In this document: positions 1-64,000 of the stretch, one piece after another | Position numbering within the stretch: the first letter of the stretch is position 1 | How the letters are laid out: every line of letters begins with the position of its first letter | Source of the DNA: Triglochin maritima | Lineage: Eukaryota > Streptophyta > Magnoliopsida > Alismatales > Juncaginaceae | Direction of reading: 5' to 3' | NCBI GenBank assembly: GCA_963682175.1 | Contig: OY821789.1 | Location: 5,766,001-5,830,000 of the forward strand | Length of the DNA stretch: 64,000 nt | The notes under the pieces: generated by a model | The model's database searches: none | What the model was told of the DNA's origin: nothing | The model's input: the letters and a program-made list of their open reading frames with translations, nothing else | Translations under genes and position numbers: made by a program

Positions 1-582
1 ACCCACAACTTATTCTGAACAAACACACAACTTATTCTGGACATACACAACACAACTTATTCTGGACATACACAAAACTTATTCTGGACAGACACACAAC
101 CTAATCTAGACAGACACAAAACCTAATCTGGACAGACACACAACTTATTCTGGAAAGACCCACAACTTATTCTGGACATACACAAAACTTATTCTAGACA
201 GACACACAACTTATTCTGGACAGACACACAATCTAATCTGAACAGAATAATGTGTGAGTCTGTTCATTTTAAGTTGTGGGTCTGTTCGTGGGGGAACCAT
301 AAGTGGCATGGGGAAACCAAATGTTGAATGTGACACAAAATAAATATGTTATTTAATTAATTTCAAAAAGTAAAAGACATTTGATTTTTGCTGACTGTAC
401 TGACCATATCAGCGCGCGTCCCGGATGCTCGCGTCTGTGTATCACTTTTGAATGTAAAGTTGAGTTCACTGTTTGCAAATGTGCAGATCATGCGAAGAAG
501 CACACATCTCTGACTAAGGAACACTCCAGTTGTATTATTGCCTAAGGCTTAATTTCTTCACTTGGAAGAGAAGAATCAACCT
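1..582. repeat. Macrosatellite copy 1 (left part cut by window edge)
   Basis: This is the first of two tandem copies of a ~657-bp unit. The unit has a ~300-bp minisatellite half, made of 22-bp repeats around ACTTATTCTGGACAG, and a ~340-bp unique half. The unique half contains a CG-rich stretch at about 409-435. Nearly every base from 1 to 582 can be matched about 657-659 bases downstream. The window starts inside the array, so more copies may lie upstream. Short frames open through the minisatellite only because its period keeps stops out of some frames; they do not look like genes. Confidence 0.85.
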
Positions 583-1239
583 AATCTGGGCAGACACACA
601 ACTTATTCTGGACAGACACAAAACTTATTCTCGACAGAGCCACAACTTATTCTGGACATACCCACAACTTATTCTGAACAAACACACAACTTATTCTGGA
701 CATACACAACACAACTTATTTTGGACATACACAAAACTTATTCTGGACAGACACACAACCTAATCTAGACAGACACAAAACCTAATCTGAACAGACACAT
801 AACTTATTCTGGAAAGACCCACAACTTATTCTGGACATACACAAAACTTATTCTAGACAGACACAACTTATTCTGGACAGACACACAACCTAATCTGGAC
901 AGAATAATGTGTGAGTCTGTCCATTTTAAGTTGTGGGTCTGTTCGTGGGGGAACCATAAGTGGCATGGGGAAACCAAATGTTGAATGTGACACAAAATAA
1001 ATATGTTATTTAATTAATTTCAAAAAGTAAAAGACATTTGATTTTTGCTGACTGTACTGACCATATCAGCGCGCGTCCCGGATGCTCGCGTCTATGTGTC
1101 ACTTTTGAATGTAAAGTTGAGTTCACTGTTTGCAAATGTGCAGATCATGCGAAGAAGCACACATCTCTGACTAAGGAACACTCCAGTTGTATTATTGCCT
1201 AAGGCTTAATTTCTTCACTTGGAAGAGAAGAATCAACCC
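583..1239. repeat. Macrosatellite copy 2
   Basis: This is the second copy of the ~657-bp unit, differing from copy 1 by a few substitutions and short indels. Its minisatellite part is about 590-905 and its unique part about 906-1239. Homology ends after the shared GAAGAATCAACC sequence near 1238, where single-copy DNA begins. Confidence 0.85.
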
Positions 1240-2737
1240 AAAACCCTAATACAATAATCTACTTTTGTGTTTTCCTATATATAGAAAGATATTTAAGCAA
1301 CCCAAAACAACAAACAAATTTAACCCAAACCCTAATACACTAATCTACTTTTGTGTTTTCCTATAGAAGCTAGGAGAAGCAACCCACTACCCTAATTTTT
1401 TATTTATTTTAAATTTCATATAATATGATCACCCATGTTTGCCCAAACCCTAGTCCAGCAAACCACATGCACTACTATATATCTTCACTTTCTTTTTTGG
1501 TTATTTAAAACAGGAAACCATAAGGATCTGTAAGAACTATAGTATGCAATATTCAAACATATGAATATGTTACCTCATTGTCGGTTGAGTAGTCCTTCAG
1601 TTGAACAGGTTTGTGCTGTTCTTCTCCAGGAATCTACCACTGTAGCTTCCAAAACTAGTGTGGCTTCTTCCTGTTCTTTTTTTGCTAGACAAGATACCCT
1701 AATATAAGTGGAAGAGAAGATAGTAGGAAACTATATATGGGGAGTAAAGAGGTGTGGGTGGAGGGTAATATGGGGGAATCATGAAATTGCGTGAAAGAAG
1801 AATATTTGAGGACGTACAATTTGGGTTGTGAAGAGCCACCACCAGTACTGTTCTCTGTGGCAGATGCAATGTAAGAGAACTTTTTGTGAGACTGCACCAT
1901 CTACATTAATGTATTCTAGCTTTCTGAAACCCAAATTATTTTGATGTGAAGGAAGAATATGAGAATTATTGCATTATCATTAGAGGTTGGTGAATTGAAC
2001 TTTGATTGCAACTCTAGCTCACTGTAGTAAAACCTAAAGAATATAGTCTTAAAGATTTTTTTTCTTCCATAGAATAGGTTGGATTGGTCATGTATTTATT
2101 TTCATAAAGTAGTTGTTTTTGGTCATTTGAAACCCACTTCGAGTTAGAATTTGTATGCATCTATCTATAAGAAATGGCCGGTAGCCCTAGTTGACTTTAA
2201 GTGGTCATCTTCAAAGTGGAGGATCATGTTTAAGGCAAACCTATTAGGTTAGGCTTTAGTAGAGGTCTCGAAATATTGAGAGAGCTTGTGTGGAGATCAG
2301 TGAAGAGTGATTTCCAAGTAGGTCTTCTTCTCTTATGTAGGGTGTTATCTCCCTTCTTTGTGGTTAATTAATGTTTTGGTTTGGTTCATTATCATGTTTT
2401 ACATACTTCGTACGTGACTGATTAAGGCAAGTTGTGCTCATATATGGGTATCAGTTAGTGCGTCATAGTTCTATTTTTATACACAAATATGAAAATTTGT
2501 TTGTTTATGACTATATTCTCGCTGCTCCATATTGTTTCTTATAGACTAGATATTTTCTTATAATCTCTTCCAAAGAATTATCAAAGAGAACATATATCTA
2601 AATTTAGTTAACTAGGCATTGCATTACTAACTTGATTAAACATAGTTCTTGCAATTTCAGAATGAAAACAATCCAAATTTTCCACTCTACTGGGTTGGTT
2701 CTGAATGTATTCCAATTTTCCCAAGAGAAAAAACACG
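1240..2737. other. Intergenic, no gene seen
   Basis: AT-rich sequence with no convincing coding signal. A short imperfect tandem duplication of about 87 bp (about 1234-1280 and 1321-1366) is the only structure I noticed. Confidence 0.6.
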
Positions 2738-2745
2738 TATGCAAG

Positions 2746-3291
2746 TAGGACTGTCAATTTTACACAAAACACGATTACACGATACGAAAACGATACGAAC
2801 TTAACGGATATGGATTGAGAATTTGAACACGATTAATAAATTGGTTGGATACGGAAATACGATTATTAAATGTGTTAAATATGAATTTCTGCTGCAAAAA
2901 CGATTAACACGATTAAGACACGATAAACCATGATAAGTAATCAAGTAATTAGGTAGTTAGTTAGTTACTATTGTATTAACTAGTTTATGCTCATGCTGTA
3001 TTATGTAGTTAGTTACTACTATGTCATTTGCATGTAGTTTTTATTAATGTTATTGTGATTGTTTAGTACTTTTAGTGGTTAATATTTGTTTGGTACGACA
3101 TTTTAAGTCTTTAACAAGTAATAATCGTGTGTTAATAATTGTGTATAAACATGTTGGATATGACAACACGATTATAAACGGGTTAAATATGACAGAAGTC
3201 TATCAACATGATTATTAAATGAGTCGAATACGGTACACCTATAGTTTATATATACGTCTTGACACGACACGATTAGCACATTACAACCCTA
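2746..3291. mobile_element. Non-autonomous hAT-type element, 546 bp
   Basis: The element begins TAGGACTGTCAA and ends TTACAACCCTA, an imperfect terminal inverted repeat. It is flanked by a perfect 8-bp duplication TATGCAAG (2738-2745 and 3292-3299). An 8-bp target duplication and TAGGG-type ends are typical of hAT elements. The interior is rich in ACGATTA-like words in both orientations near the two ends and shows no transposase frame. It is probably a MITE or deletion derivative. Confidence 0.8.
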
Positions 3292-3299
3292 TATGCAAG

Positions 3300-4402
3300 C
3301 ATGTATTCCTCTATAATTTAAAATCTCAAGTTTTTCAGAAAGAGAAAACCATTTGCAAGATTTTTCTTCTTCCGATGACAATAACTAATTCCGGATCTTC
3401 TAAGAATCGTAATTAAAAAACGGAGGGGGACAATACATGCATGTCATTTAAAACGGTTAGTAGGGAGTGGGCCAGTGCATTAATTTGCCAAGATATGTAC
3501 AAAAAATGGTCTTGTAATTAAAAGGGTCTACTGTTTATCATGTCATGAAGCAGACAATTAATATAATCCAATGGTAAGCAGCATCATGAACACTGTAGGG
3601 ATTGATGTCCTTCAGAGCACCAGCAGAGCAATATTGGTGCTAAAACAAATCTCTCTCAAGAGATGGCATAATATAAAAAAACAATTTAACCCCAACCTCC
3701 TCTGCGATCAGGTGCGTTTGAACTTTGAACGCCAGATTGTGAAGTGAGGTGTGAAATGTGGGGAGACAGGTGTCTTTTTCACTTTTTTGTTGTAGTTTTC
3801 TTAAGTAGTAGGGTTCACTTAAATTTTATTAAAGAAACAGTTGTAAGAGAGAAAATGAGAGAGAATACGAAGTCTACTTTTTCGGATGTACATATTTTAG
3901 AAATAAAAAATAATTAATAAAAAACCACTGAAAAATTTATATTTCCATGTTCTACAAATAAACATCTATATTGCTATATAAATATTGTATATTTAAAATA
4001 CTAGATTTTCAATATATAACTTCAAAATGACAATTTCAGTAAGTTTAAATTATCATCACTATTTTCCGCTTACGGTTAATAAATTGATAATTTCACAAAC
4101 GTTTGTTCAACAATTATTTTTGAAAAATTAAAAAAGAAAAATATTACTAAATTTTATTAATAATTCATACATAAAAGAAATAAAAAGTGATATGTATATT
4201 ATAGAATGAAAGAAATTGGTGCCCTTGTGAGGACTGTGTGCGAGATTTTATTCTTTTCCAGATATTTTATTTCTAACTTTATTTTTTCCAGAAGTCTTAT
4301 TATGTGATTTAGCTTTTCTAGATAATATATTCTTATCTTTACTATTCTAAATCATCATTTTCACAACTCTATATTTATAAATATACATTCATTTTTTAAC
4401 AA
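3300..4402. other. Intergenic, no gene seen
   Basis: Very AT-rich sequence with only short random open frames. I see no splice-supported coding sequence and no element with clear ends. Confidence 0.55.
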
Positions 4403-4570
4403 TAGGGCTATAAATCATCCTGCCCACCTAATGCGGGTTGTGGACAAAATAACCTACCTGCCACCCGTACAACCCGCATAATAAGCGGAGCGGGTTGCAT
4501 TTTGCCTCGTAACCTAACTTGCATAACCTGCATAACCTAAACATATACCCGCGCTTACCTTGTATTTAGT
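4403..4570. mobile_element. Truncated hAT-type element fragment
   Basis: It begins TAGGGCTATAAATC and continues with repeated AACCCGC/AACCTGC words, like the terminal regions of the element at 5454-5930. No matching right end or 8-bp duplication was found, so it appears truncated or eroded. Confidence 0.4.
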
Positions 4571-5453
4571 TTTGATTTTTTTTTTGCATTTAGCCTGTAG
4601 ATAAAAGACCCTAGTAAACTCAGATTCAATTAAGAAGTTGAACATAACCCGTAAGGCCGTGATATTTGAAGAAGAAAAGGAAAATTACCACTCTGCTTAG
4701 TACTGTGCAAGTGAATGTCGGACGTCCATCAGCATGTTAGATTTTCTGGGGGGTTGAATTCAGGTATAGTAACAATCAATAACATATGAAACCATGAAAG
4801 TTCGAGATCAACAGTACCATATTACCATTCTTTTTGGAAGCAAGATAAACATGAGCATTAGTCCATTAACAAAGATATGGAACCACATGAACATGGAGTG
4901 TGGGTGTGGGAGGAACCATGCATAGTCTCTAGCTAGGCTATGATCTGGGGTCCATTTACCATGCATGCATCAGATTCACTTTGCTTGAGGGAAGAATGTT
5001 TCCTACCAAATTGTGTTGCATATTCATTTTGGGATCTAGCTACTCTTCTAACTACCTCTCGATTCATATCTTCCATTGTTGATAGATAAGAAAAGAAGCT
5101 AAATCGATCATCAAATTACCAAAAAGGCTAGATCATTGAAAACTATAATAGGAGTTGGTACAAGTCATAGATATGAAAGGATAATAATATGAAGTAGCCT
5201 GAAGATCACAAGTGATGGTGTGCGCTCCAATTGAAAATTAATATTTTCGAATCACTTATTTCTTTGTACATAAGTCATATACTACCGCAGGATTGAGAAT
5301 TGCTTTAAGGGGTTGGTTGCTTGCTTGATACACTTCCTAATGATTGAAATTTGAAACAGTATATTTCTCCACGTGTTTCGATAATTATCTTGAATACACC
5401 TGTAGACCATTCAAAATTGCTTAGATAGATTTGCTACCGATGTGAGTCCCACA
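4571..5453. other. Intergenic, no gene seen
   Basis: AT-rich sequence lying between two hAT-type pieces. No coding or repeat structure was recognised. Confidence 0.5.
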
Positions 5454-5930
5454 TAGGGCTGTCAATGGGAACCGGTTCAACCTGCCGCCTGGCTTTGTTT
5501 AAGGCGGGTTGTGGGGAAAAACTCCAACCCATCAATCCACCAACCCACTTAATAAATACAGTGGGTTGCGGTTGGCTTTTAAATTTTTTCCACTTAACCC
5601 ATCAATCCATCTAAATATACTTATTATTTAATTAATATATTATGTTACGAAATTACATTTGATAATATGACACCTCTACGTAACTAAAATATTATTGTAA
5701 CCTTAAATTTAATGTTTAAAAACCAAACGTCCAAAACTCCAAACCTTAACCATCTCTAACTCATTTCGCCAAAGGATCAAAATCTAAATATTTCACCCAC
5801 TTAACCCATTTACCATAACCCGCCCTACCATCGCCTTTAGGTGGGGCGGGTAATGATTTGTCTTTTTTTCACCCTGCTCGGATAAAGGTGGGATAAAAAA
5901 CACATCCTGCTCTGCCACATTTACACCTGA
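5454..5930. mobile_element. Degenerate hAT-type element
   Basis: It begins TAGGGCTGTCAATGGG and ends near TTTACACCTGA, with AACCCRYY-rich ends in opposite orientation. The possible 8-bp flanks (GTCCCACA and CTCCCTCA) agree at only 6 of 8 positions, so the boundaries are tentative. There is no transposase frame. Confidence 0.5.
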
Positions 5931-6063
5931 CTCCCTCACCCGATCCTTTTTAATTTTTACATCCAACCATGTTAAACTGTTTGGGCTACAATATTTATTA
6001 TGTTATCGTGTTATTTTGTTTAATCTTTATAATTTTATATTTTCAAATTATAAATTAAGTATT

Positions 6064-6643
6064 TTCAAATTATAAAGATTAAACGAAATTTATCATGTTA
6101 TTTGTTGGAACATGTAACAAGTTGGATTTACCACATTTTTAACAAAATGTATTTTTTTTTAAAATTCATGGGTATTATACCAATTATAATTTTTGAGATG
6201 GGGTATACCAATTTTAATTGTGGGATGAGTACCACGTCAAACAACATATTTCTTAATTACTTAATGAGTTTTTTGCTACACTCATGGTTTCTCAAAAATT
6301 GTTTTGATACATATCACTAGAATGTAAATTATTTTAATGCAGTTCCGTTAACGTGAGTCTCACTTTTGTCTTCTACCGTTAACATATTCCGTTACGACGT
6401 CGTTAATGGAATAATTATCAAATGTATTAACTCACTAATTAAGTAATTAAGAAATATTGTTGTCTGTTGTGGTACACATCCCAACAATTAAAATTAGTAT
6501 GTTACTCATCCCAAAAATTATAATTGATATAACACCCATGAATTTTGAAAGGAATGTCTTTTGTTAAAAATGTGGTAAATCCAACTTGTTACATGTTCCA
6601 ACAAATAACATGATAAATTTCGTTTAATCTTTATAATTTGATA
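6064..6643. repeat. Foldback element with ~200-bp inverted arms
   Basis: The left arm (about 6064-6270) and right arm (about 6424-6643) are near-complete reverse complements. For example, GATTAAACGAAATTTATCATG in the left arm reappears inverted near 6610-6630. The loop is about 150 bp and contains several GTTAACG-like words. Transcribed, it would fold into a long hairpin. It may be a MITE or foldback transposon. Short frames inside it (6102-6320 on +) are incidental. Confidence 0.8.
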
Positions 6644-6664
6644 TTTTCAAATCATAAATTGGAT

Positions 6665-7010
6665 ATTTTCAAAGAACCAAACTTTCTCCAACAACACCAC
6701 ACAAAAAACCAAAACAACTAAAAAGAACAAAAAACTACAAAGAAACAAACTTTCCAAAATAACATCAAAAGACCAAGATCGATCAATCATAGAAAAAACC
6801 AAAAACTTCAAATAAACTACAAATAACCAAACTTTTCCCCAAAAACTCCACACAAATAACTCAAATCAACTACAAAGTACCACACTTCCAAAAACCACAA
6901 CCGATCTATCATAGAACAAAACCAAAAACTTTAGATCAGCCACAAAAAATCAAAATTTTCCCCGAAATCATCACACAAAATACTCAAATCAGCTACTAAG
7001 AACCACATTC
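6665..7010. repeat. Degenerate CAAA-rich internal repeat
   Basis: Blocks of about 90-130 bp recur imperfectly. They are built from words such as CCAAAAACT, ACTACAAA and ATAACTCAAATCA. They precede a GC-rich fragment and may belong to the same inserted element. Confidence 0.4.
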
Positions 7011-7019
7011 ATCCTCCTC

Positions 7020-7222
7020 GCCTCGAAACGGGCTCCAACGCTGACTACTTCATCCTCCTCCTTGCCGACCAACTTCACCGTGACGTCCTAACTAACGTCG
7101 TCGGCGTCCTCACCTCCCTCAAGACCCACTCCCGCGTCGTCTCCCTTGGCATCCCTCTGACCGATCTTGCTTTCCACCCTGTCCTCGACCTCTCCGTCGA
7201 CACCTCGTCAAAGGCCACGACG
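7020..7222 (+). pseudogene. GC-rich gene fragment of unknown family
   Basis: This GC-rich stretch within AT-rich DNA reads through on the plus strand as a peptide beginning near LETGSNADYFILLLADQL. It ends at a stop soon after position 7240. It has no start codon, no clear splice partner and AT-rich repeats on both sides. That pattern would fit a captured exon inside a transposon or a decayed gene. I do not recognise the family. A frame on the opposite strand (7075-7347) looks like its shadow. Confidence 0.35.
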
Positions 7223-7424
7223 AGTCTTTGCACCAGGAGAAAATGATGGAGAATGGTAGGTTTTGGGGGATAATGGAAAGTTTCAAGGAGATATGTATGG
7301 TGGACATCAAAAGTCGTATAGTTTAACGTGAGCGTGATGTGACACAAAATAAATAAATAATATGTGATTTAATCAATATTTGATAATAAAAAATATGTGA
7401 TTTAATTAATATTTGATAATAAAA

Positions 7425-7570
7425 AGGGTTAATTACAGTTTGCCTACTTGAACTATGTCTTGGTATCACTTTGCCCCCCTGAAGTTTCAAAGTTAATAGT
7501 TATCTCCCCTGAACTTTAATTTTGTAACATTTTGCCCCCTTGAACTTCAAAAACTTATTATTTAACACAC
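7425..7570. repeat. Dispersed repeat end with TTGAACT/TTTGCCCCC words
   Basis: Phrases such as TTTGCCTACTTGAACT, TTTGCCCCCCTGAAGTTT and TTTTGCCCCCTTGAACTTC repeat about every 50 bp. Plant dispersed repeats, often DNA-transposon ends, commonly show such phrases. No matching opposite end was found in this window. Confidence 0.4.
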
Positions 7571-8580
7571 ATTCAACGTTTTTTTTCCTAATTTTTTATT
7601 GTATTCCTAATACACTCCTAAAACTATATTTACGTGAAAGTTTGGATCGAAACAGATGTCGGATATGGTTGGAATTTGGGTCGGATATGATAGGATCCAA
7701 ATTTTCAACATGATCCGGACCGAACCCAGACTAATGTTGGAGGATGGGAGGAGGACTGAGAGCTACTGATCAACCCACCACAGGAGATTGCCCGTCTCCT
7801 GGGCTACAGGGACCGCTGATTGGCGGTCCCCAACCGCCAATTGGCGGTCTAAAAGGCGCGCCTCGTGCGCTGCCTTAGACCACCCTGATCACCATTCATT
7901 TTGCCTTCTTTTGACTCCACTAGATCCATTCTTGATCTATGTTACTGGGGGGCACGAAGGAAAGAAGGTGGCTCTCTACTCACAAAGCAAAAAAACCGAT
8001 TTTGCAATGCACACTCTTCTTCTTCTTTCTACTCACATACTCACTCTTTTCTCACACAATTTCGTGGCTCAACTTCTAATGCTTGATATATGTTGTTGTT
8101 GTGTTGTTGTTTTACAAATAGTGAATTCTAGTACTTTATATAGGCACTTACATGACCCTACAACTTCCAAACATAAAGACTACATAAACATGATCATTGA
8201 AGATCATTACACCCTCTACTTAAATTGCATACATAATTAGGACGAAAATTACTCAAAAAATGAAAAGACTCTTGTCTCTTCCACTCCCTCAACCTTTTGT
8301 CTTCTCATGTGTTGACTCATCTCCTCCTTGATGTGTCATCAAGCACTGATGATGTGGCGGGTGACTAGGACGCCACATAGGATTAAGTCGCCTCATAGGA
8401 TTAAGTTCAATTCTCAATAACTAACTGGTCCGGTCCAAAAAACCGGACCGGTTTCTTTCTGCTCTCCCATGACCAAAACACACCGTGCATGCATTCAGCA
8501 ACCAAAACTCACAAATTAATAAAACCAAACACAACATCTAACAAGGAAACAAGCAAACAAATATATACACACACGACCAC
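7571..8580. other. Repeat-derived intergenic DNA with GCGGTCC palindromes
   Basis: No gene is supported here; the 150-aa frame at 7788-8240 has no recognisable domain. Two GC-rich inverted repeats stand out. One is GGACCGCTGATTGGCGGTCC at 7810-7829. The other is the perfect palindrome ACCGCCAATTGGCGGT at 7833-7848. An almost identical copy of the first occurs at 48480-48499 inside a solo LTR, so this stretch may be a relic of a related element. Confidence 0.4.
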
Positions 8581-8619
8581 TCACACACATGAATGCAAAC
8601 ATGTACACACTCTCCCTCA

Positions 8620-8845
8620 CTCACGTCCTTCCGGCACGCCCTAGACTGGATCCCCTGCCCGACCTCCTTAGTCCGACCTCTGCCCAGCAACCTCATACGT
8701 CGCTCCTCCTCGCATAATCCCCGGGCCGCTCTGTCGCCCACATGTTCCTGAAGTAATTCAAAACCCACAACAGCCCGGTGACACCAAGCGCGCTGGACGT
8801 CAAGAACCCGGCGACGGCAACGGACACAGCCAGAGCAGCGTGTGT
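8620..8845 (-). pseudogene. Oleosin gene fragment, frameshifted
   Basis: Reading the minus strand from about 8840, the peptide AALAVSVAVAGFLTSS runs into a segment ending in LLWVLNYFR, then DYARR. This matches the end of the oleosin hydrophobic hairpin and the start of its C-terminal amphipathic part. The reading then stops. A second frame continues with RTKEVGQGIQSRA, which matches the family's KTKEVGQEIQS-type tail. At least one frameshift therefore separates the two parts. The N-terminal half and the proline knot are missing. Oleosins coat seed oil bodies. I infer a relic or transposed fragment rather than a working gene. Confidence 0.7.
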
Positions 8846-8905
8846 ATTAATTTCAGAAAGAATACGGATCTCATTAACATCTAATGGACCGAACTGAAAA
8901 ACCAC

Positions 8906-9762
8906 TACGTGTGTAACGTTTGTGACATTTTCTCGGTACCATATGTATATATATATATATTCTTGGGTTAGAGAGAAAAGAAAGGAGAGAGAGAGGAGGA
9001 TCGAGGAAAATAAATTATTATATTATTTAATGTAAAATTTGTAAATTTTAATAATTAAAATATTAATTTTACTAATTTCGTTGACGAAAAAAGTTAACGA
9101 ACTAACGTATCCGAAAATATAAACACACTGGGTATTATATATATTTTAGAAATTAAGAGTAACAAGTGAACAACTATGAAGTGAGCAGATTTAGAACTAT
9201 GTTAGTTTTTGAACGTCACGCAAGCAAAAAAACTTATTCTTATTTTGGAAAATTTATGTGAAACTAGAAAAGTACAGGGGAAAAAGGAAATAAAATATTA
9301 TGAATTTTCCTGTTGCGTTCTTATTTAGGGAGCAGAGAAAACCAGATACATCAACTATGAGAACTCAATGATCATTTATTCAGAGTCAGTCGGCCTCGGT
9401 ATAGGTTGACATATTATTGAATTTTTATTATCTCAAATTCGTTTTTATTAAAGATGCATGTGAATTTATAATTTTAGTGTGTTAGATAAATTACTCAGAA
9501 GACAGTACGTTACAACTTACAAGTAAAGAGAACTTCCTAATTAAAAATGCATAAAATTCGAACATCAGAAGACAACGGAAAGAAACCAGCAGATCTGTTA
9601 TGATATATTTATATAGTATACACACATATAAACACAAACAGCAAATATCCAACATGAGAATGCCTCAATCTATGGCGCATTAAACAAAAAAAACTTCCAA
9701 GGACAAAGGCTTTACAAAGAAAAATACCAGGAGCAATAAGAGACCATCAACACCACTTTCCT
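8906..9762. other. Intergenic and likely 3' UTR of the FLOE-like gene
   Basis: AT-rich sequence with a short AT microsatellite near 8946-8960 and a GA-rich run near 8971-8998. The part next to 9762 is probably the 3' untranslated region of the minus-strand gene that ends at 9763. No other gene was seen. Confidence 0.5.
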
Positions 9763-12700
9763 CTATCCCAACTTATCAATGACCACATTAAGGTCCACAG
9801 CTTGACCGTTCTCCGTCAGCTTTCTGATAGTTGCACATACCTGATCCCTTGGGAAGCCCATTGCAACAACATTGTCGACCACATCGTCCAACCGGACCGT
9901 AGTCCCTCCAGATCCTTCTGAGCTAGATCGGATTGGCATTGCTTGAGGTAAAACTTGGGCAGTTGGAAGCCTTGAGTAACTTTCTCCTCTCGGGGAGGAG
10001 GATGCAAATGGTGATGGTCTCATTGAAGAGCTGTAATGCGAAGGAGAGTCACCGTAATTGTATTGCTCAGATAAATTGGATCCTGGTGGTGCACCATAAC
10101 CACCAGTGTAGGGTGCTTGCCCTGGACCGGGTCTGCTCGTTGGAGGTTCATGCAGATTGGAACCATGATAACCATAGAAATGAGTTGGAGGCGCTTCACC
10201 CGGTTGACGACCCATAGGAGGATATGACTGATGGTGTTGTGTGTATGGTGGGATTTCTTCAGGCTTACGGGGAGGAGGTTGAACTGACACTGTGTCGGGA
10301 GGTTGAGAGTAATGTATATGTGGTGGAACCTGGTAATGCTGCTGCAGTGGTGCCGGTGGTTGTTGAAAGGGTGCCCGATGATACTGTTGACTTGGGGTCT
10401 CCTGTGGCAGAACTGGTGGTGGTGGGAAGGAGTGCTGATGTGGTGAGGCCTGGGGAGGAGGGATCTGAATGTTGGATGGAGTGTGAGGAAATTGAGCAGT
10501 TGCTGGACTTGGGTGTGAAGGGGTGGGTGGAGGATTTGGTGGTTGATGTGGTAAAGCTGTTGCTTGAACAGGTTGTGGCAATTGAGGGACAGTAGGCTGC
10601 GGTGGCAATTGAAAAGGTGGCTGATTTGGTGGTGGTTCATAAGTCTGAGGTGGTGGCACGGGTGCTTGCTGCAGGTAATCTGGTGCTGTGTCTGCATGTT
10701 TATGGTCGATGGCAGAAGTTTCGTACTTTGCTGGTTGCTTCTGAGTCTCATAAATTTCATTCCTGTCACGTAGAAATTGCACTCCTGTTTGTACCTGGAC
10801 ATAGAAAGAAAATGTGGTTGAAGGCAACCATACGTTCATTAGACTACAAACAAGCCAACTACATAGTTAACAGGTGAAAACTTATTTCTTTATTATGCTA
10901 CCTATGTTGAATAAGAAGGGTGAGACGATTAGCAAATATTATTATCTGTTAAAACAATTGAAAGTAAATTAATTACAACAAAACTCAGATTAGTAGTCTG
11001 ACCAATAAAAGTAAATTCCAACAAAAATCACCACAAGGGGAAGACCATTAGAAGGAATACTAATGTATCCGGTTTTCAATCAAACAGCCATATTCCCATG
11101 ATGTAGGTTATACCGTAGATTATACATGTGTGGTGCAATAAAGAATCTGGTAGTGTGTGTAACCATTACAGAAACAAAACTAAAGGATTATCTTGACCAG
11201 CAGGGATTGAAGAGAGATCAGAGGAAGCATACAGAGATAATGAAACTAAGTAACTAATTCTTAACCTGTAAAATGTCTGCATTTGTTTCTCAAAAAAAAA
11301 CTTCTAACAAAATACTGTTTCAAGGTTAGATGACTAAACCAGTTGGTCTTGCCCACTCAAGTTTGGCAGATCCATCTTCCCGTTTGAAACTTTAAGTTAT
11401 CATCCTTCCTTTTCATATTTTTTTCCTTTGATTGGTTGATCATTAAAAATTTAATTGAACATGATATCTTCACTGGGTGGTTTCGTCGATACCAATACCC
11501 TTAATGTAACTCACCAACCTCAAAACTCACTTAGGTTACTTGGTTAACAGCATTTGATGGAAGTGGAAGTGGTTATCTCTTATGCTTAGGGAAGAGGAAA
11601 CGTGGTTAAAATTTAAAAAGGATGGGAAAACTTTGGTATACATGCATCATGATTTGGTTGGTTTCCATCATTCATGTTGCCTTGCCTTATGAATTATGAT
11701 CTACTAGTATGATTTCGATTTCGAACTCGTACTTAGTTATTTCTACCTTTTATGTAAGTCCTGCAAACCCCATATTTTAAGCTCATCCTACTTCTAAAGA
11801 ACACTTGTTGTCAAACATGGCATGCATAACTTAACCAACAAGCTGTTAGCAACATATTGACTTCCCATGCACTTAATATTGGCATATAACTCCAAATATT
11901 TCATGACTAGTTTGAAGACAGAACAACTTATATTACAATTGGTGGAGCTTAAGTTCTTACAAAAATCATAATAATATGGGTATATAAAGTGAAAAATAAC
12001 CAAATAACATATTAAAAAAATTGTTTATGTAGAATTAGGACTAATAAACAATCATTGAACAACATATGTATGTTTGAAGTCCTAAAATCCTACAATAGTA
12101 ACCCCCACGAAAAACAAGATAGAAGAAAATATATTTGAAATTAATGAAAAGCACATGCATACTATAGTTGGACACTTGAAGGTGGCTCCTGTTGACGGTT
12201 CAAAAAATTTGTACTCCAAAAATCAACAAAAACATGTGTGGTAGAATTCAACGAGATTAGACGGCTGATAGTGTCAAGAATTAGATAAAAGTTCGAAATT
12301 GCTTCTTATTTCTAACTGTAAGCAAGAGGAATAAACATCTTGACAAACACTAGTAAAGCTAAGTTAGAAGCAAGTTAACAGCCAAAACTTATGCAGCTTG
12401 GCACCAACAAGTGCTTAACTGCTCACACTCACAGGATGAAGGAGCAAGCAAAGTGACGTACCTCTCTTAGGATGTTTTCCAGTTGCCTGAGCCTCCCGTT
12501 GGAACTACCCGCACCATCTCCAATTGTCAACTTCAAGTTATCCACAGAGTTTTCAATAAGACGGGTTCTGCTCTCCAACTGTGACAACCTTGCGCTTACA
12601 TCTTCAATTGCGTCGAAGATATTATCAGCATGCTTCTTTACTATGCGATCAATCTCAACCACCATATCTACATCACGTGTATCTTTTGTCCTTTGAGATA

Positions 12701-13825
12701 GGGGCTTTTTTGAAGATTCATGTTGCATAGGCGTAAAGTTCTGCTTCGATAAGAAAGAAAAAAAACACAAATATGTATTACTAGTTAGAGGTAGACCAGG
12801 GGAAAAGCATTGGATAAAAAAGAACAAGCCACCTTGGTGAATACCAATAGACTTCAGAAAATTTGAAACTCTAATTTTTTTTGTTAGGATATATTTACTT
12901 TCATTTCATACAAGGAAAATAAAACACAATCATAAGGTGGGATGGATCTCATCTTAAATCACAAAAAATCCCCAGTTCAACCTCTCTACAGGGCATTCCT
13001 CAACATCAAAATTTAACAACAATCACGCATTTTCACACACATCCATCCAAACAAATCACGTGTAAACATCCAAACGTGCGTCCTCCGAACACAAACTACA
13101 ATCAGAAAACCCCAAATCAAAACACTCCATCCCAAACCCTAACCAGCAGCGGTGCCACATAGAGAGCGGGAGATCAGGCAGAATTTCACCTAATTAGGCC
13201 CCATTTGGCTAAAAAACGTATTTTTCGTAAAATCAAAGTTTTCAAAAGAAACAAACAAGGAAGAAGAAATACAACATATTTGAGAAGAAATAAGAGATAG
13301 TACTAAAACACATTTTCAAGAAAAAAATGTAGATTTATAATGTATTACTCAGGGTGATCCAAACGATTGAAAACTGTAATTTTCTAAATAATACAGTTTC
13401 CAAAAAACAAAAAAACTATGGTATTCTGGGCTATCTAAATATGCCCCTAGTAAATAGCCTCATGATTCCAACCTCCTGAATTTATAACCCCTTTAGATTT
13501 CAATTTTCAACGCCTTGGAATTTTCCAAATACGTGATTACTTCTTACAAATCCGATCCCTTAAACAGTATAACCTCCCCAATCCTACACAAATCCAACCA
13601 AAACCACAAATTTGCGCAAAAAAACAACGATTCGATCCATACAATGGGATCCCTGGAACTGGACGGTCTAGACGAGTCCGGGGAGGTGATAGTGGGGGAT
13701 CCGACGGCGCGGGAGGGGTGGAAGTCGTAGCTGGGGAGGATGGGGTCTTCTAGCAGGGAGTTGTGGGGATCGGGGTTGGGTTTGGGGGTGAAGAGGTCGG
13801 AGAATTCGGGGGAGGAGAGGTCCAT
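9763..13825 (-). CDS. FLOE-family DUF1421 protein, 497 aa
   Basis: Three exons join in phase 0: 13825-13643 (61 aa), 12740-12462 (93 aa) and 10794-9763 (343 aa plus stop). All use GT-AG sites. The N-terminus (1-61) is Ser/Pro/Asp-rich. Residues about 86-154 look like a coiled coil with regular hydrophobic spacing. Residues about 190-440 are a long Pro/Gln-rich low-complexity region with Ser, Tyr and Gly. The last ~46 residues (TTVRLDDVV to VIDKLG) match the C-terminal DUF1421 domain, which is UBA-like. This order matches FLOE proteins. Arabidopsis FLOE1 forms hydration-dependent condensates in seeds and influences germination. Whether this copy is FLOE1-, 2- or 3-type is not clear; the short acidic/serine N-terminus is unlike a long DS-rich one. 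The start is the ATG after a CT/GAA microsatellite leader. An in-frame upstream extension consists only of translated microsatellite and was rejected. Confidence 0.88.
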
Positions 13826-13835
13826 GATCTGCTTC

Positions 13836-13892
13836 GAAGAAGAAGAAGAAGAAGAAGAAGAAGAAGAAGACTCTCTCTCTCTCTCTCTCTCT
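13836..13892. repeat. GAA and CT microsatellites in the FLOE-like 5' leader
   Basis: A (GAA)n run at about 13840-13869 is followed by a (CT)n run at 13870-13892. On the gene's strand they read as GA repeats and then CTT repeats, ending just before the start codon at 13825. Pyrimidine-rich leaders of this kind are common in plants. The length is likely variable between individuals. Confidence 0.9.
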
Positions 13893-13899
13893 GGTTTAC

Positions 13900-15078
13900 T
13901 TTGGGTTTTGTTTATATATATCTTCGACTTTTGGGCCGGCGGTGGGCCGTTCAAATGCTCCGGTTTTATTTTTGAATTCGTCGAAAATGTGAAAAAGGAA
14001 AGATGATTTATTGTTGACATTATTGTCGTGTACTTTTGGTGTTGAACGGTTGAGTATTTTTGTGTATTATATTTGTCGTAGTCAAATACTATGGACTATT
14101 GATGTTTTCTTGAGTCGTTAGATATTTTAAATAATTAATTTCAAATGAAAAACAATTATTAGGCAACAAATTTGCTTAATGTGTCAATTACATATAAGTT
14201 GTGGGTTTTTTCCATGTAATCATTTATTTTCGGTGTCCGATTGTACAATATTACTTCTTCGTAAAATCTCGTAACTAACCTAAACAACCACACACACAAA
14301 TATGTTTTTTATATATCTTGTTATCGTTTGTGTCTGTGTCGTGTCATGTGAAAAAGGTACACCTAATAAAAAGGTGATATTGGAAATTTGTACTAGGTAC
14401 ATTTCCCAAGTTGGTGAATTAAAACGTATCCATTTCTGTCTCGTTTGCTGTGAATTTCTTTGGAAATTCCATTAACATTTCCCCTTCAACCGACAAAAAA
14501 TAAAGACCGAAATTTCCACATTGTTCCTCTTTCAAGAAACATGTTCTAGTACATTTGATTTTCATCTCGTGTGCTTACAATCATCTGGATGTGCAAAATG
14601 AATATGTCCTAATTAAGGGGCAAATCATTATGATTTTTCCGTCGTCGTACTTCTAGGAAGTAATACGTCATGAAGTGGTTATGTAATTTATTATGAATAA
14701 AATTCTGTTATGACGTTATTTAAAGTTATTCCATCGACATTACGTCAGACAATGCCTTCGTTTGGGTCACCCGACGTTTGCGTTGGCGGTAACCCAACGT
14801 AGCGGTTGAGAAAAAAAACTTGGTAATTGTGGATTTTGGGTGCGTTTGGCAAATTTGTTGTGCTAAAACTTGGGGTATGTTTGGGGGTAATATGTTGGAT
14901 AATTACTAGATCGGATAATTACCTACATTGGTTGGAACAAAAGATAATTACCTATATCTCATAAAATACATATAATCACTTACGTTGAATAAATACAATA
15001 TACTGATCACCTACATTGGGAAATCAATAATATATGTATTGGGGTAAAAATGGGAACAAAAATTTGTTGTTGCCTTAG
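13900..15078. other. Promoter side of the FLOE-like gene and intergenic DNA
   Basis: TATATATA at about 13914-13920 lies upstream of the minus-strand start and could be its TATA box. The rest is AT-rich intergenic DNA. A segment near 14840-15040 has GCGTTTGGC and GGATAATTAC words typical of small plant MITEs, but I could not define its ends. Confidence 0.4.
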
Positions 15079-15086
15079 GGCAAAAG

Positions 15087-15886
15087 TAGGGTTGTCAAGT
15101 TCTGCTCGGGATTGAAAGATCGCTCGATGTTCGCTCGATTTTGCTCTGATTTTGCTCGAAATTGCTCGGATCAGTTAGTAACGAGCCGAACACGAGCAGA
15201 CCCTGCTCGCTTAATGCTCGCTCAATTATCGCTCGAAACCTGATTACTATATCCAATTATTTGATTAACCTGAATATTCTATCCAATTACCCGATCGGTA
15301 AAGTGTTAAACTCATTAAATAAACTAATTTACCAAACCCAACAATCCATTTAACAAACCAAACCAAAATACTCATTAGAATCAAAACCATATTAGTACTA
15401 AACTTTTCATTTTTTTCATTATTATTTTTTTCTCTCATTCTTTTCTACACCAAAAGTTCAAATAAATTAAGGTTTGAGTCAGGTAGATGATCTTATTTAT
15501 AAGATGTTGATGTTGTGAGTTGTCCTACAATTTAGAAGATTGTGTTTGATTTTAATATTGTGTTGATTTTGTTTGATCCAAGTGTATAATCTTATTTATA
15601 AGATGTTAATGTTGTCGTATAATTTATAAGATTGTGTTTTATTTTAGGTGTTAATTTTAAGTATGTGTTAGTAACTATTATTATATTTGTCTTAAGTAAT
15701 TTTATAATTTACTTATTAGGACAACATTATTAGGAATTCAATACCAAAAAAAAAGTTAACGAGCCTCTCGTGAGCCAATCGCGAGCAGATCGAACCGAGC
15801 ACGAGCAGAATTTTCCGCTCGAAATCCTTAACGAGCCGATCTTGAGCAGACTCTAATCGCTCGTTTAGAGATCGATTACACCCCTA
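15087..15886. mobile_element. Non-autonomous hAT-type element, 800 bp
   Basis: It starts TAGGGTTGTCAAG and ends ATTACACCCCTA. The ends carry many GCTCG and CGAGC words in opposite orientation, giving long imperfect inverted ends around an AT-rich core. The flanks GGCAAAAG (15079-15086) and GGCAGAAG (15887-15894) agree at 7 of 8 positions, as expected for an aged 8-bp hAT target duplication. No transposase is encoded. Confidence 0.78.
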
Positions 15887-15894
15887 GGCAGAAG

Positions 15895-16450
15895 CTCATC
15901 ACCCCCAGCCCCAGATTCTTAAATGGCATTTTCTGTGAGTTGCGAAACCCAAGAGGTTGTGCCGTTGTGGTATTGTAAAAGTCGTTTGGGTGACCCTCGT
16001 GTGCGTTTGGATGTGGACGCAATTTTCCCCACCGCAAAAACGTTCCCACCGCCTACGCATGTATCTAGTCGTTGCTTGTTAGCGACTCCATTGCTTACAA
16101 CAATGATAGCTTATCATACAAGTCCTGGGATTTAATAGACTTGCAAGGAAATAACAACGATGAGCACATAGAAGATGAATCCTTTAGATCATTTAGAAAC
16201 CCTTTTAATAAGCAATGGTTAAAGATATTTTATTTGACCATCTTGGTTATATTCCTTATACATAAAAGTACATTGTGGATATGGAAGCGTATTATCAAGC
16301 TCATGCTGCGGAATGGGCTGAAGAAGAACACCAGCGCAAACGTCGAAACGCAGAAATGGAGAACAGGTTTGTTAGAACACCGGGCTGAAAGAGAAATGGG
16401 AATCTTCAGGGAAGAATCCCTCCGATGAATCATAAGCAAGACTTGGTGAT
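15895..16450 (+). other. Unassigned open-frame debris between two genes
   Basis: Several overlapping plus-strand frames occur (15923-16135, 16072-16428). So does a frame near 16274-16390 that reads MEAYYQAHAAEWAEEEHQ and ends at a stop. The charged, Ala/Glu-rich peptide looks protein-like, but no complete gene with start, introns and stop could be assembled. It might be an eroded gene or a transposon-derived exon. Confidence 0.25.
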
Positions 16451-16913
16451 TTAAAACAATATTCCGATACTGTCTCTTAAAAGTTATGTTTGTAATATTT
16501 TGATCCACCTATTTGGAAACTATTATGGCGGAAATTATGTTCTGTAACTATTGCCAAGGTTGTGGGTTATCGTAGCCTTGGAATTATCTAATAAACATGA
16601 AATGGCCAATTATCAACAAAAATAAAACAGTACTCCTCAAGGCGGTATGTAAAGAATATGGACCCGCAGCTACATTTTTCTCATTGGGTTGGATGTTTCT
16701 TGTGATCTCACAAACCCTGTAGTCTAATTCTAACATACGACATGTACAGTAAAGAGCCCAAATTACACAGCAAGTCCTACTCCTTGGTGCTGGCTGGAAT
16801 ACTCTAATAATAGACTAAATACCAACATTACAAAATCTTCAAGGAATCTAAAAGCAATAACCCATTTCTATGAGAAATGTCTTTTTATATATAAAATGGT
16901 GTATTCATTCATT
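16451..16913 (-). other. Likely 3' UTR of FIP37 and intergenic spacer
   Basis: AT-rich sequence directly downstream of the FIP37 stop codon, which lies at 16916-16914 on the minus strand. No coding signal was seen. Confidence 0.4.
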
Positions 16914-19900
16914 TCAATGAGAAATGTCAACTTCGATTTCGACAGGCTCGCTTTTACTTTCTTCCGGGACAGCCTCCATTGTTTCATCCTCTACGTCTTC
17001 TGCTGTTTGCCCAATTTCTGGCTCTTTTTGAGACAGTGTCTCGTTAAGCCTTTTAATCTCCAAGTCTCTTTCGTCCAGTTTCTCTTGCAGAACAAACACC
17101 TGAACAAACATAAATTTGCTAAACATCACAAGATGGAACAAAAAAATTATACCTAATATCTGTCGACTAACTTTTTTTTGATCGGTTAATATCTGTTGAA
17201 TATGAATTGCTAATTGTTTTGTTTTAGCAATACTGTCGTCAATTAAAAGATGCTTTCATCCAAAAACACAACAGCAGAAAAGATTGATGCACAGATTGGT
17301 ATTGTTAACAATAATCATGTCCCACAAACTAGCATAAGAAAAACAAAATGCATCTAAACATTTTTTTCACGTGATTCCTTGGTGAAACCAGGATCTGAGG
17401 CCATTGGCTTAAATGAGAGTTGATCCATTCATTACAAAACACAATTTTACAGGTTATTTATCCAAAAAGAGGGAAATAATCCTTAAAAGTTACCATTTCG
17501 CTGGACCTCTCCATGTCCTGGATCAGTCCTTCCATTTGCTTAAATAACACTGGTGACAAAGACAAAAAAACAGTAAGACATGTAAGACAAGATTGCAACC
17601 AGGAACCAACAACCATTGGAAACAATTTCCAAAGCGAATCTAACCTCTAGATTAAAAATAATTACTTCTTAAAATAAGAGAGAAAATTCTATGCACTAAA
17701 AAAGAAATGAGGCCTTGCTCAAAGAGTAAGAAATAGAGACGACAATAAAGCTTTGAAATATTAAAATACTTTGTCACAAAGCATCCAAGTGAGAACCGGA
17801 AATAGGCAGTTTCAGCCTTCAGGTAAAAAAGGATAATGTCGATTAAAAGAAGCTCTGGTGTAGGGTTATCATGATGGAGAAGGCAAAAACAAATGGAAAG
17901 GTAGATGTTTAAGCTCATTCCGTTGTGGTGATAAAGAGGGCATAAGGACTCCAAAACAAGATTTGCCAGCATAATGTAATTTTTGTAGCACAGGGTGGTG
18001 GGCATGATCACTTACAATTAACAATCTTAATGGACAGTTTCATTTTTATATGTAATTTGCCAACTAAATTGTGTGAACATTTGGCAATGGAAATGGAAAG
18101 ACAAACAGACAGGCAATAGAAAATCAACCTTCAAACTGACTTCTGAGCTCTGTATTTTGAGATTTCTGTAGAGCAAGTTTCATTCCCAACTCATGGATCT
18201 GTACATAGCAATACTAATGCTTAGAAGAAGAAGAAGAAGAAGAAGAAGAAGAGAAACAGCATGTTTCTAAGAAGGTTAAGCATTAACTGTTGCAAAAAAA
18301 AAAATACAGTATGAACCATGTTATATTTAGTCAGAAACCTGAGCCATCAAACTAAACTACACATAAGGTCCATAACTAATACTTTATAAGTAAACTATCA
18401 TAAAAAAGGTAGACATAGTACTCGGTGAAAATCAACAAAAGTACTTTTTGTTTCAGTTTGGCATATCTCAAGTTTGCGGCACTGGATTGTGCTTTAGGTT
18501 GCACAATGTGTGGAATGGAAAAGCTATTATGCAAGAAACAAAATATTATTTATTTCTAAAAGAAAAAAATATGCCAACCATACGACTATTATGCAGCCAC
18601 TTATAACAAAAAATGCACTATAAGCATCTGTGAGGGTCATATATGACAAATACAATTATACAAGCCTTATGCACCTGGTAAACAAATCCTGCCTCTAGCA
18701 TCAAGTTTTGGATATATTTGACATTGAGAAAAAAAGTCAGTACAGCCAAACACCCATATCAATGCAATAGCAGCTACTTAAACTATGGGCCTAAAAGAGG
18801 AAATTCTTATATGTAAGGCACTAAGGGTTGAAGTTTGAAAACTAAATTACCTTCCCCTCGGAGGCCATTGCACCAATTTCCTCATTTTCCTCTTGCAGCG
18901 TTCTACATTTGGCCATTAACATTTTTCCCATCTTGCTTTGTGGAGTGAAATTGACAGCCTTGGCGTTTTCTTCCAACTCTTTTACTTTCTTCTCTTTTTC
19001 CTCATTTAAGTTCTGGAGTACATACACAAGCAAGTTGAAGTGCTCATGTAAATACATAAGTAGAGAACTTGTGAGGTTCACCAAACCACATGAATTTGGA
19101 GGTCAAACAGTCAGCATGCAAGAGTAAACGGATTAAAAATTCACCTTTAAACGAGTAAACTCCTCATGTATGGCAGGGTCAAGCAGCAACTTCCTGGCCT
19201 AAGAAGATTCACCAACAAAATGATTTGTATAAAAAAAATGATGTTTCCCCAGAAATCACGTGGAGATTGATGCCATTACACAGTTAAGAAAGGCAATTGT
19301 TTTTCTTTCACTTTCAAAATATTTCTTTTAAAAATCATCACCTATAGTAAATATGTATCACGTAACTGGTTCTCATTGATGTTGTGATGCAGATACCAAA
19401 TTGCCAAACTTCTTTGAAATTCAACAGAGTCTATTTGACCATTTTGTAGTTGGATATTCTGTAATCAAGCAATGTGAATTTCATTTGTTCACTATTGCAA
19501 TTAGTGCATTAACAGTGAACTTCAAAAAGTCATAGTATCTAAAAATGCCAAAGAACTAGATAGTAAGGAGAATAAGAAACATGAATTTTGATGTATGTGC
19601 CTTGTAGATGCACAGTGATATTGCATTCAAATGATAGAAACATAGCTTAGACCATGTACCTGAACAGAAGATGGTTTCAGTTGCGTTTTCAAGTCCCGAA
19701 GTGCAGACTGGCCATTTGCAGGAAAAGGTTCGTTGAGAATGAGAAGGAATAAATGGTAATATACATCCACAAACTTTATTCCTCAAGAACAATCATTGAT
19801 GTTAAATATATATATATATACACATCAACGAACAGTACTACTAGCAGCATGGCTTTAAAAATAAACCCATAATCCTCTAATATCTAGACGAGACAGAATA

Positions 19901-21373
19901 TAAAGTTCTTTGCCAACCAAATTTTATCCCTAAAATTTAATGTTATTGCAGGCTCAATGGATTGATGCAGCGTTTGTTAAAACCTAAGGGATAACCAAAT
20001 AAAAAGGTATAGCAATATAAAATAAATTCTAATGAAATTTGATGGAATGAAAATTGTAAATTTGGCTTTACTTTAAGAACATGAAAAATTATCAAACATG
20101 GAAACTCACCTTTAAGTCAGCAATTTCCTGCTCTTTCTTTGCAAATGCTACTATAAGTGCAGCTTCTCTTTTCTTGGCTTTCTCAAGCTGAAGAAATAAT
20201 TAATATGAATATACATATCTTGCACATATTATTCTCAGAACCCACGGGAATTATGTAAATGTTGACAACCTGTTCTCTCAGAGACTCCTCCGAAGATTTT
20301 ATACCGCGAAGATAATTTACCACCAGCCCAGGTTCTGAAATAATAACATTTCAAGTGAAAATAAGCCTACTCAAACAAGTAAACATCACTTCTATAAAGA
20401 AACTACAACTATGGCTTCGGCTTCTATCTTGAAGAAAATCAACATCTGGGACAGCTTAAGACCTACAAGGCTAATAGCTTCAAATTTCAATCTAGACATA
20501 GTAACGTAGTTTAGCTTGGACAAGAAAGATAGCTTTGGTTGTAAAGTTGAGAGTATTCTTCACAATCATAGAGATCTACTGAGCTGTCTTTGAAAATTAC
20601 GCACAGGGTGCGTGTAGCAGACAAGATATTAAAAAAACACAGTTTTGATATGCAATACCTGGAAGAAATTGGTTCACAGAAACTACCTGTAAGCAGTTGT
20701 GATGGAAGCCAATCACCACAATAGAATTACAAGAGGCCCATGCAATTTTAAAGTCATAACTCAAAATGCAAATTATACGAAGCTACAAGTATAACTGACA
20801 ATGCATATTCGAAATTGATTGCAATCTTTACCTGCTTGTTTTGTTAATTACTTTTTCCTAATTTCACACAGGTAATTCATGTAGTGTTGAAATTTCATAG
20901 CATAACATGACCCATCAAAAGATTATCTAATCCAAGGTCGTAAGCTTTTGTGTAAGGTTGATTCTTGAAACTCGAAAGGCTCAATCAATACCAATCATCA
21001 AACACAATATTAGATAAGTGACGGAACAAAAGTATAACCTGGATTTGTGCCAGCAGGAATGGCTGGTTCATTCTGGAATGCTGAACACCACTTCTGAACC
21101 TCTGATTTTTCTACTTCAAGATCAGCCTAAATAACCAAAAGATGCATAAGGTAATAAGGTGGACTGGTAATTGCATGGGTGATAAGGCAGTGAATTCATG
21201 GCATCAAACATTTCATGCCACAAGCTATCACGATTGTCCATCTAGTATTTACAATAACCTCTAGGAGGATTCTGTTGACAGTGAATTCATGGCATCAAAC
21301 ATTTCATGCCACAAGCTATCACGACATCTAGTATGTACAATAACCTCTACGAGGATTCTGTCAGATCGTGTGT

Positions 21374-21418
<45 letters not shown>

Positions 21419-21930
21419 CTTAACAAAGCCCAGTCAAATGTCAAAGCTCTAATTACACAAACCCTAAAAAAATTAGACAAAAGACTCACTTCAGTGAGTT
21501 CAAGTAACAAGACATCAGGTTCAAAGGTCAGCATGGAACCTACAGAACTTTTCAGTTTAGTATAACCAGGTGCCCTTCTATGGTCTACCAAATATCATAA
21601 ATGAACAATTGACACAATGCTCAACTTCAGGAACACATGCATAAACAAAGGATCAGCAATTTGAATCTACGGCAATCGACAAATGGCATTTGGCACTTGA
21701 TTACAGAAAGTAAACAGAAATTAGATTAAGTACCTCACATTTTTCAAGCTTCTCCTTGTAAATCTGTACACTAAAAACATAGCAAGGGAACAAAACATGT
21801 GAAATGTATCAACATCATTAAGACCGTCCACATAAACACTGAAACAGACAAACAGAAGTTACAACTACCTTTCACGAAGCGTTAAAATCAATCCTGTGGT
21901 AGCACCAGGTCCACTTTCTTCTAACTTCAT
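16914..21930 (-). CDS. FIP37: FIP37, WTAP-like subunit of the m6A RNA methyltransferase, about 301 aa
   Basis: Eleven coding exons join in frame: 21930-21869, 21770-21734, 21126-21039, 20334-20270, 20187-20110, 19707-19660, 19198-19145, 19012-18851, 18198-18129, 17549-17494 and 17099-16914. The product is almost entirely coiled coil. Conserved FIP37/WTAP blocks are visible: KWCSAFQNEPAIPAG, LLLDPAIHEEFTRLKNL, and FTPQSKMGKMLMAKC followed by RTLQEENEEIG. The last block is the family hallmark. The C-terminus is acidic (from about QTAEDVEDETM). FIP37 holds the MTA/MTB methyltransferase pair in nuclear complexes that write N6-methyladenosine on mRNA. Arabidopsis FIP37 is about 330 aa and has an acidic DLEDDEDD-type N-terminal segment. 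I find none here, so the protein begins just before the first coiled coil. An in-frame ATG at 21945 would add five residues (MKEKK). Transcription probably starts in a separate 5' exon near 22.92-23.1 kb. Confidence 0.93.
18217..18252. repeat. GAA microsatellite in FIP37 intron
   Basis: About eleven AGA/GAA triplets lie about 20 bp upstream (on the minus strand) of the exon that starts at 18198. On the gene strand this is a TTC-rich tract that could act as part of the polypyrimidine signal for that acceptor. Confidence 0.85.
21190..21360. repeat. Tandem duplication of ~86 bp in FIP37 intron
   Basis: Two copies of a segment beginning AGTGAATTCATGGCATCAAA and ending GGATTCTGT lie side by side. 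They differ by a short deletion and a few substitutions. The pair abuts the TG/G microsatellite at 21368-21418. Confidence 0.85.
21368..21418. repeat. (TG)n followed by a 31-base G run
   Basis: About ten TG dinucleotides run straight into 31 consecutive G residues (21388-21418) in a FIP37 intron. Uninterrupted G runs of this length can form quadruplexes and are also prone to sequencing or assembly length error. Confidence 0.9.
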
Positions 21931-22254
21931 TTTTTTTTCTTTCATGGAAAAAGGGTCAATAATTAACCTTCGATTCACAACACAACACATTTTTTTTCCA
22001 TGAAGACAAAAATATAAACACATAGGTTCTGCTTTTATGGTTTAGATGCCATCAATTCATGATGGGGTCCCAACCATTTTTTCGAAGCATTGGACATCTC
22101 ACATCATTCAACTCCTTGGTTAATCAAAATAAACATAGAATCACATAAACTTTATGCCCTGATCACACCAAATATATCCACATAACTAATCATACTGAAC
22201 TTGTAATCTTAAAGATAAATCTGAACCAATAACCATAAATTTACGGAGAACATC

Positions 22255-22570
22255 AAGGGCCTGTTTGGATAGAGCAAAATAACATGGCTTTAGATGAAAA
22301 TAGATTTTTCACGACTATAGTTTTCAGAATCTATGTTTCCAAGAAAGAGTGTTTGGGTGGTGTAAAATAATTTGACAAAAACCGAGTTAATTACTAGAAA
22401 ACTCTGGTTTGAAAATAAGTAGGATCTCTTTTTTCTACCAAAACTAAGATTTTCGAGCTCTTCCTAAAATCTGACAACAGAACTCAAACGAAGATATTTC
22501 TTCCCTGCTGTCACCGCCACAGAAGTCGAATGTCACCCAAACAACTATCACTTTGAATACAGTTGTCCTA
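22255..22570. mobile_element. Possible MITE in FIP37 5' intron
   Basis: It begins GGGCCTGTTTGGATAGAG and ends in words resembling the inverse (CACCCAAACAAC near 22545). The phrase GCCTGTTTGGAT is a common start of small plant inverted-repeat elements. A related phrase, GGCCCCATTTGGCT, opens a similar segment at about 13198-13450 in the FLOE-like intron 1. Target duplications were not resolved. Confidence 0.35.
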
Positions 22571-22921
22571 ATTCGCCTTTTGCATCAACATGAAAGATCA
22601 CCTACGGCGGCAGGGTTAAGCCGAAGTGGAGGAGTGAAGGTTGTTTGAAGGCCAACGAGCAAATTGCAATAATCGTCGTGGTTTCTATCGAATAGTCCAA
22701 ATCCGATTACATACAGGTTTCTACGGCTCTCTCACCGTGCGAACTAGCTTTCCGGAACAAGTTCTCACCATGCGAACTAGTTTTCGGGAACAAGTTCTCT
22801 TAGTTTCGCATCACAAATCATTTGTTTGGGAAATTAATAATTTTCATAAAAAACTAGCACCAAAAAGTTCACAAATGGAAATCAACATGGCGAGGAAAAG
22901 GGGAAGGTGAGAGGATCCACC

Positions 22922-23110
22922 TGAAGGATAGAAAACACGGTTTTAGGGAAGCGGAAGAGAAACGTAGCTCGAGGAGGACTCCGGCGAGACGCGGCGGAGG
23001 TCGGTGAGGAGTGGGGTGGTTGATGGTTAGGGTTTACTTCGAGATGAAATGAAACCAAAGGTTTGGGATTTTGGGAGAGGTGGCTTAACTTTTCGCCGGA
23101 ATTGCATATA
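22922..23110 (-). promoter_or_regulatory. FIP37: Probable non-coding first exon (5' leader) of FIP37
   Basis: On the minus strand this segment is CT-rich, contains AAACCCTAACC, has no ATG, and ends with TATCCTTCAG before GTGGAT, a plausible splice donor. These are usual traits of a plant 5' leader. It implies a ~1-kb intron before the coding part at 21930. Cap site and TATA box were not located. Confidence 0.45.
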
Positions 23111-26100
23111 CAACCCTGTGTAAATCAGAATTATGATCTTAAAGAATTGTTTTCCCAACAAGTCAACAACCTATTGTAGTTTTTGACTTATTCTAACGAA
23201 TTAGGACATCAAAAGTCAAGACTATAGTTTTCCGGAATTGCATATTCTAACGAACATCAAAAGAATGGAGACCGCAGTTGAAGGTAGTTTTTGACTATTA
23301 GCGGATGATTAGGAGATTAGTCTGTAGGTTCGCTTGGATTATATGTAATATATAGTACGGTAAAAATTAATGAAGTGAACAAAATTGTATCCAAAAATAT
23401 GATTATGCAATACATTTTTTATCCCGTTAATTTGAATTATGAGGCGAATTATGTTAGCTTTAAAAACTGCATTTAACCCAAAAATGAATAACTTGTAACT
23501 AGATAACAACTAAGAAACAAGTTTAAAATCTAAATAACCTTTTGAATACAAGAGTATGACTAATATTTTCCACCTCGTGTTATGATATAATGTCCAAACT
23601 TTGTAAATCTTGTGGATTTTTTACAGAGATTTATTTAAAGTCAATCGTCAGGCTAATACACTATGAAGTATGGTCACTTAGATTGTGCTGCCTAATTAAA
23701 TGAGTAAATGGGCTTAAATAAGCCCTTATTTTTGCAAATGGGCCTACATCAGTCCATGACTAGCCGAACAAATTTACGTATTTTTCTTAACAAAATTGGG
23801 TTATCCTTGTTTATCGGTTTATCCTCGTAGAAGTAAAATAAAAATTCAGAAAGGAGAGAATGCTGAGTAGAGACTAATATTTACCACAATTTTTTTTTGT
23901 AGGTTAAGGTCGGAAAGAACTAATGTTATTTCTAAAGACTGAATCTCTTTCTACCACAAATTTGACCTTCTGGCTTTGTTATTTTGATAGTGCCTTTCTA
24001 AATAAATCATTTGATCATGTTGTGAATAAAAATGTTCCTGATTCCTTGGTATAAAAAAAATGCAATTACTTGTATCTTCAATTTGAAGTGCTTAACAAAG
24101 ACTATACTGGTTGCGAAGACTATCAGCAAGTAATCATCTGATATAATCTTGTAAGCCAAGTGAAAAATAATAATATCACCTTCTAAGCGTGTCTATATAG
24201 GAGACAATGATAAACGTACACACCACCTCAGAGAAACATACGTATGTCATAAGTCAACTGAAATTCGTCAACTGAATACGTATGTTAGTCAACCTAACAA
24301 CTTAGGGGACGTAAAGGAAGACAAGTTCGAGAGTATTCATTTTCCTTGTTGGATAAAAAAATTATGAGGAAAAGAAGAAAAATGTTTCCTATGTTCATAT
24401 GTAGTGTAGGCCAAAAAAAAACAAAAAAAAACTGCACTATGTAGTGTAAGGCTGCGTTTCTTTGGTCAAATACATATGTTTTCCTTTAAATCTAGATTAA
24501 ACCAAAATCCTAATATCTAAAGAGTGCAGTCGTATTGGTTTCTTTTGAGCTCGACGGTGGAAAAAGTTTAGCTCCAAAACCAACTAGTTCATTAAGTTAA
24601 GTTGAACTTCAGCGTACTTAAGATATATCATAACAATTTAACTAATCACACACTTCGCTACAAAATTAACCCCATGACAATATATGAGCAAAAGTTTCAA
24701 AGCATCTGATTTAAAATTTTAGAGCGTATTACATCAACATATTTATACGATTAATCACTTATTAGTGGCTAAGCATGTCAGATAAGGACTTAAGTCCAAG
24801 GAGATAGCAAACTTGATGATATGTAGCTTCTGTTGTGTTCCAAATGAGTTGTACTTAATGGTCTCATGAGCTCATCACTCATGTGATAGCTGTTGACAAC
24901 TTTAAAATAGTCAGTGATTGTCATATTATAACAATAAAACAATAGAATCCAATGAAAACCTTTTTCTTTCTCTCAAAGGTTTTCTTGCTGACAGTAGAAG
25001 TTAGAACTCCACTCCCTGCGCTTGTTGCAACAACAGGAACATGTTTATGTAGATACGGAACTCCTTTTCTTTGTATTTGAAGTTTTTGAACGCTAATAAA
25101 ATTAACTCTTAGTGTACAGTGTTGTAGTCAATTTAAATGATTTATGCAACTAAACGAACATGCTTGCAAAATCTGTGGTGGAGAGAAGTTGATTTTTTCT
25201 TTTCTTTTTAATGAATCGTGCACCTAACGATTTAATTTAAGCTAAACTAAGAATACTTGATATGAGAATTCATATATTAAAATTAGAGATAATGTATATG
25301 GATTTAAGATTTATAAGAATTCAATGTTCAGAAAAAAAAAAAAATTAGATTATAGAAACTAGGCATCACATAAAACATATTTTTAAGTAATCAAAATTTA
25401 CTACAAACTTAGATTTAACACGATTAAGTAGTATATTCTTATGAAATCTTTGTTCTTAAGATTTCTGTTATAAAACACATATAGTTAAATTCACTCAAAT
25501 AAAACAAACAAAAGATTAACAACAATAAGAACAACTACACTTTAAAGTTCACTTTTTCAATCATTTCATTCTTATCAATATGATCCATCTACCTCATTCC
25601 ACGAAGGGCTAGCCACTCATTGCGGTGCGTGACATAGGGAGAATTACATGAGAAACACATGATTAAAAAGAGAAAAAATGAAATACTACAAATAAATCAA
25701 CAATTAAAAAAACTTTGCTAACATCAAAATAATAATACTAGAACAAAAGACACAACAAGTAGGGGAAGATGACAACTTTTATTGTTTCAAGACTCTGAAA
25801 TTTTTTTCATTACATTTCTGAAAATTAAAAAAGCAAGAGAGATAGGGTTGACGATGAGCAACGATTCTCTCATTTCCCCATCCTTTTATATAGCCAACAC
25901 AAGTAGAGTTTTCTTTCCTCTTAATTCAGCAGTCTTTCACGCACTTTACAAGCCCATCAGGTTCCGAATTTGAAAATATGTAAAATATAAAAATTGTGTG
26001 TGTTATCTTTGTAACGAGTCTTGAATCATCTTATTTGGATATTAGATGAGAAAATTATGGACAAATTATCGATTATCGATCAATTTTCCAGTTTCCAAAG

Positions 26101-26160
26101 ACTATGTCTTACTACATGTTTTCACCATCGTATCATCAGAAATTGGTAAGTTTTAAGAGA
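23111..26160. other. Intergenic, no gene seen
   Basis: Three kilobases of AT-rich DNA with only short frames and homopolymer runs. No protein family, tRNA or element with clear ends was recognised. Confidence 0.5.
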
Positions 26161-26550
26161 CACAATGTAATATCCTAACCCTTGCTTATTGTGCTAATCT
26201 TGTTTAGGAGAGGATTAGTGGTGGATTGAGATGGACGGTTGAGATCGAATGTGGGTTTTGTATATAAGGTTAGATCTTTCTCTCTCCTCCTCACTCTTCA
26301 CTCTCTCCCTCTCTCACGATCTCTCTCTCACTCGTCCCTCTCTCTCTCCCTAGAGTTTCTTCGGTGCCGGTGGAGGCGAGGGTCGCTGTTGGAGTCGCCG
26401 GAGGAGCGAAGATCGTCGCTCGTAGTGTTCGCCGGAGGAGAGGAGGTTTCGCGAGGAGGCGCTCACCGTGGTTTCTTCCAAGGCTTCTTCAAGCCTTAAG
26501 GTATGTCAAACTTGCTTTCAAGCTCACCTATCATTAGTGTGGGAGTGGGA

Positions 26551-27118
26551 GCGGTCGACGGTAGGCCGTTTTGGCTCGTCGGACCTGCACAACGGTTTCT
26601 GCACTAAAATCGGTCGACCGGTATTATGGGTTCGGTCGACCGGTCGTAGTGTATTTTTGGGTGATTCCCTTGCACCGGTCGAACGATGCCCTTTGGGCGG
26701 TCGACCGGTTGTGCAATTTTAGCAAGAGGAAGACGTCCTAGTGCTTTTCGGTCGAACGGGACCCCTTTGCCGGTCGACCGAAAGTACTGTTGTAGGTCGG
26801 TTGGGGGCGTTGACCATCTAAACGGTCGACCGCTCGTTGACTTCGTCCGACCGGCGTTTAAGTTAACTTATTGGCCGGTCGACCGGTAGTGTTGTTTCGG
26901 TCGACCGTGGAGATCGTTTGTTTGGAGGTTTGTACTGGAGGTTTTCGGTCGACCGTGAGTGTTGGGTCGGTCGACCGTTGGTGTTTGATTTGCGAAAATG
27001 TTTTCTTACTGGGGCTTTTCGGTCGACCGGGCCCCCTTTGCCGGTCGACCGATTGGCGGGTTTTTTCGGTTGGGCCAGTTCTCTAGGTGAGAATCGGTCG
27101 ACCGATTAACAGTTTTCG
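26551..27118. repeat. Palindrome array (CGGTCGACCG) in solo LTR
   Basis: About 15-20 copies of CGGTCGACCG or close variants (CGGTCGAACG, GTCCGACCGG) occur here. Many are in pairs about 22 bp apart, such as 26610/26632 and 26748/26770. The pairs recur at about 70-75 bp. The same arrangement is found in the other related LTRs of this window. Confidence 0.9.
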
Positions 27119-27164
27119 TTCGACCGTTTCTGCTGTTTTTGGCGGATTCGTGGTTTTATGAGTA

Positions 27165-27520
27165 CACTTGACGGCACCTCGTCTCTCCGGCCTCACGGGG
27201 GGCAACGACACGGACTGGCGCCCGATAGTTAGGTGCTCGTACACTTGAAAGTGGCTCGTCTCTCCGGCCTCTTGGGCAACGGCACGGACTGTCGCCCGAT
27301 AGTGGTATGAGTAGCGTGCGTTGTGGGGTTGGGGTGAGAGTACCCTTGAGACCCGTGGCCGATGATTTTCCGACGGTGCCTTGTGTGCACGTGTGTGTTG
27401 TGGGGTTGGGGTGAGAGGACCCTTGAGACCCGGTGGTGTGGCCGTGACTGTACCGGCGGTGCCGTGTGTGCACGAGTGTGTTGGTGGGTTGGGGTGAGAG
27501 GACCCCTGAGACCGGATCGT
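27165..27520. repeat. GC-rich tandem repeats in solo LTR
   Basis: Two copies of a ~73-bp unit (core CTCGTCTCTCCGGCCTC, with CGCCCGATAGT near its end) span about 27165-27305. Three copies of a ~75-80-bp unit (core GTTGGGGTGAGAG, then CCTTGAGACC) follow at about 27320-27515. They open spurious frames on both strands. A weak trace of the second unit is seen in the older LTR near 50430-50470. Confidence 0.85.
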
Positions 27521-27893
27521 GTCTGTGTGCTATTCATTATTCATTACATATTTCATTATTGTTCATATATGTGTTAGGGTTTGGCATACTGGGTTTCCTT
27601 CTGGAAACTCAGGCATTTATTGTCTGCTTTCAGGCCGTGAGCAGCGTTAGGAGGGGTGGTGACTGCGGAGGAGAGCTTCTGGGACAGATCCTGCTTTCCC
27701 CTCCTTTTGAGGTCGTTGTGATTACGTTGTATATTTTATCTTATAGCTTTTGATGTAATCACCTCTTGTTGTAAACTCAGATCTGTATATATATATATAC
27801 GTTGGTGCACCTAGTGTATTTCTTGGTAATGTCCTCCGTTGTTTGTATGTTTAAAATTTAAAATTTTCCGCTGTTCGAGGACGTTACACACAA

Positions 27894-30800
27894 ATATTTA
27901 CCTTTTAAAGTATTCTTTCCACTACATCTTGAATCACTAGATTTGGATTTTGGTAGTAAATGGTATGACATATTTCGTAAAGTGTTGTCCAGAATGAAGA
28001 TAAAAATGTTAAATTACGACACTTATCAATCTTCGCAATGTTTGTGAATAATTATGTGATCCATTTATGTAATCAGTATATCTTAAGACAGCTTAGTTAA
28101 TGGGCATTTCTACTCTAGGTTGGTATTTGAATTTTGGATCCTGACATTGCAGGATTCTGACCTGGGAAACTTGATACTATAGGTCAGTGTCTCTGACACT
28201 TGAACATTCATTTCGTGTTGGGTCATAAAGAAAAAACTTTTCAACCATTTCCTTCCGATAAAACCTTTGTTACCATTTTATTCTGCTAACTGTTGCTAAA
28301 ATGCAAGTGTTCTTCAAAATCTGAAATTTGAAACTGCCGTCCGCAATGCTATATTTTTCAAAATTAAAACTGTAAAACACTTTGTGGTAGTACTATTTTC
28401 CACTTAAGTACTTGTATTTTAAAAAGTTGCATGTCTGTTATCAGACCAACCATATTTGATCTCACATTGAGCTCACTTAAAAAAATTCTCCCCACTAAGT
28501 ACTAATGAAGTAGCAAGAACAACAAGTCTGTAATAGCATCAGTTCGTCAGTTATTTAACTTAATAGGTCGATCACACAATGGTAGTGATGGCGAAGAATA
28601 GTGCAACCAAGCATTGGTTACGGTATCAAAGTTTCTAGAGTAAGATGAATTTTAACTTATTAACCCAGACTAGTTCATTTGGTGGATCTTGATACTTGAA
28701 AGAACCAAATCATATGATGGAACATTCAATTGATGTTCTCAGTAACAGAATGAAAATCTTGATGAAAACAAGGAATTTACTTTTCCCTAGGGAAAGCAAA
28801 GTTTTTTTTCAAGCAGTAAAGGTTTCTTTAGGTAGAAGAAAACAAATAGTTTCAGCTTTGATAGTTGCAACTCATGATTTAAATCATTAATGCCACCAAC
28901 AAAATATGTGTTAAGCGCACTTAACGGTTTGGGGAGTTTCAGGGCATGGTTAAGAGAAATTTGGAGGTGGGTGGACTGATATGACGTGGTAGAAAGAGAA
29001 ACTGACATGTTATAGAAACCAGGACGCCGAGGGTAGCCAGGCACCATTAAAGATGGCCTAATAAAAACATGTCATGTTCACTCTCCCAAGAAAGAAAGAA
29101 ATCCTGCAACAATGAGGTGTGATTTGAATGATCACATTACCACCACTCATCTTGTCTAATCTTGGGCAGGTAAATGTAAAATTCCAACAAGCTCATTGCA
29201 AATATAGCCAACACTAAAAAGCTTGATCTAAGACAGAAGTAGATAGATGTTGATGTGCATTTACAAAGGAATTTGCATTACCAATAATGAACTGCAAAAG
29301 ACAGAACAACTAAAACGCATGAAATGCTAAAAAGAGAGGAAAAGTTTAGCAGACAGTGATCTTAAATGCCGGACTCCTCTTTCACCTTTCCTGCCATCAA
29401 CTAAAAAAGCTGAGAGCAATACAATTTATGTTTATATAGTATGCTATTAAAAGTTATCATCACATCTCACTGACTCTTTTTCAAATGAGTGTATGAGTTC
29501 ATGGTATTTCTTTTGGAAACTGTCCATTCAAATCTTGTTTGTCCCATAAATTAAGATTATTGCACATGCAATTATTGATGTTTCTGAGAACGTGGATGTT
29601 TTCTATGTAGCAAATAGCCAAATGGAATTATGAAGTTGAATTTTTTTAAGTGTTTTTGGTGGGAAATTTGGCCACAGATCATAACTTTGGAAATAAAGGT
29701 GGCAAAATCGGTTGCCTACTCCGGATAATAAGCAACATTCCAGTATAGCATGGTGGGACCTTAGTTCAAGCACTTAGTTTTGTCGTCAAAGAAAAATGGA
29801 ATAGATATCTAAAGATGATGTAGATACTAGAATAATAAAATAAAGTCAGTGATGGCCAAATATAATTAAGCAGACCATTCTTTTGCAACAATTTGTGTTT
29901 TAGTTTTCTCAATCTACGTTGACAACAATCATTTTAAGTGGTGTTTGAACAAAACCATGCAAAAATCAAATGGACAGAAAGTCCTTGTTGACATTTTATA
30001 GACATTTCTTCACCTCATTTGTGCATTTGTATCAATTTTTGATCTAAAAAAGCAGACACATCTGTGTTGATATAAAGCATCACATGGCACATGAATATTA
30101 GTACAAAAAACATCAGGCCATGGTCCATCTAGTGGACCTTAATAGCTAGTTAGGTGGGGACACAATCTGAACTTAGCCAATCAACAACCAAGATGTTGGG
30201 ATAATTTTGTTCTTGACTTTAAGCCATTAGAATCCCACCAAAGTGTCTGCATCAGCTCAACTAATTAATAGAATACCCCACTCAAGGGCCAGTAGCAACA
30301 TGGTGCCTTCTCTTTGTCTAGGAATATTTGGATATGATGAATCCAAAAACTTCCTAAACTCGAGTAAAAACATTTCACAACACTAATTGAACATTGATAT
30401 AGGGGGACAAATGAGAGTGATGGGTGGTTTGGAGCTTAATTGTTTAAGGTTTATGATATTTGGTAGGTTTATTATCTCTTCAAAATTGAAGCACTTGGGG
30501 AACAATTGTAGACAACTGTATTACAACATCTTTTAAATTTTAACCTATGACTACGAGACACAATCACACAAGTGACACAAGATTACTATTTGTGTCTCAG
30601 AGTTGATGAAATAGATGGAAATGCATTAGTCAAACCCACCTCCCCTGCAAGTAAACTAGTCCGTTCTGGTATCACGAGAAATTCAATTAATTGGTTTATT
30701 ATCTTTTCGAAACCCAAGTAAATAAGTGAACAATGTTATTGTCAATAAACTTCATGATAATGTTCTTCGTATCTACTTTTGAACGATGTGGGATTGCACT

Positions 30801-31844
30801 TGGCCATTTGCTACATTAGGGACATGTTTGCTGCTTCTTTTATTATAATTTATAGGTGGATTACTTCCTTCCAATAGTGCAGATGAAAAGTACAAGTCAG
30901 GTGAGAGTATAATTTCGAAAACGAAATTGATCCCATTCAATCAAGTTGTGTGATGAAGATCTTGAGTAACCTTCTGCATGTCCATGCCATCTTCTTCACA
31001 ATGATTGAGACAAGTGATGATTTTTTGTTCAATCATGATCCTACTTATCTTGAAATCTCTACTGAATTCATAAACATGTCTTAAACTATTTGCCATGCAC
31101 GACATAAATTGATCCAGAAATCAAATCAAATTAACTATTACAAAAGCACATTACCATGTGCACAGATTCTCTACTAACTTTCAAATCCACACCAGTCTTC
31201 AGGACTCTTCAATTTAATATTTTTAACTTGTAGGATAAAATAGAAATATTCACTGCTGAAACGGTTCACCTAATATATTGCCATCAGATCCAAAAACCCA
31301 ACACCATGTGGATGTAGTAAGCTTAATGGGTATTAGATGGCATATGGTCTGAGGACTGCAACACGATGCTGGTTGTGTATGCCATGTGAACATTTCATAT
31401 GGAGTGCACAACAGTTTTGAATTGTTCTTGTTTTGGACTTTTTCCATGCAGTGTACTAATTAACCAGAAATATAAAGTTTGGAACAGATCGTGCATGTCA
31501 CATGATATATAAGATTAAGGACTGCTGTTCTTCCAGTTTAATATGCATTACTTATTTTTAATATTGTTAAATATAGACAATTACCAGTAGAGTTGTTATT
31601 GATATCTTACATGAAGCCTCAGGGTAGCATGTGCTTGTGTTATTTTTTTTAACGTGGGAGAGTACTACTACTGCCTAAAGACTAATCCATGATTCCTAAT
31701 CCACCTCTTTAGGTAAAGCTAAAATCAAACTGTACAGTAAAGGTAGAGGATTAATTGTCATTAAGTTGCAAGTTAGTGGAACCCCATAGAAGCAAGCACT
31801 AAGTTTCACATCCCAGGCTCAGGGCTCTACGGATTGGTGGTGGT

Positions 31845-31890
<46 letters not shown>

Positions 31891-32602
31891 GCAGAAATCA
31901 GATTTTGAGGAAAATGGTGGGCAAAGCTTCTAGATTTTAGGGCAATGGGCCATATGTAGCAGAAGTGGAACAATCACTGAGAAGGCAAATATATATGGGA
32001 TGGGAAGATAGCCTGCAAACTAGGTTCAATTGTACTTGTTCTAGCAGACATTTCATTACATAATCTAGTCTCTCACCCACCCACATGATATGTAGTGATA
32101 CTAACTGTAAATTTCTTCCAAGTTTCTTACCTGCAAAGAAAGTGGAGGAAGGCTTTATAGTTCAGTAAAATTTTCACCACCATTTCTTAGCTTTACAATC
32201 AGACTAATTTCCTAAAGTTAATGGCCAGTTAGACAACACTGCACTTCAGACAAACACCTATAAACAAATGAGAGCATACCATCTTAAAATTCCACATCTC
32301 TGAACCCACATCATGGCCTAGCTGTATGCATGTGTATTGGATCCAGAAACTCTGGGTCTTTCTCTACACTCCCACACTCACCCAATCACAAGTAGCAAAT
32401 CCTTCTTAAAAAATAACAAGTAAAGACCATCCATATCTTCTCCCTCTTCTTCCATTTGTGTTCAAAATTCAGCAAAAACCATCCACCACAAATCTCCCCC
32501 TCAACCCTTCCTCAACCCTTCCTCATTATGTCAATTAAGCTCCCATAGAAAGCAACAGTTATAGTGACAACCAAATATTTGTCTAACACTACAGGTATAG
32601 TA
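27894..32602. other. Intergenic and receptor-kinase promoter region
   Basis: No gene is supported in this 4.7-kb stretch. It ends in the 5' flank of the receptor-kinase gene. TATAAACAAATGAGAG near 32261 may be its TATA box. The CT-rich leader at about 32437-32530 is typical of a plant 5' UTR. Short open frames (28696-28890, 31250-31447) lack any recognisable domain. Confidence 0.5.
31845..31889. repeat. 45-base G homopolymer
   Basis: An uninterrupted run of 45 G residues follows GGTGGTGG about 750 bp upstream of the receptor-kinase start codon. Its exact length should be treated as uncertain, because long G runs are error-prone in sequencing. Confidence 0.9.
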
Positions 32603-34651
32603 ATGCCTAGTGCAGTGGATTCGTGGAAGAAGAAGAAGAAAGAGAAGTATCGCCTTACGTTTCTGTTGGTCATATCTATTCTGCTATTCAATGCGTCTCT
32701 TGCAATCGACGACCAAGGAAAGCTGCTTTTGTCATGGAAGACAGACCTCGGCGGTTCGATACCAGCAATGTTGAATTGGAACCCTGCAGATCCCAACCCG
32801 TGCCGGTGGAACGGAGTCTTCTGCAATGCCGACCAAGTGGCAAGGGTCAGCCTTTCCGGAGCAAACCTCTCTGGACCGATTCCGCCACAATTAGGTAGTC
32901 TATCCCAGCTCACCGAACTAGACCTTAGCAGCAACGCCCTCACCGGCAAAATACCTGTCGAGCTTTTCGCGTCATCCAGCAAGCTCGAGAAGATCTTCCT
33001 TAGCACAAACAAACTTCAGGGGCCAATCCCGGATAATATCGGTAACCTCACATCTCTCCAGTGGCTTGTCATTTACGACAACCAACTCGATGGAGTAATC
33101 CCAGCGTCAATTGGGAAATTAGGTAGCTTGGAGATCATCCGTGCCGGCGGCAACAAGAACCTCCACGGCCCTCTGCCTCCGGAAATCGGAGATTGCACTA
33201 ATCTCACTATGCTAGGACTCGCCGAGACAAGCATCTCCGGAAAGCTCCCATCGGAGTTGGGGAGATTGAAGAAATTACAGACTCTGGCCATCTACACAGC
33301 TCTTCTCTCGGGTCCGATTCCACCGGAATTAGGCCAATGCGAGGAGCTCCAGAACATCTACCTCTACGAGAACGCCCTCTCCGGTTCCATTCCGTCCGAG
33401 ATCGGGAATTTGAAGAAGCTGAAGAATCTACTCCTATGGCAGAACAGTCTGGTCGGCGTTATCCCACCCGAACTCGGAGCCTGCGGCGACCTAACGGTGA
33501 TCGACCTCTCGATGAATACGATCACCGGGACGATCCCGCCGGGCATAGGCAACCTCTCCAGTCTGCAAGAACTCCAGCTAAGTGTGAACGAGCTCTCCGG
33601 TCCAATCCCACGGGAGCTCTCGCGGTGCGGGAATCTCACCAATTTGGAACTCGACAACAACGCAATAGACGGAGACATCCCGGCCGAGCTCGGACAATTA
33701 CCGAACCTCCGGCTGCTGTACCTGTGGCAGAACAAGCTCGAAGGGAGCATTCCACGGGAGATAGGCAACTGCTGGAATCTGGAAGCCATTGATTTCTCTC
33801 AGAACAGCCTCACCGGGGCAATTCCGGAAGGAATATTCCGGCTTTCGAGTCTCGGGAAACTACTGCTGTTAGGCAACGAGTTATCCGGACACATACCGGA
33901 GACAATCGGGCATTGCTCGTCATTAGTCAGATTCCGGGCGAATAAGAACCACCTTACCGGGGGGATTCCGGCGGGGATCGGAATGTTGAAGAAACTCAGC
34001 TTCCTAGATCTCGGCGACAACCGTCTCACCGGCGTAATCCCGACGGAGATTGGCGGGTGCACGAATCTCACCTTTCTCGATCTGCATTCCAACCGGATTA
34101 CCGGAGCGCTCCCCCCGCCGGCGATTTCCAAACTCGTCGCCCTCCAATTCCTCGACCTCTCCGACAACAACATCGACGGACCGCTCCCTCCGAAGCTCGA
34201 ATCCCTCGCCTTCCTCACGAAGCTCATCCTTTCAAACAACAACTTCTCCGGTCCAATTCCCCCCGAAATTGGATCCTGCGAAAAGCTTCAGCTCCTCGAC
34301 TTAAGCCAAAATTTGCTTTCCGGTCTGATCCCGGCAACGATCGGGAATATTCCGGGATTGGAAATCGCTCTCAACTTAAGCTGTAATGATCTCTCCAGCG
34401 AAATCCCTCCCGAGTTTGCGGAGCTCGTCCGGCTCGGCGTGCTCGACCTCTCATATAACAACCTCTCCGGCGGTCTCCACCCCCTCTCCAACCTCCAGAA
34501 CCTGGTGTCTCTCAACCTATCCCATAACAACTTCTCCGGGAACCTCCCGACGTCGCCGTTCTACTCCAAGCTCCCCGTCGGGGACCTCGACGGAAACCCA
34601 TTCCTCTGCCTCTCCGGCTGCTCCTCCGCCGCCAGACCTGTAATAACCTAA
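32603..34651 (+). pseudogene. LRR receptor kinase (RGI3/SKM2-like), 5' part: ectodomain, truncated by retrotransposon
   Basis: From the ATG at 32603 the frame encodes a basic start (WKKKKKEKYR), a hydrophobic signal peptide ending near SLA (about residue 36), and an LRR N-cap with the cysteine pair in NPCRWNGVFC. Roughly 25 plant-type leucine-rich repeats (LxGxIPxxLG) and a C-terminal cap ending in LCLSGCSSAA follow. After 677 host residues the reading enters the LTR at 34639, adds five residues (RPVIT) and stops at 34649-34651. The predicted product is a 682-aa secreted ectodomain with no membrane anchor. The repeats resemble subfamily XI receptors RGI3 and SKM2, which bind small peptides (RGF or CLE type); the actual ligand is unknown. 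The rest of the gene continues in the same frame at 43193, after the insertion. Confidence 0.9.
34634..34638. repeat. Target site duplication AGACC (left)
   Basis: AGACC stands immediately before the 5' LTR and again at 43193-43197 immediately after the 3' LTR. Five-base duplications are standard for LTR-retrotransposon integration. It falls within a coding triplet pair (Arg-Pro) of the receptor kinase. Confidence 0.97.
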
Positions 34652-34999
34652 ACTAAACATCATAATTAAATTAAACTAAACTTACTTAACCTAATTAATG
34701 CATGCATGTGAGAGTAGGAGGTGTTGGAAGGATGAGATGGAAAGTAACGTGTAGGATAGTGGTGAGGTTGTGATGCTAGCTTGTGATTGGAGGAGAGGGA
34801 GGTGAGATAAGGTGTGTGTATATATGTAGATTTGCTGTGAAGCGGGAGAAGGTTTTGGCTGGATAAGGATATTAGAAGTGAGGTGAGTCGGAGGAGGCAG
34901 TAAGGAGAGAAGAAGAAGAAGAAGAAGAAGAAGAAGAAAGGAAGAAGAAGAGAAGAAGTCTTGAAGGGAGCTCGGGAGGCTTCTTCACTCGACCAAAAG

Positions 35000-36327
35000 G
35001 TATGCCAAATCTTCAATATAACTCACTTGTGCCTTGTGAGTGTTGGGGATCGACGTTGGTGTCGAATTCCCCGTCGGAATTCAACCAATTCAGAGGTTGA
35101 AGACGACGATCGGTCGACCGGTGCCTGTGGGCAGTCGACCGATCCTATTATTATATTGTTGTTTACCTGCGAACGGTCGAACGATGTCGTTAGACGGTCG
35201 ACCGTTATGCCAGATTTGTGCGGGAAAAAGGGGATATGCTGTTATCGGTCGAACGGGACCACTCAGCCGGTCGACCGAATAACGATGAGAATGGGTCGGT
35301 TGGGGATTTTGACTTATTAAACGGTCGAACGTCCTTTACCTTGTTCGACCGATCCATTCGATGCTAAGTCGGTTGGGAGCTTTGACCATCAAAACGGTCG
35401 ACCGCTCTTTAACTTTCGGTCGACCGACTGAGCATTTAATTAAGCGGTAGAGTGCTTGTGTTGTTTCGGTCGAACTGTATTTCAGTTCCGGTCGACCGAA
35501 CGAGACTTGGGCAAAATATTGAAAGTCCTGTTATCGGTCGAACGGCCCCTTGGTTCGACCGGTCGGATATATATATTATATAAAATTGTATAGCGTAGAC
35601 CTTCCAAACGGTCGACCGCTAGATGACTTTTGTTCGACCGATTGGTCGGTAATTCGGTTGGCGTGGTTCGACCGGTAGATTTGTTTGTACAGTACTGTGT
35701 ACTGTGTGGGGGACCGGTCGACCGGTGTGCTTGTAGCGGTCGACCGATCTGCCGCAGGTTGGTGGATTTATCCACACGCGATCCGTCGATGTCAGGTCGA
35801 CTACCGGCTCCGAGGCGACGGTTGATTACCGGCTTTGAGAGCTACGGATTTCACCTTCGACGAAGGCGTATTATTGTTGTACCTTTTTCCTCTCTTACCG
35901 AGCGGGGTGTGAGGGATGTGTACCGTAAACCTTGGGCAGTTTGCGAGGGTTTAGCGGTAGGCCGAGGATGTTCCGGCAGGGTGCGCGCTAGGCGACTCTT
36001 GGGGGAGCAGTGGCTGTCGTCTGACCCGAGTTGTGTATTCGGCGGGCTGACTCGCTCCTTGGGTGCGGCGTGTACCGGGGGTTCCTTCCTGCACTTTTTG
36101 GGGAGCAGTGGTGTCGACTGACCCTTGTGAGGCAGCGGTGGACTGACTTGACCCTAGTGACAGGAGTGGTTCAGTGCCGCGGAGGCGGTGAGGGCATTAT
36201 TGTGGGCCCGAGGCGGATGATCATGTGCATAGCATTGCATTGTATTTAATTCCTTTTTATATTTTAGGAGGTTTGGTATACGGGGTTCCTGCAGGGAACT
36301 CAGGCATGTTTGTTGTTTGCATTTCAG
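35000..36327 (+). promoter_or_regulatory. Possible leader intron within 5' LTR
   Basis: GTATGC at 35000, after a purine-rich AAAAG, and the acceptor-like TTTGCATTTCAG ending at 36327 bound a 1328-bp segment that contains the whole palindrome array. The same pair is kept in the 3' LTR (41589 and 42916) and in the solo LTR (26501 and 27633). In the degraded LTR the donor has decayed (AAAAAGTATG near 49731) but the acceptor-like TTTCAG ending at 50650 is kept. Conservation across diverged family members suggests the sites are functional, but no transcript data are available. Confidence 0.4.
35111..35746. repeat. Paired palindrome array in 5' LTR
   Basis: About 19 copies of CGGTCGACCG or variants lie here. 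Paired starts are near 35111/35132, 35174/35195, 35246/35268, 35322/35343, 35395/35417, 35467/35489, 35535/35553, 35609/35631 and 35714/35737. Spacing within pairs is mostly 21-23 bp and between pairs about 63-76 bp, so the array is a diverged ~72-bp tandem repeat. The first member of a pair is often CGGTCGAACG and the second CGGTCGACCG. A weaker GTCGGTTGGG often follows. Each full palindrome has three CpG sites and a GTCGAC core. Confidence 0.92.
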
Positions 36328-36606
36328 GTAGCGAACAGGGTTAGAGTTTGAGGTGGTGACCGAGGACGGTACCCCCGAGATCGGATCCTGTAGTGTCTTC
36401 TTCTTTTGAGGTGATTACATGTTGTATAGCTTTTGTTGTAATCACAGTCAGTCGGTATAGTCTGTATAGTTGACTTCCACGTGGGTCTGTACATTATATA
36501 TTTTATATATATATGTTGGTTATTTTCCCGTGACGTGTCCAGTGTTGACCGTTGACGGTCTTTATTATTGTTTAAATTTTCCGCTGTTTTCGGGTACGTT
36601 ACAATT

Positions 36607-36618
36607 TGGTATCAGAGC
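36607..36618 (+). other. Primer binding site for tRNA-Met initiator
   Basis: TGGTATCAGAGC begins four bases after the 5' LTR ends. It is complementary to the 3' end of plant initiator tRNA-Met, the usual primer for minus-strand DNA synthesis in this lineage. Confidence 0.96.
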
Positions 36619-36726
36619 GTTGATCTCGGCGTACTTGTCCAAAGAAACCACCTTTGAGTTAGGAATTAGGTCTAGAGGATCATGCATGCACAGATTATAT
36701 TGATATTGTCTTGTTTCCTTTGGCAG

Positions 36727-39700
36727 ATGCCTCCTAGACGGGAGAAGGCGGTTGCCCATACTCGCGGTGAGAGTGAGACTGCGAGGGATGAGGCTTGGGA
36801 GGATGAGCGTCGGACGTTGTTCGATACGGTCGGACGTCTGACGGAGATGCTACAGCAGCAGACAGCACAGACTGGGCAGACGGGGACTGGCGCTATGCAT
36901 GACCGGTTTATGCGCCAGCATCCGCCTACCTTTCTGGGGCAGTACGACGCGGAGGCTGCGGAGGAGTGGATCTTCACGATGCAGAAGATCTTCAGTGCTA
37001 TTGGTTGTCCTCCAGAGGCGAGAGTGGGCCTGGCTACTTATGTTTTGGGCGGTGCTGCGTCCAACTGGTGGAGGTCCACATCTGCAGTGGTGTTTGCGGA
37101 CAGAGATGATATAGCCTGGGAGGAGTTCGTTGGCGAGTTCAACGAGCAGTATTTTCCGCAGCATGTTCAGGACGAGAAGAGAGAGGAGTTTCTGAGTCTT
37201 CAGCAGGGAGACATGACCCTGGCAGGCTACATCGGGAAGTTCAACGCCCTTGAGCGTTACTGTCCCGAGATGTACGTTACGCAGGAGCAGAGAGCAGGGA
37301 AGTTCGTCCGAGGGCTCCGGAAGCAGTTGAGGACGAAGGTGCTGACACACATGCCACGCACATTAGCTGATGCGGTGAAGAGTGCTACTGTTCTTGATCG
37401 TGACTACAGAGAGAACTACCAGGATGAGAGGAGGCCATCGGGTAGATTCTCTGGGCGGCCGGGAGGTCAGACTGGAGGGAATCCGGGCAAGAGGCCCAGA
37501 TACGAGGGAGCAGGAGTTGCAGTACCACGACCTGAGCCTTGTGGTACTTGTGGGAGGTTTCACTCCGGGCCGTGCTTCACCCCCGGAGCGTGTCATGGTT
37601 GTGGCCAGATGGGTCACTTTATCAGGAGCTGTCCGAGCCGAGGAGCTGGGCCGAGCCGACCACCGGGTTTACCCGCACCAGGCAGAGGAGGAGGCGGAGG
37701 TAGACCACCTTTCAGACCACAGCAGGGGCAGCGCACCGGCAGAGTTTATACCATCCAGGCAGAGGAGGCTCGTGATGGAGGCGCTGTCGTGGAAGGTACA
37801 CTTCTTATCGCAGGTTCAGTAGCTAGGGTGTTATTTGATTGTGGCGCGACACACTCGTTCATCTCAGAGCGATTTGCGGGAGTGTTGGGCTGTACCCTTG
37901 CGATGTTGACTGCCACTTTGGAGGTCAGCACACCCCTGGGTCTGGTGGGCACTGTGGGGAGATTTGTCCCCGGCGCCACGGTTGTTTCGGGAGATCAGGA
38001 GTTTCCGGCAGACCTGGTCTTACTACCGATGGAGGACTTTGATGTCATACTTGGGATGGATTGGCTGTCCCAATATGATGTTCGAGTCTTGTGCCGTGAG
38101 AAGAAGATTTTGATCCCGAGGAAGGGTTTGCCTGATATTCTGATTAGAGGGATCAGAAGCAGAGGGGGTCGCATTATTGTATCTGCTGTGAGAGCTCAGA
38201 GACTGTTACAGCAGGGATGTGCAGCATTTCTGGCGACGCTTGTGGTTGCGGAGGCAGAGTCCCAGAGGCTAGAGGACATTGAGGTGGTGCAGGAGTTCGC
38301 GGATGTTTTTCCAGCGGAGATTCCAGGTTTACCACCACACCGGGAGTTGGAGTTCGGCATTGAGTTGGTAGCCGGCACTACACCACAGTCGAAGGCTCCA
38401 TACCGGATGGCACCTGCTGAGTTGACAGAGTTGAAGAAGCAGTTGCAGGAGTTGATGGACTCTGGATTTATCAGACCGAGCGTCTCGCCTTGGGGTGCAC
38501 CAGTTTTGTTTGTGAAGAAGAAGGACGGATCCTTGAGGATGTGCATAGACTACAGGATGCTGAACCAGGTGACGGTGAAGAATAGGTATCCCTTACCTAG
38601 GATTGAGGACCTCTTTGACCAGCTGCAGTCAGCGAAGGTTTTCTCGAAGATTGACCTGCGTTCAGGATATCACCAGTTGAGGATCCGAGATGAGGACATC
38701 CAGAAGACAGCCTTCAGGACGAGATATGGACACTATGAGTTCTTGGTGATGCCATTTGGATTGACGAATGCTCCGGCAGCGTTCATGGATCTGATGCACC
38801 GGACATTCAGGCAGTACATTGATATATTTGTGATTGTCTTCGTGGATGACATCTTGATCTATTCACCAGATGTGGAGCAGCACAGAGAGCATCTGAGGAT
38901 TGTACTCAGCATCTTGAGGGCTCAGCAGTTATATGCTAAGTTCTCAAAGTGCGAGTTTTGGATGGACAGAGTGGCGTTCCTCGGACACATTGTATCGGCA
39001 GAGGGGATATCAGTGGATCCGGCGAAGGTAGAGGCGGTGACACAGTGGAGGACCCCTACGAGCGTGACGGAGATTAGGAGCTTTGTTGGACTGGCGGGTT
39101 ATTACCGTCGCTTCATCAAAGACTTCTCGAGATTGGCAGCACCACTGACAGCTCTGACGCAGAAAGGAGTCACTTTTGTTTGGTCGCAGAAGTGCGAGGA
39201 CAGCTTTCAGGAGCTGAAGAGACTGTTGACCACAGCACCAGTTTTATCATTGCCGAGTGGCACGGGTGGATTCGTGATTTATAGCGACGCTTCAGGGATT
39301 GGCTTAGGATGTGTACTTATGCAGCACGGGAGGGTGATCGCGTACGCATCCAGACAGCTGAAGGTCCATGAGAGGAATTACCCGACACATGATTTGGAGT
39401 TAGCAGCAGTGGTTCATGCACTGAAGACCTGGAGACACTATCTTTATGGCGAGCGGTTCGAGGTGTTTACAGATCATCAGAGTCTGAAGTACCTGTTCTC
39501 GCAGAAGGAGCTGAACATGAGGCAGCGCAGATGGCTTGAGTTCATTAAGGACTATGACTTCACTATCTCTTACCATCCGGGGAAGGCGAACACAGTTGCA
39601 GACGCTTTGAGCCGGAAGGTGGAGGTATCAGTAGCAGGCCTATGCATTCAGGAGTGGAGACTGCTGGAGTCTCTAGCAGAGTGGAGGCCATTTGCAGATA

Positions 39701-41169
39701 GCTCTGAGGGTGCAGTGATTGCCGGATTGAGAGTAGAGCCTCAGACAGTATCAGCAGTGATTCGTGCTCAGACTACAGATGAGGAGTTGAGCAGTTTGTT
39801 ACAGTTAGCTGCCAGAGATGAGTCAGACTTCAGAGTTGGAGTGGATGGAGGTCTGAGATTCAGAGACCGTATCTGGGTGCCGAAGACAGAGGACCTGAGA
39901 CATGATATCATGGAGGAGGCACACAGATCGAGATATTCCATTCATCCAGGGAGCACCAAGATGTACAAAGATCTGCAGCGGAACTTCTGGTGGCGAGGTA
40001 TGAAGAAGGACGTTGCAGACTTCGTGTCGAAGTGTTTGGTCTGTCAGCAGGTGAAGATCGAGCACCAGAGACCAGCAGGGCAGATGCAGAGGATTGAGTT
40101 GCCCGAGTGGAAGTGGGAGCACGTGACGATGGATTTTGTTACGGGGCTACCGAAGACACGGAGATTCCACGACGCGATTTGGGTTATAGTCGATCGACTG
40201 ACCAAGTCGGCGCATTTCTTAGCTATTAAGACCACTCTTGCTCTGGAGGGTCTAGCTAAGTTATATATTGAGGAGATTGTCAGACTTCATGGCGTACCAG
40301 TCAGTATTATTTCAGACAGAGATCCCAGATTCACTTCGAGATTTTGGGAGAGTCTACACAGAGCACTGGGGACACGTCTGAAGTTTAGCACAGCTTTCCA
40401 CCCACAGACAGATGGCCAGTCAGAGCGGACGATACAGACTTTGGAGGACATGCTGAGAGCGTGTACACTTGACTGGGCAGGACATTGGGATGAGCATTTG
40501 CCGTTGATCGAGTTCGCCTACAACAACAGCTACCACTCGAGTATTGGGATGGCACCCTATGAGGCATTATACGGGAGACCGTGTAGATCGCCGGTATGCT
40601 GGAGTGATGTGGGCGAGAGACAGCTAGTTGGACCTGACATTATCCAGTTGTATTCAGAGAAGGTCGACGTGATTCGGAGACGACTAGCTACGGCGCAGAG
40701 CAGGCAGAAGAGTTATGCTGATACGCGGAGGCGTGAGCTGACTTTTGAGGTAGGAGATCATGTCTTCCTGAAGATCTCGCCTTCCAGAGGGGTGATGAGA
40801 TTCGGGAAGAAGGGGAAGCTGAGTCCGAGATATGTCGGACCTTTTGAGATATTGGATCGGGTCGGTGAGGTGGCATATAGGATTGCACTACCACCACAGT
40901 TCGCAGGACTTCACAACGTCTTCCATGTTTCTATGTTGAGGAAGTACGTGGCCGATCCAGCTCATGTGATAGAGATATCAGTACCGGAGATCCAGCAGGA
41001 TTTATCATTAGATGAGAGACCAGTTGAGATTGTGGATCAGATGGTACATCAGCTCAGGAGGAGAGCGATTCCGATGGTGAAGGTCAGGTGGCAGCATCAC
41101 ACTGACAGAGAGGCTACCTGGGAGATCGAGGAGGATGTCAGGAAGCAGTATCCAGAGTTGTTTCGGTAA
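36727..41169 (+). CDS. Gag-Pol polyprotein of Ty3/gypsy element, 1480 aa
   Basis: This single uninterrupted frame starts at the ATG of MPPRREK, the usual Tekay-type Gag start; an in-frame ATG at 36682 would add 15 residues. The Gag/capsid region spans about residues 55-230. A CCHC zinc knuckle ([14 protein letters not shown]) begins at residue 289. The aspartic protease site is near 371 and reads DCGATHSF, with Cys where DS/TG is commoner. Reverse transcriptase follows with FVDD at about 706-708. RNase H carries its first catalytic Asp in SDAS near 854. Integrase has the HHCC zinc-binding region starting near 1066 and the DDE triad at about D1136, D1197 and E1233. A GPY/F-like segment (RYVGPFEIL) and a chromodomain-like tail ([13 protein letters not shown]) end the protein. 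No stop or frameshift is seen, so the copy appears coding-competent. It copies and integrates the element. Confidence 0.96.
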
Positions 41170-41205
41170 GTCAGTTGTTTCGAATTTCGCGGACGAAATT
41201 CTTTT

Positions 41206-41217
41206 AAGGAGGGTAGA
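41206..41217 (+). other. Polypurine tract
   Basis: AAGGAGGGTAGA lies one base before the 3' LTR, which begins TGTAATAACC at 41219. It is the plus-strand DNA primer site expected in LTR retrotransposons. Confidence 0.92.
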
Positions 41218-41218
41218 T

Positions 41219-43192
41219 TGTAATAACCTAAACTAAACATCATAATTAAATTAAACTAAACTTACTTAACCTAATTAATGCATGCATGTGAGAGTAGGAG
41301 GTGTTGGAAGGATGAGATGGAAAGTAACGTGTAGGATAGTGGTGAGGTTGTGATGCTAGCTTGTGATTGGAGGAGAGGGAGGTGAGATAAGGTGTGTGTA
41401 TATATGTAGATTTCCTGTGAAGCGGGAGAAGGTTTTGGCTGGATAAGGATATTAGAAGTGAGGTGAGTCGGAGGAGGCAGTAAGGAGAGAAGAAGAAGAA
41501 GAAGAAGAAGAAGAAGAAGAAGAAGAAAGGAAGAAGAAGAGAAGAAGTCTTGAAGGGAGCTCGGGAGGCTTCTTCACTCGACCAAAAGGTATGCCAAATC
41601 TTCAATATAACTCACTTGTGCCTTGTGAGTGTTGGGGATCGACGTTGGTGTCGAATTCCCCGTCGGAATTCAACCAATTCAGAGGTTGAAGACGACGATC
41701 GGTCGACCGGTGCCTGTGGGCAGTCGACCGATCCTATTATTATATTGTTGTTTACCCGCGAACGGTCGAACGATGTCGTTAGACGGTCGACCGTTATGCC
41801 AGATTTGTGCGGGAAAAAGGGGATATGCTGTTATCGGTCGAACGGGACCACTCAGCCGGTCGACCGAATAACGATGAGAATGGGTCGGTTGGGGATTTTG
41901 ACTTATTAAACGGTCGAACGTCCTTTACCTTGTTCGACCGATCCATTCGATGCTAAGTCGGTTGGGAGCTTTGACCATCAAAACGGTCGACCGCTCTTTA
42001 ACTTTCGGTCGACCGACTGAGCATTTAATTAAGCGGTAGAGTGCTTGTGTTGTTTCGGTCGAACTGTATTTCAGTTCCGGTCGACCGAACGAGACTTGGG
42101 CAAAATATTGAAAGTCCTGTTATCGGTCGAACGGCCCCTTGGTTCGACCGGTCGGATATATATATTATATAAAATTGTATAGCGTAGACCTTCCAAACGG
42201 TCGACCGCTAGATGACTTTTGTTCGACCGATTGGTCGGTAATTCGGTTGGCGTGGTTCGACCGGTAGATTTGTTTGTACAGTACTGTGTACTGTGTGGGG
42301 GACCGGTCGACCGGTGTGCTTGTAGCGGTCGACCGATCTGCCGCAGGTTGGTGGATTTATCCACACGCGATCCGTCGATGTCAGGTCGACTACCGGCTCC
42401 GAGGCGACGGTTGATTACCGGCTTTGAGAGCTACGGATTTCACCTTCGACGAAGGCGTATTATTGTTGTACCTTTTTCCTCTCTTACCGAGCGGGGTGTG
42501 AGGGATGTGTACCGTAAACCTTGGGCAGTTTGCGAGGGTTTAGCGGTAGGCCGAGGATGTTCCGGCAGGGTGCGCGCTAGGCGACTCTTGGGGGAGCAGT
42601 GGCTGTCGTCTGACCCGAGTTGTGTATTCGGCGGGCTGACTCGCTCCTTGGGTGCGGCGTGTACCGGGGGTTCCTTCCTGCACTTTTTGGGGAGCAGTGG
42701 TGTCGACTGACCCTTGTGAGGCAGCGGTGGACTGACTTGACCCTAGTGACAGGAGTGGTTCAGTGCCGCGGAGGCGGTGAGGGCATTATTGTGGGCCCGA
42801 GGCGGATGATCATGTGCATAGCATTGCATTGTATTTAATTCCTTTTTATATTTTAGGAGGTTTGGTATACGGGGTTCCTGCAGGGAACTCAGGCATGTTT
42901 GTTGTTTGCATTTCAGGTAGCGAACAGGGTTAGAGTTTGAGGTGGTGACCGAGGACGGTACCCCCGAGATCGGATCCTGTAGTGTCTTCTTCTTTTGAGG
43001 TGATTACATGTTGTATAGCTTTTGTTGTAATCACAGTCAGTCGGTATAGTCTGTATAGTTGACTTCCACGTGGGTCTGTACATTATATATTTTATATATA
43101 TATGTTGGTTATTTTCCCGTGACGTGTCCAGTGTTGACCGTTGACGGTCTTTATTATTGTTTAAATTTTCCGCTGTTTTCGGGTACGTTACA
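41219..43192 (+). repeat. 3' LTR, 1974 bp
   Basis: It is identical to the 5' LTR apart from two substitutions and nine additional GAA-repeat bases. It repeats the TATA-like box (near 41401), the donor-like site (41589), the palindrome array and the acceptor-like site (42916). Its end, GGGTACGTTACA, abuts the right target duplication. No in-frame stop lies between 43157 and the host kinase sequence, but the upstream triplet there is TTG, not ATG. Confidence 0.96.
41700..42335. repeat. Paired palindrome array in 3' LTR
   Basis: This is the same array as in the 5' LTR, shifted by 6589 bases. All palindrome copies appear unchanged between the two LTRs; the one nearby difference (CCTGCG versus CCCGCG) lies just before a palindrome. 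Confidence 0.93.
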
Positions 43193-44934
43193 AGACCCGT
43201 CCGCAAATCTGCTGGTGTTGCCGCCGCAGTTCTCATCTCCGCCGCTGTCGCCCTCCTCGCCGCCGCCGCCTTCCTCATCCTCCTTAAACGCCGGACGGAG
43301 AAAAGAAACGCGGAACGCAACGGATTGGATGACGTGGACATGGGCCCACCGTGGGAGGTGACGTTGTACCAGAAACTAGACATAACCGTCGCTGACGTGG
43401 CAAGAAAGCTGACGTCAGCGAATGTGATCGGGAAAGGCTGGTCCGGTACCGTCTACCGGGTGACTCTACCATCCGGATTCACAGTAGCGGTGAAGCGATT
43501 CCGGTCCACCGACGACTTGGGTGTCGCGGCTTTCGGCCGCGAAGTGGAGGCGTTGGCTAGAGTTAGGCACCGGAATGTGGTCCGGTTGCTCGGGTGGGCG
43601 GCGAACCGGAAGACTAGATTGCTATTCTACGACTTCTTGCCAAACGGGACGCTGGGGGAGGTGCTTAGAGGGGCGGCGATGGAGTGGGAGACGAGGCTGG
43701 AGGTGGCGTTGGGGCTGGCGGAGGGACTTGCTTATTTGCACCATGATTGCGTCCCACCGATCATGCACCGCGACGTTAAGGCTGATAATGTTTTGCTCGG
43801 GGAGAGGTTCGAGGCTTGTCTTACGGATTTCGGGCTTGCGAGGGTGGTGGATGAGGGGAGGCGGCAGGAGCGTGGTGACGGCTCGCCTCACTTAGCTGGC
43901 TCATACGGTTACATGGCTCCAGGTTAGTAGTATGGTTTAAATTTCGCGACCGTTAATTCAGTTACAGATGGTGTTCACTTTGAGTGGTGGTTGAGTCTGA
44001 GCTTGGTTTAACTAGACTTCGAGTTGAAATCATACAGATCGAGATACAAACCCAAGTTTAAGGTCATGATGTTATTAAGTTACAAACCCAAGTTAATTTG
44101 AAGTAAAAATAGATACCCTACGGGCCTGAGTTTTGCCTTTTATTCCATTTGGATAGGCTTGGCTTTGCTAAGAAGAGCTCAGCATGGTAAATAATATATA
44201 TCAATTCCGATGATATTTGTTGTTGAAGTTTCTCAACACGTGTGTGGTGAAATCAAAACATTCTTCTCCGGAAATCAGCTTTAAGTATTTTACTTGTAAC
44301 TGAGTTCGTATTTTAATAACCTGTGTCTGGACTTAATCTAAATCTTAGTCACTATTTAGCTCCATCCTGAGTTGGAATTTGACTTCAGAAAGATTGATTC
44401 CAGCTACTAATTAAAGATCTTTAGTTAGTGTTAGAAATAGCTGCTTGATTTGGTACAACAATTGGTCTGAATTCTATCTTCGTGTATACAGAGTACGGGT
44501 GCATGATGAGAATAACCCGCAAAAGCGACGTCTACAGCTACGGTGTGGTCCTGCTAGAGATCATCTCTGGCAGAAAAGCAGTCGAAAGTTCCTTTGGCGA
44601 AGGTCAAGGGATCGTCAACTGGGCAAGAGAGCAATTGAGAAGTAAGAAAGATCCAGTAGAAGTTATCGACAAGCGAATGCAAGGCCGACCAGACCCGCAT
44701 GTCCAAGAGATGCTACAAGTGCTTGGGATCGCCTTGCTCTGCTGTAGCAACCGTGCTGACGACCGACCGACCATGAAAGACGTGGCCGCTCTGCTGCAAG
44801 AGATCCGACACGACAGCGCCTCCGGAGACAACTCCAGTAAGAAAAGATCCGGGTCCGACTCGTGGAGACACCCGCCCCAGCAACAAATCACGTTACCATT
44901 CACGTCGTCTAACAGTAATAGTTTAAACCTGTGA
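43193..44934 (+). pseudogene. LRR receptor kinase (RGI3/SKM2-like), 3' part: membrane segment and kinase
   Basis: The host gene resumes after the insertion in the same frame as the 5' part. Two exons, 43193-43922 and 44492-44934, join through a GT-AG intron at MAP/E. The peptide opens with RPVRKSAG and a transmembrane segment (AAAVLISAAVALLAAAAFLI). It then has WEVTLYQKLD, a glycine-rich loop (GKGWSGTVYRV), VAVKRF with the ATP-binding Lys, HRDVKADN near 43766, DFG at 43826 and MAPE across the splice site. The kinase is of the RD type with all key residues. The C-terminal tail is Ser/Gln-rich and ends NSLNL. Without the insertion the full receptor would be 1067 aa, a normal length for the subfamily. 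As it stands this part has no start codon before Met at 43340, which precedes the kinase domain. Confidence 0.9.
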
Positions 44935-44939
44935 GGGTC

Positions 44940-46068
44940 TCTCCGCAATTGTACAGGTATAGATTTATTTAACACCTACGGTAAGGATCAGCTGGTAGAA
45001 CCAAATAATTATGATTTGAAAGCTCACAGCAGCAGATCAGAAGACATCGATCACATCTGGGATTGGATACGGGGAGCCCATTGCATGTGGGCAGAGAAGA
45101 CGAACTCAACAGCACCGAGAGTGTTGAACTGGAAGAAGATGGAGAATGGGACCGGACATTTGTTGTATTTGTCGTTGTTTTGTTGCAAGGATGGTATATT
45201 CTTAATCTTACTTATGTGGTGGGGCCCGGATTGGTTTGGGTTTGGGTTTGGATTTGGGCGTTTGATGCCAACGCACATTGGACACGTACACGTACATGAT
45301 CGTTTTTGTAATATGATTAGTTCGTGGGGCTTCTGATTGTGACCACAGCCTGGCTGCGTTAAATCTTTGTCGGATCTTGATCTTCGTACATCCATCCATA
45401 CGAAACAACACATCATCTCCCTTCTTTGTTATTAAGAAATGAACAAACTTAATTCAATTCCTTCGTGATGTATAAACCGATGTTCTAATAAAACTCCGGA
45501 TTCAAAAAGAGTGGTTATATTTAAGTTCTTCATGACTGCTTGTTGCCATTAATTCATTTGAACTAAAAGTCATTTTTAACATGTGAATTAGTCGATTTTT
45601 TATTTTCGATTTTAAAATTAATTTTTGGTGACAATTACAAAGTTTCCTTGGGAGGATTTGAAAATTAACAACCTTAGGTGGAATGATCTTGCTTCTTCCA
45701 TGAAAAAGATATTTCCTTCTCACTTTTAGTTTCCGTTTCCAACTTCACTTCGGCTGTCTCCACTGAATTAATCATGAAATTTCAGTATTTATTGGGATTT
45801 ATTAATGTTTTGGAATCTCACCAACTCTGAATATATTTTTTTGTTGTTGACATTAACTCTGAATTTAGGGATATTTCTGTAGGGGCCAGCGTGGAAGTTT
45901 GAGATGGATTGGAGCCCTGAACAGCATTTTCCTGTGTTTGGGCCGGATACATTCAGATTAATGTAGAATTTAATGCACATTTTTAATTGTTTTCTTATTT
46001 ACGGGTTTCAAAAACATTATGCATTAGCAAAGAAGTTCATTAAGAATATTTTTTCTGTGTTTACATGA
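44940..46068. other. 3' UTR of the receptor kinase and intergenic DNA
   Basis: It includes a TTTGGGT-type run near 45235-45260. Frames on both strands at 45016-45416 show no domain. No gene was recognised. Confidence 0.5.
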
Positions 46069-46234
46069 CTTTCTGTGTGATCTTAATCCTTGTTTAGTAT
46101 TTTAATCAAGTTTAGGGTGATGTTACAAAGAGGTTTGAGGTGGATGACTGAGATTGTTTGAGGACAAGAGTATATAAGGTTTGACTCTCTCTTTCACGTC
46201 TATCTCCCTCTTAGTCTCTGAGTTTGGTGGTGAA

Positions 46235-47995
46235 GTTGAAATGAATGTATTCTAGAAGTTTTACTTTTATATGTCAATTGTTATGAATTGGATGTGCAAA
46301 CATTTTGTTCATTGATTAATGTATTCGTCTTTTGGAAGTGTTAATGAAGAAGTTCCTTAATCGTAGAACTCTAAAAGATAATGGTTTACATAAATCAAAA
46401 GTTATTCACAATCATAGCAATTAACATGAAATATTAATTCCCGAGATAAGATTGTCACGTTGTCATCGATTATTGTAGCTCTAAAAATATTTGACGACAT
46501 GAGTATATAAAAGAGGAAAATATTACTTTTATATATTGAATAGACCTAACAAGTAAAACATTATGGAATTGTGTTATGTGTCATTAATGTTTTACTGTGT
46601 CTTGGATCCTAAGATAAGAGACATCTTTTCACATAAGGAGTGCTTAATTTGATTATTGTCAAAAGCTATCAATGAGTATGACTTATGCTAGTTGGTTGAA
46701 CATGACTTATGCTGGAAAAGATAGCTAGTCAAAAGATTATCATTGCCCTATTAATTGAGTAATGATATTAGTGGATCCCTTGATAAAGCAAAATTATAAT
46801 GTGCACAATGTGACTTGAGTTAAGTTACATGTATAGTTATAATTAGCTTAAAGAGATTAAGAAATGAATATAATACAAAGGTGACACATTTCTACTTTGT
46901 ATATATTCTTAATATCACGAGGCAATGGATAGACACAAGTGGTGCACTTACATCACTAAATGGATCGTGTTTAGTTGGAGTGGAATAAGACATCTATGCT
47001 AATTGGGTAACTATAATGTATAGCTAGATACCGCTTATAGTTTGAGATATTGAGTGTTTAATATCACTGTCAATTTAACTTAGATCCTCCTATAGGTCAC
47101 ATCACAAAACTGGGAACACAAGAAGCTTGATTTTGAGTTCATATGATGTGTCGGGTTTCATGTGAAAATGGACACATGTGGTGAATCAATACATCAATAT
47201 GTCACGAAAAATGACATAATTAGAATTATGAATAAATTAATATAAGATGTATATATTATGGGGTGTAATAATTTAACATTACATAAGATAATATATTACA
47301 TGATATATGAATTTGCTAAAAACCCCAAAGATCAAATTTTGTTGGATATAAATCCAAATTTTGGTAAAAGGCAAAAAACGATTAATACGGTTTTGCCCGA
47401 ATTAATAAGGAATTAATATTAATCATGTATTTGAATTATTCCAATTATGGTTAAATGTAGATGATTATGTGTCAAATTGTGATTGATTTTATGGAGTATT
47501 AAAATAAGAGGTCATGAGTTAGTGGTTAGCACATGATGTGGGTGTTGGAAGACCCTATAAATAGGTATTCTCTCCCTCTTTGTTTTAATTAATACAAAAA
47601 TTTCTCTCTCCCTAATCACCATATTAATTCATCCTAAAATTCCTTAATTATTTCAAGCTTTTGGAGATTAAATTCTCAGAGAGCATAAATGGGTTATTAG
47701 CTTAATTCTAAACTTGATTTTAGAGATTTAATTGACTAGCTCATTTCTCTTTAATCTTGTTTAGAGTTTGGTGAATACTTAGATTCGAATCGGCAGACGA
47801 TTCGACGGGCAGCAGAACTCCGGATCTTCAAAAAGGTTTTAGAGAACCTTTGGGTATGAAAATATCTTTGTGATTTATTTTAACATATGTAGGATTGCAT
47901 GATATTAGAATAAACACAAAACAATGTACATAAAATCACTGAAAATATGAAATCGATCATGTATGCTTGTATTAATTTTTTTTAAATATACACAT
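46235..47995. mobile_element. AT-rich insertion in the old LTR, possibly a copia-type LTR
   Basis: This block interrupts LTR homology and has no coding frame. It has a TATAAATAG box near 47557 followed by a CT-rich leader, as in an LTR promoter. Boundaries are approximate. A start at TGAAATGAATG after GAAGT and an end at CCTACA before AAAGT would give a 4-of-5 target duplication, but I do not regard this as proven. Confidence 0.4.
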
Positions 47996-48114
47996 ACATA
48001 GAGACACAAAATCCTACAAAAGTGTCCCGGAGAAGAAGAACAAGAAGGAGGAGGAGGAGGAGGTTCGTTGTTGAGACGACGAGGTGGTGTGGTCATCGAT
48101 CGAGAGAAGTTTAC

Positions 48115-49646
48115 TGATTGGCATCATTTCATGTTTATATTTGTATCTTATATCCATTATCTTTCACCTAAACAATGTTATGTTACGAGTTTTATGTTTA
48201 GTTTTCAGGAATAAATAGGTTTGAAGAGATGAAGCATAAAAGGACTCAAAAGCTGGGAAAAAGACTTAATTGTGAGATCTGGGGACTAAGATGCAAGGGA
48301 GAATGACCTGAATGTAAGACAGAAGGACCTAAGAGCCGAACAGAATACTCCACACCATCATGAGGAGTATTTTACCAATTCGATTCGGGTCGGAGCTCCA
48401 ACAAGTCAAGTAACCGCATTAAAGACCAACAATACCAGAAAGAAAAGCCTAACAAATTCCAACGCGATCCAAAGTGTTTGGACCGCTAATTGGCGGTCCA
48501 TATTACTCAGGATCCACCCAAATTTCTCCTGGACTTGTATTAATGTTCGTTTAGGCTATTTGTGGTATTGGTTTAGTCCCACATCGGGGGATTGTCCCCG
48601 ATTAGCTTTTTCTATGCTTATAAATAGAACTCTTCACCTTCCATTGTAATTACCCATTGCTTGGTGACATTCTCTCTACTAAGGAGTGAGCCTTGAAGCA
48701 AAAACTCAAGGTGGAGAAGAATACTACCTTCAATGTGAGTCATTTGTTAATAAAATAATTCTTCTAGTTTCTTTTAATCTTGTCTTTTAATTTGTGCATG
48801 TTTATTTAATCTTTCCTTTCCTTTTAAGCTTCTTTAATACTTCTTGCTTTCTTAGTTAACTTTCATTTCAGTATTATGCTTTCTTTTGTTAATATAGTTA
48901 GTGTAATGAGTAGTGAGTAGTTTCATCCACATTTGGGGGGTGGAGAAATATGTGATATAATCATGTAGTATATTAAGTGTGTGTTATCTTTATCCCTTGA
49001 GCTTTATATGATTTCCATAACCATCTAATGGGTTTTCACTTTTATCTTTGATATGCTAATGCTCTTGAATGAAGCTTAGTTTATGCTTTGACTAGTGGAC
49101 CTATTTTATGGGGAATGATAAGATCAGGATAAGGATGAAGTTAATATTGGAAACACAATTTGTGGTGTATGTGCTCTTGTTGCCTTTACCTTAGCTAATG
49201 TCTTGTATGTTTTAATGATATAGTCTTATCTTAATTCATGTGGAGGCATATTAGGGTCTAGTCTTTATACTTGAGTTCATGTAGCTTCATTCCAATTATT
49301 GTCTTGTATGTTTTAATGATGTAGTCTTATCTTAATTCATGTGGAGGCAAAGTTGGATGTAGTTTTATGATTTCATGCACTACATGTTGTAAGGAGCTTA
49401 ATGAACACACACACACTTCTTTATGTTCACATTATTTCTCTACCCCCTACGGGGCTTAGTTTTATTGCTTATCTTCATTTCCTTTTTGCATCTTAGTGTA
49501 GTTTAGTGTAACCAACCTTTCTCTCCTTCTTTTTACCTCTCGCCTTCAAACGAACCAATCGTCGACACACCTCCCAGTGGACGACCCATATTTGTCACCG
49601 CTTCAACGCGGTCGTGCACTTACGGTTAATATAAAACGATCAATCA
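48115..49646 (+). mobile_element. Solo LTR, 1532 bp, nested in the old LTR
   Basis: It starts TGATTGGCATC and ends AACGATCAATCA, giving a 6-bp inverted end (TGATTG/CAATCA). It is flanked by a perfect 5-bp duplication TTTAC (48110-48114 and 49647-49651). A TATAAATAG box near 48619 and a CT-rich leader follow TCCCACATCGGGGG. The segment near the end (CTCCCAGTGGACGACCC, TTTGTCACCGCTTCAACGCG) resembles LTR or leader sequences of large plant Ty3 elements such as the Tat/Athila group; that assignment is tentative. It contains a ~101-bp tandem duplication at about 49196-49350. No coding region is present. Confidence 0.82.
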
Positions 49647-49781
49647 TTTACCAGAGAAACGTGCATTTGCAAGGAAGTGCTCATGGAAACGATCGTCGTT
49701 GGTTCTTCTAAGGCTTCTTCAAGCCTTAAAAAGTATGTCAAGCTTTGTTTTTATGCTCATCTAAGATTGTGTGAATGTTTG

Positions 49782-50275
49782 AGTGGTCGACAGTACACCG
49801 AAAAACTCGTCGGAGGTGGTGTGCAATGAGTTCTGCACTGGAACGGCTGACTAGTCGTTGTGTTTTTGTGGAGAAGAAGAGGACTCTAGGTGTTTTCGGT
49901 CGAACGGATCCCTTTTGTCGTTCGACTGAATGCACTGTTTTATGTCAGTTGGGGGTGTAGACTTCAAAACGGTCGACCGCCCTGAGATCTTGTTCGACCG
50001 ATGACTTAAGATAACTTAGTGTTTGTTCGACCGATTTTTGTTTCGGTCGATCGGTGTATTTTGTTTCGATGTCTGGATTTACTGGCTTTATTCGGTCAAC
50101 CGTTTCTTTTGTTGTTTGACCGATTGTACACTTTGAGCGAAGGAAGGATTCACTGGATGTTTTCGGTCGAACGAGTCCCCTTTGTCGTTCGACTGGTTGG
50201 TAGTTATTTCTGTTGGACCAGGCTTTTGTGTGGGTTTTGGTCGACCGATTTTGCTCGTTTGTTTGACCATTTCTG
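49782..50275. repeat. Decayed palindrome array in old LTR
   Basis: About 14 recognisable sites remain, including CGGTCGAACG, GTTCGACCGA, CGGTCGATCGG, CGGTCAACCG, GTTTGACCG and GTTCGACTG. Many differ from CGGTCGACCG by a CpG turned to TpG or CpA. Pair spacing of about 20-23 bp is still visible for several. Confidence 0.85.
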
Positions 50276-50922
50276 CCTTGAGGGCAATGGGTCCCCGATC
50301 TTTTTTGGCAACAATACAGACATTTCGGCCTGATAGCGATCAATGGTTGTGGCTCTATAGAGCGGGTGCCTTGTGTACACGTGTGGTTCGTAAGTTGATG
50401 ATTTTCCAGCGTGTGTCTTGTGTGCACGAGTGTGTTGTGGGGTCGCAGTGGGAGGACCCTTGAGACCCAGTTTTGGTTTGTGTCAACTGTGGTTAGGAGA
50501 GAGGTCTTGGGAACCTAGTTTGACGGCGATGGTTGTGTTATATTGTTTTTTCCATGTTATGTCATGTTATTTAATTCATGCATTTTAGGAGTTTGACGTA
50601 CAGAGTTTTCCTTATAGAACACTCTGGCATAGTTTTATGTTGCATTTCAGGACATGAGCGTCGTTCGGAGGTGATGACTGAGGGTGAGTGCACCCAGACT
50701 AGATCATGTCTTCTTGTATTTTGAGGTGGATATGATTGCACTTGTATATGTTGTATATCTTTTGTGATGTGATTATACTTTCATTTCCATGCGTTGTACG
50801 GTGCACCACTCTATATATATGTGATTTTCATAGCGTCCCGGTTATTGATCTATTGATATATATATATATATATATCTTTTAAAGTTTTAAATTTGTTCGT
50901 TGTTTCGGGGCGTTACACTTTC

Positions 50923-52143
50923 TTACCCCTAACGTCGTCGACACAAATATCTTAATTTTTAATTAATAATTTGAAGAATTACTGTCAAAGTATCATATAT
51001 CTTTTAGAAGCATGTATTGTGAATCTTTTTCATTTGTATCCAGGCTCATATAATGGAGGACTTCTGCTTTTCATATTTAGACCAACGTAGTCTGGTTACA
51101 AGATGAAGAAAACCATAATCCAAGTTGTTATTAATATGACTTACTGGTTTTTGTACTTCCTAGTTCCTAAGCTTGTTAATTGGTTCCTCGATTGCAATTT
51201 GAGTCCATATATTATCACTAATCAATAATCATTTTCTTACTACAAGGTCCAGAAGCTTCTGTTGGAGAAAACAACTAACAAGTATTAATGACCACCTGCC
51301 ACCTGCTAATGTCTAAATAAATTTCTCCTATGTATAGCCTGTAGAACATTAATGACAACATTTGTCTTCTTTTTCTTCGTTAAGTTTATTTTTTGTTCGA
51401 CCGATAGATTATTCATTCCGAAGAGTGGACTTACACACTATTAGATTGTTCTTGAAGTAGTTTCTTAATAGTTAAGAGCGTGGAGTCTTGTGTCTTGAGC
51501 CGAACCAAATAAGGTCACACATTATTCTACTTGTTTTGTCTTTTTTCCATCTAATTTGACAGATTAATTCGGTCAAAGATTAAGTATCTTTTCCCTCGTG
51601 TGGTTCAATACAAGTTGACATACTCGAAAAAAAATTCAGATAAGTTTTACACATACTGTCACACATAACCCAATAACTAGATATGATTTCTTAAAAGGAA
51701 AATGTGAATTTTTTTTAGCCCTGCTCTAACTTGATCTCATGATGCAACTCACTTTCAATCGCAGGAGATTTTTTTTATATCTATCCATTCCAAGGTCAAT
51801 GACATACTTGAATAATTAACTTCATTTGATTAAAACATGATACAAACTATGCAACAGTAGCTTTACATTCAAATGCTCTCTTATATATGATTTACTTACC
51901 ACCTTATAGTACTTTTTTCTGGATATTATACAACAACTTGAAGAAAAAACAACTATAATTACACTCGCATTTCCCTTTTGCCAAAATTTTACACAACCAA
52001 GAGGCAAAGAAAAGAAAACAATCAATCACAACGTACAACCACCAACTACTTCCAATCGACCAACAAAGAATTAATCTACCAGCTCAAACCACCAACAACA
52101 AAACTAACACAAAACATGTATAAAATGATCACTAGCTAGCTAA
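50923..52143. other. Intergenic and likely 3' UTR of the neprosin gene
   Basis: AT-rich sequence; the last part next to 52143 is probably the 3' untranslated region of the minus-strand gene. No other feature was recognised. Confidence 0.5.
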
Positions 52144-55100
52144 TTAAGAACATCTCATGTTTCTTCCAGGCCCTCCATAATAGAAGTAATTCCCCCACAC
52201 CCTATTGCTTCCTCTCTTGATGTCATAGCAGCCTTGGTGGTCAGCCAGTATCTGAAGCCCCGTGACCGGAATGAGGCTGTTATCCCAATCGACCACTTGC
52301 AAGTTCCGGAAATATGCCGCCTTACCGAAACCTTCTCCGGCGAAATGACCACTTCCCATCTGTGTGTTGGTGTGCCCGCCTGAAGGCCTCGTGTTCACTA
52401 TCTCACCTCCGAATTGCACCATGCTAGCGTGGCGCGTTAGATGGCTGAACAGGAACGATGGCCAGTAGCCAACCAGTAGACCCGACCCGAATTGGAGCCA
52501 CCAATGACCATGCTTAGGGTCCTACCAATAGAAGTTGATATAAAAGTTTAAAAATGCATTTCCTTATTTCTTAGGATTAAATGTCGTATTATATATGTTG
52601 ATCGCATTCTTAAGTTTAGTTATAAGATTATTAATTTATTTTATTTAAAAAAATAGAGAATATCTTTGCACTTCATGCACTTCTTAAATGTGGTTAGGAG
52701 TGATTAACTTGTACTGGTGAAGTTGCACGTAAAAGGCACACAACTTTAATCTGGTACTGCTGCAGTGAAATAACAACTTTATATCCCTATTTTATGAAAC
52801 ATTTTCTCTAATTCAGGAATAAGTGGTGCTGACAACCAGTGTCCGACCGGAACAGAGAGGCAAAGTAATAGCTAAAGGCCATCCAACTCTGAAAAATAAC
52901 ACCAACCATCTTTCCAATTACTATGTCGTTGTCAATGCGATGGAACTTAGACTGAGAGTCCTTCCCATTTCCATGATAAACATAAATACTTGGAAATAAA
53001 ATGGCAAAAGCGTTATAAAATGAGAAGAACATTTAAAATGGTTATGTTCTTGGTTCTTGTCATGTAGGCATGTAGCATTTGTTGGGGACGTGTTGGGCCC
53101 ATTGCATGAAAGAGCGGAGAAGTGAATGGATATCCCACTCAGCACTAAAGCCACCCAATAATCAGGTGGTCCCCACAATAAATAAAAATATGCTTGGTTT
53201 TTCAAGTTAATCATTTTTCTCATCTAAAACTTACTTGGAAATGAAATGACCACCTTAACCTTCACATTTTTTGTTTGGAAATGGCTTCAGGTTTATTAAG
53301 TAAAAGCTTTGGATAGGCAAGCTTGATATCCAAAATCTTAATACAACTAAAGTAAAACTAGAAGATTAATTTTCATTTACCTTCCAAATGACGATGCCAA
53401 TGTCGAATTGGCGGCCATGGTAGATGGACAACGGCGATATGGCGGCTCCAATTGCAATTCTATTGTTTGTTTGGACAAATCCCGAGCATAGTAAGTTGTA
53501 GCATCCGGTCGCTTGATACGCATCGCTCTAATAATAAACAAAATAAAAATATCTATTTAATGTTTTTCGATAAAACTGGGATCAACAAAAGTTTGTGCTT
53601 AAAAATGGATTATGTGCTTACTGTCCAATAAGTAAAGAACCTTGGGGCTCCATCACCATATAATTCTGGACTTACCTGCCAAAGTCCAAAAAAGAAAGAT
53701 CCTGAACAGTTAGACTACACATGGCCCTTCGTAAAATGACGTGATCTACAATTTTTATTTTTTATTTTTTTTGTGTGTTCTAGATTGTTGATTCTCTGGT
53801 CACACATGTGGACAACAAGCAGTGACCATTGTGTACCAAAAACATCATGATTGATGCTAAGGAAACTTATACCTATCTTTAATGGTTTGGTAAACTAACT
53901 TAATCTTAAAAACGTACTTCTTTATTTTTGGAATCTTTTCTTACCTGCCAACCAGCTTCAATGGTGTTAAGATCATGACCAAAAGAACCAGAAATAATCC
54001 ATATCTGTGACAAGCTGAACTCAGATGGGGTGGTGACTTTAGGTGCCCAAACATTTAAGCTGGCTTTTGCACCATAAAATTCCTGTCCCATGATGTATCC
54101 AACTGCATGCTGCAACAAACACCAAAGACCTTAAGCACTGATCAATTAAATAAATAATTTGTCCACAAAACAACAAACCCAAGATTCAAAACCACTTCCA
54201 ACAAACATCTGGAAGTCAAACACATAGTGCAGTGGAAGAATCTAATAATAATGAATTGCTTCCTTAAACAAACCACCTTGCACAGTTATCCCTGAAGTCA
54301 TGGCTCATTTGATGTAAACCTAATCTTTATGATAATTCAAGTCAAATGACACAGTTGGGTTCCTCCCATTTGCCTCTGTGTGGGCACATGGATAATTTTT
54401 TTTAAACTTCTTGGATATCTTACTCTTATTAACCATTGTTCCATGTAATACCGTGTATACGTGAGAATAGAACTTAAATACTATTTACTCCAATACGCTT
54501 TGCCACTACCAACTTAACTATTTTTGGAACAAAAATGTCATTGCATATAGTTGTTGAGTTATGAAAATTCAAATTACGATCTTTAGTTGAAGTTACTCCA
54601 AGGTGACCAACTAAACTATCTGAAAGTATTACCATATTTTAATAGAGGAAAGAAGAAGAATGAAATTGTACAACTGGCCGGAAAGGTAATCAAAGAACTT
54701 TCAAAGCTATAGTTGCAAAACCTTTTTGCTGTTAAAATGCAAAGAGTTTTAGTTGATAAGAGGTGGTGAAGTCACCTCATGGCCGCTTCCTGAGGAATCA
54801 CGTCTCACTCTCACTGGCTTCCTTCCAAATCTCTTAAAAGAGCTTGCTCTAAGCATGTCTGCCTCCGTAGTTCTCCTGATAGGAATCGATCCTTCCGGGC
54901 AAGAATCACCGAAATCTGACCATGACTGGAAGCTCTGGTTGGCAACATCAATTGGGTCCAACCCTTTTGGTCTCTCTGGTGTCTCCTGAAACACAAAAAC
55001 AACAGAGCAACAACACAACATTAGAAAAACCAACACTACAAACAACTTTTAACGTAGAAAAAAACCCAACCAACCAGTGGTTTCTGTCCTCTCAGCATTG

Positions 55101-55445
55101 GATGGTCAAATGCCGGTTGCATGTGTGCAGGAACACAATCAATGAGATCACCATCTGGACTCTGCTAGCAATATCCCACCATGATCACCACCACATCAAC
55201 AAAAAAGACGGGAAAAAAAACCAAGACATGGGTATTTCAAAACAGACCTGAATTGTCTTAACAGCAGGCTTATTGATCCTTGTAAGGTGGGCTTTGATCC
55301 TTTTCAGCTTCCTAATCTCATGGCTTGGTCTAACAGTGTTGTTGGCCGGAGCAGCCAAGGTGGTGGTGGCAGGGAGGAGGAGGAGGAGGAAAACAGCCAA
55401 GATGGCAATGATTGTGAGATCTCTGACGCAGTAGCTACAAGCCAT
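52144..55445 (-). CDS. Neprosin-domain secreted protein, 412 aa
   Basis: Seven exons join in phase 0: 55445-55248, 55161-55075, 54985-54776, 54109-53945, 53675-53622, 53527-53381 and 52521-52144. The product has a signal peptide ([17 protein letters not shown], residues about 15-31). Next comes the neprosin activation-peptide region ([24 protein letters not shown]) and a ~220-residue neprosin domain. That domain contains [58 protein letters not shown] and a C-terminus ending NMRCS. Neprosin-type proteins include glutamic peptidases that cut after proline; catalytic use of Glu has been shown for the Nepenthes enzyme. Plant genomes hold many such genes of unknown role, and activity of this one is inferred only from family. 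Length is normal for the family. An alternative acceptor three bases upstream of exon 2 would add one Gln. Confidence 0.92.
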
Positions 55446-57440
55446 TTTGGGAGAATTTTGGTGTTTCGTCTTCTAGACCTGTCTGTTTCTGCTCACATTT
55501 GTGTGGTTGTCTTGTTGTGTTCTTGGAGGTGGTGGTGGCCTCAGGCTCAGACTATATGGGGGCACTCACTTAACAATAACTTAATATAACTTCTAACCCC
55601 AACAACACTATCACTACCACTACTCCTATGTGTTGGCAAGCACAGAATCCCATCTTCACATCAATGTAACAACTGTTCATGGATTTCTCCAATTCAACAC
55701 CATTTCCAAAACTTGGGTCTTGCATCAATTGCTACGAAGTCCATCTCCATTTTCTTATATATGTATAATTATAATGGATTTTTATTAATGTAGGTTTCCG
55801 ACAGGAAGGACTTTAGACTCTGAGGTAATAGAGTAGAATATAGGTTGAGGCTAATGTGTTATTTGCTTTGTTAGATTTCTATGCGGCCTGCACATGTGGG
55901 TGTGGAGTGAGTAATGAGGTGACCCACAAGCTCAGATTCTTTTGCTTTTTATCTTTTCTTCCTGGTATTATGGATGGCAACCTTAACAAATTATTTTTCC
56001 CAAAAAAAATTCTACTCTTCCTAGAAATGTATACAAGACATACATTTTCTCTATCGTATTAAGGTCAGAAATCTACAAATCAAGATAATCACTGCCGACA
56101 TAATGGAGATGGTTGTATCAAATAACCAAATAGGAATGGTATAAAGACGGACTCTTTTAAGAATTGGTAAGTGGGTGGGGAAGGTAGTGCTTCCATTCCA
56201 CATGGAGCAACTTTAGCTTTCCCTTCCCCTCCTTTTCATGGGTATAATTCTTATTCTTTGTTGTTCAAAGAGTGGGAAGTGGATTCCCTTCTTTAAGTTT
56301 TCTCCCGTATTTGCTTCTTTCATTGGGCCTCCTGCCTCCCTTTCACATTTCCCAACATGTTCCTTGTGCAACCAATATTGCACTGTGGCTTGCAATAACA
56401 AAATCATAGGTACCAAACTAATAAACACTGCCATTTTTTTGTTGTAAATATTTATGAGTACCATTTATTCAGTTAAGTTGGGAGCGGAGCAGTATGGTGT
56501 TGTGGCATGTGTAATTCATGGTGGGCAACTTTAATTGGAATGGTTGCCAGTTCATATGGGCTAGTGGGATTCAGAGAAGACCAAGCTTTCAAAAAGTCAC
56601 ATAGACTGTCCTTAATGGCCCCTGAATTCTGAAATATGAAGTTAGTGCATCAACTTAGTGCTCCTTCCTGCTTCTCCTTTTTTCTTTTGGAGAGGTCTGT
56701 TAACATTGCTTGCCACTTCAAAGGATTTCCTTTTGCCCGTCTATTTCTTATTTTTCACATACACATCCCAATGTTTTGTATCAGCCACTCTAATGGGAAT
56801 GTGAGATGACTTGAAGATATTTTTTGCTGTCATATTTTGGATAAAATAGATTTGAAATCTATTCTTAATCTTAATTATTCCAAAGATAAAGAAGATGCTG
56901 ATTGGACTAGTACATGTGATAAAAAATACTTTTTTAAAATACCCAATAAAGGTCAGTTCATTTGGTAGATTTTCACTCTTGAAATATTTAGTAACATAAT
57001 TCAGTAACAATGAATTGCATCCTAAAGTTTAGATAAATGTTAGAAACGAAAATAAGATCAATAATATTTTCACAATTAATTTGCTACTTATTGATGGTGT
57101 TGATTCTGATAATAATATTTTCACAATTAATTTGCTACTTATGATGTGGTGGATTCTGATAGTTAAGATTTAATCGAAGTTTGAATTTAGCACTTTATTG
57201 TATAACTTATGTTCCAAGTTGACTGATGCTGAATTGCTGATGCTTTCTAATTTTTTAAAGTGTGTTCACCTAACAAGATGGATAAATTACTATAGCACAT
57301 GTACAAAGGTGTACGAAACGATGAGCATGCTTAATTTAATAATCATGGCATTAAAAGCTCAAGTTGACATGATGTGGAGCATGGGTTTGGAAATATACAA
57401 CTGGAAATCTGGAATGGTTATTTCCTGAACCATGGAATTA
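55446..57440. other. Intergenic, no gene seen
   Basis: This begins with the promoter and 5' leader of the minus-strand neprosin gene. The rest is AT-rich with short frames only. A ~52-bp tandem duplication (AATAATATTTTCACAATTAA core) lies at about 57058-57165. Confidence 0.5.
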
Positions 57441-57454
57441 GTGAAAGAATAGAC

Positions 57455-58632
57455 GGACGCCCGCGTTACGGACGCGTCTTACGTGGATCTGTACAGCTCA
57501 GATATTTTTCTTTGAGTCAGCGTCCAGTCAGCGAATTTTCTCTTCGCGCGTTTTGGTCTTTTTAAAAAACGCTGGTTCTTTAAGTTGAACGATTCATTTC
57601 CCAATACACAGATAAGACAGTGTGCAGTCTCATTATTCGTGCAGAGCCCACACTTATCATAATAAAATATTTGTTTTTAAGTTTTACGTTAGATCAACTT
57701 AATTTGTCTAACTTACTTTATGTGTGTGTGCAGTTTACATTATGTGTTTGTCCTGTTTACGTTGTGTATGTCCGGAATAAGTGTATATTGTTGTACGGAA
57801 TAAGTGTATTTGTTGTCCGGAATAAGTGTATTTGTTGTCCGGTTTAAGAATAAAGTGTGTCCAGAAACGGAACATAAAGTTTGTCCGGAATAAGTTGATT
57901 TGCTGTCCGGAATAAGTGTATTTGCTGTCCGGAATAAGTGTATTTGCAGTCCGAAATAAGTGTAGTTGTCCAGAATAAGAAGAAAGTGTGTCCAGAAACG
58001 GAACAGAAAGTTTGTCCGGAATAAGTGTATTTGTTGTCCGGTTTAAGAATAAAGTGTGTCCAGAAACGGAACATAAAGTTTGTCCGGAATAAGTGTATTT
58101 GCTGTCCGGAATAAGTGTATTTGCTGTCCGGAATTGGAATAAGTGTATTTGCAGTCCGGAATAAGTGTATTTGCAGTCCGTAATAATATATGGCTTCATT
58201 ATTGCCCCCTGCCACCCCCGCACAAACTCAACAAACCTCCCACTGTATATTTTACCCCACAAGAATTACGTTTAGGAAAAAAATAGCATCTCAGATTCCC
58301 TGTTTATGTAGAACATCGGGAAGTCTTCGCACCGTCTCATTCACGCTGCTTACGTTGTGAAGAATCCTGGGAGTCGGCATCAGACGCTTCTTCGACCTAA
58401 TATCTTGCTCGAAATGGTGATTTATTCTGGAGAGAAAGAATGAAGAAGAAAGAAAGAGTGTCATCATATTTGTATTTGGGTGGAGAGAGAGAACGTGCTG
58501 AGTTGAAACGCATTTAATGTGATTTGAGTGGACATCAGGAAGAAAAAACAAAAAAAAAACATTCATGCTTTGGCCACGTAAGGGCTGACATGGATGTCCA
58601 CGTAGAGCGCGTCCGTGACGCGCTGCGTTCAT
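57455..58632. mobile_element. Inverted-repeat DNA element carrying a 22-bp minisatellite
   Basis: The left end near 57461 (CGCGTTACGGACGCGTCTTA, then CGTGGA) is matched in inverse orientation at the right end near 58590-58630 (TCCACGTAGAGCGCGTCCGT, then GACGCG). This gives imperfect terminal inverted repeats of about 40 bp. Between them is the minisatellite and AT-rich DNA without a transposase. Exact ends and target duplication were not resolved. The macrosatellite at 1-1239 has both the same minisatellite and a similar CGCG-rich segment, so the two loci appear to share an element family. Confidence 0.6.
57771..58187. repeat. 22-bp minisatellite (GTCCGGAATAAGTGTATTTGCT)
   Basis: About 18 units of a 22-base repeat with core GTCCGGAATAAGTGT occur here. 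They mix with a ~46-bp variant containing GTTTAAGAATAAAGTGTGTCC and AGAAACGGAACA. The reverse complement of the core (ACACTTATTCCGGAC) corresponds to ACAACTTATTCTGGAC in the macrosatellite at the window start, which has the same 22-bp period. Long minus-strand frames here are an effect of the repeat period. Confidence 0.93.
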
Positions 58633-58639
58633 AAATCAT

Positions 58640-60239
58640 TTCCCTCGGTGAAAGGTTGTTGCCATTGATGCTTTTTGGATGGGGACAAGATTTAAAGATG
58701 CAACTTTTTTTTGCCTGCAAGACAGTCCTAATCAGAAGAAGATTAGCATAGAACCACCTCCTGACTTTCTAACCACATGCATTACTACCATATAATTGGC
58801 AAATCTGAATCATCGTAATCATGGAAGTTAATTTCTATAAATGGAGTGTTCTCTTTGAACATTGCAGAAATAGGACTGACTAGTAATAAAGGATTTCATA
58901 TTGGATTCCAACATTTTGTTCAAGTAAATTTGATGGTTGAAGGATCCATCGCTGAACCAGCTCAAAAAGTAACGACATCAATTGATATCGAATTGAATGA
59001 ATTGGATGTTAGTTGGATTTTGAGGAAATAAAGAAGGAATAAGGGAGTTCCGTGCAACTATGAAACTAGCCAAGTATTTTTACTGGTATATATGCACAAG
59101 GCTGTCCAAGCTACAATTACTACCCGAACAATAGAGTGGCACTTTTCATGTGTCTGAACAATTTTTTCACAATTCTTATTCTGGATGTGAACTGTTTAAC
59201 CAAAGAATTAAGAATCTATCAACATATTGTCGAAAATTGAAGAATATTGAAGTATAGAGACATAAAAGTCAAAAGAATAACCTGAATTGTCAAAATGGAT
59301 CTATTCTCAAACACTCCCAGCACATTTGACGATATTGTTAAAGATGAGTAAAAGTGTTGGCAGTACTTGGTTTTTTTTTATACTCCAGACCATATTAAAG
59401 TGTGATTATTTAACATAAAATTAACTGGTGATTAGTAGAGAGGAACCAATAATCTTATAGCAGAATAGTAAGTTGTCTAGCGCGGTACATAGAACTATTC
59501 TTGGCAAAGAAGTTTACACTTACAAGTTGACAAGAAGTTTCCACTTACAAGTTGACATGCATGTGTGGAAAGTCTTCATTCCTGCTTTGCGAGTTGTAAT
59601 GAAAACCAAATACCATTCAATTCTCATTTGACATGCATGTGGATAGACTCCATTCCTGTCAATGCTCGTTGCTGTCTTGCTTCTCAATGCGTGCTCCACA
59701 GTGGTGCCTGCGAGCTTGCATGGCTCCATCAATCAAACATCTCACCACCTTTACCATTTTCTTGCAGAACAAACAACTTATTAATTGGATCCCACACGAG
59801 CCATCATCGTTATAATGTATTGATGTTTGATTGATGGCTCTTGCCATTTAAACATGATATGGCTCTTGCCATTTAAGCCGAAATGCCATGCCAACCACCC
59901 TTTGGTCTTTATTTTGGTTTAAATGCAAAAATAATATCACCCCTACCAGCTACCCCCAAAATAAGACTCACAATTTCAACATAAGTAGTACGTACGTTGA
60001 TTTGTTAAGAACAAATAATAATTGAGATTGAGAATCACTTTCTTAATTTCTCAAGAAAAAATAAAGAAATGAAAGTTGAACAAATGGGCTGCAATGGACC
60101 CACGAACTATACCACCCACAAGATCCGGATAACACCAGATAATCGGGTCGAAACAGATCCGAGTTCTTCCACGTCACAACTCTAATCCCCCCCCCAACAA
60201 ACCAATGCAACCATTCCTCCCAAACCAAAAATAAAAAAA
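58640..60239. other. Intergenic and promoter of the Sec14-like gene
   Basis: No gene is supported; the frames at 58846-59031 and 59520-59834 lack domains. The stretch directly before 60240 is the presumed 5' leader of the Sec14-like gene and includes a run of nine C near 60188. Confidence 0.5.
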
Positions 60240-63200
60240 ATGTTGGCATTGCGTTGCACAAAACCCAATTTCTTCTCATCTTCTCCCCCAATTCGCAACG
60301 GAAACCCTAATATTCGTGTCAGATGCTCCGCCGGAAACCAAACCCGGCGATCTCTCGACCAACACAAGGTAGTCAGTTACGTCTTTTTCCCGATTGGCAT
60401 TTTTTTCTGGATTTTTTTGGCTTAATTTTGATAAAGTTGTCGATTGGGAAAGAGACATTGCTAACTACCTTGTGTACTCGGGCTAAAATTTGATCTTGCT
60501 AAGTTTCCATTTCTTAATTTTGATAAAGTTTCCAACTTTTTCTGAAATTCGGAATTCATGTAAGTGTGTCGGTGCTCAAAAATTGATCTTGGTAAGATAT
60601 CCATTTTTTAATTTCTTTTTTTATAGAAGATATCCATTCTTTCTGAAAATTTTAACTCCTTTAGCTCAAATAAGTGTGTCATCTGCTAAGTTTTGTTTTC
60701 CTATGTTTCAATTTTAATTGATCATGTCTCTCTCCCAATTAGTTATTCTTCCTGGTTTTTCCCTTTAATTTTTATAAATATGCTGAATTTTTTGAAATTT
60801 GGGATGCAGTTTGGCTCGAAAAAGTGCGTGCTCGGTCAAACTTTGATCTTGCTAAGTTTGTATGCTGATAGTTATTGTGCCTGGTTTGATGTGGATTGGT
60901 GTTTGGCAGTTAGTGTTGGAGGTGAAGGAGAAGCTTGCCAGGGAGTACCCTGGGCTTCCTGTTGGTCGGAATGGGAGAGATGATGAAGACATGATCTCTT
61001 GGTTTTTGAAGGACAGGAAGTACTCTGTTGATGATGCCGTTGCGAAATTGACCAAAGCCATTGTATCCTACCCTTCTATTTGTACTCTGGCTTGTTTTGA
61101 TCGTGATTTGGAATAATTGAATTGTAATAATCATTTTCAGGATTTTTTATGCTTTTGGAATCAAATCATCAAGATTTCATTTCATTGTTGCCATTTAAAG
61201 TTTAATTTAATTTTTTTGTTCTTGGTTAACATATCAACTGGCGATAACGCCTTTATTTGTTACCTATGCTCAACATTACATTTTATGTCCACTTGTACAA
61301 ACGATATTCCGACCATGTATGTTTAGATGCTTGAAATGTTCAAATTTTGCCCATTTTGCTTTACTTACATCAGCATTAGAAATGGCGTGAGGATTTTGGG
61401 GTTGCAAAATTGACAGAGGAATCTGTTGCTGAGCTGTACAAAACCGGTAAGGCATACGTACATGAATCTCTTGATAACAGCGGTAGACCTGTGCTCGTGG
61501 TGGTAGCTTCCAAGCATTTTCCAGGAGTAAGTTCCAACTTGACTTTTTGTGCATCAGATTTCATGCTAGATCCAGCTTTATATTTTAACGATTAGTGACT
61601 TTTATCTTGGTAAATAATACTTCTAAATTCTAACTGATTTTATTATTATCAAAGTTAAATCACATGGCTAGAGAACAGAAACTTCGTAATAATTTTATAA
61701 TTACATTGGACACTCTTGGGTAGAACATGGTGCATACTCTTTGGTTTGTTTATTGACATCTTCAGTCTTCAATGTACTCTAGCAAACATGTTACAGAATG
61801 GTTTCATAGTTTCATGATGAACCTTTTGCTCTACAGTGTGCAACTGCAAATAAGATTTGGTTGAAAAGGGGCCAGAGGCTAAGAATGCCAAAGAGCTTGA
61901 AGCTTCTAAGAGTATTTGAAGTTTTATCTTCACTAAATGCAAATTTTTATACTGAAAAAAGTACATTTAACAAGGTTCTAATGTCTCATTGACGAAAATT
62001 TAAGATCTCACTTGTGGATAGTCAATGTGATATTACGGTTAGAATCAGCTCGAGGAAAGAAAACACAAAACTAGGAGCTAAAGGGATTAAAAAATAAAGT
62101 AAGATACACTAGAGAGTTTTTTTTTCAGTCTTTAAACTAGCATGACCAACTTTTCTGATTTTGTTTGCTCTTTGGAGTCATGCACTTGATAGTGAAATGG
62201 TTATTGACTTGTAGCGAAAACTTAGGGCACAATTCACGTTTATTATGTCTGCTATAAATGAATAGAATCATAGATTCTTTGCGATGGTGCTGTGTTTGTA
62301 AGAAAGTGTAGTATGCCCCGATAAAAAATAAGTGTAGCATGGTCATTCATGACACAAATTGAATAATAAGGTGTAAGTTATTGAATTCACTTTTGTTAAT
62401 CATAATATGATGTAACTCTGTAATATTGACAGCATTTAAGCCTGGCATTGCCTTTGCGATATTGTATTTCTACCTTTCGGTTCCTTGCAAGGTTTGTTGC
62501 CATCTATTCTTGAATGGACAATGTTCTGGTTCATGAACTTTCTCTAGCTATAATTAAATGCTCGAATTGCTTCCCTCCAGGAGCATCGCTAATGAGATGC
62601 CAATGACATGTGGCCACAGAAGCAGGATTCAATAGATAATGAAAAGTTGTGTGCCTTCCTGATTGAGAAGGCACTAAGTAAGCTTCCACCTGGCAAGGAA
62701 GAAATACTTGGAATATTTGACCTAAGAGGATTCGGAACAGAGAATGGGGATTTCGGTTTCCTAAAGTTCTTGGTAAACTTTCCGTATCATTACCGTCTCT
62801 CAGTCGGGACTCTATATTGGTTTTTGCAGTGGATGCAAAATCATTTTTGATATTAAATCGGACAATCACTTTCTTACATTTTAGAAGCCACTTATTTCCT
62901 GGGAAATGAACCTAGAGTTGAAATTTGTACTGCACATTTCAATGCAATGCCTACTATCAATAGCAAATAATTTATCCAATTCCAGGTCCTTTTCTCAGGT
63001 TACATGAAATTTATGAAGTCTAATATCTACTTTTTGAAAGGCATAGTTGCTTCCAAGCAATGTTTTGAATTTGGCATATGTGGAGCCATGGGACCACAAT
63101 ATGTCATTCAATGATGCACAAATTGCACAATGGGTGGAAGTGCTAGCTATGTGCTTTGCAATCTCACATATGTCAAATACAACTACTATGTGCCTCGTTA

Positions 63201-63915
63201 ATGTTATGCATCCCACATCAATTTGCTGAACTCAGAACTGGTTTTATTCTAATCAAACAGTATGGTACTTGTCCGTGGCACTCAAATGATCTTACCTATT
63301 GTCAATTTTGTCTTGATGATAGTGACTTGTGATTCTTAAGTAATATTCATCCTTTTTTGGAATATTTTACAGACAGCATCGTCTTTGAAATCATTTTAGA
63401 AGTTTTTAAAGATTATTAAACCATATTTTTACTATCTACTCTGCAATTTCATTTTTCTTTTGGTTTTGCAGATAGATGTGTTTTATTACTACTACCCCAA
63501 GCGCCTTGGTCAGGTTCTCTTCGTGGGTGCACCATTTGTGTTTCAACCACTTTGGCAGGTGGTCAAACCATTGTTGAAATCATATGCCTCTTTGGTAAGA
63601 AATTACGATTCATTATCGCCCTTCAACTCTGATCCTAATGTTGTTTTTTTGGCTTAATAGTCCTGTATTGAAATAATGAATGCTACATGATCCCCAAATG
63701 TGTGAGTATTTGCCTTTGCTAATATAGGTACAGGTTTACATTGGCATAGAAGTACTTCGAGTTTTGACTCTAGTTTTTTCATCTTTTCATGGGTGTTTCT
63801 TTAACCATCTTTACGTTTAAATTTCCCCTGATTTTAGGTGAGATTTTGTGACGTGGAGACTGTTCGAAAGGAATATTTCACAGATGATACTCTTCCCTTA
63901 GCTTTCAGACCTTGA
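60240..63915 (+). CDS. CPSFL1: Chloroplast Sec14-like (CRAL-TRIO) protein, 260 aa, CPSFL1-like
   Basis: Six exons join in phase 0: 60240-60368, 60910-61062, 61380-61526, 62620-62772, 63472-63594 and 63838-63915. Residues 1 to about 40 are rich in Ser, Arg and Asn with few acids ([20 protein letters not shown]), as in a plastid transit peptide. Residues about 44-95 are the CRAL-TRIO N-terminal helical part ([30 protein letters not shown]). The lipid-binding Sec14 domain follows ([53 protein letters not shown]). Size and domain layout match Arabidopsis At5g63060/CPSFL1, a plastid Sec14 protein needed for photoautotrophic growth and vesicle formation. That orthology is from memory of the family, not a search. 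The acceptor of exon 4 (GGCCACAG/AAG) has a weak pyrimidine tract and is the least certain junction. Confidence 0.87.
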
Positions 63916-64000
63916 TGTCAAATTTCTTACTATAACCTTGTATTTTGCAACTTGGTGAAGTTGTTCTTGTACATGTAAGACATTTTTATTTGCAATTTAT
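63916..64000 (+). other. 3' UTR of the Sec14-like gene (cut by window edge)
   Basis: Sequence after the TGA stop at 63913-63915 is T-rich and contains TTGTATTTTGCAA-like words. The polyadenylation site is not visible with confidence. Confidence 0.5.

What the first reader, a model, noticed from the sequence alone, without database searches (positions are those of the whole stretch)
35111..35746. LTR array of paired 10-bp palindromes at two-helical-turn spacing
The LTR carries about 19 copies of CGGTCGACCG or near variants. They are arranged as pairs with starts about 22 bp apart, recurring about every 72 bp. The two pair members differ consistently (often GAACG first, GACCG second). The same layout is kept in the 3' LTR, the solo LTR at 26.2-27.9 kb and, decayed, the LTR at 46.1-50.9 kb, although the sequence between palindromes is quite diverged. 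Conservation of palindromes and spacing against diverged spacers suggests a protein-binding array, for example for a dimeric factor on one face of the helix. I know of no described LTR with this arrangement. Function is inference.
Basis: partly seen in the sequence, partly recalled or inferred. Interest (0 to 1): 0.8.

Follow-up and report, generated by a model that had tools for sequence, protein, structure and literature searches.

The report
Paired palindromes in gypsy LTRs
A plant retrotransposon of the Ty3/gypsy type carries in its long terminal repeats a well conserved array of paired 10-bp palindromes of a kind described before for the unrelated copia-type Sireviruses, which suggests one DNA-binding factor shared by both, although binding itself is not shown.

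Summary
The array is real: 19 sites within 2 mismatches of CGGTCGACCG (shuffles: mean 0.94, maximum 5), eight of nine pairs 20-22 bp apart, kept in the 3' LTR, a solo LTR and an older LTR. Spacers of one array are mostly near random, so it is no plain minisatellite. Gaps follow 10.5-bp phase in a genome sample (p=0.0023, one array per group), but not in gypsy arrays alone (p=0.155). It is not undescribed: Sirevirus (copia) LTRs carry palindromic RM boxes, one exactly CGGTCGACCG (PMC2829016). New, as far as I found: (1) the carrier is Ty3/gypsy, while copia elements of the same genome carry similar arrays; (2) a donor-like splice site precedes the array in six of six gypsy-type LTRs, an acceptor follows in five, so it may lie in an LTR intron; (3) lineages keep pair spacings of 22 or 19. 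Best reading: sites for a dimeric host factor acting on the LTR promoter.

The parts
34639..36603 (+). 5' LTR of element A (TGTAAT...GTTACA)
   Evidence: self-BLAST 99.4% with 41219-43193; termini and duplicated flank AGACC read from sequence
35111..35746 (.). palindrome array, 19 sites: 9 pairs plus one single
34819..34826 (+). TATA-like TATATATG upstream of the donor (weak candidate; higher-scoring TATA-like strings lie inside the array and near the LTR end)
   Evidence: recalled weights
35000..36327 (+). putative LTR leader intron: donor AAG|GTATGC at 35000, acceptor TTGCATTTCAG|G ending 36327 (another acceptor-like site ends at 36267)
   Evidence: donor rank 1 of 186 GT, acceptor rank 2 of 136 AG (recalled weights); both aligned with B and C
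36607..36618 (+). primer-binding-site-like TGGTATCAGAGC just after the LTR
   Evidence: sequence; match to initiator tRNA-Met recalled
36682..41169 (+). single long ORF, gag-pol, 1495 aa, Ty3/gypsy domain order, weak chromodomain at the C end
41219..43192 (+). 3' LTR of element A
41700..42335 (.). palindrome array in the 3' LTR
26166..27888 (+). solo LTR B, 5-bp flanks CACAA
26552..27126 (.). palindrome array of LTR B (8 pairs plus 26552)
26501..27633 (+). putative intron of LTR B (AAG|GTATGT ... TGCTTTCAG|G)
   Evidence: donor rank 1 of 175, acceptor rank 1 of 82
26261..26268 (+). TATA-like TATATAAG followed by a CT-rich stretch in LTR B
   Evidence: sequence
46080..50917 (+). LTR C, decayed and split by an insertion (46080-46219 and 49685-50917 match B; first base approximate)
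49784..50269 (.). decayed palindrome array of LTR C
49733..50650 (+). putative intron of LTR C (AAA|GTATGT ... GCATTTCAG|G)
   Evidence: donor rank 1 of 140, acceptor rank 1 of 65 in 49500-50917

Best explanation
The array is a cis-regulatory module of a plant Ty3/gypsy retrotransposon. Each 10-bp palindrome is a site for a dimer that reads CGGT and ACCG half-sites, two dimers sit as a pair, and successive pairs lie on roughly the same face of the helix, so that a filled array acts as one surface that raises (or times) transcription from the LTR. In this gypsy lineage the array lies downstream of the likely promoter, in an intron of the LTR leader, and would act as an intronic enhancer that is removed from the translated mRNA and kept in the unspliced RNA that is reverse transcribed. 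Copia (Sirevirus-like) elements in the same genome carry similar arrays, so the factor is most likely a host protein (element A has a single long ORF, gag-pol). Shown: sites, spacing, conservation, phasing in the pooled sample, conserved splice-like signals, presence in both superfamilies. Inferred: protein binding, dimer, host origin, promoter position, splicing, effect on transcription.
For: Strong excess over shuffles. 28 arrays: 0 of 5320 palindrome cells differ against 82 of 12483 spacer cells; 0 of 26 substitution columns in palindromes, p=1.4e-4, although 51 CpG lie in palindromes and 14 in spacers. Mean spacer identity between units of one array 0.23-0.44 by lag. In 200 kb of sampled genome CGGT-N2-ACCG occurs 101 times against about 1.2 expected; N1, N3 and N6 give 0, N4 5, N5 13; six control palindromes 0 or 1. 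In 25 pairs of the 17-19-bp class the middle two bases differ in 28 and 26 of 50 sites, the other eight positions in 0-5, as expected of two half-sites read by a dimer. Longer gaps phase at 10.5 bp: 49 gaps of nine arrays, 0 of 10000 null draws at either kernel width; one array per group, p=0.0023, best of five periods tried. Donor and acceptor aligned in A, B, C and, on LTRs not used to form the idea, donors in three of three and acceptors in two of three. Copia carriers.
Against: No binding protein identified; no expression, RNA or chromatin data. Gypsy arrays alone are not significantly phased (15 gaps, p=0.155), and one pair is 17 bp apart. The 19-bp class does not fit two full turns; its longer gaps give about 0.06 at 10.5 and 0.004-0.007 at 11. 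RNA folding signals exist that a pure DNA model does not need. L033 lacks a matching acceptor, and the donor of L037_3242 ranks second. The part after the acceptor is more T-rich than the putative intron in A, B and C, the opposite of a typical plant intron. TATA-like strings also occur inside the array of A and near LTR ends, and L033 and L037_3242 have none good upstream. The 28 arrays are 28 of the 40 best-scoring of 2162 first-look candidates, several of them two LTRs of one insertion, hence young and related.
Confidence: 0.55

Rival explanations
1. RNA (or single-strand) hairpins: each palindrome can pair with any other copy, so the transcribed array folds and feeds small-RNA production or structures the leader; conservation is for pairing.
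For: Folding far better than shuffles: z -11.1 (A, 20 shuffles), -8.8 (B, 100), -4.1 (C, 100). Flanks of a pair are more complementary to each other than to other units' flanks, p=0.013, with a control of opposite sign. In A, real spacers fold better than shuffled ones with palindromes kept, z -3.5, 0 of 60. In maize Sireviruses small RNAs are reported in excess on palindrome clusters (PMC10760457, passages seen, citing a 2016 paper not held).
Against: In B the palindromes alone explain the fold (z -0.46, 20 of 60). No association between position 8 of the left and 3 of the right member: A/T 4, A/G 5, C/T 6, C/G 8. A hairpin does not require each copy to be a palindrome by itself, yet each is; in the 19-bp class the middle bases of partners vary freely. 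Phase at 10.5 bp is not needed for RNA pairing.
Confidence: 0.2
2. The array is the target of an anti-silencing or chromatin factor (VANC-like logic): it keeps the element's control region hypomethylated rather than activating a promoter directly.
For: CpG-dense sites intact in 28 arrays; the older copy C has lost sites mainly by CpG transitions, 11 of 20 deviations. VANC targets are short motifs in tandem repeats in noncoding parts of TEs (PMC10398659, passages).
Against: Element A has one long ORF, gag-pol; apart from a 166-codon reading frame on the other strand inside it no ORF of 150 codons or more lies between the LTRs (shorter ones not examined), so the factor would have to act in trans. 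No methylation data.
Confidence: 0.12
3. Neutral minisatellite: repeats spread by slippage and are kept alike by gene conversion.
For: Local duplication did occur: spacer identity between units four steps apart reaches 0.52 (A), 0.80 (B) and 0.68 (C), and 0.68 at lag 3 and 0.64 at lag 1 in A.
Against: Mean spacer identity is near random while the 10-mers are intact; 0 of 26 substitution columns in palindromes; the same half-sites in copia elements.
Confidence: 0.05
4. On origin, not function (so not exclusive of the above): the gypsy lineage took the array from a Sirevirus by recombination, or the reverse, rather than evolving it separately.
For: Same 10-mer, same 22-bp pairs, and the same C8A variant on inner half-sites in copia L035/L044; unmasked gypsy-copia matches down to E 3e-7 (A with L044_369).
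Against: With palindromes masked these matches vanish at E 1e-4. This is weak: masking also removes the matches of A and B to L033 and L037, which are related by their LTR 3' parts.
Confidence: 0.25

Closest known systems
Sirevirus LTR repeated motifs (RM boxes), Bousios et al. 2010, PMC2829016 (passages of several sections; outline and abstract)
   Same: Palindromic, high copy number, CGG-CCG core, clustered in LTRs, diverged flanks; Vitis Sirevirus RM is CGGTCGACCG, 12 copies (10 in the 3' LTR), 87.4% identity
   Different: Carrier there is Ty1/copia; boxes lie upstream of the TATA box and of env; the passages I saw describe no pair grammar, helical phase or intron
Maize Sirevirus palindromes and small RNAs (PMC10760457 passages; the 2016 source paper not held)
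   Same: Palindrome clusters in the LTR control region
   Different: Different palindrome; no small-RNA data here
VANDAL/VANC anti-silencing targets (PMC10398659 passages)
   Same: Short motif in tandem arrays in noncoding TE DNA
   Different: VANDALs encode the binding protein; element A has one long ORF, gag-pol
BARE two-RNA-pool system with two TATA boxes and splicing (PMC3735527 passages)
   Same: Spliced RNA for translation, unspliced RNA for replication
   Different: BARE is a copia element (recalled); its intron is at the end of gag, not in the LTR; here splicing is predicted only

Membership tests
Sirevirus (Ty1/copia) | copia domain order, integrase before reverse transcriptase | tested here: not met
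   RT 611-771, RNase H 834-958, integrase 1070-1241 in element A
Sirevirus (Ty1/copia) | palindromic RM array with CGG-CCG core in the LTR | tested here: met
   Table 3 passage
Sirevirus (Ty1/copia) | RM cluster shortly upstream of the TATA box | tested here: inconclusive
   gypsy LTRs: TATA-like upstream of the donor in A, B and L037_8798, but also inside the array of A and near LTR ends; copia L038 has TATAAATA 97 bp after the array
Sirevirus (Ty1/copia) | further RM cluster upstream of env in the internal part (env-bearing members) | tested here: not met
   no site with 0-1 mismatch in 36604-41218; copia L044 does have a cluster between pol and a weakly Transposase_32-like ORF
Sirevirus (Ty1/copia) | multiple polypurine tracts before the 3' LTR | not tested
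   not examined
Ty3/gypsy chromovirus (Tekay/Del type) | Ty3 domain order | tested here: met
   RT piece matches plant proteins, several named Ty3-gypsy by their sources
Ty3/gypsy chromovirus (Tekay/Del type) | chromodomain at the integrase C end | tested here: inconclusive
   Chromo E 1.9e-4, 21.7 bits, cut-off 25.1
Ty3/gypsy chromovirus (Tekay/Del type) | Tekay clade by RT phylogeny | not tested
   no reference tree made; Tekay is recalled from LTR length and ends
Minisatellite | units alike over their whole length | tested here: not met
   mean spacer identity 0.23-0.44 by lag, single comparisons up to 0.80
VANC-type self-encoded anti-silencing | element encodes the motif-binding protein | tested here: inconclusive
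   one long sense ORF, gag-pol; ORFs under 150 codons not examined
Spliceosomal intron | good donor and acceptor at matching places | tested here: met
   donor 6 of 6 LTRs, acceptor 5 of 6 (recalled rounded weights)
Spliceosomal intron | intron more U-rich than its exons (plants) | tested here: not met
   T 0.29/0.30/0.37 in the putative introns of A/B/C against 0.37/0.38/0.41 after the acceptor and 0.23/0.32/0.29 before the donor
Spliceosomal intron | spliced RNA | not testable with these tools
   no transcript data

The most novel reading that the evidence does not exclude
Two unrelated retrotransposon superfamilies in one plant genome have converged on (or exchanged) one regulatory code: dimer sites CGGT-N2-ACCG set in pairs of fixed spacing and phased on one helical face, read by a single host factor. 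Copia elements place it upstream of the TATA box and before env; the gypsy lineage places it in an intron of the LTR, so that splicing separates translated RNA from replicated RNA while the DNA array drives the promoter from inside the transcript.
Probability: 0.33. Interest if true: 0.75.

Novelty: new variant of a known kind. Interest (0 to 1): 0.55.

Why it matters
The 2010 Sirevirus paper found no common binding factor for its palindromes (passage). The same 10-mer in a gypsy LTR, with constraint visible in young copies and phased spacing in the genome sample, says the code is not a copia peculiarity and makes the factor searchable: one probe (a 32-bp pair) might pull it down. If one host protein serves both superfamilies, its loss should quiet many of this genome's retrotransposons at once. 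An LTR intron holding the enhancer would be a simple solution to the conflict between translation and replication of retrotransposon RNA.

Tried and rejected
Compensation test for hairpins inside the palindromes: no association. Helical phase of all site positions in single arrays depended on the period chosen and was replaced by a gap test. Rfam on the LTR: 0 matches. RT piece in IMG/VR: nothing. LBD/LOB factor lead: one search with no paper, one with three unhelpful ones by title; no factor is named. Outer-versus-inner half-site asymmetry: 0 of 170 against 18 of 170 mismatches in A and B, but in 54 pairs of the genome sample 44 against 61 of 540, p=0.37, with L033 the other way (5 against 1); only the single change C8A (22 inner against 5 outer G3T) and copia L035+L044 (17 against 40 of 260, p=0.029) repeat it. 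I do not build on it. One search used a wrong right partner for the last pair of C; corrected (the position-8/3 counts came out the same).

Literature: listings seen for (empty); passages of PMC2829016, PMC11656987 (one passage), PMC10760457, PMC3735527, PMC10398659; outline and abstract of PMC2829016. That I found no description of such arrays in Ty3/gypsy LTRs rests (listings, 20 of 34, 15 of 60 and 10 of 16 shown); that I found none of an intron in a plant LTR leader rests (15 of 25 and 10 of 23 shown).

Full report
What is there. Element A is an 8.55-kb LTR retrotransposon (34639-43192) with LTRs of 1965 and 1974 bp, flanks AGACC on both sides, a primer-binding-site-like TGGTATCAGAGC, and one long ORF of 1495 aa. 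Pfam gives gag, protease, RT, RNase H, integrase in Ty3 order, with a weak chromodomain at the C end. An RT piece matches plant retrotransposon proteins (7966 scored, a capped set, all with E up to 0.001; 120 listed). The LTRs differ by 2 substitutions and a 9-base GAA-repeat indel, so the insertion is young. A search of the own genome (1.063 Gb, 167 contigs) with the array gave 2162 first-look candidates, of which 40 were scored, all at 99-100% identity.

The array. 19 sites within two mismatches of CGGTCGACCG, 9 exact, nine pairs and one single. The solo LTR B (12 exact sites) and the older LTR C (1 exact) share the layout. Of C's 20 deviations in six pairs 11 are CpG transitions, as expected of decay after insertion.

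Selection. 28 arrays of the young family were aligned: the window's 5' copy plus 27 others; L001, the window copy itself, was left out as a duplicate, and several rows are the two LTRs of one insertion. 26 columns have substitutions and none lies in the 190 palindrome bases of 636 (p=1.4e-4); in cells 0 of 5320 against 82 of 12483 (cells share descent). Of 29 variable columns (3 with gaps) 10 are seen in one row only, so most variants are shared and older than the insertions. Between diverged LTRs, palindrome-masked alignments give site against spacer identity 0.88/0.62 (A-B), 0.85/0.70 (B-C), 0.57/0.66 (A-C), 0.82/0.77, 0.82/0.69, 0.84/0.65 (gypsy-type L033/L037), 0.89/0.77 (copia), 0.77/0.74 (copia-like), 0.79/0.80 (19-bp class): 7 of 9 favour sites, not all independent. 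Without masking 9 of 9 do, but there the sites help to make the alignment.

How common. Twenty 10-kb stretches at positions I fixed beforehand, mostly mid-contig, hold 16 arrays of at least 5 sites in 10 stretches; five stretches at random positions hold 2 arrays in one: 18 arrays in 11 of 25. The mid-contig choice may favour repeats. In the first 200 kb CGGTnnACCG occurs 101 times against 1.2 expected; the middle is CG in 53 and TG in 17. CGGT-N5-ACCG occurs 13 times and N4 5 times, unexplained.

Who carries it. Copia proteins (Retrotran_gag_2, gag_pre-integrs, rve, RVT_2) were found in L032, L035, L038 and L044, 4 of the 10 array-bearing stretches (no copia domain in the ORFs scanned from L029, L033, L034, L037, L045; L030 has no open stretch of 130 codons). 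L044 has one cluster between pol and a weakly Transposase_32-like ORF and another beyond it, the Sirevirus plan of PMC2829016. L033 and both L037 arrays are linked to A, B and C by the LTR 3' part; no gypsy protein was found in those stretches, so 'gypsy-type' rests on LTR similarity. With palindromes masked no gypsy-group array matches a copia array, but neither do A or B match L033 or L037 there, so the test is weak and does not decide between convergence and old transfer.

Spacing. Of 79 neighbouring sites 17-23 bp apart in the 16 arrays, 32 are at 22, 15 at 21, 22 at 19, 4 at 20, 3 at 18, 3 at 23. Longer gaps (24-70 bp) in nine 22-class arrays gather near 33, 42, 51 and 63 bp; the phase statistic at 10.5 bp is met by 0 of 10000 null draws. 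With one array per group (six arrays, 35 gaps) p=0.0023 with the peak at 10.5 of five periods tried; copia-type alone (20 gaps) 0.0018; gypsy-type alone (15 gaps) 0.155. A plus B earlier gave 0.015-0.019. The 19-bp class is weaker at 10.5 (17 gaps, about 0.06) and better at 11 (0.004-0.007).

The intron. In A, B and C the best-scoring donor of the stretch scanned (ranks 1 of 186, 175, 140) lies before the array, 111 and 110 bp before the first full pair in A and B, and the acceptor ranks 2 of 136, 1 of 82 and 1 of 65; A's top acceptor, ending 36267, also aligns with TTAGG in B and C. The 30-column windows around donor and acceptor are among the best 14% and 10% of the three-way alignment, not extreme. 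The idea was then tried on LTRs not used to form it: donor AAG|GTATGT or GAG|GTATGC at -140, -132 and -136 in L033 and the two L037 LTRs (ranks 1, 2, 1 in 450 bp), acceptor TTTCAG|G rank 1 in both L037, absent at the matching place in L033. Upstream of the donor B and L037_8798 have TATATAAG/TATATAAC and CT-rich tracts; A has only TATATATG; L033 and L037_3242 have no good TATA. L037_8798 looks like a solo LTR (TGTTAAG...GTTACA, flanks TGAAC). The weights were recalled and rounded. T content speaks against a typical plant intron: the part after the acceptor is more T-rich than the putative intron in all three LTRs, and ATGs are not rarer outside it in A.

RNA structure. Arrays fold far better than shuffles, which self-complementary copies make likely in any case. 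Beyond that the evidence is mixed: spacers help in A, not in B; flanking complementarity p=0.013, mean z -0.75, -0.96 and -0.29 in A, B and C, with a control of opposite sign; no compensation inside the sites.

Judgement. The new content is the gypsy carrier, the possible intron, and the spacing grammar. Binding, splicing and function are inferred.

Noticed in passing
32564-34651 and 43157-43927: Element A sits inside a receptor-kinase-like gene: LRR domains upstream, protein kinase domain downstream, with duplicated flank AGACC.
   Followed up: partly
4-903 and 57713-58186: 22-bp tandem repeats TGTCCGGAATAAG... at 57.7-58.2 kb and a complementary-looking unit at 0-0.9 kb, facing each other across the window; perhaps subterminal repeats of a large DNA transposon.
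   Followed up: no
21388-21418 and 31845-31889: Pure G runs of 31 and 45 bases; possibly real, possibly assembly artefacts.
   Followed up: no
46220-49684: LTR C is split by an insertion of about 3.5 kb.
   Followed up: no
27316-27513: 83-bp tandem repeat, 2.5 copies, in the putative intron of LTR B after the palindromes.
   Followed up: no
L029-L048, 200 kb: CGGT-N5-ACCG occurs 13 times and N4 5 times while N1, N3 and N6 give 0: perhaps further palindrome classes.
   Followed up: no
L038:5257-5833 and L038:8879-9455: LTR pair beside a copia gag whose sites are mostly CGGTnnACCG at 19-bp spacing with a free middle dinucleotide.
   Followed up: partly
L045:1-8844: Long direct repeats with a step of about 2.3 kb and open stretches up to 1528 codons; no Pfam match for the two stretches scanned.
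   Followed up: no
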